This document shows, one piece after another, positions 1 to 46,375 of a stretch of DNA of 46,375 bases. Source of the DNA: an uncultured Flavobacteriales bacterium (lineage in GTDB: Bacteria; Bacteroidota; Bacteroidia; Flavobacteriales_D; Sanyastnellaceae); assembly GCA_943787435.1 (NCBI GenBank), contig CALSMK010000024.1:1-46375 (forward strand). Direction: 5' to 3'. The notes below the pieces were generated by a model. The model worked only from the letters and a program-made list of their open reading frames with translations, was not told the origin of the DNA and searched no databases. The translations under genes and the position numbers were made by a program. The number at the start of each line of letters is the position of its first letter. The stretch's first letter is position 1.

Positions 1-2891
1 CGCCAAGCAGCCTGGGGATTTGGCGCGCCTCATCAGCGCCGCTGAAGTCAATGCCGATTCTTATGCCGGCATTCTGGATGGGATTCGAACCGCCTCCGCT
101 GATTCCTCGGTTCCAGTGCTGGGCATCACGGGTACCGGCGGTGCCGGCAAAAGCTCCATGGTCGACGAATTGGTGCGCCGCTTTCTGCTCGACTTCTCAG
201 GACAAGCGCATGGCCATCGTTTCGGTGGACCCCTCCAAGCGCAAAACGGGAGGCGCCTTGCTCGGCGACCGCATCCGCATGAACGCCATCGCTTCCGGCC
301 GGGTGTACATGCGTTCGTTGGCCACGCGCCAATCCAACCTCGCCTGAGCCGCCATGTGGGCGATGCCTTGGACATCCTCAAAGCGGCGGGATTCGACCTC
401 ATCGTGCTCGAGACTTCTGGCATCGGCCAAAGCGACACGGAAATCATGGACCACAGCGATGTGGCGCTGTACGTCATGACGCCCGAGTTCGGGGCGGCCA
501 CCCAGCTCGAAAAGATCGACATGCTCGACTTCGCCGACGTGGTGGCCATCAACAAGTTTGACAAACGCGGCGGCGCCGATGCCTGCGCGACGTGCGCAAG
601 CAATACAAGCGCAACCACGACTTGTGGGAAGCCCAAGACGAAGACCTGCCCATTTTGGCACCATCGCTTCGCAATTCAACGACCCCGGCACCCACCGCCT
701 CTACCGGACATTGATGAACGCCCTGGCCGAAAAGACCGGGCTGCTGACCTGCGAGCACCTTTGGTGCCGACGCCGGAGACGAGCGAAAAGGTGCACGTCA
801 TTCCGCCAAAGCGCACGCGGTACTTGAGCGAAATCGCCGACGCCATCCGGCCTACAACGATTGGACGAGACGCCCAATCCGATGTGGCGGGCAAACTTGC
901 AAGCCGTCTCGCGGGCGCAGCCAGAACTGGACCACACCGATGCCGATGCCGCCTGGCCAGCGAGAGGCTGAAGCTTGCCACGGGACCTTGACCCCAAGAA
1001 CCTTCACTGGCTCGAAGCCTGGCCGCGAAGAGGCCAACCGCTACCAGCAAGACGACTACATCTTCCAAGTCGGGGCAAGGAGATCCGCATCCCCACCACC
1101 ACCAAAAGCTCTGAGTCACCAGGACATTCCCAAGGTGAGTGTCCCTCGCTATCCAGGATGGCGCGACCTGTTGCGCTGGAGCCTGCAAGAGAACTTGCCC
1201 GGGGCTTTCCCTTTACAGCGGGCATCTATCCCGTTCAAGCGCAAGGCGAAGACCCCACGCGGATGTTTGCGGGAGAAGGCGGGCCGGAAGCGCACCAACC
1301 GGCGGTTCCACTACGTCTCTGGAGACATGCCGCCAAGCGCTGTCGACGGCCTTTGATTCCGTCACCCTTTACGGCCGCGACCCGGACCTGCGCCCGACAT
1401 CCACGGAAAGGTGGGCAACTCCGGGGTGAGCGTTTGCTCCCTCGACGACGCCAAAAGGCTGTACAGCGGATTTGACCTCTGCGACCCTTCTACCAGTGTG
1501 TCCATGACCATCAACGGTCCAGCGCCCGATGGTGCTGGCCTTCTTCCTGAACGCCGCCATTGACCAGCGCTGCGAGAAGCACATCCGTGAGCACGGATTC
1601 GAAGCCGAGGTTGAGAAGCCGTGCTCAAGGCCCGATGGGACGACCGCGGACTCTCCCGCCCGGCCTACCGCGGTGACTTGCCCGAGGGCAACGACGGACT
1701 GGGCCTGCTGCTGCTCGGGTGCACCGGCGACGAAGTGCTCGATCCAGACACCTACGCCCAATTGGCTGCCGAGGCCCTGTCCCAGGTTCGAGGCACGGTG
1801 CAGGCCGACATCCTCAAGGAGGACCAGGCCCAAAACACCTGCATCTTCTCCACCGAGTTTGCCTTGCGGCTCATGGGCGACGTGCAGGCTTACTTCATTG
1901 ACCACAAGGTCCGCAATTTCTATTCGGTCTCGATTTCTGGCTACCACATTGCAGAGGCCGGGGCCAACCCCATCACGCAGCTCGCCTTTACCCTGGCCAA
2001 CGGCTTCACCTATGTGGAGTATTACCTGAGCCGCGGGCATGGACATCAATGCAGTTTGGCCCCAACCTGAGCTTCTTCTTCTCCAATGGCATCGATCCGG
2101 AATACGCCGTCATTGGCCGCGTGGCCCGGCGGATTTGGGCCAAGGCATTGGACCGCAAATACGGCGCCGACGAACGGGCCCAAAAGCTCAAGTACCACAT
2201 CCAGACCAGTGGCCGCTCCTTGCACGCGCAGGAAATCGACTTCAACGACATCCGCACGACCCTGCAGGCCCTCTACGCGATTTACGACAACTGCAACTCG
2301 CTGCATACCAACGCCTTTGACGAGGCCATCACCACCCCTACCGAGGGCAGTGTGCGGCGGGCCATTGCCATTCAGCTCATCATCAACCGGAGTTGGGCTG
2401 GCCAAAAACGAGAACCCGCTGCAAGGCTCCTTCATCATCGAGGAGCTCACCGACCTGGTCGAAGAAGCCGTGATGGCTGGAATTCGACAGCCTCACCGAA
2501 CGCGGGGGCGTGCTCGGCGCCATGGAAACCATGTACCAGCGCAGCCGCATCCAAGAGGAGATCCTGCATTACGAGACGCTTGAAGCACACGGGCGAATAC
2601 CCCATCATCGGGCGTGAACACCTTCTCTGTCCAAAGAGGGCTCCCCCACCCTTGTGCCGGGCGAAGTCATCCGCGCCACCCAAGAGAAAGCAAGGCCAAA
2701 TCGATGGTCTTGCGGCCTTGCACGGCGCCCATGGCGACACGCGGATGCCGCCCTCGAAGCGCGTGCAAGAAATGCTGTCGAACACGGCAACCTGTTTGCC
2801 GAGTTGATGGAAGCGGTGAAGTCCTGCTTCTCTGGGCCAATTGACCGAAGCCATGTTTGAAGTTGGCGGCGCCTACCGCCGCAACATGTGA
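1..2891 (+). CDS. icmF: Fused isobutyryl-CoA mutase (IcmF), 5'-partial, many frameshifts
   Basis: IcmF is an adenosylcobalamin enzyme that interconverts isobutyryl-CoA and n-butyryl-CoA and carries its own G-protein chaperone. The window opens after the B12-binding domain. In order, spread over shifting frames: a P-loop [12 protein letters not shown] (about 115-155); Val-Asp-Pro-Ser-Lys and ETSGIGQSD, the MeaB-like switch regions (about 220-430); NKFDKRG, the guanine-specificity NKxD (about 550); then the mutase TIM barrel with [11 protein letters not shown] (about 1500), [22 protein letters not shown]-like ([11 protein letters not shown]) and [12 protein letters not shown] segments. It ends VGGAYRRNM-stop at 2889-2891, a typical IcmF terminus. 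The reading frame changes repeatedly through single-base indels, for example an extra base near 2036 and near 2053, while the conserved residues stay intact. I therefore read this as one gene with sequencing or assembly errors rather than a decayed gene. MeaB plus separate mutase is excluded by the continuous order of domains. Confidence 0.88.
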
Positions 2892-3612
2892 CCCTCACCG
2901 TGGTCGTTTCCCTCTGGTCAGGCCCCCGTTCCATGAGCACCGCGCTCATGTACAGCTTTGCCCAACGGGACATGACGCGTGCTGGACGAGCCGCTTTACG
3001 GCCACTTCTTGGCGCGCACGGGCGCTGAGCGGCCTTCGCCGAGTAGCCACTTGGCAGTGGCCGACCAGCCCAGCCGCCCTTGATTTCATGAGGCCACCGC
3101 GGAAGATCGGAGCGGCGAGGATGTCTGTTCTGCAAGCACATGGCCAACCACATTGAGGGCTTACCGTGGTCGCCTTTGAAGGCCATCGGCACGTGATTCT
3201 GTTTCGCAATCCCGCATCGGTCATGGACTCTTATGGCGCCCACATTCACAGGCCCACCATGCACGACTTGGGCTACCAAGACCAGTGCAACTTGTTGGAG
3301 CGCATGGACGAACATGGGCGGTCCTCCCGTGGTTGTGTGCAGCGATCGACTGCAGGCCCATCCCAAGAAGGTCCTGCCAGCATTTGTGCACGAATTGGGC
3401 CTGATCGTGGACCCGAAGCCATGATGACATGGGCGCGCCGGTGCCCGCCCAGAAGATGGACCTTGGGCCCCTTGGTGGTACACTGGGGTGCACGCCTCCG
3501 CAGGATGGGAGGCCCGCAAGCCTTCAGCAACATTCAGTCCCAGCCCACCTCAAGGAATTGCACGGCTCCATGTCTGGACGCGTATCATGCACTCTTAGAA
3601 CGATCGATCTGA
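2888..3612 (+). CDS. Sulfotransferase-like P-loop protein, frameshifted
   Basis: A GTG start at 2888 overlaps the icmF stop and gives an N-terminus reading VVVSLWSGPRSMSTALMYSF, the P-loop (5'-phosphosulfate-binding type) of a small sulfotransferase-like family. Further recognisable pieces are DEPLYGHFLART (about 2985-3025, after a frameshift), HMANHIEGLPW (about 3138), a 3'-phosphate-type segment LFRNPASVMDSY (about 3200-3235) and VVVCSDRL (about 3330). The end LLERSI-stop overlaps the following aminotransferase start as TGATG, so the two are translationally coupled. At least five frame changes interrupt it, matching the error-rich start of the window. The substrate is unknown. In plants a similar P-loop domain is fused to a class IV aminotransferase, so a shared pathway with the next gene is likely but inferred. 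Confidence 0.7.
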
Positions 3613-4523
3613 TGGCCAAATACAACCAACCCGACCCCCGCAACGACCAGCACCTTCTGCTGGGTCGATGGCTTGGTGCCGAGAGAAGATGCCAAGGTCC
3701 ACGTCTTCGACAGTGTGGTCCAAGGTGGCGATGCCGTTTGGGAAGGGCTGCGCGTCACCGATGGACGCGCCATTCAACTCGATGCCCACCTGGACTCGAC
3801 TTCTGGACTCAGCCCACGCCCTGGCTTTTGCAGACATGTCCCGCGCAAGAAGTGCGGTGACCGCCGCGATTTTCGACACGCTCAAAGCCAACGGCATGAC
3901 GCGACGGCGTCCATTGCCGCATTACCCTGAGTCGGGGACGAAAGTCCACCAGTGGCATGGACCCCCGACTGAATGTGCATGGCTCCACTCTGATCATCGT
4001 TCCCGAATACAAAGGCATGGTTTATGGCGACGAGGGCATTCGACTCATCACCAGCGCCATTCGCCGCAACAGCCCCCAATTCCTCGACAGCCACATCCAC
4101 CACAACAACCTGCTGAACAACATACTCGCGAAAATCGAGGCCAATGTGGCGGGCATGGATGATGCGGTCATGTTGGATGACCGAGGATTTCTCGCAGAAA
4201 CGAACGCAACCAACCTGTTTGTGGTCCGCGGTGGCCTCTTGCTCACGCCTTTTGCCCACGCCTGTCTTCCTGGACTCACCCGGCAATTCGTTTTGGACAC
4301 TGCTGGGCTGAAGGGGATCGAGGCCCGTGAAGCCAACCTGAGTCTCACCGAACTTTATACCGCCGATGAAGCCTTCACCACAGGGACCATGGGGGCATTG
4401 GCACACGTCATTGAAGTGGATGGCAGACGCATTGGCTCTGGCGCCAAAGGCCCAGTCACATCGTTGTTGCAACAGGCCTACTTGGATCACATTTTGGACA
4501 CCGCAACCCCACTGACGAATTGA
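3612..4523 (+). CDS. Class IV aminotransferase (branched-chain / D-amino acid type)
   Basis: A PLP-dependent fold-type IV aminotransferase of about 300 residues. The start MAKYNQPDPRNDQ lies at 3612, overlapping the previous stop. Motifs: HVFDSVVQGGDAVWEGLRV (about 3695-3760, N-terminal half), then after several frame changes the clean C-terminal half from about 3957. The catalytic lysine of the family is expected in the HNNLLNNILAKIEAN segment (about 4100-4142), followed by the DDRGFLAETNATNLFVV cofactor-binding loop (about 4178-4225) and FTTGTMGALAHVIEVDGR (about 4375-4425). This matches BCAT-like proteins rather than PabC, but specificity cannot be read. Frameshifts near 3655, 3795, 3840, 3905 and 3935 affect only the first third; they continue the error-rich stretch and end there. 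Confidence 0.8.
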
Positions 4524-4570
4524 AACGAAAACTGGATTCCCCATCCTCCTTGGCCAACCTCTCCACCTTT

Positions 4571-4981
4571 ATGATTCCTTTTCTCCGCAACCTTTTTGCT
4601 GGCAGTGCCGGCGCGTTGATGAGCATGCCCGCCAACATGCTCCTGCTCGGGCCCATGGCCAAACTAACGGGTGCCCCGATGCTTCCCGAGCCTCCGGCAG
4701 GTGCCGAATTGGCGGAGGTACAAGCCTTTTATGCTCCCATGATTGCCGCCATGGAACCCATCCATTTTGCGGGGCCCATCCTCGCCCATTGGAACGGGGC
4801 CTTTGTGGGCGCTCTCGTCGCTGGGCTTTTGACCCACAACAAGAGTCCTTGGCCCCCCATGCTCGTCGCTGGGTTTGTGATGTTGGGCGGCATCGCCATG
4901 GCCATGTTCACTTCATCCCAGCCCCTGTGGAGCATGGTCCTTGACTTGGCGGGATACCTCCCATGGGATGGCTGGGGATGA
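4571..4981 (+). CDS. Small multi-pass membrane protein, unknown function
   Basis: About 136 residues starting MIPFLRNLFAGS, with hydrophobic segments around residues 5-25 (SAGALMSMPANMLLLGP), 72-92 (HWNGAFVGALVAGLL) and 97-117 (MLVAGFVMLGGIAMAMF). It looks like the small DUF-type integral membrane proteins common in Bacteroidota; I do not recognise a function. It lies 47 nt after the aminotransferase and is followed by an EamA transporter on the same strand. The frame stops at 4979-4981, but shifting frame near 4961 continues as MGWLGMMLAHRLRP... to a stop at 5044-5046. The last membrane helix would then be finished by a basic tail, so one C is probably missing from the run at 4960-4962 and the true protein likely ends at 5046. 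An upstream in-frame start at 4520 is possible but gives an unlikely polar leader. Confidence 0.55.
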   Translation: MIPFLRNLFAGSAGALMSMPANMLLLGPMAKLTGAPMLPEPPAGAELAEVQAFYAPMIAAMEPIHFAGPILAHWNGAFVGALVAGLLTHNKSPWPPMLVAGFVMLGGIAMAMFTSSQPLWSMVLDLAGYLPWDGWG

Positions 4982-5081
4982 TGTTGGCCCACCGGCTCCG
5001 ACCCGCCTCCAAGGCTTCCACAGCTGGTCCCAAGGCTTTCCGATAGCCTCCATTCACTTGTTGATCAGCCCACCCACAGCC

Positions 5082-5939
5082 ATGTCACGCGGACTCATTC
5101 TGATGCTTCAGTCCGTGGTGCTGTATACCTCGGCCAACCTCTTGGTCAAGGCCCTTGCCTTCCTGCCCACCCAACAACTGGTGTTTCTGCGCAGCGCCAT
5201 CAGCTTGGTGTTTTGCGGGATCTGGCTCTGGCGCTCGGGGACTCCCCTTCTTGGAAACAACCGAAAGTGGCTGGTGGTCCGGGGACTCTCAGGCATGGTG
5301 GCGTTGACCTTGTTCTTTCACACCATTCGCCACATCCCACTGGCCAGCGCCACGGTCATTCAATACCTCTCTCCCATTTTCACCATCCTGCTGGCCACCC
5401 TCTTTGACGGACAGAGAATCAAGCCCCACCGTTGGCTCTATTTCGCTGCAGCATTTGGTGGCATCCTCATGGTCAAAGGATTCGATGCCCGCGTGTCATG
5501 GCTGTATTTGTTCATGGGCCTTGGCAGCGCAGCGCTGGCCGCACTGGCTTATTTGGCCACCATCAAATGCCGAGAAACCGACAGTGCAGTGGGCATCGTG
5601 ACGTATTTCCACCTGCTTGCCACGCCCATCATGGGCAGTTGGAGCACCGCCACATGGCACCCCATGGAGCTGTCTGACTGGGGCATGGCCATTGGCATTG
5701 GCGCCCTGTCTTTGGTGGCCCAGATCTCCATGACCAAGGCGCTTCATTTGGAGGATGCAGCCCGGGTAATGCCCTTCAAATATTTTGGTGCCATCCTGGC
5801 CCTGCTGCTCGCCTGGGGTGTCTTTGGCGAGGTGGTCACGGGTTGGTCTCTGGTGGGCATCCTCATTGTGCTCGCAGCCGTCACAGCGAACACCTTGTCA
5901 GGAAACCGAGAAAAGCGCCAGTCCCTTAACGCACAGTGA
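5082..5939 (+). CDS. EamA/DMT-family transporter
   Basis: A 285-residue integral membrane protein with about ten hydrophobic segments, the size and pattern of the drug/metabolite transporter superfamily (two EamA repeats). Family-like features include a first helix with SANLLVKALAFLPTQQLVFLRS, ASATVIQYLSPIFTILLATLF at the end of the first repeat, and ALHLEDAARVMPFKYFGAILALLLAWGVFGE in the second repeat. ATG 5082 (MSRGLILMLQS) is chosen because it begins just before helix 1; the longer reading from 4941 would add 47 residues with no family likeness. The 3' end overlaps the convergent lysyl-oxidase-like gene by 14 bp. The substrate is not predictable; RhaT-type members move metabolites or act as exporters. 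Confidence 0.85.
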   Translation: MSRGLILMLQSVVLYTSANLLVKALAFLPTQQLVFLRSAISLVFCGIWLWRSGTPLLGNNRKWLVVRGLSGMVALTLFFHTIRHIPLASATVIQYLSPIFTILLATLFDGQRIKPHRWLYFAAAFGGILMVKGFDARVSWLYLFMGLGSAALAALAYLATIKCRETDSAVGIVTYFHLLATPIMGSWSTATWHPMELSDWGMAIGIGALSLVAQISMTKALHLEDAARVMPFKYFGAILALLLAWGVFGEVVTGWSLVGILIVLAAVTANTLSGNREKRQSLNAQ

Positions 5940-8367
5940 CGCGGCGAGTGTGTTCAATCACCGCTCCATTTTCCCCTGGCTGAATCACTTGGATCAGATA
6001 AGATCCCGGCACCAAACCAGACGTGGAAACGGCCATCTTTCGGCCGCCTGTCCAACGTGCTGTGGAGAGGATGCGTCCTGTCAAATCGAGCCATTGCACT
6101 TCGGCTCCCTCTAAGGCTCCTGTCGAGAAGTTCAACCACAGGGACTCCCCTGAACGGATGGGGTTGGGACTGACCTCTAAGCTTGCCCCTGCGAGAACGC
6201 CGCCGATGCCGTTGGCTGTGGCGCAAGGGTCCACCAAATAGGGAACTGCATTTTGATACATGCTGTTGACCACCTCTGTGATGCCTTGAATGCAAAGCGT
6301 CTCTGTGGGCGCCTCTGTCCAGTAAATCCGGCACAACGAGGCCCACTCGTAATGCTTGGACATGGATTCATTTTCGTAGCTCAACCCAATGAGGGTGCCA
6401 CCGCCCAGCGCATGCGAGGGCTGAATGCTGTATTCCAATGGGTCGACCAAGCTCACGGCCTGCTGAATGCCACAGCTCACATCGAACTGGTATCCCAGAA
6501 TCCGGTTGTGGGGATTGAGCACTTCCACATCGAAAAAGCCTTGCTCCCAGTTGACTTCACCCAACCGGAACCAGACACTGTCGAAGGGATTCACAATGTG
6601 AGGAGCGGGAAACTGACACTTGTCGTGAAAGCCCGCACTGTCGGGACTTTCATGGGCAATGTCCCAATATTGGCAGCGGGCCATCAATGCCGCATCGGAC
6701 ACGGTGAGTTCGCCGTCTTGGTCGAGGTCATTGCACGCGGATGGCAAGAGGTCATCGCCCAGAATTCCATCCACATAGGCTTCGGAATCGGTCAGGTCTT
6801 GGTCGGCATCCAGATCCAAGTCCCCCATGAGCGCAGTGCCGCCGCAGTCTCCATTGCAGTCCATTTGCGCTGTGCCGTATGGCTCACCCGTGCAGTCTAC
6901 CAACTGAGCACAATCGTCCCAAATGTTGACCTCCAACTCTCCTGAGCTTCTGTCCATCTGAATGCAGACCACACCCCAGTTGTTTTCGTAATCGTTCTCC
7001 TGACGGCCCAATGCATCGGGACTGTAATCCCAATTCACGCGCACCACCAAGTGATACACGCCATCGGCAATCCCAGTCACGTCGATCCATTGGCAGGACA
7101 GTCCTGCCCCGTAAATGTCTCCGCAATGGGCAGAGATGCCCATGTTGGAACATCCGTATTGGAAGGTTCCGCCATCGCTGCACTCCAAGTCCATGACACA
7201 AAACCCGTTTTTGAATCCGATGGGCAGCATTTGACCGTCCATGGTGAACAGGTCGTACTTGGCGTACCCCTTGTAATGCCAATGGTTGTGGCAATCACCC
7301 CATTCAAACTGCTGTGTGGAGTCACTTTCGGCCGTGGTTCCGATGTAGTAATCGATGTCTCCAATGTTCTTGATGTGGGTGGTGAAGCGAACCAATTCCC
7401 GCTCACCGTAACCATTGAGGCACCCCTCTACGATGTAGCAGTTGTTTTCATCCACCATCATGGTTTCGGCTTGAAGGCTGTTTTCGATGGCGCTTTCGAC
7501 CACCATCAAATCCGGACCGGTGCACAGCGGATCACCCGGGTAAATGCAACTTCCGTTGTCCAACTCCGCTGCAGGATTGTAGTTGCAGGCCGCTTCATCG
7601 GTGCAGCCCTCAGGCAGCCCGACATAAGCCAATGTCCAGTCAAATTCATCGCAGCCTTCTCCTTCGGCACCGAGGTCAGCAAACCGGATCCAATAGGTGA
7701 CGCCTCCTTCCAACAGTACGTTGAGCTGTGCGCTTTCTTCATTGTCTTCGCAACCGCCCTGGTTGTCATCGTAATAGATGGACCCCTCATTGGTGTCGTC
7801 GAAGTTGTTCATGTTGCAGTAATCGTAGATCCACAACCGCGTATCGCACCCCGACCCACAGCTCGACAAGGCGAACATGCCATTGTTGGGTGGGGTGAAG
7901 GTCCACCATTGAACGTGGACATCGGCAGACACCGTCCCATAGTCGTCTTCGGTCAATTCAATGGCCTCTGAACACGTCCATCCCGGCGGGCAATCGATGG
8001 GGTGACTTTGACCATAACCGTAGTTGCCACTTCCCGTCACAAGCACTTCTCCATTCAAACTCAGCTGATAGGACGCTCCTGCGTTCAGGCCATCCCCGTA
8101 GCTGTCGTTCATGGTAAAAATCATGCAAGGCTGCCAATCCGCAGTGTCCAAGCAAAACGTAAACAACGTGTCCGCAGAATTGGTGACGTTTTGCTCCACC
8201 AGAACCGCCCCTGCACCATCGGTGAGTTCAAACGACATCTCTTGAGGCCAAGCATCGGGAACTATCGTGACTTGGAGGGTGTGCTCGCCGGGTTCGCAAA
8301 GGGACTGACCCCAGGAAAATAAAGGGCTCCCCAAAACGAGAAGCAGGCCCAATAAAATTCGGTTCAT
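5926..8367 (-). CDS. Secreted lysyl-oxidase-like protein with dockerin-like segment and T9SS tail
   Basis: 813 residues. ATG 8367 gives a clear signal peptide (MNRILLGLLLVLGSPLFSWG); the 23 residues upstream are polar and excluded. N-terminal beta-rich regions (22-250) are followed by one Cys repeat (GCTDEAACNYNP, about 259). Residues about 286-471 resemble lysyl oxidase (LOX, PF01186): WGDCHNHWHYKGY fits the copper-binding His cluster (about 355), and CQWIDVTGI (about 427) plus NDYENNWGVVC match the LOX C-terminal half. The lysine that forms the quinone cofactor in animal LOX (in DVKPGNY) appears to be alanine here (GIADGVY), while the partner Tyr is kept in NDYENN. Residues about 516-569 hold two Asp-rich loops (DLDLDADQDLTDSEAYV; DLDQDGELTVSDAALM), a dockerin-like pair. 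The last 90 residues (SPNPIRSGE...GSYLIQV) are a T9SS type A sorting domain. A copper protein acting outside the cell or on its surface is likely; amine oxidase activity is doubtful. Confidence 0.85.
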   Translation of the reverse strand: MNRILLGLLLVLGSPLFSWGQSLCEPGEHTLQVTIVPDAWPQEMSFELTDGAGAVLVEQNVTNSADTLFTFCLDTADWQPCMIFTMNDSYGDGLNAGASYQLSLNGEVLVTGSGNYGYGQSHPIDCPPGWTCSEAIELTEDDYGTVSADVHVQWWTFTPPNNGMFALSSCGSGCDTRLWIYDYCNMNNFDDTNEGSIYYDDNQGGCEDNEESAQLNVLLEGGVTYWIRFADLGAEGEGCDEFDWTLAYVGLPEGCTDEAACNYNPAAELDNGSCIYPGDPLCTGPDLMVVESAIENSLQAETMMVDENNCYIVEGCLNGYGERELVRFTTHIKNIGDIDYYIGTTAESDSTQQFEWGDCHNHWHYKGYAKYDLFTMDGQMLPIGFKNGFCVMDLECSDGGTFQYGCSNMGISAHCGDIYGAGLSCQWIDVTGIADGVYHLVVRVNWDYSPDALGRQENDYENNWGVVCIQMDRSSGELEVNIWDDCAQLVDCTGEPYGTAQMDCNGDCGGTALMGDLDLDADQDLTDSEAYVDGILGDDLLPSACNDLDQDGELTVSDAALMARCQYWDIAHESPDSAGFHDKCQFPAPHIVNPFDSVWFRLGEVNWEQGFFDVEVLNPHNRILGYQFDVSCGIQQAVSLVDPLEYSIQPSHALGGGTLIGLSYENESMSKHYEWASLCRIYWTEAPTETLCIQGITEVVNSMYQNAVPYLVDPCATANGIGGVLAGASLEVSPNPIRSGESLWLNFSTGALEGAEVQWLDLTGRILSTARWTGGRKMAVSTSGLVPGSYLIQVIQPGENGAVIEHTRRVTVR

Positions 8368-8372
8368 GTTGT

Positions 8373-8379
8373 CAATGTA
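8373..8379 (-). promoter_or_regulatory. Candidate -7 box of the lysyl-oxidase-like gene
   Basis: On the minus strand TACATTG is followed by five bases (ACAAC) and the ATG at 8367. It resembles the Bacteroidota -7 consensus TAnnTTTG with one T missing. The spacing places the expected transcript start at or next to the start codon. Confidence 0.4.
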
Positions 8380-8521
8380 AGGCGACTGCTTTTGCCCTTC
8401 TCCTTTTCGTCCCGCATGGGCTCGTTTGTCGGCCATTTAAAAGACCACTTGAGCCAACAGGTGAATTGAAAAAAATTCGTTGCCGTCAATTGTGAAACTT
8501 CGATTGGGGCAAAGGGTTGCT

Positions 8522-8529
8522 TAGTTTTG
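8522..8529 (+). promoter_or_regulatory. Candidate -7 box (TAGTTTTG) of the 37-residue ORF
   Basis: TAGTTTTG is a full match to the Bacteroidota -7 consensus TAnnTTTG. It lies 24 nt before the ATG at 8554 and would give a leader of roughly 20 nt. A TTG at 8504-8506 could serve as the -33 element, although the 15-nt spacing is short. Confidence 0.45.
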
Positions 8530-8553
8530 CACCAGCCATTCAAGCTCACCACC

Positions 8554-8667
8554 ATGGGACACGACCACGACCACTCAGAAGCCAAGCAGGATGAAATTGG
8601 CGGACCTGTTGTATTCGCCCTCTTCTGCTTTGCACTCGTCATTGCCATCCTCTACTTCCTCAGCTGA
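8554..8667 (+). CDS. 37-residue single-pass membrane peptide
   Basis: A short ORF starting MGHDHDHSEAKQDEIGG followed by one strongly hydrophobic helix (VVFALFCFALVIAILYFL) and a stop right after. The His/Asp-rich head would sit outside the helix, probably on the cytoplasmic side since no signal sequence precedes it. A consensus -7 promoter box lies 24 nt upstream, and the ORF occupies a gap between two minus-strand genes that would otherwise be empty, so it is likely real. The HDHDH cluster could bind a metal ion; that is inference. No function is recognised. Confidence 0.6.
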   Translation: MGHDHDHSEAKQDEIGGPVVFALFCFALVIAILYFLS

Positions 8668-8679
8668 GGCAAGCAGGCT

Positions 8680-11010
8680 TCATTGATTGCTGCCTTCTGA
8701 CTCCATGCGTTGGCGGCGCTCTTTCATGCGCTCCAAAGACCTGCGGCGGAACTCGTCCTTGAGGTCTTCTGGATCTTGCTCATAGCCACGTCCCATGCCT
8801 GTTCCCGTGCCAAAAGGCCTCCAATTGGGACTCAGGTTGTCCGGGTCACGCTCCGTCAAGTTCATCTCTTGAACCAAATGTGTGGCTCCGGCATAGATAT
8901 CGGTCACCCAAAGCACATATCGGATGTCGACCATGATGTTCCTGCATCGGTCTGCATCGAAGCGCACATCGCTCATGGTGCTCTCCCATGTTCGGTCGAA
9001 ATTCAACCCAATGAGGTCCCCTGTGGCGTTGATGGCTGGCGAGCCTGAATTCCCTCCTGTGGTGTGATTCGACCCCAAAAAGCAAACGCGCAGGTTTCCT
9101 TCGCTGTCCGCATATGGACCGTAGTTATTCTGTCTGAGCTTGGCCACAAGTCCTTCGGGAAGGTCAAACTCGGCATCACCAGGAACATACTTGTCCAACA
9201 CCCCCTTGGCCGTCGTATATGGCTTGTAGGTCACTGCATCTCTGGGCTCACTGCCTTCCATTTTGCCGTATGTCAACCTGAGCGTGCTGTTTGCATCGGG
9301 CCAGAACGTGCTGTCGGGATACACCACCTGCATGCCGCGAAGCATGCGGCCCATGTTTTCTTCCATCGCCCCCATGGTGCGCGCATATTCACTGCGCACC
9401 TTGCCCCAATAGCTGTCGCTGGTTTCCGAAGCCCAGGTCAGTGCGGGGTCGTCAGACTTCTTCTTGAGCCCTTTGCGGTCTTGGTTTCTCAACAGCGTCA
9501 TGAACGCTTCATCGTCATCCAAAATGGATTCAGAATAAACCTCTGATGCCACATCCCTTGGGTCGCCTCCTCCGCTCCAAGCTTCCGCCGCTACCGATGG
9601 TGCAAAGCCTTCTGGCATGGCCGTCATGTATAGGGGAAAAACAGAGGCAAACACCTGTCGGTCTACGTCGGCGTCGTAATCGGCATAAAAGCCCTCGGCC
9701 TCGGCCAAGACTTCGGCTGCACGGGCATTGAACGTGCTGTCGCTCACCGACTTGTCGGCGGCCATGGTCAGCACATCCCCCACTCCGTCTGCCCAACGGA
9801 GCAGTTCAGGTCCGTAGTAAAACCACTCAATGAACAAGGAGCGCGCCTCTAAATAGGGCTTAAGCTCACTGAAGTTCTTCTCCAAATCACCCACCACTGT
9901 TTTGAACTCGGACAAATCTTGCTTGACTGCCGCTCGTGCAAAATCCAGTTGTGCTTTTCGCTTTTCGCTGACGGCTCCGAAATCAATCAGCCCCTCATTC
10001 TGACCGATCCACTTCTTCCAAGCATTGGCGATTCGACTTTGCTTGGCTGAATACGCAATCCGAATGGCATCGCTGGACCGCATAGCGGTGTTGATGACAT
10101 CCAAACTGGCCGATCGCATGGCGATCCGCGTGGGGTTCAATACCTCAATCAAGTGTTCCACTTGTGACGCTGGGATGTAGCGTTCTGTGCGCCCCGGAAA
10201 ACCAAAGACCATGGTGAAGTCTCCCTCCTCTACACCATGCATCGAAACGGGCAAGTGGTGCTTGGGTTCGAAAGGGATGTTGTCTGCGCTGGGCTCTGCT
10301 GGCGCTCCATCTGGACCACTGTAAATCCGAAACATGGAGAAGTCTCCCGTGTGACGCGGCCAAACCCAATTGTCGGTGTCCCCACCATACTTGCCGATGG
10401 CGCTTGGAGGAGCCCCAACCAATCGCACATCTGTATAGGTGCGGGTGACGATGAGAAAATGCTGATTGCCGTACAAGAAATCCCGGACGACAGCATCAAA
10501 ATCATTTCCCTCTGTGGCCTTCATGACCAGCGCCTCCCTCATCGCTTTCTCGGCTTCCTCTCCTCTGGATCTCGCGGCTTGAACCGAATCTGTGACGTCC
10601 TCGATGCGCTCGATGAACATGGCGGTCAGGCCCGGATTCATCAATTCTTCCTCCATGGTCATGGCCCAAAATCCATCCTTGAGGATGTCCCGCTCCAAGC
10701 TGCTGTGGGATTGAATTTGACCGTACCCGCAATGGTGGTTGGTCAGCAACAAGCCTTGATCAGAGATCAAGCTGGCTGTGCAGCCTCCGCCAAATTGCAC
10801 AATGGCATCCTTCAGTGAGCTGCCGTTGATGGAGTAGATGTCTTCTGCACTCAGCTTGAGCCCCATGTCTTGCATGTCTCCCTCCACTGCACGAAGCAGC
10901 GCTGGAATCCACATTCCTTCGGTGGCTCGGCCAACAGGAGCGAGCAAAAGAATCAAACAGGTCAAGATGGTCCCTGTGCGGACCTTGGAAAACGACATGG
11001 TTGTGAACAT
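8680..11010 (-). CDS. S46-family dipeptidyl peptidase, DPP11-like
   Basis: 776 residues, the normal length for peptidase family S46 (DPP7/DPP11), periplasmic serine exopeptidases that release dipeptides from the N-terminus of peptides. There is a signal peptide in the first 30 residues (TILTCLILLLAPVGRA). The catalytic His lies in LTNHHCGYGQIQ (about residue 90) and the nucleophile Ser in TGGNSGSPAIN (about 653). Eighteen residues after that Ser there is an Arg (GLNFDRTW), the position where DPP11 has Arg and DPP7 has Gly. This points to cleavage after Asp or Glu. The start at 11010 is preferred because TAATTTC, a -7-like box, lies five bases upstream; MSFSK at 10998 is the alternative. The gene follows threonine aldolase by 42 nt on the same strand. 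Likely role: peptide nutrition. Confidence 0.92.
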   Translation of the reverse strand: MFTTMSFSKVRTGTILTCLILLLAPVGRATEGMWIPALLRAVEGDMQDMGLKLSAEDIYSINGSSLKDAIVQFGGGCTASLISDQGLLLTNHHCGYGQIQSHSSLERDILKDGFWAMTMEEELMNPGLTAMFIERIEDVTDSVQAARSRGEEAEKAMREALVMKATEGNDFDAVVRDFLYGNQHFLIVTRTYTDVRLVGAPPSAIGKYGGDTDNWVWPRHTGDFSMFRIYSGPDGAPAEPSADNIPFEPKHHLPVSMHGVEEGDFTMVFGFPGRTERYIPASQVEHLIEVLNPTRIAMRSASLDVINTAMRSSDAIRIAYSAKQSRIANAWKKWIGQNEGLIDFGAVSEKRKAQLDFARAAVKQDLSEFKTVVGDLEKNFSELKPYLEARSLFIEWFYYGPELLRWADGVGDVLTMAADKSVSDSTFNARAAEVLAEAEGFYADYDADVDRQVFASVFPLYMTAMPEGFAPSVAAEAWSGGGDPRDVASEVYSESILDDDEAFMTLLRNQDRKGLKKKSDDPALTWASETSDSYWGKVRSEYARTMGAMEENMGRMLRGMQVVYPDSTFWPDANSTLRLTYGKMEGSEPRDAVTYKPYTTAKGVLDKYVPGDAEFDLPEGLVAKLRQNNYGPYADSEGNLRVCFLGSNHTTGGNSGSPAINATGDLIGLNFDRTWESTMSDVRFDADRCRNIMVDIRYVLWVTDIYAGATHLVQEMNLTERDPDNLSPNWRPFGTGTGMGRGYEQDPEDLKDEFRRRSLERMKERRQRMESEGSNQ

Positions 11011-11052
11011 GCCCTGAAATTAGTCCTCAGCTTCGAGCTGTGGACCATAGGG

Positions 11053-12078
11053 TCATCTCCAGGCTTCAATCGCTTGAACCACCTGAGCCACATCGGCATC
11101 ATCGGCATCCAAATGGGTGACCCATCGGACTTTGTCTGGGCCAAAAGCAGAACACAAGACCCCCCGTTCCTGCTGGTCGGCCACCCATTCCGCCGCTGTC
11201 CTTCCTTCTGCCAAGGTGGCAATCACAATGTTGGTCTCCACTGGGGCCACCGATTTGACTTGAGGGTGTCCATTCAGACACTCACCGATGGCTTTTGCCC
11301 TTGTGTGGTCTTCTTCTAAACGGTCAAAATGGTGTTCCAGAGCATACAAACCCGCGGCTGCGAGAATGCCCACTTGTCTCATTCCGCCTCCCATGACTTT
11401 TCTGCACCTGTGGGCTTCTTCAATGAAGCTTTTCGTGCCCAGCAGAACCGAACCGACAGGCGTACCCAGCCCTTTAGAAAGGCACAGTGAAATGCTGTCG
11501 AACTGACGTCCATAGTCGGTCCAATCTTGCCCGGTTTCCCTCAAGGCATTCCATGCTCGAGCACCGTCGAGGTGAAACGGCAATCCCACTTCAGAACACG
11601 CTTTGGCGCCCTCGTCCAATGTCGCCAAGGACTGCACAGCACCACCGCCTTTGTTCACGGTGTCTTCTACGCAAATCAGGGCTGTCCGGGCAAAATGGCT
11701 GTCCGCCGGATTCACTTCTTGTCGAATGACTTCTGCGGGCATTGCGCCACCAGGGGCATCAACCAAGCGAACGCTGGCGCCGCTGTTTCTGGCAATGCCT
11801 CCACCTTCATAGTTGTATACGTGGCTCAGGCGGTGACAAACCACCTCATCACCTGGCGAAGTGTGCACGTTGATGGCGATTTGATTGGCCATGGTGCCCG
11901 ACGGACAAAACAACCCGGCTTCGTGACCAAATTTCTCGGCCAGAAGTGCCTCCAAGTGGTTCACTGTTGGGTCTTCTCCGTAAACATCATCGCCCGTGGG
12001 AGCCGACATCATGGCCTTCATCATCCCTTCCGTAGGCCGAGTGACTGTATCGCTCCTCAGGTCAACCGCTTTCTTCAT
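11053..12078 (-). CDS. ltaE: Low-specificity L-threonine aldolase
   Basis: 341-residue PLP enzyme of fold type I that cleaves threonine or allo-threonine to glycine and acetaldehyde. The start MKKAVDLRSDTVTRPT matches the family's opening VDLRSDTVT. Other markers: GDDVYGEDPTVN, FCPSGTMANQIA, HLSHVYNYEGGG-like (RLSHVYNYEGGG), PFHLDGARAWNA and the PLP lysine in LCLSKGLGTPVGS (about residue 204). ATG 12078 fits this alignment; the in-frame ATG at 12093 adds only five residues. The gene starts 18 nt after the stop of the secreted SprB-like protein upstream on the same strand, so the two may be co-transcribed, although they share no obvious function. Confidence 0.93.
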   Translation of the reverse strand: MKKAVDLRSDTVTRPTEGMMKAMMSAPTGDDVYGEDPTVNHLEALLAEKFGHEAGLFCPSGTMANQIAINVHTSPGDEVVCHRLSHVYNYEGGGIARNSGASVRLVDAPGGAMPAEVIRQEVNPADSHFARTALICVEDTVNKGGGAVQSLATLDEGAKACSEVGLPFHLDGARAWNALRETGQDWTDYGRQFDSISLCLSKGLGTPVGSVLLGTKSFIEEAHRCRKVMGGGMRQVGILAAAGLYALEHHFDRLEEDHTRAKAIGECLNGHPQVKSVAPVETNIVIATLAEGRTAAEWVADQQERGVLCSAFGPDKVRWVTHLDADDADVAQVVQAIEAWR

Positions 12079-12096
12079 CTCACGCAAAATCAAGGG

Positions 12097-13995
12097 TCAA
12101 AGGCGGACCAAACGCAATGAAGACGGGACCCCTTCGATTTGAAGGAAGTACTGACCGGACTCGATTCCGTTCGAAGGCACTTCAAGTTGTGTCCCCGTGT
12201 GGCCTGTAAAGACACCTTTTTGAACCGTTCTTCCCAAGCCATCCAACAAGGTCCATGCTGTCTTTTGGCCACTCCAAGGTCCAGACACCTTCCACCCTTC
12301 TTGGTTTTGTGTTGGATTGGGCATGACCCCAAACGGCGATTGGACCTCCGTCGACTCCAAACTGCTGGTGCAGTCAAATACCGTCACGAAAATGGCGTCC
12401 GCATGGCTGCACCCAAATTCATTGAACGCTTCAACGGTGACGGGGAATGTACCCGTGCCCGTTGCGGTTGCATCAAACACCAAAAACTGATTCATGGAAC
12501 CATCACTCCACATGTACTCTAAGCCCGTGGGTGCCGACAAGATCAATTGATCATCCTCGCAAATGGTGGTGTCCGGCCCCAACGTGAATGAAAACGCTTC
12601 GTCATCGGATTCGAGCACAAACGGCAGCTCAGATTCGCAACCGTTGTTGTCTTCCAACAGCACCGAGTAGGTGCCTTCACCCAGGTCCTCCAAAAGTTCG
12701 CCATTGCCGATGTCACCCAATTCTCCAAACCATTGAATCTCATAGGGCAATTCTCCACCTGTCGCGGACAGGAATGCTTCTCCGTCGTTTTGTTCTGGGC
12801 AAGAAGGACCGACCACATCCAGGTTCAAATTGATCGGGTCGGGTTCTGTCAGGGTTTGGGTGTGTACCAACGTGGCACCACAACTCGTGAGGATGACGGT
12901 CGAGTATGTGCCTTCAGACAAGCCTGTGATCTGCTGACCTTGAGCTGTGAAACCGTCTGGCCCCACCCAAGTCGCCACATAATCGCTGCCTGAACCCGTC
13001 AAATTGAGCAGAATGGCTCCATTGGGCTCTTCATCCTTTTCGAGTGCACAATTCAGGCCCGATGTCGAGGAGTTCACAGACAATTCAATGTCCTCGCTGA
13101 CCACCGTGATGCCGGCTTGACCTACGGCTCCGTACCAACCATCCACTTGGATCAGGTATGTGGCACCGCTGTCCAAACATCCAGTCCACAAACCACTTGC
13201 ATAGCCATTGCCAGGACCACAGCCCCCTGGCAGGTCATCGTTGGCATTGACCAATGTGTAGGTGCTGTAATCGTTGCATTCCTCGGCCTTCCACAACGCA
13301 ACTTGCGTATCGAAATTGGTGGAGTCATTGCAAGAGGACACCCAGCAGTTTCCCTCTGTGGCTGTGAACGTGAGCCATGCTGAATGGGCCAGTCCTTGTT
13401 CACACCAGCCGCCATTGGTTTGACATCCATACACCGGAGGAGCAGGCTCCCCAAAGGCCCCTGTGCAACTGTCATTTTCAATGAAGACCATGGGGCCGTT
13501 GACCTCCAACTGCAATGCAGCGCATGGAGAATCGTATGCGGGGCCCGTGGATTCAAAAGGGTCAAAAGTCCACACATTGCCATTTCCTGTGCCCGAAAAC
13601 ACATGGTTCAAGGCCCCCTCTGCAAAGATTTCAAATGCCGTTCCTCCGTCTCCATAGCTGTCCACATGGTGCAACGTCAAACTGTCTCCCATGGCCGCGC
13701 AAAGGGTGTCCAAGATGAAGGTCGAATTGGAGGCGTAAGACCCTTCAGGTGCCCCCTCGATGCCTTCTCCGTCACACCCGACAGCATTCGCATTCCCTCC
13801 CCAATACAAGGCATCCACGCCACAATCGGTATTGGTGTCCGTGAGCTCCCAATACATTTCATAACCCCATGCATCTGTGTAAACATGGAGCGAAAAAGCG
13901 CTTTGTCCTTCAGGACAATCTTGGGCTGAAAGGCCCAATGATGTCCCAAACCAACAAAACAACACAAACAATGCGGGCGTTAGAAGCTTGGTCAT
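12097..13995 (-). CDS. Secreted T9SS cargo protein with SprB-type repeats
   Basis: 632 residues with a signal peptide (MTKLLTPALFVLFCWFG...LSAQ). The first half contains Cys-rich beta regions like those of other Bacteroidota surface proteins (VDSYGDGGTAFEIF; FTATEGNCWVSSC; SGATYLIQVDGWYG). From about residue 325 come two or three SprB-type repeats marked by PDGFTAQGQQITGLSEGTYS, SVLLEDNNGCES and ICEDDQLILSAP. The last 80 residues (SPFGVMPNPTQNQ... SGQYFLQIEG) are a T9SS type A sorting domain. No catalytic motif was seen, so an adhesin or surface-layer role is most plausible. A -7-like box lies five bases upstream of the start, divergent from yaaA. Confidence 0.82.
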   Translation of the reverse strand: MTKLLTPALFVLFCWFGTSLGLSAQDCPEGQSAFSLHVYTDAWGYEMYWELTDTNTDCGVDALYWGGNANAVGCDGEGIEGAPEGSYASNSTFILDTLCAAMGDSLTLHHVDSYGDGGTAFEIFAEGALNHVFSGTGNGNVWTFDPFESTGPAYDSPCAALQLEVNGPMVFIENDSCTGAFGEPAPPVYGCQTNGGWCEQGLAHSAWLTFTATEGNCWVSSCNDSTNFDTQVALWKAEECNDYSTYTLVNANDDLPGGCGPGNGYASGLWTGCLDSGATYLIQVDGWYGAVGQAGITVVSEDIELSVNSSTSGLNCALEKDEEPNGAILLNLTGSGSDYVATWVGPDGFTAQGQQITGLSEGTYSTVILTSCGATLVHTQTLTEPDPINLNLDVVGPSCPEQNDGEAFLSATGGELPYEIQWFGELGDIGNGELLEDLGEGTYSVLLEDNNGCESELPFVLESDDEAFSFTLGPDTTICEDDQLILSAPTGLEYMWSDGSMNQFLVFDATATGTGTFPVTVEAFNEFGCSHADAIFVTVFDCTSSLESTEVQSPFGVMPNPTQNQEGWKVSGPWSGQKTAWTLLDGLGRTVQKGVFTGHTGTQLEVPSNGIESGQYFLQIEGVPSSLRLVRL

Positions 13996-14000
13996 GGTTG

Positions 14001-14043
14001 CAAATTAAGGTGATGTAAGCGGCAATTGCTTGACTTACTTTTG
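14001..14043. promoter_or_regulatory. Divergent promoter boxes between the SprB-like gene and yaaA
   Basis: The 54-nt gap holds two -7-like boxes. On the minus strand TAATTTG (14001-14007) sits five bases before the ATG at 13995. On the plus strand TACTTTTG (14036-14043), a full TAnnTTTG match, sits six bases before the ATG at 14050. Both transcripts would begin at or close to the start codon. Confidence 0.5.
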
Positions 14044-14049
14044 CGCCCC

Positions 14050-14823
14050 ATGCGCGTGCTCCTGTCACCTGCCAAGACATTCAGAAAAGAAGGCCTCTCC
14101 CCAGAAGCAGGCGCCAGCCAGCCTTTGTTTATGAAGGAGGCTGGGGAGATCATGCAAAGCCTCTCCACTTGGTCTCCAAAGGAATTGTCCCAGAAGATGG
14201 ACATCAGCCCTCAGCTGGCCGAAGAGACCGCCCAAAGACATTTGAACTGGAGCGCTCCATTCCATCCAGGAAATGCCAAACTTGCCGTTCTGGCTTTTCA
14301 CGGCGAAGTCTACAGGGCACTCGGGGCAGAGCGTTGGAATGCTGCAGACTTTGATTTCGCCCAAGAACGACTTCGCATCATCAGCGGCCTTTATGGCTGG
14401 CTCAGGCCACTCGATTTGATTCAGGAGTACCGCTTGGAGATGGGCACCAAATGGGCCCCCAATCAAGAAAACAACCTTTACGGTTTCTGGGGAGACCAGC
14501 TCGCCCAGAGTTTGGCCAAAGATGCCGGCCAAGGCACCATCGTCAATCTGGCCAGTGCCGAATACGCCAAGGCCATGCGTCTGAACACGCTGGACACCCC
14601 TGTGGTGACGTGCACGTTCAAAGAAGAGCGCGACAATGGATTCAAACTCATTGGAACCTACGCCAAACACGCCCGAGGCAGAATGGCCGGATTCATCGTC
14701 AAGGAAAGGATATCCAAGGTGTCAGCCCTGCTCGACTTTAACGAAGGCGGCTACCACTTTAACGAACAGATTTCAACCGAGGACCAATTCGTGTTTACCC
14801 GCGCCTCAAAGACTGCATCATGA
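14050..14823 (+). CDS. yaaA: Peroxide stress protein YaaA
   Basis: 257 residues, almost the length of E. coli YaaA (258), which lowers free intracellular iron and limits DNA damage under peroxide stress. The N-terminus MRVLLSPAKTF and the segments FHGEVYRAL, QERLRIISGLYGWLRPLD, NLASAEYAKA, FKEERDNGFKLIGTYAKHARGRMAGFI and DFNEGGYHFN are characteristic of the family (former DUF328). ATG 14050 matches the family start; an ATG at 14026 would add eight residues lying upstream of and within the promoter box. The stop overlaps the start of the downstream isomerase (ATGA, 14820-14823), so the pair is coupled. Confidence 0.95.
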   Translation: MRVLLSPAKTFRKEGLSPEAGASQPLFMKEAGEIMQSLSTWSPKELSQKMDISPQLAEETAQRHLNWSAPFHPGNAKLAVLAFHGEVYRALGAERWNAADFDFAQERLRIISGLYGWLRPLDLIQEYRLEMGTKWAPNQENNLYGFWGDQLAQSLAKDAGQGTIVNLASAEYAKAMRLNTLDTPVVTCTFKEERDNGFKLIGTYAKHARGRMAGFIVKERISKVSALLDFNEGGYHFNEQISTEDQFVFTRASKTAS

Positions 14824-15530
14824 ACAAAAACAACTCCCTCGCTGCTCTCTTCGCAGCATTCACCTTGCTCGTCCCCTTCGCGTGGACGGGCTGTGCCGTT
14901 AACGGCCAAAACACCCCCACCCCAAAAATGGAAAACAACAACGACTCCTTGAGTTATGCCCTTGGTGTTCTCTTCGCCACCAATGTGACCGGCCAAGGCA
15001 TCAAGGATTATGTCCCTTCACAAATTTCTCAGGCCTTTGCCGATGTTCAGGCCGGAAACCCCGCCATGACAGCGGAGCAAGCCAATGAATTGGTGCGCAG
15101 CACCATGCAAGAGCGTGAAGCTGCCGCAGGAGGCGAAAACCTCAAGGAGGGTCAAGACTTCTTGGCATCCAACAAATCCGAGGACGGCGTCATTGAGACA
15201 GCGTCTGGTCTTCAATACCGAGTAGATCGCGAAGGAGACGGTGCCAGCCCCGATGAGAACGACCGCGTAACCGTTCATTATCATGGCACATTGATCGATG
15301 GCACGACATTCGACAGCAGCTATGACCGAGGTCAGCCAGCCACCTTTGGATTGAACCAGGTGATTTCCGGTTGGACTGAAGGATTGCAAACCATGAAGAA
15401 AGGCGGTCAAACCACCTTCTTTATCCCCTCTGACCTCGCTTATGGTCCCCGCGCCACAGGAGACGTGATTGGAGCCAACTCTACCCTCATTTTCAAGGTT
15501 GAACTCTTGGAGGTCGAGCCAGTCGAGTGA
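14820..15530 (+). CDS. FKBP-type peptidyl-prolyl isomerase, probable lipoprotein
   Basis: 236 residues. An N-terminal hydrophobic segment ends in AWTGC, a passable lipobox, so the protein is probably anchored to the periplasmic face of a membrane. Residues about 40-120 form the helical FKBP_N dimerisation domain (YALGVLFATNVTGQGIKDY; MTAEQANELV). Residues about 135-232 form the FKBP_C catalytic domain: DRVTVHYHGTLIDGTTFDSS, ISGWTEGLQTMKKGG and IPSDLAYGPRATG. It resembles FkpA/Mip, which help fold exported proteins, useful in a cell that secretes many Cys-rich proteins. It overlaps yaaA by four bases and is followed by a strong terminator. Confidence 0.92.
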   Translation: MNKNNSLAALFAAFTLLVPFAWTGCAVNGQNTPTPKMENNNDSLSYALGVLFATNVTGQGIKDYVPSQISQAFADVQAGNPAMTAEQANELVRSTMQEREAAAGGENLKEGQDFLASNKSEDGVIETASGLQYRVDREGDGASPDENDRVTVHYHGTLIDGTTFDSSYDRGQPATFGLNQVISGWTEGLQTMKKGGQTTFFIPSDLAYGPRATGDVIGANSTLIFKVELLEVEPVE

Positions 15531-15556
15531 TTTTTAATTGTGGATAACCCCCATTG

Positions 15557-15584
15557 AAAACGGAGCCCCTCGGGGCTCCGTTTT
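15557..15584 (+). terminator. Rho-independent terminator after the FKBP gene
   Basis: Perfect inverted repeat: CGGAGCCCC (15561-15569), loop TC, GGGGCTCCG (15572-15580), extended by AAAA on the left and TTTT on the right. It ends the yaaA-FKBP transcript 26 nt after the stop. Confidence 0.9.
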
Positions 15585-15726
15585 GTTTATCCGGTCATCC
15601 AAGTTGACATTATATCTGATTATACCGGAAGGCCAACTGTTTGAAAAACAGCAAAGAGACACATTTCTGCCATAAAATGTAACCCCAACTTCAGGCTTTG
15701 AGTAAGGGAATTAAATCCCGCGATTC

Positions 15727-18243
15727 ATGGTCCGATTCATTGTTCCGTTTGCTTGTCTCTTGTCTGTCTTGTTCTCTCCAACATTGGAGGCTCAGATCAC
15801 CCGCTGCTCTTCCAACGAGCAGATGGAAGCACAACTCCAATCTGATACTGTATTTGCACGCAGTTTTTTCGCTCTGGAGCAAGCCTTAGAGCAAATGGCG
15901 TCGACGGGCTATCGAACCACCACTGACTACAACCTGCCAGTGGTGGTCCACATCATGCACGATGGCGATGCGGTCGGTGACGGAGCCAACCTGTCCAATG
16001 CACAAATTCAAAGCGCAATGGATGCGCTGAATGCCGACTTCGCAGGTGATTTCGGTGGCGCGGACATCGACATTCAATTTTCGCTGGCCGTGCGCGACCC
16101 TGAAGGGAATCCGACATCAGGCATCAACAGGATCAATGTCGCCGACTTCATTCCTGAGTTCACGGAACACGGTTTGGTGACCAATGACAGTCAGCACCCC
16201 TCTTCAGAAGGCCAAGTGAAGGCTCTGAGTCAGTGGCCCAACGATGACTATGTCAACATTTGGGTGCTGTCCAAATTGAATGGCGGCACCTCCCCCATTG
16301 GATTTGCCTATTTGCCTCCAGCGCCGAGCGCATTGGACGGCATCGTAGTCCACCACCGTGTATTTGGCGTGGGTGAGGAATACGATTTGATCAACAACTA
16401 CGATTTGAACCGCACCCTCACACATGAAGTGGGACACTATCTGGGCTTGTATCACACTTTTCACCTGACATCCGCATGTGGAAACGAGAGCAATTGCGCC
16501 TCCCAAGGGGACCGGGTTTGCGACACGCCGCAAACCACAGGATCTCTGAATTGCTCGGCTTTGGAATGCGAGGACACCATGGTCGAGAATTTCATGGACT
16601 ACAGCAATGACCCCTGCATGAGTTCCTTTACCGAAGGTCAGCGGACGAGAATGCGGAATGCTTTGACACAAAGCCGGACCGATTTGCTGGAGAGTGCCGG
16701 CAACATTCCTGTCGTGGCATTGGACGCTGGCGTATCCTCTGTGCAAGGTTTAATTCCGTTGGGTTGCAACCCCACCCATGAAGCCATGGCCGTCCTTCAA
16801 AATTTTGGAACCGACCCCATCACTTCTGTGACCGTTCACTTTCAACTCGACGGCGGGCAGGAGCACATGGTCAACTGGACGGGCGATTTGGCCCCGAGTG
16901 CCACTGAATTGGTGGCTCTGCCCTCTGTATCTGCTCCCATTGGACAGCATGAAATGACCGTTTGGACCACCACTCCAAATGACGAATATGCCCAGAATGA
17001 TTCCTTGACCACCGCTTTCGAAGTGGTTCCGGGAAACATGTTGACCATGGACATTCAATTCGACTTCCTGCCTTACGGCATCTCCTGGACCGTGGAAAAC
17101 GAGCAAGACATGACCATTCTTTCTGGGGGCGAATACGTCAATGCTGAATTTGCCAGTGAATTCATTTCTGTAGAAGGCTGTGCGACCCCTGGGTGCTATG
17201 CTTTGACCATCGAAGACTTGTTTGGCAACGGCATGCACTACAGCCCACCAGGGTGGTATGAACTGTCTGATTCAGACGGCAATGTTTTGGGTTCAGGCTC
17301 CGGCGACTTTGGCTCGGAACAAACCCATGAATTTTGTGTGGACCCCACCGACGTGGCTTCCTGCCCAGACTCAAATGGCAATGGCATTTGTGATGCCGAC
17401 GAAGACATGCTGGTCACCGACATTCCGGGCTGCATGGATGTACAGAGTTGCAACTACTCAGAGCTGGCGACAGTGGACGATGGGAGCTGTGAGTTTCTGG
17501 ACGCCCTCAATGACTGCGGTGGAGACTGTCCGTCAGATGTCGATGGCGATGGGGTTTGTGACAATGCCGAAGTCTACGGATGTGAGGATCCTTCTGCCTG
17601 CAACTACGAACCTGAAGCGACCGAAGACAACGGCTCGTGCACCTATCCTGAGGTCAACTATGACTGCTTTGGAAACGTGGTCAATGTTGTTTTGGGCTGC
17701 ACAGACCCAACGAGCTGCACGTTCGAACCTCAAGCCAACACCGATGACGGCAGTTGCGATTACCTCGACGCCTTGGGCGAATGCGGTGGGGATTGCCCCG
17801 AAGATGTCGACGAAGACGGGGTATGTGACAATGCCGAAATCTTGGGCTGCACGGACTCCACGGCCTGCAATTTTGAAGCATCAGCAACGGAAGAGGACAG
17901 CAGTTGCGAGTACGCCGAAGAGGGCTACGATTGCGAAGGGAATCCACTGATCAATTCCATCGAGGCTTGGAACGCTTCCAACCTCTCGCTCACGGCTTTT
18001 CCCAACCCCATTGATGGGGCGCAGTTGAACATCTCAGGGCTGCCCGGACCTGGCCTGTACCACATCCATGTCTTGGACTTGGCTGGCAAGCAGCTCTCAG
18101 CTGAAAGCATTCAAGCCCAAGGGGTCCAAAACATGTGGACTGTCCGCACTGAATTGGACGTGAAATCCGGTCTCTATTTGATTCAGGTCGCAACGGCCAA
18201 CGCCAAAAAGGTGGGCAACAGCCTTCGAATCCTGGTGAAATAA
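15727..18243 (+). CDS. Secreted M43-family metalloprotease with T9SS tail
   Basis: 838 residues with a signal peptide (MVRFIVPFACLLSVLFSPTLEAQ). Residues about 75-330 are a cytophagalysin/pappalysin-type (M43) zinc protease. The zinc site is HEVGHYLGLYH (about 231-241) and the Met-turn is ENFMDYSNDPC (about 286-296), with the conserved Cys-rich loop between. A beta domain follows (about 335-440). Residues about 568-731 hold four Cys repeats (GCMDVQSCNY, GCEDPSACNY, GCTDPTSCTF, GCTDSTACNF), two of them preceding Asp-rich CPSDVDGDGVCDNAE-type calcium-binding stretches. The last 80 residues (AFPNPIDGAQ... SGLYLIQVAT) are a T9SS type A sorting domain. It is probably a surface-bound or released protease that could supply peptides to the S46 peptidase. 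Confidence 0.93.
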   Translation: MVRFIVPFACLLSVLFSPTLEAQITRCSSNEQMEAQLQSDTVFARSFFALEQALEQMASTGYRTTTDYNLPVVVHIMHDGDAVGDGANLSNAQIQSAMDALNADFAGDFGGADIDIQFSLAVRDPEGNPTSGINRINVADFIPEFTEHGLVTNDSQHPSSEGQVKALSQWPNDDYVNIWVLSKLNGGTSPIGFAYLPPAPSALDGIVVHHRVFGVGEEYDLINNYDLNRTLTHEVGHYLGLYHTFHLTSACGNESNCASQGDRVCDTPQTTGSLNCSALECEDTMVENFMDYSNDPCMSSFTEGQRTRMRNALTQSRTDLLESAGNIPVVALDAGVSSVQGLIPLGCNPTHEAMAVLQNFGTDPITSVTVHFQLDGGQEHMVNWTGDLAPSATELVALPSVSAPIGQHEMTVWTTTPNDEYAQNDSLTTAFEVVPGNMLTMDIQFDFLPYGISWTVENEQDMTILSGGEYVNAEFASEFISVEGCATPGCYALTIEDLFGNGMHYSPPGWYELSDSDGNVLGSGSGDFGSEQTHEFCVDPTDVASCPDSNGNGICDADEDMLVTDIPGCMDVQSCNYSELATVDDGSCEFLDALNDCGGDCPSDVDGDGVCDNAEVYGCEDPSACNYEPEATEDNGSCTYPEVNYDCFGNVVNVVLGCTDPTSCTFEPQANTDDGSCDYLDALGECGGDCPEDVDEDGVCDNAEILGCTDSTACNFEASATEEDSSCEYAEEGYDCEGNPLINSIEAWNASNLSLTAFPNPIDGAQLNISGLPGPGLYHIHVLDLAGKQLSAESIQAQGVQNMWTVRTELDVKSGLYLIQVATANAKKVGNSLRILVK

Positions 18244-18246
18244 GGC

Positions 18247-18291
18247 GAAGAAATCAGGTCCTATGGCTGGACCCATGGACCTGATTTCTTC
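18247..18291. terminator. Long bidirectional hairpin at the convergent gene ends
   Basis: A perfect 15-bp inverted repeat (18247-18261 and 18277-18291; arm GAAGAAATCAGGTCC) encloses a 15-nt loop in which ATGG can pair with CCAT. It starts 4 nt after the protease stop. The last codons and stop of the minus-strand small gene lie inside it. Neither side has a long T run, so it may act as a bidirectional terminator or mainly protect 3' ends. Confidence 0.7.
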
Positions 18292-18746
18292 TCCATCCAT
18301 CGTACCAACTGGGCATGGACTTCTTGACGAAACCCGAATAAAATACCTGCACCCCTCATGTAAAATGGGACATGAATTGAATGCCAATGCAATTCGAACC
18401 GGCATCCATGCTCTTCATGTAGAGCAACGAATTCAAGTTGATGCTGGCCCCATTTGCCACTCATTTCCACCCAAGAAGAGTCTTTGTTGGGATGCTGAAG
18501 CGGGCCCCAAGTCAGAGCATTGAAGGGCCATTCCCCATGGACGCTTTGCCCTGCCCCTGAGGACAAGGGCTGGGAAACCTCCTTGGCAAGCCATGTTTCG
18601 GCCCAGGATTGAACTGGGGGGTCACAAGGTCCAATGTCTGCAGAAATGGCCTGGATCTCCCAACGAGAAGACCCCGCCAGGCAAAGCATGAAATAGGCGC
18701 AAGTCAACACCCCTGAAATCAGGCCAAACAATTTAAGATGGCTCAT
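18261..18746 (-). CDS. Small N-terminally anchored protein coupled to the glycosyltransferase
   Basis: 161 residues with one N-terminal hydrophobic helix (LKLFGLISGVLTCAYFMLCLAG) and a mostly soluble remainder rich in Trp, His and Glu (GKWGQHQLEFVALHEEHGCRFELHW). The segment order suggests a periplasmic protein with an uncleaved anchor or signal peptide. Its start overlaps the stop of the upstream glycosyltransferase (ATGA, 18743-18746), which indicates coupled translation and a shared role. I do not recognise a family. Its final 30 bases form part of the hairpin terminator. Confidence 0.6.
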   Translation of the reverse strand: MSHLKLFGLISGVLTCAYFMLCLAGSSRWEIQAISADIGPCDPPVQSWAETWLAKEVSQPLSSGAGQSVHGEWPFNALTWGPLQHPNKDSSWVEMSGKWGQHQLEFVALHEEHGCRFELHWHSIHVPFYMRGAGILFGFRQEVHAQLVRWMEKKSGPWVQP

Positions 18747-19798
18747 CTTCTGACGCTGTCTTGAACTGCGTATGGCGGCACTTCGCGCGCCTCACCAATC
18801 ATGGAATCCCGGGTCTTGAAAACCACGACACTCCAATATTCGGTCAGGAGGCCCCAACCATATGACGTCAACTGGATGCGCGCTGCCTTGGGCACCATCA
18901 GCGCGACCCTCCATGACCGCGTGGCCAACATTGACTCCAGAATAAGGGCCGAGTGCCAGATCAAGTATGGCAGCAAGGGGATCACCGCTAACTGTGGGCC
19001 AACGCCCAGTCCAAGCGCCAAAATCAAGGATGTCGGAACCATCAAAAGGACGTAGAAAAGGAATGCAGTCGGCATCCAATGGATCCATTTCAAGGAGCCG
19101 GGAAAAAACCGCCGAATGTTGATTCTGGCTGTCCCAAAAAACTGAACCTGCTTTCTAAACTGGGCAAAATCTGTTCGCCTTTTGTGATAGACATGTGCCT
19201 CGGGAATCAACACACTGTGGAGTCCATGGGCAATCAAGCGCATGGAAAACTCGATGTCCTCGCCTTTGACACTGATGCGGTAACCGCCACTTCTCTCCCA
19301 AGCTTCGCGAGAAATCCCCATGTTGAACGATCTCGGATGGTAGGCGCCTACATTTCGTTTGCCACCCCGAATGCCTCCCGTCGTCAGTGGTGAGGTCATG
19401 GCGTGGCTAATGGCCTTTTGAACATCTGTAAACGAAGTGTGTGCGGCATCAGGCCCCCCAAAAACCTGGACTTCTGGATGAGCAAGAAGGTGGGTTTGGA
19501 CAATCTCGAAATAGCGCTCCGGAATCAAACAATCCGAATCAAACACCACCATCCATTCGCCCTTTGCCCTTTCAAAACCAAAGTTTCGGGTGAATCCCTG
19601 TCGGGTGTTCTCCTTCCAGAAATACCGAACATTCAACCTGTCGGAGAAACCCTCCACAATGTCTTTTGCGTCTTGCGTGCTCCCGTCTTCGATCACGAGC
19701 ACCTCGAAGTCGGTAAAGGTCTGCCGGGTGAGACTTTGGAGGAGCTCCAAAATCTCATCTGGGCGGTTGAACAGCGGAACGATGACGGAAAAGCGCAC
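18743..19798 (-). CDS. Family 2 glycosyltransferase with C-terminal membrane helices
   Basis: 351 residues. The N-terminal GT-A domain shows FSVIVPLFNRPDEI, VLVIEDGSTQDAKDI (donor-binding Asp), VVFDSDCLIP (DxD-type metal site), SFNMGISREAWERSGGY and GEDIEFSMRL (ED catalytic motif). Two or three hydrophobic segments follow from about residue 235 (WMPTAFLFYVLLMVPTSLILAL), so it is membrane-bound and likely builds a surface polysaccharide or glycolipid. GTG 19798 is chosen over the TTG at 19804, because that TTG is the end of a perfect -7 box (TATTTTTG) three bases upstream of the GTG. It is divergent from the DUF819 gene and coupled to the small protein downstream. Confidence 0.88.
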   Translation of the reverse strand: MRFSVIVPLFNRPDEILELLQSLTRQTFTDFEVLVIEDGSTQDAKDIVEGFSDRLNVRYFWKENTRQGFTRNFGFERAKGEWMVVFDSDCLIPERYFEIVQTHLLAHPEVQVFGGPDAAHTSFTDVQKAISHAMTSPLTTGGIRGGKRNVGAYHPRSFNMGISREAWERSGGYRISVKGEDIEFSMRLIAHGLHSVLIPEAHVYHKRRTDFAQFRKQVQFFGTARINIRRFFPGSLKWIHWMPTAFLFYVLLMVPTSLILALGLGVGPQLAVIPLLPYLIWHSALILESMLATRSWRVALMVPKAARIQLTSYGWGLLTEYWSVVVFKTRDSMIGEAREVPPYAVQDSVRR

Positions 19799-19801
19799 GG
19801 T

Positions 19802-19809
19802 CAAAAATA
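19802..19809 (-). promoter_or_regulatory. Candidate -7 box (TATTTTTG) of the glycosyltransferase
   Basis: A full match to TAnnTTTG on the minus strand, separated by only ACC from the GTG start at 19798. It argues for a leaderless transcript and against the TTG start at 19804. Confidence 0.5.
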
Positions 19810-19851
19810 CAATGGGCCGCGAGCAACACCTTGCCTGAACCCCGCACCGAT

Positions 19852-19858
19852 TATCTTG
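19852..19858 (+). promoter_or_regulatory. Candidate -7-like box of the DUF819 gene
   Basis: TATCTTG lies five bases before the GTG at 19864. It fits the shortened TAnnTTG form seen upstream of other starts here and supports the GTG start. Confidence 0.35.
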
Positions 19859-19863
19859 GACTC

Positions 19864-21138
19864 GTGATCACCCAAGACGCCCCCATTTTTGGCTTGCTGC
19901 TCGCTTGCCTTGCCCTGGTTTTCCATACCGCCCGTCTCACCCGGTTTGCAGGATTCTATAAGTACGTCCCCGCCCTTTTGATGGCGTACTTTCTTCCGGC
20001 CATTCTGAATTCAACCGGCATCATTGCTGCCGGCGAAGACAGCAACCTCTACTATGTGGCAAGCCGCTATCTGCTGCCAGCGAGCTTGTTGATGTTTTGC
20101 TTGTCCATTGATTTAAAAGGCATCCTCAACCTTGGCCCCAAGGCCTTGATCATGTTTTTTACGGCCACATTTGGAATCATCATTGGCGGCCCCGTCGCGC
20201 TGTGGCTCATCAGTCAAATCCGACCTGACGTGCTTGGCGGTGATTCAGCAGATGCCCTGTGGCGTGGTCTATCAACCATCGCGGGAAGCTGGATTGGTGG
20301 CGGCGCCAATCAAACGGCTCTCAAAGAAATTGCGCAGGCCCAAGACGATCAATTCAGCGTCATGATCATTGTGGATGTGTTCGTGGCCAACCTCTGGATG
20401 CCCTTTCTTCTGATTGGCGCCGGGTCCAGTGCTGCGATTGACAGGAGACTCAAAGCGGACTCCTCTGCCGTGGATGCCCTAAAAAAGAAGGTGGAGAGCT
20501 ATCAGGCGAGCATTGCAAGAATCCCCTCATTCAATGACCTCATGGTCTTGTTCGGCGTTATCTTTTTCATGGTCGGATTGGCCCATTTCTTGGGTGGCGC
20601 GATCAGTGGTGGAATCAGTGGCACATTCGAGCAAGCACTCAGCAACAACCCCGACTCTCCTGTGCGGTTTTTGAGTTCTCTCACCAGCCATTTTTTCTGG
20701 CTGGTCTTCCTGGCGACCGGGATGGGTGTCGCACTCAGCTTCACCCCCATGAGAACCTATGAAGGCGCTGGCGCCAGCAAATTGGCCAGTGTGTTCCTCT
20801 ATGTGCTCGTGGCCACCATCGGGGCCAAAATGGACATCGGAGAGTTGATTCACTCATGGGAACGCTACTGGCCTGTGATTCTCATTGGACTGATTTGGAT
20901 GTTGGTCCATGTCATCACCTTGCTGATTGTGGCCAAAATCATTCGCGCCCCCTTCTTCTTTGTCGCAGTGGGGAGTCAAGCCAACGTAGGGGGTGCAGCC
21001 AGTGCCCCGATTGTGGCCAGCGCATTCAGCCCAGCTTTGGCTCCTGTTGGTGTATTGCTCGCCGTACTGGGTTATGCAGTGGGCACCGTGGGCGCTATCA
21101 TTTGTATGGAGCTCATGCGCTACTTGAGTGGGGGGTGA
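19864..21138 (+). CDS. DUF819-family integral membrane protein
   Basis: 424 residues with about ten to twelve hydrophobic segments, matching the DUF819 (YjcL-like) family of predicted transporters. Recognisable pieces are IKGIL-like LSIDLKGILNLGPKALIMF, the glycine-rich GSWIGGGANQTALKE (about residue 150) and VGSQANVGGAASAPIVASAF (about 375-395). The two GGxxN/AN motifs suggest an inverted-repeat transporter fold. The substrate is unknown; peptidoglycan-related and other roles have been suggested for relatives, but nothing here decides. GTG 19864 (MITQDAPIFGLLL) is preferred; a TTG at 19831 would add 11 residues. The 3' end overlaps the convergent gene by 26 bp. Confidence 0.87.
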   Translation: MITQDAPIFGLLLACLALVFHTARLTRFAGFYKYVPALLMAYFLPAILNSTGIIAAGEDSNLYYVASRYLLPASLLMFCLSIDLKGILNLGPKALIMFFTATFGIIIGGPVALWLISQIRPDVLGGDSADALWRGLSTIAGSWIGGGANQTALKEIAQAQDDQFSVMIIVDVFVANLWMPFLLIGAGSSAAIDRRLKADSSAVDALKKKVESYQASIARIPSFNDLMVLFGVIFFMVGLAHFLGGAISGGISGTFEQALSNNPDSPVRFLSSLTSHFFWLVFLATGMGVALSFTPMRTYEGAGASKLASVFLYVLVATIGAKMDIGELIHSWERYWPVILIGLIWMLVHVITLLIVAKIIRAPFFFVAVGSQANVGGAASAPIVASAFSPALAPVGVLLAVLGYAVGTVGAIICMELMRYLSGG

Positions 21139-22489
21139 TCACATAGACCGTTCGCCTTCGGTCATTCGGGTCTTTGTCTCTCGAAATGAGCGACTTCCCA
21201 TAACGGAGTTCATACTCTTGATTGATGTCCCGAATGAACTGGGCCCTTCTGGCCCGCTTGGCCTCTGAAGAAGAGTCTTCTTGGATTCCAATGTGTGCAT
21301 TCAACTCTTCAGTTCCCAAGGTCCTCTCGGGCAGGGACTCCAGCTCCATGATGCGCTTGGCATGCCCTTGACTCAGGCTGCTCTTTTGCTGCCCGTTTCC
21401 TTCTGGAACCCTCGCTTCTTCAGCAGGTTGAGTTTCCCTTTTTAATGAAACCCTCTTGCCCCCAAAAAATCCAGCGATCATCGCCAAAACCAAGGCGAGG
21501 ACCAGAGAAACCATTTTCGAACGGGGCCCTATGAGGGTCGAATCTTCTGATGCCATATCTGCGGTTGGACGCAACGGAGTCACCAGAGCCATGACGCTTC
21601 CACTGAGCTCCAAGGCCTGAAATACAGAATCCAAATCCAACGCCAAAACCATTCGCTCATCTCCATTTTGGCGCAGCTTCCAAAACTCAACGTGGTTGTT
21701 TGCCGTCCGCTCAAGGAAGGCCACCTCTCCTTTTTGAAGTTTGCGCAAACTCAAATATTCAGGCTGGCTGAGACTTTCCGTCAAAACCGTCATGCGGTCC
21801 TTCTTTCGAATCAACAGAGACTGATGCCGAAACAACCAAATCAAATAATCCTCGGACTCCATTGTGCCGCCATATTTTTTCGACATCATCTTGGCCAATT
21901 TCTCATTTAACTCTCCGACTATGGACCAATTTCGGGTCTCCAAATCCAGTGACCAGACCTTTCTCAATCCCAAACCTTTTTCTTGGGACCCGATGTTGTT
22001 TGGGACGGTGTATATCTTCTGACCATCTTTCCACGTGCCCTGCATTGAGACAAACCTTGGTCCTGATCCATTGGGCAACCACTCCCATTCCCGATTCTTC
22101 TCCATGAACCGGATGAGCATCGCATGGTCTCTCCAAAATCCAGCTCCACCCAACTCCATCAGAACAGAGCCATTGCTGAAGTTGTATGAACCGACATTAA
22201 ACCCAATGTTGTGACTGCGGCTGAAATTCTGTCCTTTGGCATCGGCCACAATTCTCAAATCGCCTGTCCTGAGCCAACGATATGGGAGGGACGAAATGGC
22301 CATGTCCATGAATCCCGCTGACGTTCGAAACCCAGAACTGAATGCCCCTGATTTGCTCGAGCTCCACTCTAGGGCCCTTGAGATTACAGGAAGAGACAAC
22401 CACACGTCTGGGTCCATCCTCTTTTCGGCATTCTGCGCCATCAAGGGATGAACCATCAACCAGAGCAAAACAAAAAGGGCAAGACGCAT
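21113..22489 (-). CDS. Membrane-tethered protein with a possible winged-helix-like cytoplasmic tail
   Basis: 458 residues. Signal peptide MRLALFVLLWLMVHPLMAQ supports ATG 22489 rather than 22522. Residues 20-315 are predicted to lie outside the cytoplasm and contain repeated Trp/Gly beta segments (FNVGSYNFSNGSVLMELGG; WSLDLETRNWSIVGEL) resembling a beta-propeller or lectin-like fold. One membrane helix follows (MVSLVLALVLAMIAGFFGG, about 321-341), then a charged linker. The basic C-terminal domain (about 390-458) reads LGTEELNAHIGI, RARRAQFIRDINQEYELRYG, LISRDKDPNDRRRTVYVI. That tail resembles a small winged-helix-like module seen at the end of other Bacteroidota membrane proteins; the likeness is from memory. 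A sensor or regulator is possible. Nothing more specific can be said. Confidence 0.65.
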   Translation of the reverse strand: MRLALFVLLWLMVHPLMAQNAEKRMDPDVWLSLPVISRALEWSSSKSGAFSSGFRTSAGFMDMAISSLPYRWLRTGDLRIVADAKGQNFSRSHNIGFNVGSYNFSNGSVLMELGGAGFWRDHAMLIRFMEKNREWEWLPNGSGPRFVSMQGTWKDGQKIYTVPNNIGSQEKGLGLRKVWSLDLETRNWSIVGELNEKLAKMMSKKYGGTMESEDYLIWLFRHQSLLIRKKDRMTVLTESLSQPEYLSLRKLQKGEVAFLERTANNHVEFWKLRQNGDERMVLALDLDSVFQALELSGSVMALVTPLRPTADMASEDSTLIGPRSKMVSLVLALVLAMIAGFFGGKRVSLKRETQPAEEARVPEGNGQQKSSLSQGHAKRIMELESLPERTLGTEELNAHIGIQEDSSSEAKRARRAQFIRDINQEYELRYGKSLISRDKDPNDRRRTVYVITPHSSSA

Positions 22490-22638
22490 TGTGCAATGTC
22501 TGAACTTTGGAATTCGGTTCAAATCAAAATTGAACCTTCTGTGTTCTCACATATATATCACACATTTCTTGACCTCTACTTTTCCATTGAGATACTGATT
22601 TTCATTTGGTTAACACAATCACACATCGATCCATTCAA

Positions 22639-23538
22639 ATGACCATCGCCTATCACGAGGTGTACGTCCACCCCCTTCCTGAAAACCATCGCTTCCCGAT
22701 GGAGAAGTATTCTCTGCTCGCTGGTCAATTGAAACGCCAAGGTTATGGTGACGATGCCTCATGGATCGAGCCTGGCTTGGCCCTCGAACGCGACATCCAA
22801 CGCGTGCATGATGAAGGCTATTGGAATCGACTCAAGTCAGGTCAAATCAGTCGCCACGACGAGCGCGCATCTGGTTTCAAATGGAGCCCTCAATTGGTTC
22901 GGCGTGAGCAAACGATCATGGAGGGAACCCTGCAATGTGCGCGGCGCGCAGCCGAGGGAGAAGTAGCGCTCAACATTGCCGGCGGCACGCACCACGCCTT
23001 CAAAGACCGACCCGAAGGTTTCTGTTTGTTGAATGACATCATGATTGCTGCATTGCACCTCCAACATGAAAAGCTGGCAAAGAACATCTTGGTTGTGGAT
23101 TTGGACGTTCACCAAGGCAATGGCACGGCGTCCATGGCCAAATACCACCCCAACGTATTCACCTTTAGCATGCACGGGGCACAGAACTATCCCTTTCGAA
23201 AAGAAGAGAGTGACTTGGACATCGCCCTCCCCACAGGGACAACGGACCAGGCCTATTTGTCCGCTTTGGATGAAGGGCTGACTCAGGCGTTCTCTTTGTC
23301 CAAACCGGAAGTCGTCTTTTACCAATGCGGGGTCGATGTTCTAGAAACCGACAAACTCGGCAAATTGTCGTTGACTGCAGCGGGATGCTCGGAAAGAGAC
23401 CGCATGGTTTTGGACCGGTGCAAAAGCTTTCAAGTGGGTGTTGCTTGCAGCATGGGCGGAGGATACTCGGCCTCCATTGGTCACATTGTGGATGCACACA
23501 TGGCCACATTCCACCACGCCAGAAACCTTTGGAGCTGA
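22639..23538 (+). CDS. Histone-deacetylase-superfamily hydrolase
   Basis: 299 residues. The bacterial members of this zinc hydrolase superfamily (AcuC, acetylpolyamine amidohydrolases, and a short DUF-like group of about 300 residues) remove acyl groups from lysines, polyamines or small amides. Motifs: IAGGTHHAFKDRPEGFCLLND (active-site His pair, about 117-137), VVDLDVHQGNGTA (zinc-binding Asp and His, about 152-163), QCGVDVLETDKLGKL (third zinc ligand, about 236), and CSMGGGYS with the catalytic Tyr (about 279). ATG 22639 (MTIAYHEVYVHP) fits the family start; 11 upstream residues from 22606 are unlike it. The 115-bp upstream gap is clearly more AT-rich than its surroundings. The gene is convergent with ribA, 28 bp away. 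Confidence 0.92.
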   Translation: MTIAYHEVYVHPLPENHRFPMEKYSLLAGQLKRQGYGDDASWIEPGLALERDIQRVHDEGYWNRLKSGQISRHDERASGFKWSPQLVRREQTIMEGTLQCARRAAEGEVALNIAGGTHHAFKDRPEGFCLLNDIMIAALHLQHEKLAKNILVVDLDVHQGNGTASMAKYHPNVFTFSMHGAQNYPFRKEESDLDIALPTGTTDQAYLSALDEGLTQAFSLSKPEVVFYQCGVDVLETDKLGKLSLTAAGCSERDRMVLDRCKSFQVGVACSMGGGYSASIGHIVDAHMATFHHARNLWS

Positions 23539-23566
23539 TCCAAACGGCACTGTGAAATATGGTGGG

Positions 23567-24145
23567 TCACATCAAATGCCCTGTGATCTCTGACTTCGCC
23601 CTCAGGTAATCGCCATTGTCTGCCGTCACCTTGGTCAAACACGGTCTGCGGCTGACCTGAATCCCCGCTTTCTCCAAGTGGCCTATTTTTTCTGGGTTGT
23701 TGGTCAACAGCGTGATGTTGTCAATGCCCAATGCTTTGAGAATGGTCAACGCGTCATCATAGTTGCGCTCGTCATCTGCATGCCCTCCCGCTCGGTTGGC
23801 CTCGAATGTATCCATGCCATCGTCCTGACGGTTGTAAGCGCGGAGCTTTTCAACCAGACCAATTCCTCTCCCCTCTTGGCGCAGGTAAATCAGGACTCCG
23901 CCTTGCTCCTTGAAGTGTTGCAATGCCATGGCCAATTGCTCTCCACAATCGCAGCGAGAACTGGCAAACACATCACCAGTCATGCATTCGCTGTGGACCC
24001 TCACGTTCACAGGCTCACCCGTCTTCTCATCGCCCAATCCACGGTGCAGGACCACATGGGGAAAACGATCGCCCTCATTACCGAAAGCTTCGATGGTGTA
24101 CTCACCCCATTGCGATGGCAATCGACTCGAGACCAATTTCTCCAT
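23567..24145 (-). CDS. ribA: GTP cyclohydrolase II, stand-alone
   Basis: 192 residues, the normal length of E. coli-type RibA, which opens GTP to 2,5-diamino-6-ribosylamino-4-pyrimidinone phosphate, the first step of riboflavin synthesis. All key motifs are present: VRVHSECMTGDVFASSRCDC with three zinc-binding Cys (about 50-69), YLRQEGRGIGLVEKL (about 87-101), and LTNNPEKIGHLEKAGI (about 150-165). The Asn-His-type substrate loop is represented by ANRAGGHADDERNYDDA. ATG 24145 is chosen because TACTTTTG lies four bases upstream. This intact enzyme matters because the RibBA protein at 40.3 kb has lost its cyclohydrolase residues. Confidence 0.95.
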   Translation of the reverse strand: MEKLVSSRLPSQWGEYTIEAFGNEGDRFPHVVLHRGLGDEKTGEPVNVRVHSECMTGDVFASSRCDCGEQLAMALQHFKEQGGVLIYLRQEGRGIGLVEKLRAYNRQDDGMDTFEANRAGGHADDERNYDDALTILKALGIDNITLLTNNPEKIGHLEKAGIQVSRRPCLTKVTADNGDYLRAKSEITGHLM

Positions 24146-24149
24146 TCCA

Positions 24150-24157
24150 CAAAAGTA
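24150..24157 (-). promoter_or_regulatory. Candidate -7 box (TACTTTTG) of ribA
   Basis: A full match to TAnnTTTG on the minus strand, four bases (TGGA) before the ATG at 24145. The transcript would start at about the first base of the start codon. There is no clear -33 TTG. Confidence 0.5.
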
Positions 24158-24206
24158 GTCACCCACCACTGGAATTGCTCAGGTTGGTCTTGAGTATGGG
24201 ACCAAT

Positions 24207-24241
24207 AAAAAAGGGCCACTTCGTTTCCGAAGTGGCCCTTT
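24207..24241 (-). terminator. Rho-independent terminator after the 1868-residue protein gene
   Basis: Perfect 14-bp stem (24210-24223 with 24228-24241; GGGCCACTTCG in the arm) and a 4-nt loop. On the minus strand it is followed by TTTTTTATT. It lies 21 nt after the stop of the large gene and isolates it from ribA. Confidence 0.9.
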
Positions 24242-24261
24242 CTCCATTGGAAAAAACGCGC

Positions 24262-27200
24262 TTATTCGCAGATCTGTCCAAAGGCACCGAGAATGACCAG
24301 CAAGTCACCCACAGCTGTAGATCCGTCGCCATCAATGTCAGTGGGGCAAGAACTGCTTCCTGAGAACTCGCAAGTTCCATCCTCCATGTTGGCTGATGGG
24401 CTGTAGTTGTCAGCATCGTTGTAAGTACAACCGAACACAATGTCTGTAGCACAAGAACCATCGTCTTCACCAGCCCATGGGCTGAATTCAGCACTCAATG
24501 GATCTGTACATCCAGCGCAAGCGGTGCAGCTGCTGAAGCAAACCACATCCAAGACCAAGTTGTCTCCAGCCACCACAAACTCGCGGTTGTATCCGCCAAG
24601 TCCGTTGTCAACGCCGCACTCTGCAGGCACAGTCTCTTGACCAGGCCAGTCATTGCCGTTGATGTAAATGAACTGGTATGCACCTGCTGCCACTTGCAAC
24701 GTGTACTCGTAAAGATCGAGACCAGGTGATGTCATCATGGTCGAGCCTGGTGTCCAGCCCTGGAATGAGCCGGCTACGTGAACCCCTGAAGCAGAAACTT
24801 CTTGGAGGTTCATGTCCAAACGCAAGGTCACAGTGAACAAGCAAGAACCGTCGTCCGCAATGGCATCTGCATTGTAGTTCGAGGCATTTGAATTGGTACA
24901 ACCCGACACCACATCGCAAGCGTAGCAGCTGCTGTAGCATACCACGTCCAGAGTCGCATCACCTGAAACGGTCAGACCACGGTTTGCATAGGTGTCATTT
25001 GGATTAAAGTCACAAGGGGCGCCAATGGTCAAGGTCTCTTCACCATCGTTCAACTTGAACTTGTATTCAGCGTCTCCAGCTGCCATGACAACAGTCACTG
25101 TGTAGATACCATCCTCGTCGTCATCTGTCATGGGGACGCAAACACCGCACCATCCAACAAAGGATCCGTGCACATACACTGCATCTTCAGAAGTAGGATT
25201 CTCGCTGCTCATGTCCACTTGGAACGTGACGTTGTACTCGCATGAGCCATCGTCTGAGGTCGCGGCTGCGCTGTAGTTCACAGCTCCGGAATCGGTACAA
25301 CCGAGAATCTCACCTGTGCCTTCGCAGTCAGAACAGCTGTTCCAACATACTTGTGCCTCGCTCTGGTTGCCGAACAACTGAAGTACACGGTTGGTGAATC
25401 CAAAGTTCTCTGTCACACACGGAGACAGGCCTGCCAAGTTCTCTTGGGCATTCCATCCATTGACAGTGAACTTGTACTCATAGTAGTCACTTGGAAGATC
25501 CAAGGTCAATGTCCACACACCGTCCTCGTCGTCGTCTGACATAGGGTTGCAGGTTCCACACCAAGCGTCGCCGTTCAAGGTGAACTCTCCGTTCAAGTGA
25601 ACCGTGTCTGTGGCAGCCAAAGCGTACTCATTCATGTTCACGCTTAGCGTCACTGAATAGACACAAGACCCGTCATTGGCCGTGGCTGCAGAGTCATAGT
25701 TGGAAGCGGACTCATCGTTACAGCCGGCCACATCGTTTGCACCAACACAGGCCAAACAGGTTCCCCAACAAACGGTATCCAAGATCATGTCTCCCCCTCC
25801 GATCACATCGAGGTCACGGTTGGTGAAGCCACCTTCTTTGACCACACAAGGTCCAATGGGGTTGTCTCCAGGAGCCAAATCTTCCTGATCACTCCAAGCG
25901 TCCACTTGGTACTTGTATCGGTAATTGGCTCCTTCTGGAAGCTCAATCGTCGTGGTCCAAATTCCATCCTCGTCTTCGTCGGTCATGGCATTGCAAGTCC
26001 CGCAGAAGTTGTTCCATGTACCCGACACGTTCAGGGTGTCGAATGAACCACCGTAGTTGTTCATGTCCACGCTGAAGGTGACCGCCACATCACCACCCCC
26101 TGAAGGGGCGCCTGAGTAGAAGTAAATGTTGTCGAGGTAGATGTCCTGTGGAGCCGCATTGGCGCTGCCATCACTGTTGAACTGGCCGTCAAACTTCATT
26201 TGGAAGACGTTGTCCCAAGTCATGCCCTCAAAAGCAGACTTCGGAAGGTCAACGCTGTTCCATGAACCAGGAGTCACAGGAACTTCCACCAAGAATTCAC
26301 CGGCACCATCGCCATTGTTGATGGGCGACACCTTGACCAAGCGGTCTGAGTCTGCCGCCACCCAAATGTCGATGTGCAAGAACTCCATGGCTGATGCATT
26401 TACAGCAGCCAAGTCCGTTCCTTGGTAGTTGAAGTTGGTGTAAGCCAAAACCAAGTTGCCTGTCCCTGGGTCGTACTCCGGATTCACAGAACCGGACTGT
26501 CCCCAACCTGGGTTGTAGTTCGTGGCAATGTCATCGTATGATCCGCTGTAGACGCTGATCACGTTGGATGCATCCTGAGCAGGATCAGCCGCATTGTCAG
26601 TGGGGCCATCGCCTCCACCACCTCCGCCGTTACCGCCTTCGCAGTTGCCGTCGGTTCCACATTCGCCGAAGCAGAAGTTGAAGGTTGTGTCCTCAGTGAT
26701 GTTCACCACCTGACGGTCATTGAAATTGGCAGGGACTCCGCATGGCAAACCACCCAACTGCTCCTTGCAGCTGTAATCGCCACAAGCTCCGTTGGTGAAG
26801 ATGTAGAAACTGCTGAACCCTGAGGGTACTGTTTGGGTGATGGTCCATGTTCCATCTCCATTGTCCGTGAGCGGGTTGTCACCTGGGTTTCCAAAATTTC
26901 CGCCTCCAGCAAGGAATACGCCTTGGGTGGACACCTCTTCATTGGACATGTTGACTGTCCATGTGATGTCCACTGTTTCCTGGTTGTTTTGCTCGTCGCA
27001 AGTGCCGCAGTAGTCGAAGCACTGTACATCCAAGACCATGTCCGCCTCACCCAAGGTGAATCCGCGGTTGCCGTTGTTGTCGGTGGGCACAAAGTCACAC
27101 GCGGTGCCTCCGATGTTCTGCTCGTCTCCGCCCCAAGCGTTGATCATGTACTTGAACTCGTAGTCTCCGGGAACCAGATTGACCACACCAGTGTAGACAT

Positions 27201-29868
27201 TGTCGCCGTCCGTGTCGGTCAAGACGTTGTCGCAAGGACCACACCAACCGTCCAGTGAACCTGTGACGTAGATCGTCTCGTCGCCGTTCAATGCTGCATT
27301 GGCCATGTCCACTTGGAAGGTCACTGCGTATTCCGTGGCAGGAGATTCACATGTACCATCTGTGGTGCACTGACCAAAGCAAGTGCTCAATGTGATGTCT
27401 TCATTCACAGCTGCCAAAAGGCGGTCGTTGTAAGGTCCATTGGCGCACGGAAGTCCAATCAGGTTCTCCTTTGCATTCCAATCGCCGTTGTCGTTCGGGC
27501 TGTTCAGGTAAACATAATTACCGGAGTAACCCACAGGCACTGCAATTGTGACGGTCCATATGCCATCTTGGTCGGCATCAGACATGGCGTTGCCCTGCGC
27601 TCCTCCGAAGTAGTCACCACCACCAACAAACATGCCGTTGGGTCCTACAGTAATGTTGGCTGTGTTGACATTGAAGGTCACGTCAGCCGTCTCTCCTGAG
27701 GGGGGGCCTGAACCCGTTCCATCGTTCCAGAAGTAGAGGTTGTCGTAATAGACGTCCCAGCCAGCTCCGTTGGCTGACCCGTCAGCGTTGAACTGACCGT
27801 CAAACTTCATCTGGAAGACATTGTCCCAAGACATTCCCTCAAAGGAAGCCTTCGTCAAATCCACGCTGTTCCATGAACCAGGAGTCAGGGGAACCTCCAC
27901 CAAAAACTCGCCAGCGCCAGTACCTCCATTGACCGGAGTCACTTTCAACATGCGGTCATTGTCGGCAGCCACCCAAACGTCCAAGTGGAGGTGGGTCATG
28001 CCAGACAAGTCTGCAGACACGAGGTCCGTGCCCTGGTAGTTGAAGTTGGCATACTCCATCACCGCATTGCCGGTGCCTGGATCAAACTCCGTATTCACCG
28101 TACCGGACTGTCCCCAGCCTGGGTTGTAGTTGCTGGCGATGTTGTCGTATGAACCACCATACACGCTCACCACGTCACCCGCATCCAATGTGGGGTCCGC
28201 TGCGTTGTCCGTTGGGGTTGCATCACCACCGCCGCCACCGCCGCCTTCATTGTTTTGCTCGTCGCAAGTGCCGCAGTAGTCGAAGCACTGTACATCCAAG
28301 ACCATGTCCGCCTCACCCAAGGTGAATCCGCGGTTGCCGTTGTTGTCGGTGGGCACAAAGTCACACGCGGTGCCTCCGATGTTCTGCTCGTCTCCGCCCC
28401 AAGCGTTGATCATGTACTTGAACTCGTAGTCTCCGGGAACCAGATTGACCACACCAGTGTAGACATTGTCGCCGTCCGTGTCGGTCAAGACGTTGTCGCA
28501 AGGACCACACCAACCGTCCAGTGAACCTGTGACGTAGATCGTCTCGTCGCCGTTCAATGCTGCATTGGCCATGTCCACTTGGAAGGTCACTGCGTATTCC
28601 GTGGCAGGAGATTCACATGTACCATCTGTGGTGCACTGACCAAAGCAAGTGCTCAATGTGATGTCTTCATTCACAGCTGCCAAAAGGCGATCGTTGTAAG
28701 GTCCATTGGCGCACGGAAGTCCAATCAGGTTCTCCTTTGCATTCCAATCGCCGTTGTCGTTCGGGCTGTTCAGGTAAACATAATTGCCGGAGTAACCCAC
28801 AGGCACTGCAATTGTGACGGTCCATATGCCATCCTGGTCGGCATCAGACATGGCGTTGCCCTGCGCTCCTCCGAAGTAGTCACCACCACCAACAAACATG
28901 CCGTTGGGTCCTACAGTAATGTTGGCTGTGTTGACATTGAAGGTCACGTCAGCCGTCTCTCCTGAGGGGGGGCCTGAACCCGTTCCATCGTTCCAGAAGT
29001 AGAGGTTGTCGTAATAGACGTCCCAGCCAGCTCCGTTGGCTGACCCGTCAGCGTTGAACTGACCGTCAAACTTCATCTGGAAGACATTGTCCCAAGACAT
29101 TCCCTCAAAGGAAGCCTTCGTCAAATCCACGCTGTTCCATGAACCAGGAGTCAGGGGAACCTCCACCAAAAACTCGCCAGCGCCAGTACCTCCATTGACC
29201 GGAGTCACTTTCAACATGCGGTCATTGTCGGCAGCCACCCAAACGTCCAAGTGGAGGTGGGTCATGCCAGACAAGTCTGCAGACACGAGGTCCGTGCCCT
29301 GGTAGTTGAAGTTGGCATACTCCATCACCGCATTGCCGGTGCCTGGATCAAACTCCGTATTCACCGTACCGGACTGTCCCCAGCCTGGGTTGTAGTTGCT
29401 GGCGATGTTGTCGTATGAACCACCATACACGCTCACCACGTCACCCGCATCCAATGTGGGGTCCGCTGCGTTGTCCGTTGGGGTTGTGCTGGAAGCAGCC
29501 TCGACAATGATGGTGCCCACCATGCCAGCGGCCGCGTGGGATCCAATGCTGCAATCATAGTTATAGGTGCCAGGAATGGTCAGGCTGATCGTCCCCATGC
29601 ATGCTCCTTCGGTTGTGCCACTGTTGGCGCCAAGGGAGAAAGATTCTGGGTTGTTCCATGTATCACCGATGGTGCTGGCAGTGCCGTTGACATTGTGAAA
29701 ACCTGCTTCATTCACGAAAGCGATGGTTTCCCCGGCCGTCACGGTCAATGTTGAAGGGGTGTAGTAGAAACTGCCAGCGAGGACCGTGTGGTCTGCTCCT
29801 GTGCAGTCTTGAGCTTGAGCAATGCCGAAGCTGAACACGGCAAGACATAACAGCAAAAAGTTGCGCAT
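24262..29868 (-). CDS. Giant secreted modular protein: cupredoxin, carbohydrate-binding-like repeats, dockerin-like tail
   Basis: 1868 residues. ATG 29868 gives signal peptide MRNFLLLCLAVFSFGIAQAQ. Residues about 20-125 are a plastocyanin-like domain with copper ligands in GFHNVNG and YDCSIGSHAAAGM (Cys, His, Met). Two identical 412-residue units follow (about 128-540 and 550-961), separated by a poly-Gly linker. Each unit has a beta-sandwich module (YNPGWGQSGTVN; NFNYQGTDL; FQMKFDGQFN; VYYDNLYFW) like those attached to flavobacterial glycoside hydrolases, plus two starch-binding-like E-set modules (VTFQVDMANAAL; VYTGVVNLVPGDYEFKYMIN). A diverged third unit (about 1095-1260) and further E-set modules alternate with five Cys repeats. 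The end is CPTDIDGDGSTAVGDLLVIL...ICE, not a T9SS domain. No catalytic motif was found. It may bind glycans at the surface. A strong terminator follows. Confidence 0.8.
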   Translation of the reverse strand: MRNFLLLCLAVFSFGIAQAQDCTGADHTVLAGSFYYTPSTLTVTAGETIAFVNEAGFHNVNGTASTIGDTWNNPESFSLGANSGTTEGACMGTISLTIPGTYNYDCSIGSHAAAGMVGTIIVEAASSTTPTDNAADPTLDAGDVVSVYGGSYDNIASNYNPGWGQSGTVNTEFDPGTGNAVMEYANFNYQGTDLVSADLSGMTHLHLDVWVAADNDRMLKVTPVNGGTGAGEFLVEVPLTPGSWNSVDLTKASFEGMSWDNVFQMKFDGQFNADGSANGAGWDVYYDNLYFWNDGTGSGPPSGETADVTFNVNTANITVGPNGMFVGGGDYFGGAQGNAMSDADQDGIWTVTIAVPVGYSGNYVYLNSPNDNGDWNAKENLIGLPCANGPYNDRLLAAVNEDITLSTCFGQCTTDGTCESPATEYAVTFQVDMANAALNGDETIYVTGSLDGWCGPCDNVLTDTDGDNVYTGVVNLVPGDYEFKYMINAWGGDEQNIGGTACDFVPTDNNGNRGFTLGEADMVLDVQCFDYCGTCDEQNNEGGGGGGGDATPTDNAADPTLDAGDVVSVYGGSYDNIASNYNPGWGQSGTVNTEFDPGTGNAVMEYANFNYQGTDLVSADLSGMTHLHLDVWVAADNDRMLKVTPVNGGTGAGEFLVEVPLTPGSWNSVDLTKASFEGMSWDNVFQMKFDGQFNADGSANGAGWDVYYDNLYFWNDGTGSGPPSGETADVTFNVNTANITVGPNGMFVGGGDYFGGAQGNAMSDADQDGIWTVTIAVPVGYSGNYVYLNSPNDNGDWNAKENLIGLPCANGPYNDRLLAAVNEDITLSTCFGQCTTDGTCESPATEYAVTFQVDMANAALNGDETIYVTGSLDGWCGPCDNVLTDTDGDNVYTGVVNLVPGDYEFKYMINAWGGDEQNIGGTACDFVPTDNNGNRGFTLGEADMVLDVQCFDYCGTCDEQNNQETVDITWTVNMSNEEVSTQGVFLAGGGNFGNPGDNPLTDNGDGTWTITQTVPSGFSSFYIFTNGACGDYSCKEQLGGLPCGVPANFNDRQVVNITEDTTFNFCFGECGTDGNCEGGNGGGGGGDGPTDNAADPAQDASNVISVYSGSYDDIATNYNPGWGQSGSVNPEYDPGTGNLVLAYTNFNYQGTDLAAVNASAMEFLHIDIWVAADSDRLVKVSPINNGDGAGEFLVEVPVTPGSWNSVDLPKSAFEGMTWDNVFQMKFDGQFNSDGSANAAPQDIYLDNIYFYSGAPSGGGDVAVTFSVDMNNYGGSFDTLNVSGTWNNFCGTCNAMTDEDEDGIWTTTIELPEGANYRYKYQVDAWSDQEDLAPGDNPIGPCVVKEGGFTNRDLDVIGGGDMILDTVCWGTCLACVGANDVAGCNDESASNYDSAATANDGSCVYSVTLSVNMNEYALAATDTVHLNGEFTLNGDAWCGTCNPMSDDDEDGVWTLTLDLPSDYYEYKFTVNGWNAQENLAGLSPCVTENFGFTNRVLQLFGNQSEAQVCWNSCSDCEGTGEILGCTDSGAVNYSAAATSDDGSCEYNVTFQVDMSSENPTSEDAVYVHGSFVGWCGVCVPMTDDDEDGIYTVTVVMAAGDAEYKFKLNDGEETLTIGAPCDFNPNDTYANRGLTVSGDATLDVVCYSSCYACDVVSGCTNSNASNYNADAIADDGSCLFTVTLRLDMNLQEVSASGVHVAGSFQGWTPGSTMMTSPGLDLYEYTLQVAAGAYQFIYINGNDWPGQETVPAECGVDNGLGGYNREFVVAGDNLVLDVVCFSSCTACAGCTDPLSAEFSPWAGEDDGSCATDIVFGCTYNDADNYSPSANMEDGTCEFSGSSSCPTDIDGDGSTAVGDLLVILGAFGQICE
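26984..28220 (-). repeat. 1237-bp direct repeat, copy B (C-terminal copy)
   Basis: Matches 28250-29486 over its full length with three base differences found by eye: 27423 vs 28689, 27520 vs 28786 and 27569 vs 28835. All three are synonymous, so the two encoded units are identical in sequence. The period is 1266 bp. Confidence 0.97.
28250..29486 (-). repeat. 1237-bp direct repeat, copy A (N-terminal copy)
   Basis: The partner of 26984-28220. The copies are separated by 29 bp (28221-28249) that encode a run of glycines followed by Asp-Ala. Unit boundaries coincide with domain boundaries. Confidence 0.97.
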
Positions 29869-29884
29869 AGTGGTTGGGTTACGA

Positions 29885-29940
29885 TTAGGGTTAATCCTAA
29901 GCACGGCAATATAGAACGCAGAAGGTGTACATCGTACACC
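29885..29940. promoter_or_regulatory. Two palindromes upstream of the giant gene
   Basis: TTAGGGTTAATCCTAA (29885-29900) is palindromic except for one base pair. GGTGTAC-ATC-GTACACC (29924-29940) is a perfect 7-bp inverted repeat. They lie about 17 and 56 bp before the ATG at 29868, on either side of a TATATTG -7-like box (about 29907-29913, minus strand). Operator sites for a dimeric regulator are plausible; neither motif is recognised. Confidence 0.4.
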
Positions 29941-30066
29941 AACTCCATGAAAAGGGTCACGACATATTCAATGGCGGCCGGGAGAAGACATATAATCAAC
30001 CTTTAACGCCCAATCCCGGGCCGAGAACACGTCAAGTCAACAGATACAAATTTGTTGACAGCGGAC

Positions 30067-31413
30067 TCACACCATCTCCTCCTTTTTCACGAGCAGATTG
30101 AGCCCTCCCGCCACCACAAGACTGATGCCGGCCAACAACATGGTTTGAATCACGTCTTCACCCAAAAAGGTTTTGTAAGCCCAATTGATGCCACCCAAAG
30201 CCGCCACAATCTGTGGAATCACAATGAACATGTTGAACACCCCCATGCCCACCCCCATTTTCTGAGGGTCAACCGCTCCAGAAAGCATCGCGTAGGGCAT
30301 GCTCAGCATGCTTCCCCAAGCCAAGCCAACCAGGGCGAAGCTCCACTTCAAGTTGCCTGCACTTTCAGGGGTCCACCACATCATAGAGATGAACCCAAGT
30401 CCCCCCATGACCAAGCTCACGAGATGGGTCCACCGCCGATCCAGACCCCTCCTTGAGGTCCAAATGGACAGCAAAAGCGCAAAGGCCATACTGCTCAAGC
30501 CATAGACCCCCATCGCACTCGACACTGAATTCGCCGCTGCGTTGAAGGCTGCATTCTTCGCCTCGTATTGGACCACCCCTTCCATGGGAAGCGGTGCTTG
30601 AAACACAAACTCGGTCAAAGCGGGCGTGGCGTAAGACCACATGGTGAAAAATGCGAACCAACTGAAAAACTGGACCGCTCCTAATTTGATCATCACCGGC
30701 GGCATGCTCCGAATAAACCCCATGATTTCAATGAACCCGGCTCCAAACCCGCGCGTCTGCTCTTTGGCCTTTTGAAACGCATCCATATCTGCCGGAGGCT
30801 CCTCGGTTGTGGTGAACACCGTGATCAGAATGCTCGACATGAAAACAAATGCCCCGATGGCAAATGACACAAATACGCTGTCCGGGATTTCTCCCACCCC
30901 CGCTTCATTGGCCACGCCCAATTTGGTCACCATCCAAGGCAGGTTGGAGGCCACCCAAGTGCCAATGCCAATGATCAAGGTCTGCAACACAAATCCATAA
31001 TTGCGCTGACCATCGGGGAGTTTATCGGCCACCAAAGCTCGAAAAGGCTCCATGCTGATGTTGATGCTCGCATCCAAGACCCACAAGAACCCAGCGGCCA
31101 TCCACAAGGCACTGCTGTATGGCATGAAAAACAGGGCAACAGAACTCAATACCGCTCCAATCAAGAAGTAGGGACGCCTGCGCCCCCACCTCGGGTGCCA
31201 TGTTCGATCACTCAAGTGCCCGATGATGGGCTGAACAATCAGTCCAGTCAGAGGAGCGGCAATCCACAACATGGGAATGTCGTCTTGGGAAGCACCCAGG
31301 GTCTGGAAGATTCTCGACATGTTTCCTCCTTGCAGAGCAAATCCAAATTGAATGCCGAGAAAACCGAAACTCATGTTCCAGATTTCCCAGAAGGAAAGTT
31401 GCTTGTTCTTCAT
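30067..31413 (-). CDS. MFS transporter, SLC45/sugar-cation-symport-like
   Basis: 448 residues with about 12 hydrophobic segments. The opening MKNKQLSFWEIWNMSFGFLGIQFGFALQ, then PLTGLIVQPIIGHLSDRTW and GRRRPYFLIGAVLSSVALFFMP, is characteristic of bacterial relatives of the SLC45 / glycoside-pentoside-hexuronide type transporters for maltose or sucrose. The RhxGRRRP loop between helices 2 and 3 is well conserved. ATG 31413 is chosen because the longer reading (31482) adds 23 residues through the terminator hairpin. Its position between secreted proteins with carbohydrate-binding-like modules suggests uptake of an oligosaccharide, which is inference. Confidence 0.87.
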   Translation of the reverse strand: MKNKQLSFWEIWNMSFGFLGIQFGFALQGGNMSRIFQTLGASQDDIPMLWIAAPLTGLIVQPIIGHLSDRTWHPRWGRRRPYFLIGAVLSSVALFFMPYSSALWMAAGFLWVLDASINISMEPFRALVADKLPDGQRNYGFVLQTLIIGIGTWVASNLPWMVTKLGVANEAGVGEIPDSVFVSFAIGAFVFMSSILITVFTTTEEPPADMDAFQKAKEQTRGFGAGFIEIMGFIRSMPPVMIKLGAVQFFSWFAFFTMWSYATPALTEFVFQAPLPMEGVVQYEAKNAAFNAAANSVSSAMGVYGLSSMAFALLLSIWTSRRGLDRRWTHLVSLVMGGLGFISMMWWTPESAGNLKWSFALVGLAWGSMLSMPYAMLSGAVDPQKMGVGMGVFNMFIVIPQIVAALGGINWAYKTFLGEDVIQTMLLAGISLVVAGGLNLLVKKEEMV

Positions 31414-31422
31414 GTTGGGTCC

Positions 31423-31457
31423 AAAAAAAATGCCCCCGACCCAGTGGCCGGAGGCAT
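31423..31457 (-). terminator. Terminator after the MopE-like secreted protein gene
   Basis: Stem ATGCCcCCG (31430-31438) with CGGaGGCAT (31449-31457), one mismatch, 10-nt loop. On the minus strand it is followed by eight T (31423-31430). It lies 30 nt after the stop at 31487 and only 10 nt before the MFS start. Confidence 0.75.
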
Positions 31458-31486
31458 CAAATGTAATTCTGAAGCTCCTCAATGGA

Positions 31487-34273
31487 TCATTCGCAGTCGG
31501 AGCTGAAGAATGTCAAGAACACCAGCAAATCTCCCGCACCAATGGAACCATTGGCGTCAAAGTCTGCAGGACACCCTGCGTCAATGGTAAAGGTGCAAGT
31601 GCCGTTGTCGCGGTTTGCAATGGGCTCAAAGTTGTTGGCATCGCTGTACGTGCAGCCGTCCAAAATGATGGAGATACAAGTCCCCTCTGCAAAGGTGTTT
31701 GCGCTGGCATCGAACTCCAAGTAGGCGGGGTCTGTGCAACCACTGCTGATCGCCGTGGCACAGCTTCCGTCGTCGACATCTGCTGAAGGGTCAAATTCTA
31801 AGAAAGACTCGTCTTGACAGCCACCATAGAGGCAGGCTCCGTTTTCGCGGTTTGCAGCAGGATCGAAGTTGAACGCATCTGCATACGTGCATCCCAAAAC
31901 CACCAAAGTGACACAATCCGATGCCTCTGAAAGATTCGCAGCCTCATCAAACTCGAGGTAGTTGGGGTCAGTACAACCGGAAACGATCAAGGTTGTACAA
32001 GACGCATTGTCGGAGTTGGCGTTGCCGTCAAACTCGAGGTAATTGGGGTCCGTGCATCCTTCGAAGATGCAAGTGCCGTCATCCGCCGTGTTGTCTTCTT
32101 CATAATTGGTTGCAGACGGATATGCGCATCCGACGCATGTGGTGAAATCACAATCACCACTGTCGGTGTTTGCACTTGGATCGAAGTTGCAGGCCGTGGC
32201 ATTCAAACATCCGTAAACAAAGACGGTGGTTCCTCCGTCCACAATCAAAGCGTCATCGGAATCGGCCTCTCCCCCACCTCCGCTGTCTGAAGCGGTCTCC
32301 GAAGACGTGGTCTCTGTGCTGCCATCAACGGTGCGCAGAGCTCCCCCTGCCACTGTATAGGTCAATCCAGCCTGCATGGTGAAAGACACCCCAACCGGCA
32401 ACGTCAAACGCGCAATCCTGACTGCATTGGCACAACCAGGTCGGTTGTAGAGCGCGGCACAGTGGTTTTCAGTCAGGCCATCGTCTTCTGAAGCCAAGGT
32501 CCAACCCAAGGTGTCCCCTTCATTGCTCAGCGCTTCGCTGTCGAAAACATCCTGATCTTCTACAGTGACCGGATCAAACCCAATGGGAGTCAAGTCTGGT
32601 CCATTGCCTACACTGCCCCCAATGGTCAACCAGCTGTCCCACAGGCAAGCGGTGTTGGTGTAGGTTAACCCATCGAATTCAACGGTTAAAGGAACCGCTC
32701 CATTGGGTGTCCATTGATCGCAGGCCTCGGATTGATACAAGGTGTCGAAAGCGGTGATGCGCAAGCGAACATCACCAGACTTCACACCAATCACGCTGTT
32801 GAGCTGCAAAGCATCCGGTGGCAGCAAGGCATATACCTCGTTGGTGTAGGTGCTTTCGTTGCCGTTGGCACCTTCAAAATCAATTTGAATGGGCGCAATC
32901 GCCAGAATTCCTGAATACAGGCAGTTGTCATCATTGGCAATGATGACCTCTGGATTGTAGTTGGTCGCCTCTGGGTCTGTGCAACCCGCACACGAGTCGT
33001 AATCGCATTCATCATCACTGGTGATGATGGCAAAGGCATCGTAGTTGCAGGCGCTTGGATTTCCACAGCCCACACAACTGATGAATTCACAGTTGTCTTC
33101 TTCCGGTCCGGCTTCAGGGTCATAGTTACAGGCATCGGGCTGACCGCAACCCGCCACTTCGTTTGGATCGATGCAGTTCCCGTTCAGGTCGGACTCGAAT
33201 AAATCGGGATTGGTGTCATCACAATCAATGGGCTGCGACAAATAGGCTTCTCCAAACTCAGAACAATTGATGTTGAAAGGAGACCCTATCACATCGTCCT
33301 CATCCGCGCTCCGGTAGCCATCATTGTCTACATCGCGGTAGCAGGACTCGCCACCGTTGCAATCGCCGTCAATTCCATCTCCCACAATGTCATAGGGGTT
33401 GCCTGGGTATGAAATGGCGCTGTTGTCATTGCAGTCTCCATCCACAGCCGCGTAGCCTTCGGGCACACCGCAGAGCACCACCGGGGTGGTTCCAAAACCG
33501 TCTCCGTCCAAGTCCACGTAGACTGTGTCCAGATATTCACAGGGTTCAGATTCACATGTCTGTCCAATTTGAAAGGTGAGCAGGGTATCGTTCACTTGAT
33601 CGCCATTGGGAAACAGCTGCAGGTTCAATTGACCAGACAATTCTCCAGATGTGGTAAACTGACCCAACAAAACCCGACCATTCTCATCCACCTCTCCATT
33701 GGTTTCTGCACTGGTGGTAAACCAGCTTCCACCGACGGCATCGTCCATGACGATGTTGCCTCCAGGCAATCCGTTACCCGGTTCAAATAGAGCTGCCCAT
33801 GGCTGCTCGGATGAGGCCACATACTGAACCGCATTCTCTCCTTCAGACAAGACAGCCGCTTCTTCAATGCCAATGGTGACATAACTGTCGTACACCAAAT
33901 TGGGAAAGGACGGATACAAGAAAGGGCTCCAGTTCGGAGAGACTGCTCCCAATGGATGCTGGTAAAACTCTGTGGTCGTATTGATCATCAGCGGAGAATC
34001 AACGTCTCCGAACACGGCAGTCACAAAGTCCATGGGCGACATGGATTCGAAATAAAGACGGTAGGTCGTCATGCCCGCGAGTTCTCCTGCATCTGCTCCG
34101 TGCACCTGAACCACTTCAGTGCTCATACAATATCCTCCTGCATCAGGATCGTAGTTGCAGGCGGCCTCATCCATGCACTGCGCGAGGAGACCTTGTCCAC
34201 TGCACATGAAAAACACGCCAAAAAGCACGGACAGTGTCAGGCCTAGAAAACGATTGGGGCGGGTCTTATTCAT
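31487..34273 (-). CDS. Secreted Cys-repeat protein with MopE-like metal-binding motifs and dockerin-like tail
   Basis: 928 residues with a signal peptide (LTLSVLFGVFFMCSGQGLLAQ). Residues about 50-230 hold a domain shared with the neighbouring gene at 34.5 kb (VVQVHGADAGELAGMTTYRL; YDSYVTIGIE; GRVLLGQFTTSG). Residues about 255-375 contain MopE-type putative metal-binding segments (YVDLDGDGFGT; DGDCNDN; GIDGDCNG; CYRDVDNDGY; IDCDDTNPD). About 12 Cys repeats are spread over the rest (for example GCLNATACNFDPSANTDSGD), several of a variant form PNYLEFD. A central beta region (about 455-640) includes CLWDSWLTIGG and could be a distant copy of the N-terminal domain. The end is CPADFDANGSIGAGDLLVFL...DCE; no T9SS domain is seen. 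Function unknown, probably a calcium-stabilised surface protein. Confidence 0.75.
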   Translation of the reverse strand: MNKTRPNRFLGLTLSVLFGVFFMCSGQGLLAQCMDEAACNYDPDAGGYCMSTEVVQVHGADAGELAGMTTYRLYFESMSPMDFVTAVFGDVDSPLMINTTTEFYQHPLGAVSPNWSPFLYPSFPNLVYDSYVTIGIEEAAVLSEGENAVQYVASSEQPWAALFEPGNGLPGGNIVMDDAVGGSWFTTSAETNGEVDENGRVLLGQFTTSGELSGQLNLQLFPNGDQVNDTLLTFQIGQTCESEPCEYLDTVYVDLDGDGFGTTPVVLCGVPEGYAAVDGDCNDNSAISYPGNPYDIVGDGIDGDCNGGESCYRDVDNDGYRSADEDDVIGSPFNINCSEFGEAYLSQPIDCDDTNPDLFESDLNGNCIDPNEVAGCGQPDACNYDPEAGPEEDNCEFISCVGCGNPSACNYDAFAIITSDDECDYDSCAGCTDPEATNYNPEVIIANDDNCLYSGILAIAPIQIDFEGANGNESTYTNEVYALLPPDALQLNSVIGVKSGDVRLRITAFDTLYQSEACDQWTPNGAVPLTVEFDGLTYTNTACLWDSWLTIGGSVGNGPDLTPIGFDPVTVEDQDVFDSEALSNEGDTLGWTLASEDDGLTENHCAALYNRPGCANAVRIARLTLPVGVSFTMQAGLTYTVAGGALRTVDGSTETTSSETASDSGGGGEADSDDALIVDGGTTVFVYGCLNATACNFDPSANTDSGDCDFTTCVGCAYPSATNYEEDNTADDGTCIFEGCTDPNYLEFDGNANSDNASCTTLIVSGCTDPNYLEFDEAANLSEASDCVTLVVLGCTYADAFNFDPAANRENGACLYGGCQDESFLEFDPSADVDDGSCATAISSGCTDPAYLEFDASANTFAEGTCISIILDGCTYSDANNFEPIANRDNGTCTFTIDAGCPADFDANGSIGAGDLLVFLTFFSSDCE

Positions 34274-34450
34274 CGCAGAAGTGTTTGAGCTCCTTGAATT
34301 TACTCCTAACCGCGCCTTGAGAAAAGCTGACCTTTGTCAGCGTTTGTGTAAGTTCGACGAACGGGCCGTTTAAACGCACCAAATGGCCCGCACGGCATGA
34401 CCTTGTGCGGACCACTTGACAATTGTCAGTTTTTAAATGGGGCTTAAGCT

Positions 34451-34466
34451 TCCCCGAAGCGGGGGA
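34451..34466 (-). terminator. Possible weak terminator after the 34.5-kb gene
   Basis: TCCCCG (34451-34456) can pair with CGGGGGA (34460-34466) with one bulged base and a 3-nt loop, directly after the stop codon. The following minus-strand sequence has only a short T run, so this is weak. Confidence 0.3.
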
Positions 34467-36251
34467 TTACTCTCCGCAAGGCTGACCGTAGAGCGCCAAA
34501 AACACAAGAAGGTCGGCCGATCCAATCAGTTGGTTTCCGTCTGTGTCATACGCGCAATCTCCACCTCCGGAGCAATCAAATTCGCATGAGCCATCATCAA
34601 GGGTGGCCGCCGCGTCATAATTGGTGGCGTCACCATATGTGCAACCCTGAGAGCCGGTCACCAAGAACTGGCAAGTCCCATCGTCATTGGTGGCGTCTGC
34701 ATTGTAATTCTCGGCTTCTGAATCCGTGCAACCGCTGATGACACAAGAACCGTCGTCATCTGTGGCCAATGGATTGTAGTTGTCGGCGGTGCTGTTGGTG
34801 CAACCAGGAACCTCATCCTCGTCGCAAACTCCATCTCCGTCGCTGTCATTCAGGCAGTTGCCGGAACAATCCACCGTGTTGTTGGGATATCCGACTGGAA
34901 ACTCGCACAAGGAGTTGTCCTCAATGACCGCTTGCGGGTTGTAGTTACATGCGTCCACATCTACGCAGCCAGCGCAGGTCAAGAAATCACAGCTTCCATC
35001 GTCAAAATCAGCCAGTGGATTGTAGTTACAAGCTCCTTGATCCGTGCAACCTGGCGTGACCACAGGAAAAGTCAGAGTCTGTCCGGTCACCTGTTTGTTT
35101 TCGCCTGCGGAACTCCTGTATTGGATGTTCAATAAGATGTCTACAATGCCGTCCGTGGTGAATTGTCCAAGCAGAACACGCCCTTGGTCATCTGGGAACG
35201 CATCTGGCTCGAGGTCTGGGAGGATGTACCATGTCCCCCCCACGGCGTTGTCAATGATCAAGTCTCCTCCGGCCTCAAACCCTAAGAAGTCGGCACCAAT
35301 GAAATCAACAGAACCAGAAACATCTTCTGAACCAATGGTCACCCAGCTGTCGTACTCCAAAAATTCAAAAGAATCGAACAGCAGCGCATTCACCGAGGTG
35401 GCCAAGGCTCCTCCGAGCGCATCTTGGTAAAAGGAACCCGTTGTGGTGATGGTCAGAGCTGTGTCTTGTAAACCGTAAACCGCCACCACTTGGGCGTCCG
35501 GGTCATCAAAGTTGGCATAGACGCGATAAGTGTCGAATCCTTCAGCGATGGTCTCGTTCTCCCCGACGAGGGTGTTTTCCCCAACCAGTTCAAATGACAA
35601 CCCGGTAAAGTCCGTCGGTTCATAGCCCACAGTCAAACCGGTCTCGTTGTAGACATTCAGTTGGGCATCCCTCCACTGAAGGTTGCATGTGAAATTCCAC
35701 GTTCCTGCAGTCGTCAGCTGAGCCAACAGGATTTGACCATTTGCATCCACTGCGGATTGAATTTGGTCCGGAGTGACGAATACAGACCCGCCCACGCCGT
35801 CGTTGACGAAGAAGTTCCCACCGTCTTCAAAGTCAATGATGGCTGAATTCCAACCCGGACCTCCCACTTGAGAGGCCGCTGTGGGCACCTCGCTGTCCTC
35901 TTGACCAATGGTGACCCAAGAGTCGTAAGGCAGGTTTTGGAACGTTCCATACAGCAGCGGATTGATGGAGACTGGCGTAAAACCGCCCAAATCATCTTGA
36001 TAAAAACCTGCACTGGAACTGATGTCCATGCCAAAAGGGCTCTCAGCATACAAAGCCTGAGCAATGTCTGTGGCATCGTTAAAATTGGCATAAACCCGAT
36101 AGGTGGTCATGCCGGCCAATGCACCCGCATCAGGCCCATGGACCTGAACCACCTCATAGGACAACCCGGTAAAGTCGGCCTTGGCCAGAAGAACCATAAA
36201 AAAGAAAGACGCAAATGCTGCGCAACGAGCAAGGAATTGGAGTTTCGGCAT
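34467..36251 (-). CDS. Secreted protein with two copies of an unrecognised domain, Cys repeats and dockerin-like tail
   Basis: 594 residues; signal peptide in the first 26 (LARCAAFASFFFMVLLAKA). Two tandem copies of a roughly 170-residue domain follow (about 32-205 and 213-395). Each shows TYRVYANF, SFYQDALGG or AGFYQDDLGG, YDSWVTIG, a GGSVF or GGTWY strand, and GRVLLGQFTT or GQILLAQLTT. The same domain opens the 31.5-kb protein. Residues about 400-560 carry five Cys repeats (first GCTDQGACNYNPLADFDDG) and one Asp-rich CLNDSDGDGVCDEDE segment. The C-terminus is CAYDTDGNQLIGSADLLVFL...PCGE. No T9SS domain is seen. A TAAATTG box lies seven bases before the ATG. Function unknown; co-orientation suggests it works with the 31.5-kb protein. 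Confidence 0.75.
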   Translation of the reverse strand: MPKLQFLARCAAFASFFFMVLLAKADFTGLSYEVVQVHGPDAGALAGMTTYRVYANFNDATDIAQALYAESPFGMDISSSAGFYQDDLGGFTPVSINPLLYGTFQNLPYDSWVTIGQEDSEVPTAASQVGGPGWNSAIIDFEDGGNFFVNDGVGGSVFVTPDQIQSAVDANGQILLAQLTTAGTWNFTCNLQWRDAQLNVYNETGLTVGYEPTDFTGLSFELVGENTLVGENETIAEGFDTYRVYANFDDPDAQVVAVYGLQDTALTITTTGSFYQDALGGALATSVNALLFDSFEFLEYDSWVTIGSEDVSGSVDFIGADFLGFEAGGDLIIDNAVGGTWYILPDLEPDAFPDDQGRVLLGQFTTDGIVDILLNIQYRSSAGENKQVTGQTLTFPVVTPGCTDQGACNYNPLADFDDGSCDFLTCAGCVDVDACNYNPQAVIEDNSLCEFPVGYPNNTVDCSGNCLNDSDGDGVCDEDEVPGCTNSTADNYNPLATDDDGSCVISGCTDSEAENYNADATNDDGTCQFLVTGSQGCTYGDATNYDAAATLDDGSCEFDCSGGGDCAYDTDGNQLIGSADLLVFLALYGQPCGE

Positions 36252-36258
36252 AGTGCTA

Positions 36259-36265
36259 CAATTTA
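36259..36265 (-). promoter_or_regulatory. Candidate -7-like box of the 34.5-kb gene
   Basis: TAAATTG on the minus strand, seven bases before the ATG at 36251; a shortened TAnnTTG form. Confidence 0.35.
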
Positions 36266-36318
36266 GTGAAATTGAAGCATGACCATGGCCACTCCATGCG
36301 GTGATTTTTGTCAGTGGG

Positions 36319-37971
36319 TCACTGAATGAACTCCCTTAAAGCTTGGGTGCCTGATGTCCAATGCTTCTTTGCCGACTTCTCCTCTCCTCCCAATTGCTTG
36401 GCCATGGCCTTCCCCAACTCCACGCCCCACTGGTCGTAGCTGAAGACATTCCAGAGGAGACCTTCCAAGAAGATTTTGTGCTCGAATGCAGAGATCAATG
36501 CCCCCAGCGAAAAAGCATCCAATCGCTCACCCAACATGAACGTAGAGGGACGCCCTCCTTCAAAAACGCGATGCGGTGCAATGCCCCCCAGCTCGGCTTC
36601 AGATTGACCAGAGATGCGCATTTCGTCTTGAACAGACTCCAAATCGCGCCCCACACAAAACGCCTCAGCCTGGGCCACAGCATTGTCCAAAAGCAATTGA
36701 TGCATCGATGCATCCGCCCCCATGGCCTGACGAAAAGCCACAAACTCCACAGGGCATTTCGAAGTCCCTTGGTGCAGGAGCTGATGGAATGCATGCTGAC
36801 CATTGGTTCCTGGTTCTCCCCACACCACAGGGTGGGTTGACCAAGAAACTGGATGGCCATCCCGACCTACACTTTTTCCGTTGGACTCCATTTCCGCCTG
36901 CTGTAAATACGCAGGAAGCCGATGCAATGCCTGGGCGTAAGGCAAGACAGCTCTGCTGGAATGCCCCATGAAATTGACGTTCCAGATTTCAATCAAAGCC
37001 AAATGAAGAGGCACGTTCTCATCGGCATTGGCCTGCTGAAAATGCTGATCCATCTGTCTGGCTCCTCGGAGCATCTCTTTGAATGCCTTGGATCCCGACC
37101 CCAAAGCGATGGCCAAACCCACAGGACCCCACAAGGAGAACCTTCCGCCTACCCAATTGGCAAAACCAAAAACACGGTCTTCTGGGATGCCCATTTGACC
37201 TGCACCAGGAACGTTCGAGGTGACCGCCGCCAGATGCTGCCCCGCCTGTTCACCCAGCGAAGCCTTTAACCATGTCAGCGCCCTGTTGGCATTGGCCATG
37301 GTCTCCTGTGTCGTGAACGTCTTGGACACCACAACCACCAGCGTTCTCTCAGGAAGCAGTCCTTCCAATGCCTGATCCAAGTGAAAGGGATCGACGTTGC
37401 TGACAAATTGCACGTTCAATGGACTCCCTTCCTGCATGCGAACCGAGGCCATTGCTTCGTGGACCATCACCGGCCCCAAATCCGAACCACCAATCCCAAT
37501 GTTCACCACATGGGTGAAAGGCTGTCCATCTGCCGCCACATAGTCGCCGCTTCGAACCCGATCGGCAAACCCAAGAAAAGCATCACGCGTGCGCAAAACA
37601 TCCTCCATTACTGGGGCTCCTGAGACCTCAAAAGGATCCGCAGACTCTCCTCTCAAGGCAGCATGAAGCACGGACCTGCCTTCCGTCTTGTTGATGGCTT
37701 TGCCTCCAAATTGAGCCGCGATGGCTCCGGTCCAATCCGCATCTTCGGCCAAACGCAAAAGGGCATTCCATGCCGAATTGTCCACGCACTGCTTGGTGAA
37801 ATCAAAACGCCAACCCAAGTCTTTGGGAGCAAGAACCCACCGATCGACCCTTCCCTCCTCATCCTGAAGAGACTTGAGTCCTTTGGCCTTGAGCCTGTCC
37901 GAATGCCCTTGCAGCCCATGTCTCTCTGCAGCTGCCTTAAAATCAAAAGGAGAGAGTCCGTTTTCGTGCAT
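36319..37971 (-). CDS. pgi: Glucose-6-phosphate isomerase
   Basis: 550 residues, as in E. coli Pgi (549). It interconverts glucose 6-phosphate and fructose 6-phosphate in the cytoplasm. Motifs: VNIGIGGSDLGPVMV (phosphate-binding), VVVSKTFTTQETMAN, the catalytic Glu-containing FSLWGPVGLAIAL region, GHSSRAVLPYAQALHRLPAYLQQ, STHPVVWGEPGTNGQHAFHQLLHQG (catalytic Glu and His) and the catalytic Lys in the final AFEHKIFLEGLLWNVFSYDQWGVELGK. ATG 37971 (MHENGLSPFDF) gives the family length; the longer reading to 38154 would overlap fbaA. It starts 10 nt after the fbaA stop, so the two form a glycolysis/gluconeogenesis operon. Confidence 0.97.
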   Translation of the reverse strand: MHENGLSPFDFKAAAERHGLQGHSDRLKAKGLKSLQDEEGRVDRWVLAPKDLGWRFDFTKQCVDNSAWNALLRLAEDADWTGAIAAQFGGKAINKTEGRSVLHAALRGESADPFEVSGAPVMEDVLRTRDAFLGFADRVRSGDYVAADGQPFTHVVNIGIGGSDLGPVMVHEAMASVRMQEGSPLNVQFVSNVDPFHLDQALEGLLPERTLVVVVSKTFTTQETMANANRALTWLKASLGEQAGQHLAAVTSNVPGAGQMGIPEDRVFGFANWVGGRFSLWGPVGLAIALGSGSKAFKEMLRGARQMDQHFQQANADENVPLHLALIEIWNVNFMGHSSRAVLPYAQALHRLPAYLQQAEMESNGKSVGRDGHPVSWSTHPVVWGEPGTNGQHAFHQLLHQGTSKCPVEFVAFRQAMGADASMHQLLLDNAVAQAEAFCVGRDLESVQDEMRISGQSEAELGGIAPHRVFEGGRPSTFMLGERLDAFSLGALISAFEHKIFLEGLLWNVFSYDQWGVELGKAMAKQLGGEEKSAKKHWTSGTQALREFIQ

Positions 37972-37981
37972 AAGGGGTGGG

Positions 37982-39052
37982 TTATTCAGCGTTTCGGCCC
38001 AAACAATTGAGGTCGTCAAACGCTTGGCGCAAACGCTCCACAAAACTGGTTTCTCCTGCGCGAAGCCAAACACGAGGGTCGTACTTCTTCTTGTTCGGCT
38101 GGTCAGCACCTTCTGGGTTACCGATCTGCGTCTGCAGGTAACCGGACCACTCATTAACGTAGTCTCTCACGCCGCTCAAGTAGGCCCACTGCATGTCCGT
38201 ATCGATGTTCATTTTGATGGCACCGTAGGAGATGGCTTCGCGGATTTCGTCGACGCTGCTCCCAGATCCGCCATGAAACACGAAGTCCACAGGGCGAGGG
38301 CCCGTGCCATGCTTGGCCGCAATGTGATCTTGGCTGTTCTTCAAAATCACAGGTGTCAACTCCACGTTTCCAGGCTTGTACACACCATGAACATTGCCAA
38401 AGGCCGCGGCCACGGTGAACTGATCGCTGACAGCTCCCAATTGCTCATAGGCATAAGCCACCTCTTCGGGCTGGGTGTAGAGGTGCTTGGAGTCGATGTC
38501 GGTGTTGTCAACACCATCTTCTTCTCCGCCTGTGACGCCCAATTCGATTTCGAGGTACATCCCCAACGGCGCCATGCGCTTGAGGTATTCAACACAGGTT
38601 CCAATGTTTTCTTCCAATGGCTCCTCACTGAGGTCAATCATGTGAGATGAAAACAGAGGGCGGCCGGTGGCGGCATGATGCGCTTCACCGCGCTCAAGCA
38701 AGCCGTCGATCCAAGGCAACAATTTGCGCGCGCAGTGGTCGGTATGAAGGACCACAGGAACCCCATATGCCTCTGCCAATTCGTGAACATGCAACGCTGC
38801 CGAAACACTGCCGAGCACTGCGGCTTTCTGATCGTCCAGCTTCAATGACTTCCCTGCATAGAATGCCGCTCCTCCATTGGAAAGCTGAACAATCACAGGA
38901 GACCCCACAGAGGCAGCCGTCTCCAAGGTCGCATTCAGCGAATTTGTGCCAATGATGTTGACTGCTGGAATCGCATAACCTCTGGCTTGCGCGTCTTTAA
39001 AAAGTTCGGCGACTTCTGCGCCATGGAGTACTCCTGAACGGAATCGGGACAT
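37982..39052 (-). CDS. fbaA: Class II fructose-bisphosphate aldolase
   Basis: 356 residues, close to E. coli FbaA (359), a zinc enzyme that splits fructose 1,6-bisphosphate. Key parts: AIPAVNIIGTNSLNATLE, VVLHTDHCARKLLPWID (catalytic Asp and zinc His, about 105-121), FSSHMIDLSEEPLEENI, LEIELGVTGGEEDGVDN (about 170), FGNVHGVYKPGNVEL (zinc His), FHGGSGSSVDEIREAI and KMNIDTDMQWAY (phosphate binding). It is the first gene of the fbaA-pgi operon. A TACCTTG box lies 23 nt before the ATG. Confidence 0.97.
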   Translation of the reverse strand: MSRFRSGVLHGAEVAELFKDAQARGYAIPAVNIIGTNSLNATLETAASVGSPVIVQLSNGGAAFYAGKSLKLDDQKAAVLGSVSAALHVHELAEAYGVPVVLHTDHCARKLLPWIDGLLERGEAHHAATGRPLFSSHMIDLSEEPLEENIGTCVEYLKRMAPLGMYLEIELGVTGGEEDGVDNTDIDSKHLYTQPEEVAYAYEQLGAVSDQFTVAAAFGNVHGVYKPGNVELTPVILKNSQDHIAAKHGTGPRPVDFVFHGGSGSSVDEIREAISYGAIKMNIDTDMQWAYLSGVRDYVNEWSGYLQTQIGNPEGADQPNKKKYDPRVWLRAGETSFVERLRQAFDDLNCLGRNAE

Positions 39053-39155
39053 TGTGTCGTAGGATTTACGGGGCGCAAGGTAGCCCGCACCGATGCCCTG
39101 TCACCTTTTCAGCGCCTCAATTTTCTGGACCGGCGACCGCAAAAGGAGCGATTGT

Positions 39156-39698
39156 TCAATCCTGCCCTCGCTCTAGGGCCTTGATGAATTCTGACTCACT
39201 AAATGTCAACCACTTGGCAGCATCACCCGCAGAAGATGCCCACTGGCTATTGGGGTGAATTCGCATCACTTCTGCATAGGCCTTCAAAGCACCGGTGGTG
39301 TCTTTAAGTTCAGTTTCTCGCAGAAAACCCACCCTAAAAATGGATTCTGCAATGCACTCGTCAGGCCCTCCTCCTTCCGCGACGTCCAGCCATTGATTGA
39401 CCGCAGCTTCATGGTCACCGCGACCTTGAAGCAAATCAGCCCGCCTCATGAGGAACAAAACAGCCAATGAATCTCCATGATGCGCATTGGCATAGGCCGC
39501 ATAGTCGCGAAGAAGAGAGGACACGACCCTCTCTCCTTCTGGCGGTAATACTTCAGCATCGGTGGACTTGAGAAAAGGCCGAAGCTCTGCCTCTGCCTTT
39601 TCTATTCTTTCAAGCACTAGCGCGTCAGGGCCGGCAACACCGCAACCCCAGCAAATGGCCAGCGCCAACCCTGTGACCCGAGCAAACCGAAGGCTCAT
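39156..39698 (-). CDS. Lipoprotein with TPR-like helices
   Basis: 180 residues. The first 20 are a lipoprotein-type signal (VTGLALAICWGCGVAG), with Cys 19 as a possible lipid anchor, although the preceding W-G is not ideal. The rest is helical, with two TPR-like pairs (DSLAVLFLMRRADLLQGRGDHEAAVNQWLDVA; DTTGALKAYAEVMRIHPNSQWA) typical of tol-pal-type or BamD-like accessory proteins. The start overlaps the stop of the deformylase gene by four bases (ATGA), so translation is coupled. Function unknown. Confidence 0.7.
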   Translation of the reverse strand: MSLRFARVTGLALAICWGCGVAGPDALVLERIEKAEAELRPFLKSTDAEVLPPEGERVVSSLLRDYAAYANAHHGDSLAVLFLMRRADLLQGRGDHEAAVNQWLDVAEGGGPDECIAESIFRVGFLRETELKDTTGALKAYAEVMRIHPNSQWASSAGDAAKWLTFSESEFIKALERGQD

Positions 39699-40273
39699 CG
39701 ACGGCTGCGTTTTCCGGGGAACCGCATGGCATAGTCAGATGGAACCTTTCCAGATGAAATCTCTTTGAGCTTGCCCTTGAGCAAAGCCTTTTTGAGAACA
39801 GGCTGGTAATCGGGAATCATCACACCATCGAGGTGGTCGTTTTCATGTTGTACAATTCGCGCAGCAATGCCACTCAACGCCTCCTCTCGAAGAACCCAAT
39901 CTGAATCATAGTATTCCACCTTCACAGACACAGGGCGCTCAACAGGCTCCCGGACTCCTGGAATGGACAAACACCCCTCCTCCATCACATCGCAATCCTC
40001 GGACTCATCAAACAACACGGGGTTGATCATCACCCGCTTGAAGTCCTTGCAACCCGCGTCCCCATTCTCCCCCTCCCCAAATGGAGAACCGTCCACCACA
40101 AACAAGCGAATGGACTGACCGATTTGAGGTGCAGCCAGCCCCACCCCTTCTGCCTTGTACATGGTCTCCCACATGTTTTGAATCAGAACGCCCAATCCGT
40201 CCATCTCCTTCTGGACATCTTCTGCCTCTTTTCTCAAGACCGGATCGCCGTAGGCCACAACTGGTAATATCAT
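39695..40273 (-). CDS. def: Peptide deformylase
   Basis: 192 residues. It removes the N-formyl group from new proteins. The three family motifs are present: GVGLAAPQIGQ (about 45), EGCLSIPG (about 100, Cys is a metal ligand) and VQHENDHLDG (about 143, HExxH metal site). The start MILPVVAYGDPVLRK matches the family. It is divergent from ribBA with a 48-nt gap and overlaps the downstream lipoprotein gene. Confidence 0.96.
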   Translation of the reverse strand: MILPVVAYGDPVLRKEAEDVQKEMDGLGVLIQNMWETMYKAEGVGLAAPQIGQSIRLFVVDGSPFGEGENGDAGCKDFKRVMINPVLFDESEDCDVMEEGCLSIPGVREPVERPVSVKVEYYDSDWVLREEALSGIAARIVQHENDHLDGVMIPDYQPVLKKALLKGKLKEISSGKVPSDYAMRFPGKRSRR

Positions 40274-40277
40274 AGGA

Positions 40278-40317
40278 CAAATTTGGGGACTTCAGAGCAT
40301 TCGCCCCGCTACCTTTG
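40278..40317. promoter_or_regulatory. Divergent def / ribBA promoter boxes
   Basis: On the plus strand TACCTTTG (40310-40317), a full TAnnTTTG match, lies four bases before the ribBA ATG at 40322. On the minus strand CAAATTTG (40278-40285, one mismatch) lies four bases before the def ATG at 40273. Confidence 0.5.
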
Positions 40318-40321
40318 TGCC

Positions 40322-41488
40322 ATGTTGAAGCAGAAACGGTCATTGGACAGCATTGAAGCGGCCATCGAGGACATTCGCCAGGGCAAATTGATCATCGTTG
40401 TAGACGATGAAGACCGTGAAAATGAAGGTGACTTTGTCGCCGCAGCGCGTTTTGCCACCCCTGAACTCATCAACTTCATGGCCGTTGAAGGGCGCGGACT
40501 GATCTGCGCACCCCTCATCGAAGACCGATGCGATGAATTGGAACTGGAGTTGATGGTCAACCGAAACAACGCAGCGTTCGAAACTCCATTTACAGTGAGC
40601 GTCGACCTGGTTGGCAAAGGATGTACCACTGGCATTTCCGCCCAAGACCGCGCCATGACGGTGCAGGCATTGATTGACCCCAACACACAACCCGATGAAC
40701 TGGGGAGACCTGGCCACATTTTCCCACTTCGCGCCAGACGCGGTGGGGTCCTGAGGCGAGCTGGACACACCGAAGCCGCCATTGACCTTGCGCGATTGGC
40801 CGGCCTTGAGCCCGCAGGTGTGATTGTTGAAATCATGAACCCTGACGGCACCATGGCCAGGCTTCCAGAGCTGCTGGAAATGGCCGAAAAATTCGACTTG
40901 CGCATTGTCTCCATTGAAGACCTGATTGCGTTCCGATTGGCCAACGACACCTTGATTGAACGAACCGGCGAAAGGGAAATCACCACCTCGCAAGGTCCAT
41001 TCACCATGATCACCTACCGCCAAACCACCAGCGACGAAGAACACTTTGCGCTCATTCGTGGCTCTTGGTCTGAGGAAGAGGCCGTTCCGGTTCGGGTTCA
41101 CGCCAGCCAACCGCGTTTTGATTTATTGGACTCCTCCAGTTTTGGAAAAGGAGAAGCACTCAGAATTGCACTGGAACGGATGTCATCCATGGACCGATGC
41201 GCCTTTGTTTATTTGGAAAGCGGCCAATCACCTTGGAGCGCCATGCACGATTTACCCTCTGACGCTCCGGGAACGGACCCCACCCACATAGGTGTTGGAG
41301 AAGCTGAACTCAAGCGGCGTCATGGGCGCACTTATGGACTGGGCGCTCAAATCCTCAGGGATCTTGGCATCCGGAAGCTTCAACTGATCAGTGACACAGC
41401 CAAGGTGACCAAAGGCATGTCCCTCTATGGGATTGACATCTCAGCAGTCCTCCCGTTGAGAGACTCAACCCGAGTGGTCAACTCCTGA
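40322..41488 (+). CDS. ribB: 3,4-dihydroxy-2-butanone-4-phosphate synthase with degenerate GTP cyclohydrolase II domain
   Basis: 388 residues, laid out like bifunctional RibBA. The N-terminal DHBP synthase half (1-205) is intact: VVDDEDRENEGDF (catalytic acids), TTGISAQDRAMTVQAL, GRPGHIFPLRARRGGVLRR and HTEAAIDLARLAG. It makes the four-carbon riboflavin precursor from ribulose 5-phosphate. The C-terminal half keeps the overall fold (FALIRGSW; LGAQILRDLGIRKLQLISD) but the zinc Cys motif is replaced (VRVHASQPRFDLLDSSSFGK) and the catalytic loop reads YLESGQSPWSA rather than YLRQEGRGIGL. Cyclohydrolase activity is therefore unlikely and must come from RibA at 23.6 kb. ATG 40322 is supported by a -7 box four bases upstream; a terminator follows the stop. 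Confidence 0.93.
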   Translation: MLKQKRSLDSIEAAIEDIRQGKLIIVVDDEDRENEGDFVAAARFATPELINFMAVEGRGLICAPLIEDRCDELELELMVNRNNAAFETPFTVSVDLVGKGCTTGISAQDRAMTVQALIDPNTQPDELGRPGHIFPLRARRGGVLRRAGHTEAAIDLARLAGLEPAGVIVEIMNPDGTMARLPELLEMAEKFDLRIVSIEDLIAFRLANDTLIERTGEREITTSQGPFTMITYRQTTSDEEHFALIRGSWSEEEAVPVRVHASQPRFDLLDSSSFGKGEALRIALERMSSMDRCAFVYLESGQSPWSAMHDLPSDAPGTDPTHIGVGEAELKRRHGRTYGLGAQILRDLGIRKLQLISDTAKVTKGMSLYGIDISAVLPLRDSTRVVNS

Positions 41489-41510
41489 GGACACCATTCA
41501 AAACCTGAGA

Positions 41511-41546
41511 AACGAAAAAGCCCGGCGAATGCCGGGCTTTTTCGTT
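41511..41546. terminator. Bidirectional terminator between ribB(A) and rpmE2
   Basis: Perfect 16-bp stem, 41511-41526 with 41531-41546 (core GCCCGGC / GCCGGGC), loop GAAT, A-rich on the left and T-rich on the right. It serves both convergent genes. Confidence 0.93.
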
Positions 41547-41563
41547 TTGCAGTAAGGGATGAA

Positions 41564-41818
41564 TCACTTCTTGTGCTTCGCGTAGCGGGTGCGGAACTTG
41601 TCGATTCGTCCAGCAGTGTCCACCAAAGTGTTCTTTCCTGTGTAGAACGGATGGCTGGCGGAACTGACTTCAACCTTGATCACGGGATACTCGTTTCCGT
41701 CATCCCACGCTTCGTTCTCTTTGCTCTCTGCACAGCTCTTGCCCAAGAAGCGCCAATCCGCCGTCAGGTCTTTAAAGATCACGGTGCGGTAGTTCTCTGG
41801 ATGGATTCCTTCTTTCAT
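41564..41818 (-). CDS. rpmE2: 50S ribosomal protein L31 type B
   Basis: 84 residues. [17 protein letters not shown] and [28 protein letters not shown] are diagnostic for L31. The zinc-binding Cys set of the zinc form is absent (one Cys remains, in [10 protein letters not shown]), so this is the zinc-independent type B form, the usual one in Bacteroidota. It has a well-formed promoter (41839-41869). Confidence 0.97.
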
Positions 41819-41838
41819 GGCTAGACACTTTCAGTCGG

Positions 41839-41869
41839 CAAAAATAGCTCGCTTTTTCTGCAAAACCAA
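41839..41869 (-). promoter_or_regulatory. Promoter of rpmE2
   Basis: On the minus strand a TTG (41869-41867) is followed by 20 nt and TATTTTTG (41846-41839), the best match here to the Bacteroidota -33/-7 promoter. The leader to the ATG is about 15-20 nt. Confidence 0.65.
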
Positions 41870-41995
41870 TCGAAAATCTTTTCGGACAATCTTGACCGGA
41901 AAAAGCACCCGCACCACACCCTATTGCATCAAATCAACAATGGTCATTGGATAACATTCACCCGACCAAAGCCCTTTCCCACTGTACCTTGCAAG

Positions 41996-42095
41996 CGGTT
42001 TTAAGTGAGTAAGGTTAGCTACGGCTAACTGAGCATCAAGTGATAATTTGGTTAAGTAGTCCCGCAGTGAAACGTCACTGCGGGATTTTCTTTTT
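41996..42095 (+). ncRNA. Candidate small RNA of about 100 nt
   Basis: The 352-bp gap between rpmE2 and the next gene contains no ORF but has a complete transcript layout on the plus strand. A -7-like TACCTTG lies at 41985-41991, followed by a hairpin GTTAGC-TACG-GCTAAC (42014-42029), an A/T-rich linker, and a strong terminator at 42061-42095. The TACG loop belongs to the very stable UNCG tetraloop class. No upstream plus-strand gene needs this terminator, because ribBA ends at its own terminator 500 bp earlier. It does not resemble tmRNA, 6S, SRP RNA or RNase P RNA. It could instead be a leader for the gene at 42171, but the terminator would then act as an attenuator. The rest of the gap (41870-41984) shows nothing. 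Confidence 0.5.
42061..42095 (+). terminator. Orphan Rho-independent terminator
   Basis: Perfect 10-bp stem CCCGCAGTGA (42061-42070), loop AACG, TCACTGCGGG (42075-42084), then ATTTTCTTTTT. It has no coding gene upstream on the plus strand and defines the 3' end of the candidate small RNA. Confidence 0.88.
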
Positions 42096-42170
42096 CACCG
42101 TCCACATGCGCTTGTCGACACTCATCCCGGCGCCTTGACCAACAGGCCTCCATGTAATGGACATTGCAAC

Positions 42171-43346
42171 ATGTCACGTTGGGCCATCGCCACATCCTTC
42201 TTCACCACAGCCATCGTCATCATGGCCATGGCCGTTCCTGGTGGAGTGGTCATTGAAGGACAGCTCAAAGGCACAGCCATCGCAGGTTCCACAGCCCCGT
42301 TAAGCGTGAACATTAGCAAAGGTGGGCTCGATTACTTTGGACGGATTCTTCTGCAAGTCCCCCCTGACTGCAGGCTCAACCCCATCTCTCTTTATGGTGG
42401 GCGCTACCACTGGGATGCTGAGAAGCACATTGCCGTGGTGAGCTGGCTCAAACTTCCCGATCAAAGCCGTTTCAACATTGAGTTTGAACTCGCCGTGGCT
42501 CCTGGTGCGGTCGCAGGAGATCGAGAAGTCGGATGGGAGTTCAGTTTCATCAGGAACAACGACCGGGCCACAGTGACTCCTCCGCCTTTTCATTTCACCA
42601 TCCACGAATCCGATACTACTGACACCCCAGCCCCTCCCCCCACCACAACCGTCACATCCAGCCCTTCGGCCGTCTCCAGCGCACACCCCCCCTCCGCATC
42701 TCGCTCATTGACGGAATCAGACGGAGGCGTTCGTGTGGAGGTGCACATCGAAAACCTCAACAACGGGGGCTTTGTTAAGCTGATGGAAAACCCACCTTTT
42801 GCGTCTTCTGCAAGGGTCGTGAACTCGGCAGGAGGGGTTGCAGAAATCACCAATGGTGGCCTTTCCTTCATATGGTTCGACTACGTCAACTCGGGATCGG
42901 TGATTTATCAGTTGGACGATTGCCGATTATCCCAAGTCCAAAACTTTCTTGGACGATTATCCCACATTGACGGTGATCAATCGGTTGAAATTGACGTAGT
43001 TCAGAGGCTGAATGGAGAAAATCCACCCCAAGAACACCCTGTAGAGACAGGTTTTCGGGGAGAAGTTCGATTTGAAGTTCAAATAGCTGCGACGAAAAAT
43101 CCAGTTGTTACCGATTATTTCAAACGAAAGTTGAATTTTCGCCTTCAAACGAGAGAGGAGCACGTTGAACAGTGGTACAAATACACCCACGACAGTTTCA
43201 ACCGCTACGAGGACGCCAGAAATCACAGAGTGCGCTTGACAGAAGCCTATGCTTTTCGAAAGCCATTTGTGGTGGGGAGACGGGGAAACCAAAGGATTTC
43301 GGTTCAAGAAGCCCTGACGATGACCCATCAAACCTGGATTCCCTGA
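42171..43346 (+). CDS. Exported protein with a possible SPOR-like C-terminus
   Basis: 391 residues. The N-terminal hydrophobic segment (WAIATSFFTTAIVIMAMAVPGG) is a signal peptide. Two beta-rich domains (about 20-140 and 175-310) are separated by a low-complexity Pro/Thr/Ser linker (TDTPAPPPTTTVTSSPSAVS). The end (DSFNRYEDARNHRVRL; KPFVVGRRGNQRISVQEAL) resembles the SPOR-like tail common in Bacteroidota exported proteins, which may bind peptidoglycan. ATG 42171 is chosen over the TTG at 42135 because it starts at the signal peptide. It is followed 22 nt later by xerD. Function unknown. Confidence 0.7.
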   Translation: MSRWAIATSFFTTAIVIMAMAVPGGVVIEGQLKGTAIAGSTAPLSVNISKGGLDYFGRILLQVPPDCRLNPISLYGGRYHWDAEKHIAVVSWLKLPDQSRFNIEFELAVAPGAVAGDREVGWEFSFIRNNDRATVTPPPFHFTIHESDTTDTPAPPPTTTVTSSPSAVSSAHPPSASRSLTESDGGVRVEVHIENLNNGGFVKLMENPPFASSARVVNSAGGVAEITNGGLSFIWFDYVNSGSVIYQLDDCRLSQVQNFLGRLSHIDGDQSVEIDVVQRLNGENPPQEHPVETGFRGEVRFEVQIAATKNPVVTDYFKRKLNFRLQTREEHVEQWYKYTHDSFNRYEDARNHRVRLTEAYAFRKPFVVGRRGNQRISVQEALTMTHQTWIP

Positions 43347-43368
43347 GGAGAGAGCCAAACGACGCACA

Positions 43369-44325
43369 ATGAGCAACGAGCAAGCCAAATCGCCCAAATC
43401 GGGATCTACTTCTGCCGGATGGACATCCTGCACGAGGGGATTCAGAAGTTGGTTGGAATTGGAAAGAGGTTTGAGTTCGAATTCTGTGGAGGCTTATTTA
43501 AGGGACGTCCAACGCTTGGCCTTTTTTGCTCAAAACCTGGCCTCTCCCCCATTTGAGCCCAAAGAATTTTCCCCTTCACACGTCGACGGGTTTGTGGCCC
43601 AGCTTTTCGATGAAGGGTTGAGCAGGAACAGCCAAAGCAGAATCCTGAGCGGCGTCCGCAATTTTTGCAAGTACATGATGGTGGAGGGCATCATCGAACG
43701 AGACCCCCTCGAACTTCTCGATTCACCTCGTCCAGAGCGCAAGCTTCCGGACGTCTTGGCCGTCGATGAAATCCAAGCCATTATCGAGGCCATTGATTTG
43801 TCTCGCAAAGAAGGCATTCGGAACCGTGCGATTCTGGAAACCATGTACAGTTGTGGTCTCCGCGTCTCTGAAGTGGTTGGCTTGCGCATGTCTTGCATTG
43901 ACGAAGTGGAAGGCATGGTGAAGGTGATCGGCAAAGGCAACAAGGAGCGCATCATCCCCATTGGAGAGCTCGCCTTAGAAACCATCGCCCGGTACATTGA
44001 GGAATACAGGAACTTTGTGGACATAGAGCCTGATTACGAGGACACCTTGTTCTTGGGACGCCGAGGCCGTGAATTGACAAGACAAATGGTGTTCACCATG
44101 TTGCGTCGAACCACGCATGAAGCGGGCATCAGAAAGCAGGTCAGTCCTCACACCTTCCGCCATTCATTTGCCACCCACCTCATGGAAAGTGGCGCAGACA
44201 TCCGCGTGGTGCAAGAAATGTTGGGCCACAGCTCTGTCAGCACGACTGAGATTTACACCCACTTGGACCAACGGTTCTTGAGGGAACAGATGGAACGCTA
44301 CCATCCCCGCAGCGTCAAGGCTTGA
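43369..44325 (+). CDS. xerD: Tyrosine recombinase XerD
   Basis: 318 residues. The N-terminal SAM-like domain (FRSWLELERGLSSNSVEAYL) and the C-terminal catalytic domain show the full set: Arg in YSCGLRVSEVVGL, Lys in GKGNKERIIPIG, His-x-x-Arg in SPHTFRHSFATHL, His in LGHSSVSTTEIYTH and the nucleophile Tyr in the same segment. It resolves chromosome dimers at dif with XerC. It lacks any nearby integration signs (no att repeats or phage genes), so it is the housekeeping recombinase rather than a mobile-element integrase. Confidence 0.93.
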   Translation: MSNEQAKSPKSGSTSAGWTSCTRGFRSWLELERGLSSNSVEAYLRDVQRLAFFAQNLASPPFEPKEFSPSHVDGFVAQLFDEGLSRNSQSRILSGVRNFCKYMMVEGIIERDPLELLDSPRPERKLPDVLAVDEIQAIIEAIDLSRKEGIRNRAILETMYSCGLRVSEVVGLRMSCIDEVEGMVKVIGKGNKERIIPIGELALETIARYIEEYRNFVDIEPDYEDTLFLGRRGRELTRQMVFTMLRRTTHEAGIRKQVSPHTFRHSFATHLMESGADIRVVQEMLGHSSVSTTEIYTHLDQRFLREQMERYHPRSVKA

Positions 44326-45218
44326 GTCGCCTCCTCATTTTCTTTCTGATTTTAGGTGGGTGTCAAAGCCTGCCCCTGTCCTTCAATGCGCAGGTAGAAA
44401 CACAGGCCCCTATCGCCTCTGGTACCCATGTGTATTCTGACGCCTCGAATTTGAAGTTGGACCTGCGTCTGCCTGAGCACCCGCAATCCGGGGCACCAGG
44501 AGTCATTTTTGTTCATGGTGGTGGGTTCCAAATGGGCCGTCGTGATTCCGAGACGGTGTGCTCATTTTTGGATGACTTGTCTCGGGCCGGAATCGCCAGC
44601 GCCTCGATCTCATACAGACTGACCAGAAAAGACAAGGGCTTTGGCTGCGATGTGCCTGTGGAGGAAAAGCAGGCTGCCGTTCAAGCCGCAGGAGAAGACT
44701 TGATGCAAGCGTTGAATTGGCTTGAGTTGAACTGCCTCAATGGACCCGCCACTTGGGTAGCCGCTGGAAGCAGTGCTGGAGCAGAAACTGCACTGTGGGC
44801 TGGGTACATCGGTCACCCTGACCGCTGGGCAGGGATCTTGAGTTTGTCGGGCGCATTGGATTCTCGAACCCAGGTTGCTGCCAATGCGCCGCCGCTGTTT
44901 GCCGCCCATGGCGTGTGCGACGCAGTGGTGCCGGCAAAGCATGATGTGCACCGCAATTGTCCCGTGGATTCAAAAGGTGCCTGGGATTTGCTCGGCGGAT
45001 TGGCTTGGTCGGACTCCCTTCGCGCGGCGGGTGTGCAAACCACAACATGGATGGAATGCCAAGGAGGCCATGAAGTGTGCAATACAGCCATGATGAACCC
45101 CGACGTTCGAGAGAAAATCATAATGTGGTTGACCCACCTCGGTGCCCATCAAAATCAGGATTGGTCAGATTCACACCCAGGAAAAGGACCTCATCCTTGT
45201 CCTTCGCCCTGCCACTGA
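44322..45218 (+). CDS. Alpha/beta-hydrolase (esterase/lipase-like) lipoprotein, TTG start
   Basis: 298 residues. The TTG at 44322 overlaps the xerD stop (TTGA) and yields a textbook lipoprotein signal, LLIFFLILGGCQS, so this start is favoured despite the rare codon. The enzyme domain has the oxyanion HGGGF (VIFVHGGGFQMGRRD, about 67-75), nucleophile Ser in AAGSSAGAE (about 150), Asp in HGVCDAVVP and His in GGHEVC. This is the acetylesterase/carboxylesterase (Aes/HSL-like) arrangement. Cys residues near the acid and histidine may form a disulfide. Likely substrate: small acyl esters, perhaps acetylated sugars. The 3' end overlaps gluQ by 28 bp, convergent. Confidence 0.82.
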   Translation: MSRLLIFFLILGGCQSLPLSFNAQVETQAPIASGTHVYSDASNLKLDLRLPEHPQSGAPGVIFVHGGGFQMGRRDSETVCSFLDDLSRAGIASASISYRLTRKDKGFGCDVPVEEKQAAVQAAGEDLMQALNWLELNCLNGPATWVAAGSSAGAETALWAGYIGHPDRWAGILSLSGALDSRTQVAANAPPLFAAHGVCDAVVPAKHDVHRNCPVDSKGAWDLLGGLAWSDSLRAAGVQTTTWMECQGGHEVCNTAMMNPDVREKIIMWLTHLGAHQNQDWSDSHPGKGPHPCPSPCH

Positions 45219-46117
45219 ATGGCTTGGGTTGGCACCAAAGAACGGTCCCATTTCTCCGCTGCACGCAGCAACAATTGGTGCACATCACCAGATTGAGACG
45301 CCCCCTGAATGCCCTCGTCCCCGACAGGTTGATTGAGCCATTGGAGCACCCGCATCACTGAAGTCATGGCCTGGGACACCTGCACAGGTTGAGCCAAGGT
45401 TTGCTTGCTGAGCTTTTGGCCCAGCTTGTTTTCAAGCACCGGCAGGTGGCCATACTCGGGAAGGGAATCGAGGAGATCTGTTGAGGTCAATTTGGCCAAC
45501 GCCGACCAAAGTTGAATTTGCCGGGGAGTGCTGTCCAAAAGATCAGAACCTCGGATCACGTGGGTCACCCCTTGATCTCGGTCGTCCACAACCACCGCGA
45601 GCTGATAGGCCCAAAACCCATCGGCCCTCAACACCGGGAAATCGCCCAGATCACGTCCTTCAAATGAGGTCTGCCCAAGAATCAAATCCTCCCAAGCCAG
45701 CGTCCCCTCGCCCATCTGAAACCGTGACAAGCGCGCCTCCTTGTTGGGTGGCAGGCCCCTGCGGCATGTGCCGGGATAGACCGCTTTTCCAGCCAAGTCT
45801 TTTCGGGTACAAGCGCATGGAAACACCCGGCCGCCTTGCTTCAAGCCTTCTAAGGCGTCCTTGTAGAGGTCCGAGCGGTGGGATTGATACACGACGTCGC
45901 CATCCCAATGCAGGCCATGCCCTTCTAAGGTGTGCAGAATGTCGTCGGAAGCACCCTCCACCTCTCTTGGCGGATCCAAATCCTCCATGCGCACCAACCA
46001 CGTCCCTCCCTGGTGCTTGGCATCGCACCAAGAGGCCACCGCAGCCAACAAACTGCCCATGTGCAGCCTTCCTGTCGGTGACGGCGCAAAGCGGCCGATA
46101 TAGCCGCTTTTTTGCAT
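45191..46117 (-). CDS. gluQ: Glutamyl-Q tRNA(Asp) synthetase
   Basis: 308 residues, the catalytic half of a glutamyl-tRNA synthetase without the anticodon-binding domain. It attaches glutamate to queuosine in tRNA(Asp). Motifs: RFAPSPTGRLHMGSL (HIGH-type, about 9-23), FPCACTRKDL and YPGTCRRG (zinc site), VIRGSDLLDSTPRQIQL and KLGQKLSKQ (KMSKS-type, about 240). Its start overlaps the ettA stop (TGATG at 46115-46119). Confidence 0.93.
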   Translation of the reverse strand: MQKSGYIGRFAPSPTGRLHMGSLLAAVASWCDAKHQGGTWLVRMEDLDPPREVEGASDDILHTLEGHGLHWDGDVVYQSHRSDLYKDALEGLKQGGRVFPCACTRKDLAGKAVYPGTCRRGLPPNKEARLSRFQMGEGTLAWEDLILGQTSFEGRDLGDFPVLRADGFWAYQLAVVVDDRDQGVTHVIRGSDLLDSTPRQIQLWSALAKLTSTDLLDSLPEYGHLPVLENKLGQKLSKQTLAQPVQVSQAMTSVMRVLQWLNQPVGDEGIQGASQSGDVHQLLLRAAEKWDRSLVPTQAIQWQGEGQG

Positions 46118-46375
46118 CAGCGGACGAGCTTGCGGTACTTGATCCGCTTGGGACCAGAATCGCCGAGCCGCTCCTTTCGATTCGCCTCGTATTCAGAATA
46201 TGTGCCTTCGAACCAGACCACTTGGCTGTCTCCTTCAAATGCCAGGATGTGCGTGCAGATTCTGTCCAAGAACCAACGGTCGTGTGAAATGACAACAGCA
46301 CAACCCGCAAAGCTCATGATGCCTTCTTCCAATGCCCGGAGCGTGCCAACGTCAATGTCGTTGGTGGGCTCGTCC
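46117..46375 (-). CDS. ettA: Energy-dependent translational throttle protein EttA, 3' end only
   Basis: The C-terminal about 85 residues of an ABC-F ATPase; the rest lies outside the window. DEPTNDIDV (Walker B, at the window edge), [47 protein letters not shown] and the final [12 protein letters not shown] are close to EttA, which binds the ribosomal E site and couples translation start to ATP levels. The ending KYRKL is typical of EttA rather than Uup or YbiT. It is coupled to gluQ. Confidence 0.92.

Follow-up and report, generated by a model that had tools for sequence, protein, structure and literature searches.

Three secreted proteins encoded in a contig of an uncultured Flavobacteriales bacterium (CALSMK010000024.1, 46,375 nt, analysed over its whole length and called the window below) end in a common bipartite tail, which consists of a GCTY-type Cys repeat followed by one Cys-flanked EF-loop/helix unit. 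We lean, by a narrow preference, towards reading this tail as a member of the dockerin superfamily that anchors proteins by their C-terminus, stands in for T9SS tails and is a single-unit relative of the family NF041540. The three proteins prove to be examples of a much larger set, since 52 frames of the same genome carry the unit.

Three proteins with a shared bipartite tail

The three proteins (P0001 to P0003) all have a signal-peptide-like start (3/3, read by eye from the translations), and are listed here with their tail elements and with three other proteins of the window that were used for contrast:

24262..29868, minus strand: P0001, secreted; plastocyanin-like N-terminus, several CBM48/CBM20-like domains, Cys repeats and bipartite tail; no T9SS tail match
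24265..24348, minus strand: P0001, terminal Cys-flanked single dockerin-like unit, 28 aa
24370..24432, minus strand: P0001, GCTY-type Cys repeat directly N-terminal to the unit
31487..34273, minus strand: P0002, secreted; one domain in common with P0003, Cys repeats and bipartite tail; no T9SS tail match
31490..31573, minus strand: P0002, terminal Cys-flanked single dockerin-like unit, 28 aa
31595..31657, minus strand: P0002, GCTY-type Cys repeat directly N-terminal to the unit
34467..36251, minus strand: P0003, secreted; two copies of an unnamed beta-rich domain, Cys repeats and bipartite tail; no T9SS tail match
34470..34556, minus strand: P0003, terminal Cys-flanked single dockerin-like unit, 29 aa
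34584..34646, minus strand: P0003, GCTY-type Cys repeat directly N-terminal to the unit
5926..8436, minus strand: lysyl-oxidase-like (LOX) protein, contrast; T9SS type A-like tail, below cut-off
12097..13995, minus strand: SprB-repeat-like protein, contrast; T9SS type A tail, 20.7 or 23.3 bits depending on the search
15727..18243, plus strand: M43 peptidase with Cys repeats, contrast; T9SS type A tail, above cut-off

In the minus-strand translation each tail runs in the same order, from the GCTY repeat (GCTYNDADNY in P0001, GCTYSDANNF in P0002, GCTYGDATNY in P0003) through a Cys, an Asp-rich EF-loop stretch (DIDGDGSTAVGDLL, DFDANGSIGAGDLL and DTDGNQLIGSADLL, respectively) and DLLVxL to a Cys-bearing end, with ICE, DCE and CGE at the stop. 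This is the series of motifs that an earlier, sequence-only reading had described. That reading also counted the terminal Glu as part of the module, which we do not retain, because the residue after the last Cys varies among tails (E, D, N, P, Q, another residue, or none). The tails of P0002 and P0003 are each 51% identical to that of P0001, and the likeness exceeds chance, since a profile made from the three tails only matched other loci in the same genome with E-values down to 8.3e-11. P0002 has two additional GCxY repeats, neither of which adjoins the unit.

Across an alignment of 139 units, in which the P0001 to P0003 tails were entered twice, loop positions 1 and 12 are Asp throughout (139/139), position 5 is Asp or Asn in 138, position 3 is D, N, S or T in 137, and position 6 is Gly in 117. 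The calcium-ligand residues and the flanking Cys are thus conserved in nearly all aligned units, and from this pattern of residues the unit probably binds calcium. An AF2 model of the tail predicts an EF loop and a helix with local confidence (pLDDT 87.6), while its pTM of 0.45 is too low to fix how repeat and unit pack together. A Foldseek search of the PDB with the model gave weak matches only, to EF hands and to one dockerin (E 4.6).

Kinship with dockerins

The closest named family is NCBIfam NF041540, the 'GC-type dockerin' (curated cut-off 29 bits), to which the tandem form of the tail is homologous. One of three tandem tails scored above the cut-off (36.8 bits), and four of the five NF041540 matches in the genome itself count as above it, two of these only together with their neighbours. 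Tandem tails share with this family two EF-type loops, flanking Cys, a Gly-Cys ending the first unit and a C-terminal place on secreted proteins. Single-unit tails matched more weakly, at E<=0.01 in 38 of 49 (best E 6.2e-6), and P0001 to P0003 themselves gave no match at E<=1 to NF041540 (hmmscan) or to Pfam Dockerin_1. The window tails also depart from the two-unit build of the family, in that they have one unit each and the GCTY repeat occupies the place where the first dockerin unit would stand. Judged by these matches, the combination of single unit and GCTY repeat is a variant that NF041540 recognises weakly. In a sample of 296 Bacteroidota genomes the NF041540 model was found in 2, both from the same Flavobacteriales family that bears the unit.

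Likeness to cellulosomal type I dockerins (PF00404, gathering score 22.9) is more distant. Five tails of the genome scored 17.7, 10.0, 21.2, 17.8 and 18.1 bits, all below the cut-off, and a match at E<=0.001 was obtained for 2 of 40 module proteins (best 2e-6). The 139-unit alignment nevertheless contains the type I calcium ligands (D1, N/D3, D5, D12), followed by a helix, and the ligand positions conserved in the unit are those described for a solved dockerin (PMC8063739). Flanking Cys and the sub-threshold scores of the five tails set the unit apart from this type. The same source mentions functional, non-duplicated 'half-dockerins' in Ruminococcus flavefaciens (PMC8063739), which resemble the window tails in being non-duplicated. 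Among the papers searched, none mentions a 'GC-type dockerin' or dockerins together with Crocinitomicaceae, and those listed show nothing on this tail; such work may be in print elsewhere.

The repeat beside the unit is specialised. Many single units are preceded by Cys repeats, and it is the adjoining one that is of the GCTY type. In the genome under study, 16 of 17 Cys repeats adjoining a unit carry the Tyr vs 5 of 198 elsewhere, and the corresponding counts are 15 of 18 beside a unit in G027, a genome of another genus, vs 8 of 553 among the other repeats of named loci.

Position and spread of the unit

Among the 52 frames that profile searches found in the genome itself, the unit closes the protein in 44. 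The same holds for 56 of the 57 G027 frames (54 scored by script and 2 by eye) and for all 79 loci of named relatives, a sample that is biased by the query. At the profile threshold used, 23 of the 44 terminal frames have one unit, 19 have two and 2 have three. The suggestion that the module occurs only at C-termini therefore describes the great majority of copies and fails for a minority, because six frames of the genome carry the unit immediately behind a signal peptide (its leading Cys being absent from five of them); three more such frames were matched by a first, weaker profile alone.

Within one Flavobacteriales family, 59 of the 61 genomes searched contain the unit, vs 4 of 39 other genomes of the order, and most genomes of that family have it on tens of proteins, although the family also includes genera with 0-2 copies. 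It is nearly absent from the other sampled Bacteroidota. Among the proteins that carry it are glycoside hydrolases, nucleases, lysyl-oxidase-like proteins and choice-of-anchor proteins.

Exchange with T9SS tails

Profile scans with TIGR04183 (cut-off 23 bits) found no C-terminal match in any of P0001 to P0003 (0/3). The three contrast proteins, which the sequence-only reading had credited with normal T9SS type A domains, are all type A-like, and the M43 peptidase alone exceeded the cut-off by hmmscan (25.5 bits); the SprB-like protein reached 20.7 bits in that scan and 23.3 bits in a genome search, and the LOX protein, at 20.0 bits by hmmscan, was absent from the genome match list. Genome-wide, unit and T9SS tail are of similar number, with 44 frames ending in the unit vs 45 with type A tails above the cut-off, and in G027 T9SS matches (at least 150) outnumber module frames (57).

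The two seldom meet in one protein. They occurred together in 1 of the genome's 52 unit frames, as judged by overlap with 64 TIGR04183 places, and among 40 module proteins scanned TIGR04183 matched one, a GH3 fusion that combines an internal unit with a T9SS tail. In G001, a module match and a T9SS match fell in frames of equal length on one contig. Mutual exclusion of module and T9SS tail, as first proposed, thus holds for most proteins and is broken by the GH3 protein, with the G001 frames also speaking against it. In a set of 68 choice-of-anchor B proteins, the unit terminates 35 and a T9SS-type tail terminates 30. No protein of the set has both, and TIGR04183 matches none of the 35 with the module. 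On the tree of this group tail type mostly follows clades, and among the 65 labelled proteins well supported branches require a switch from one of these two tails to the other only twice. One further change, to a tail that is neither of the two, is not included in this count.

Like the unit, the T9SS type A sorting domain (TIGR04183/PF18962) is C-terminal on signal-peptide proteins and takes part in this exchange, although the two differ in sequence and predicted fold. Type B and type C tails are further alternative C-terminal signals of Bacteroidota proteins (PMC12618676; PMC10202324), and in this respect they too resemble the unit. No type B or C model appeared among the first 25 of 38 families counted in the 40 module proteins.

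Candidate partners

Pfam cohesin (PF00963) was above cut-off in none of 17 genomes of the genus, a search that a divergent cohesin would escape, and in 9 of 100 relatives, where by eye it bore no relation to module number. We set a cohesin recognisable by Pfam aside as the partner of the tail, and the genus differs in this from systems with cellulosomal type I dockerins. One genome, G013, has a single sub-threshold cohesin match, interrupted by stops. The N-terminal domain of P0003 and P0002 was considered as a hidden cohesin; Foldseek with its low-confidence model (pLDDT 61.9) placed no cohesin among the best 50 of 342 matches. The earlier proposal of an alternative sorting, anchoring or docking signal, possibly with a cohesin-like partner, thus survives in its docking part, which fits the dockerin homology, and finds no support for its suggested partner among Pfam cohesins above cut-off in these 17 genomes. 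PorP/SprF shuttles were likewise rejected as partners, since the counts of this family, which is present in 100 of 100 genomes, do not track those of the module by eye.

Discussion

If the tail is an anchoring domain of dockerin type, a Sec signal peptide would export the protein, and the tail would comprise one EF-type calcium loop and a helix between two cysteines, which may form a disulfide, with the preceding GCTY repeat as a putative cap. The tail would then dock to a cell-envelope receptor or surface scaffold and retain the protein there, presumably at the cell surface.

The extreme-end placement of the unit would also be expected of a sorting signal. The tail might instead have no docking function and direct export across the outer membrane as a signal of a new class, which the type IX machinery or a shuttle protein would recognise as a substitute for type A, B or C tails. 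The rarity of T9SS tails in unit proteins, the exchange between the two, the typical secreted enzymes among the carriers and the presence of T9SS parts such as PorP/SprF would all suit such a signal. Dedicated PorP/SprF shuttles serve the type B tails (PMC12618676, PMC9143113), yet the numbers of this family do not rise with those of the module, which separates the unit from type B tails, and the predicted EF loop and helix is unlike T9SS tails. The GH3 protein with its two tails and the N-terminal copies of the unit are easier to reconcile with binding than with a signal that acts purely at the end, and we regard an export signal as less likely than anchoring.

Less probable still is a partnerless end-cap, that is, a mini-domain stapled by calcium and a disulfide that shields the C-terminus of secreted Cys-repeat proteins. 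The Cys repeats before many single units, the adjoining GCTY repeat and the locally confident AF2 model are in keeping with it. By eye, however, tandem units also terminate proteins with no Cys repeat visible in the tail. The unit is nearly absent from other sampled Bacteroidota, and the fact that it and T9SS tails replace each other among choice-of-anchor B proteins points to a part in sorting or anchoring. Proliferation of a lineage-specific repeat with no common function, as the tens of copies in most genomes of mainly one family might suggest, is very improbable, given that almost every aligned unit retains its calcium ligands and flanking Cys and that the unit almost always ends the protein.

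Returning to the anchoring reading, a broader form of it is conceivable, which we advance tentatively and with distinctly less assurance: this Flavobacteriales family may run a second general C-terminal sorting and anchoring code beside T9SS. In each genome, dockerin-type tails, including a bipartite form with a specialised Cys repeat for the missing dockerin half, would deliver tens of secreted proteins to a putative non-cohesin receptor, and proteins would be able to switch between the two codes in evolution.

T9SS tails are a main means by which surface and secreted proteins of Bacteroidota are recognised, both experimentally and in annotation, and T9SS-based prediction would miss the location of proteins that carry the unit. 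Because both kinds of tail occur within one protein family, the function of the unit could be tested directly by swapping tails, and the tail itself is a potential bait for its putative receptor.

Tails of the secreted window proteins

Three secreted proteins are encoded on the minus strand, in frames whose translated ends match those described in the sequence-only reading, each closing in a GCTY-type Cys repeat followed by a single Cys-flanked unit, a dockerin-like EF-loop and helix (together a bipartite tail; tandem tails have two or three units). We compared them with three other Cys-rich window proteins.

24262-29868, minus strand: P0001, bipartite tail
31487-34273, minus strand: P0002, bipartite tail
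34467-36251, minus strand: P0003, bipartite tail
5926-8436, minus strand: LOX-like protein
12097-13995, minus strand: SprB-like protein
15727-18243, plus strand: M43 peptidase

The bipartite tails can be aligned across 57-60 residues, those of P0002 and P0003 each being 51% identical to that of P0001, and by eye all three proteins open with a signal-peptide-like stretch. As had been claimed, no type IX secretion (T9SS) sorting tail was found in P0001-P0003 in profile scans of the proteins. The T9SS type A tails attributed to the other three were borne out in kind, all being type A-like in hmmscan, but two fall below the cut-off of the type A profile, TIGR04183.

P0001 also contains a 1266-base (422 aa) tandem duplication (window 26984-28249 and 28250-29515), 97.9% identical between copies, with the differences concentrated mostly at one end; judging from the sequence, it would be either recent or held alike by conversion. 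In three stretches of its CBM48-like region the protein matches NF052315 ('type IX secretion system plug protein'), with 60.1 bits where the cut-off is 100. A domain of about 190 residues, with no Pfam or NCBIfam match, occurs twice in P0003 (window 35040-35618 and 35619-36179) and once in P0002 (33608-34129), and its relatives lie in frames immediately downstream of a module gene at fetched loci L103, L121, L123, L125 and L127. The Cys repeats of P0003 (aa 506-541) match MPEG-1 chains weakly in sequence (E 0.61), and Foldseek aligned the P0001 tail model with MPEG-1 structures over 24 columns (0.7-0.8 Å, 42% identity, E 3-5).

The unit as a probable dockerin-type half

Against NCBIfam NF041540 (GC-type dockerin domain-anchored protein; cut-off 29 bits), tandem tails scored 36.8 bits at best and 25.7 and 22.6 in two other cases, and the matches of single tails are weak, with 38 of 49 reaching E≤0.01; the five tails tested against Pfam Dockerin_1 all scored below cut-off. 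All 139 units have Asp at loop positions 1 and 12, and 138 have Asp or Asn at position 5 (the three window tails being counted twice). In PMC8063739, calcium-ligand positions of a solved dockerin correspond to loop positions 1, 5 and 12, and functional non-duplicated half-dockerins are briefly mentioned. On the strength of the profile matches, the loop residues and this precedent, we call the window tails half GC-type dockerins.

The GCTY subtype had been singled out as the last repeat before the unit, correctly and, as it turns out, quantitatively. In the window's own genome, Tyr is the fourth residue of 14 of the 15 repeats that immediately precede a terminal unit, versus 7 of 200 others; since two of those seven adjoin a unit, a recount gives 16/17 versus 5/198. 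In G027, a one-contig genome from another genus of the family, where units were detected without use of GCTY, the figure is 15/18; among other repeats of the named loci it is 8/553. Repeat plus unit spans 55-60 residues, about the length of a tandem tail, and the repeat may cap or replace the missing dockerin half. An AF2 tail model (pLDDT 87.6, pTM 0.45, low for the packing of the halves) has one helix in the unit and gave weak Foldseek matches.

Position and distribution

Searching the own genome (34 contigs, 2.12 Mb, 78.5% complete) with a profile of nothing but the three window tails produced 79 matches; outside the window, E values reach down to 8.3e-11. After fetching the stretches around these first matches, we built a second profile from 33 terminal units, which at E≤0.001 finds the unit in 52 frames, short contig-end or frameshift fragments included (for example C7:81372, C17:1311, C21:146201 and C20:29872); carriers include several enzyme types. 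The proposed restriction to C-termini describes most of them: the last unit lies within 4 residues of the stop in 44 of the 52 (at this threshold, one unit in 23, two in 19 and three in 2). It fails for two frames classed as internal, one of them (C20:30206) a short contig-end or frameshift fragment, and for six with a single unit directly after the signal peptide (C7:72930, C7:77067, C28:5565, C4:34437, C21:136312 and C6:135827). Five of these six lack the leading Cys (pattern YNPDxNGDG...DL). Three more frames with N-terminal units were matched by the first profile only, making the terminal share 44/55. Some of the six proteins listed above look FISUMP-like by eye.

The extreme C-terminal position extends beyond this genome. 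Among 57 fetched G027 module frames, 56 are terminal, 54 ending within 4 residues of the unit by script and two more (L274, L305) by eye; in L276, about 45 residues continue past the unit, with no T9SS tail visible. A scan of the genome_contigs collection with four bipartite tails found at least 340 relatives, and all of the best 79, a set skewed towards the query, end likewise (within 3 residues of the stop in 78, 4 residues in one). By their titles, most of these records are Flavobacteriales, Crocinitomicaceae, Cryomorphaceae or Bacteroidetes MAGs; Rhodopirellula (L108), Euryarchaeota (L092, L113) and Chryseobacterium (L140) entries may be mislabelled bins.

The unit is restricted largely to one clade: at E≤1e-5 the window's family has it in 59 of 61 genomes, against 4 of 39 genomes from elsewhere in the order, each of these 4 with a single match. 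Per genome, the 17 members of the genus show from 37 to at least 83 matched units (which are not frames); no more than 83 candidates were scored for any genome, so the high numbers are lower bounds. Some genera of the family have 0-2. Among 296 evenly sampled Bacteroidota genomes, two match NF041540, both from the family, and four match the bipartite profile, two of these lying outside the family with one partial match each. In other phyla, NF041540 presumably occurs in planctomycetes.

Exchange with T9SS tails

TIGR04183 matches 64 places in the own genome, 45 over cut-off, and just one lies inside a module frame, so that mutual exclusion, as claimed, holds for 51 of 52 frames and breaks down in a GH3 glycosidase (C4:29875-33618, L048) that carries a CBM-like segment and a GCTY-unit module N-terminally and a T9SS tail at its C-terminus. 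In genome G001, matches to the module and to the T9SS profile in frames of equal length (1158 aa), on one contig (C8) and strand, suggest the same fusion. By eye, none of the T9SS frames listed for G027 is also a module frame.

We turned to choice-of-anchor B proteins (TIGR04312), fetching 71 stretches, part of all matches, with 68 of 75 domain matches usable. Of these 68 proteins, 35 close in the unit (in tandem form in 34, and as a bipartite single in L251 of genome G025), 30 in a T9SS-type tail and 3 otherwise. At E≤0.01 TIGR04183 matches 29 of the 30 T9SS-labelled tails versus none of the 35 unit-ending ones, 10 of which match NF041540. On the shared-domain tree, unit and T9SS tail require 2 changes, both forced by well supported branches (4 for all three tail kinds), and L251 is nested in a well supported T9SS clade; the tail thus mostly tracks clades, yet exchange has happened. 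L173 (G060), L180 (G029) and L160 (G089) end otherwise, the types seen being an ...LGREV... tail and a tail of dockerin-like repeats that lack Cys. Both kinds also coexist among LOX-like proteins of the own genome: the one at window 5926-8436 has a T9SS-like tail, and the one at C14:688-2082, judged by eye, carries a tandem unit.

What the tail may do

The main rival explanation, that the tail is a new signal read by the T9SS, would account for the unit's strict C-terminal end position, but sits poorly with an enzyme that carries both unit and T9SS tail and with N-terminal copies of the unit. A binding role, which these two observations favour, is the preferred reading: the unit would bind calcium, its flanking Cys would form a disulfide and the tail would dock to an envelope receptor. 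The cohesin-like partner once suggested found no support, no cohesin scoring over cut-off in the genus, and the number of PorP/SprF proteins has no visible link with the module.

Compared with dockerins, the loop-helix unit is ordinary, whereas the organism, the half-plus-GCTY build and the replacement of T9SS tails are unusual. From its sequence, the tail would be a known kind of dockerin in a new variant, a half-unit joined to a GCTY repeat and used in place of T9SS tails.
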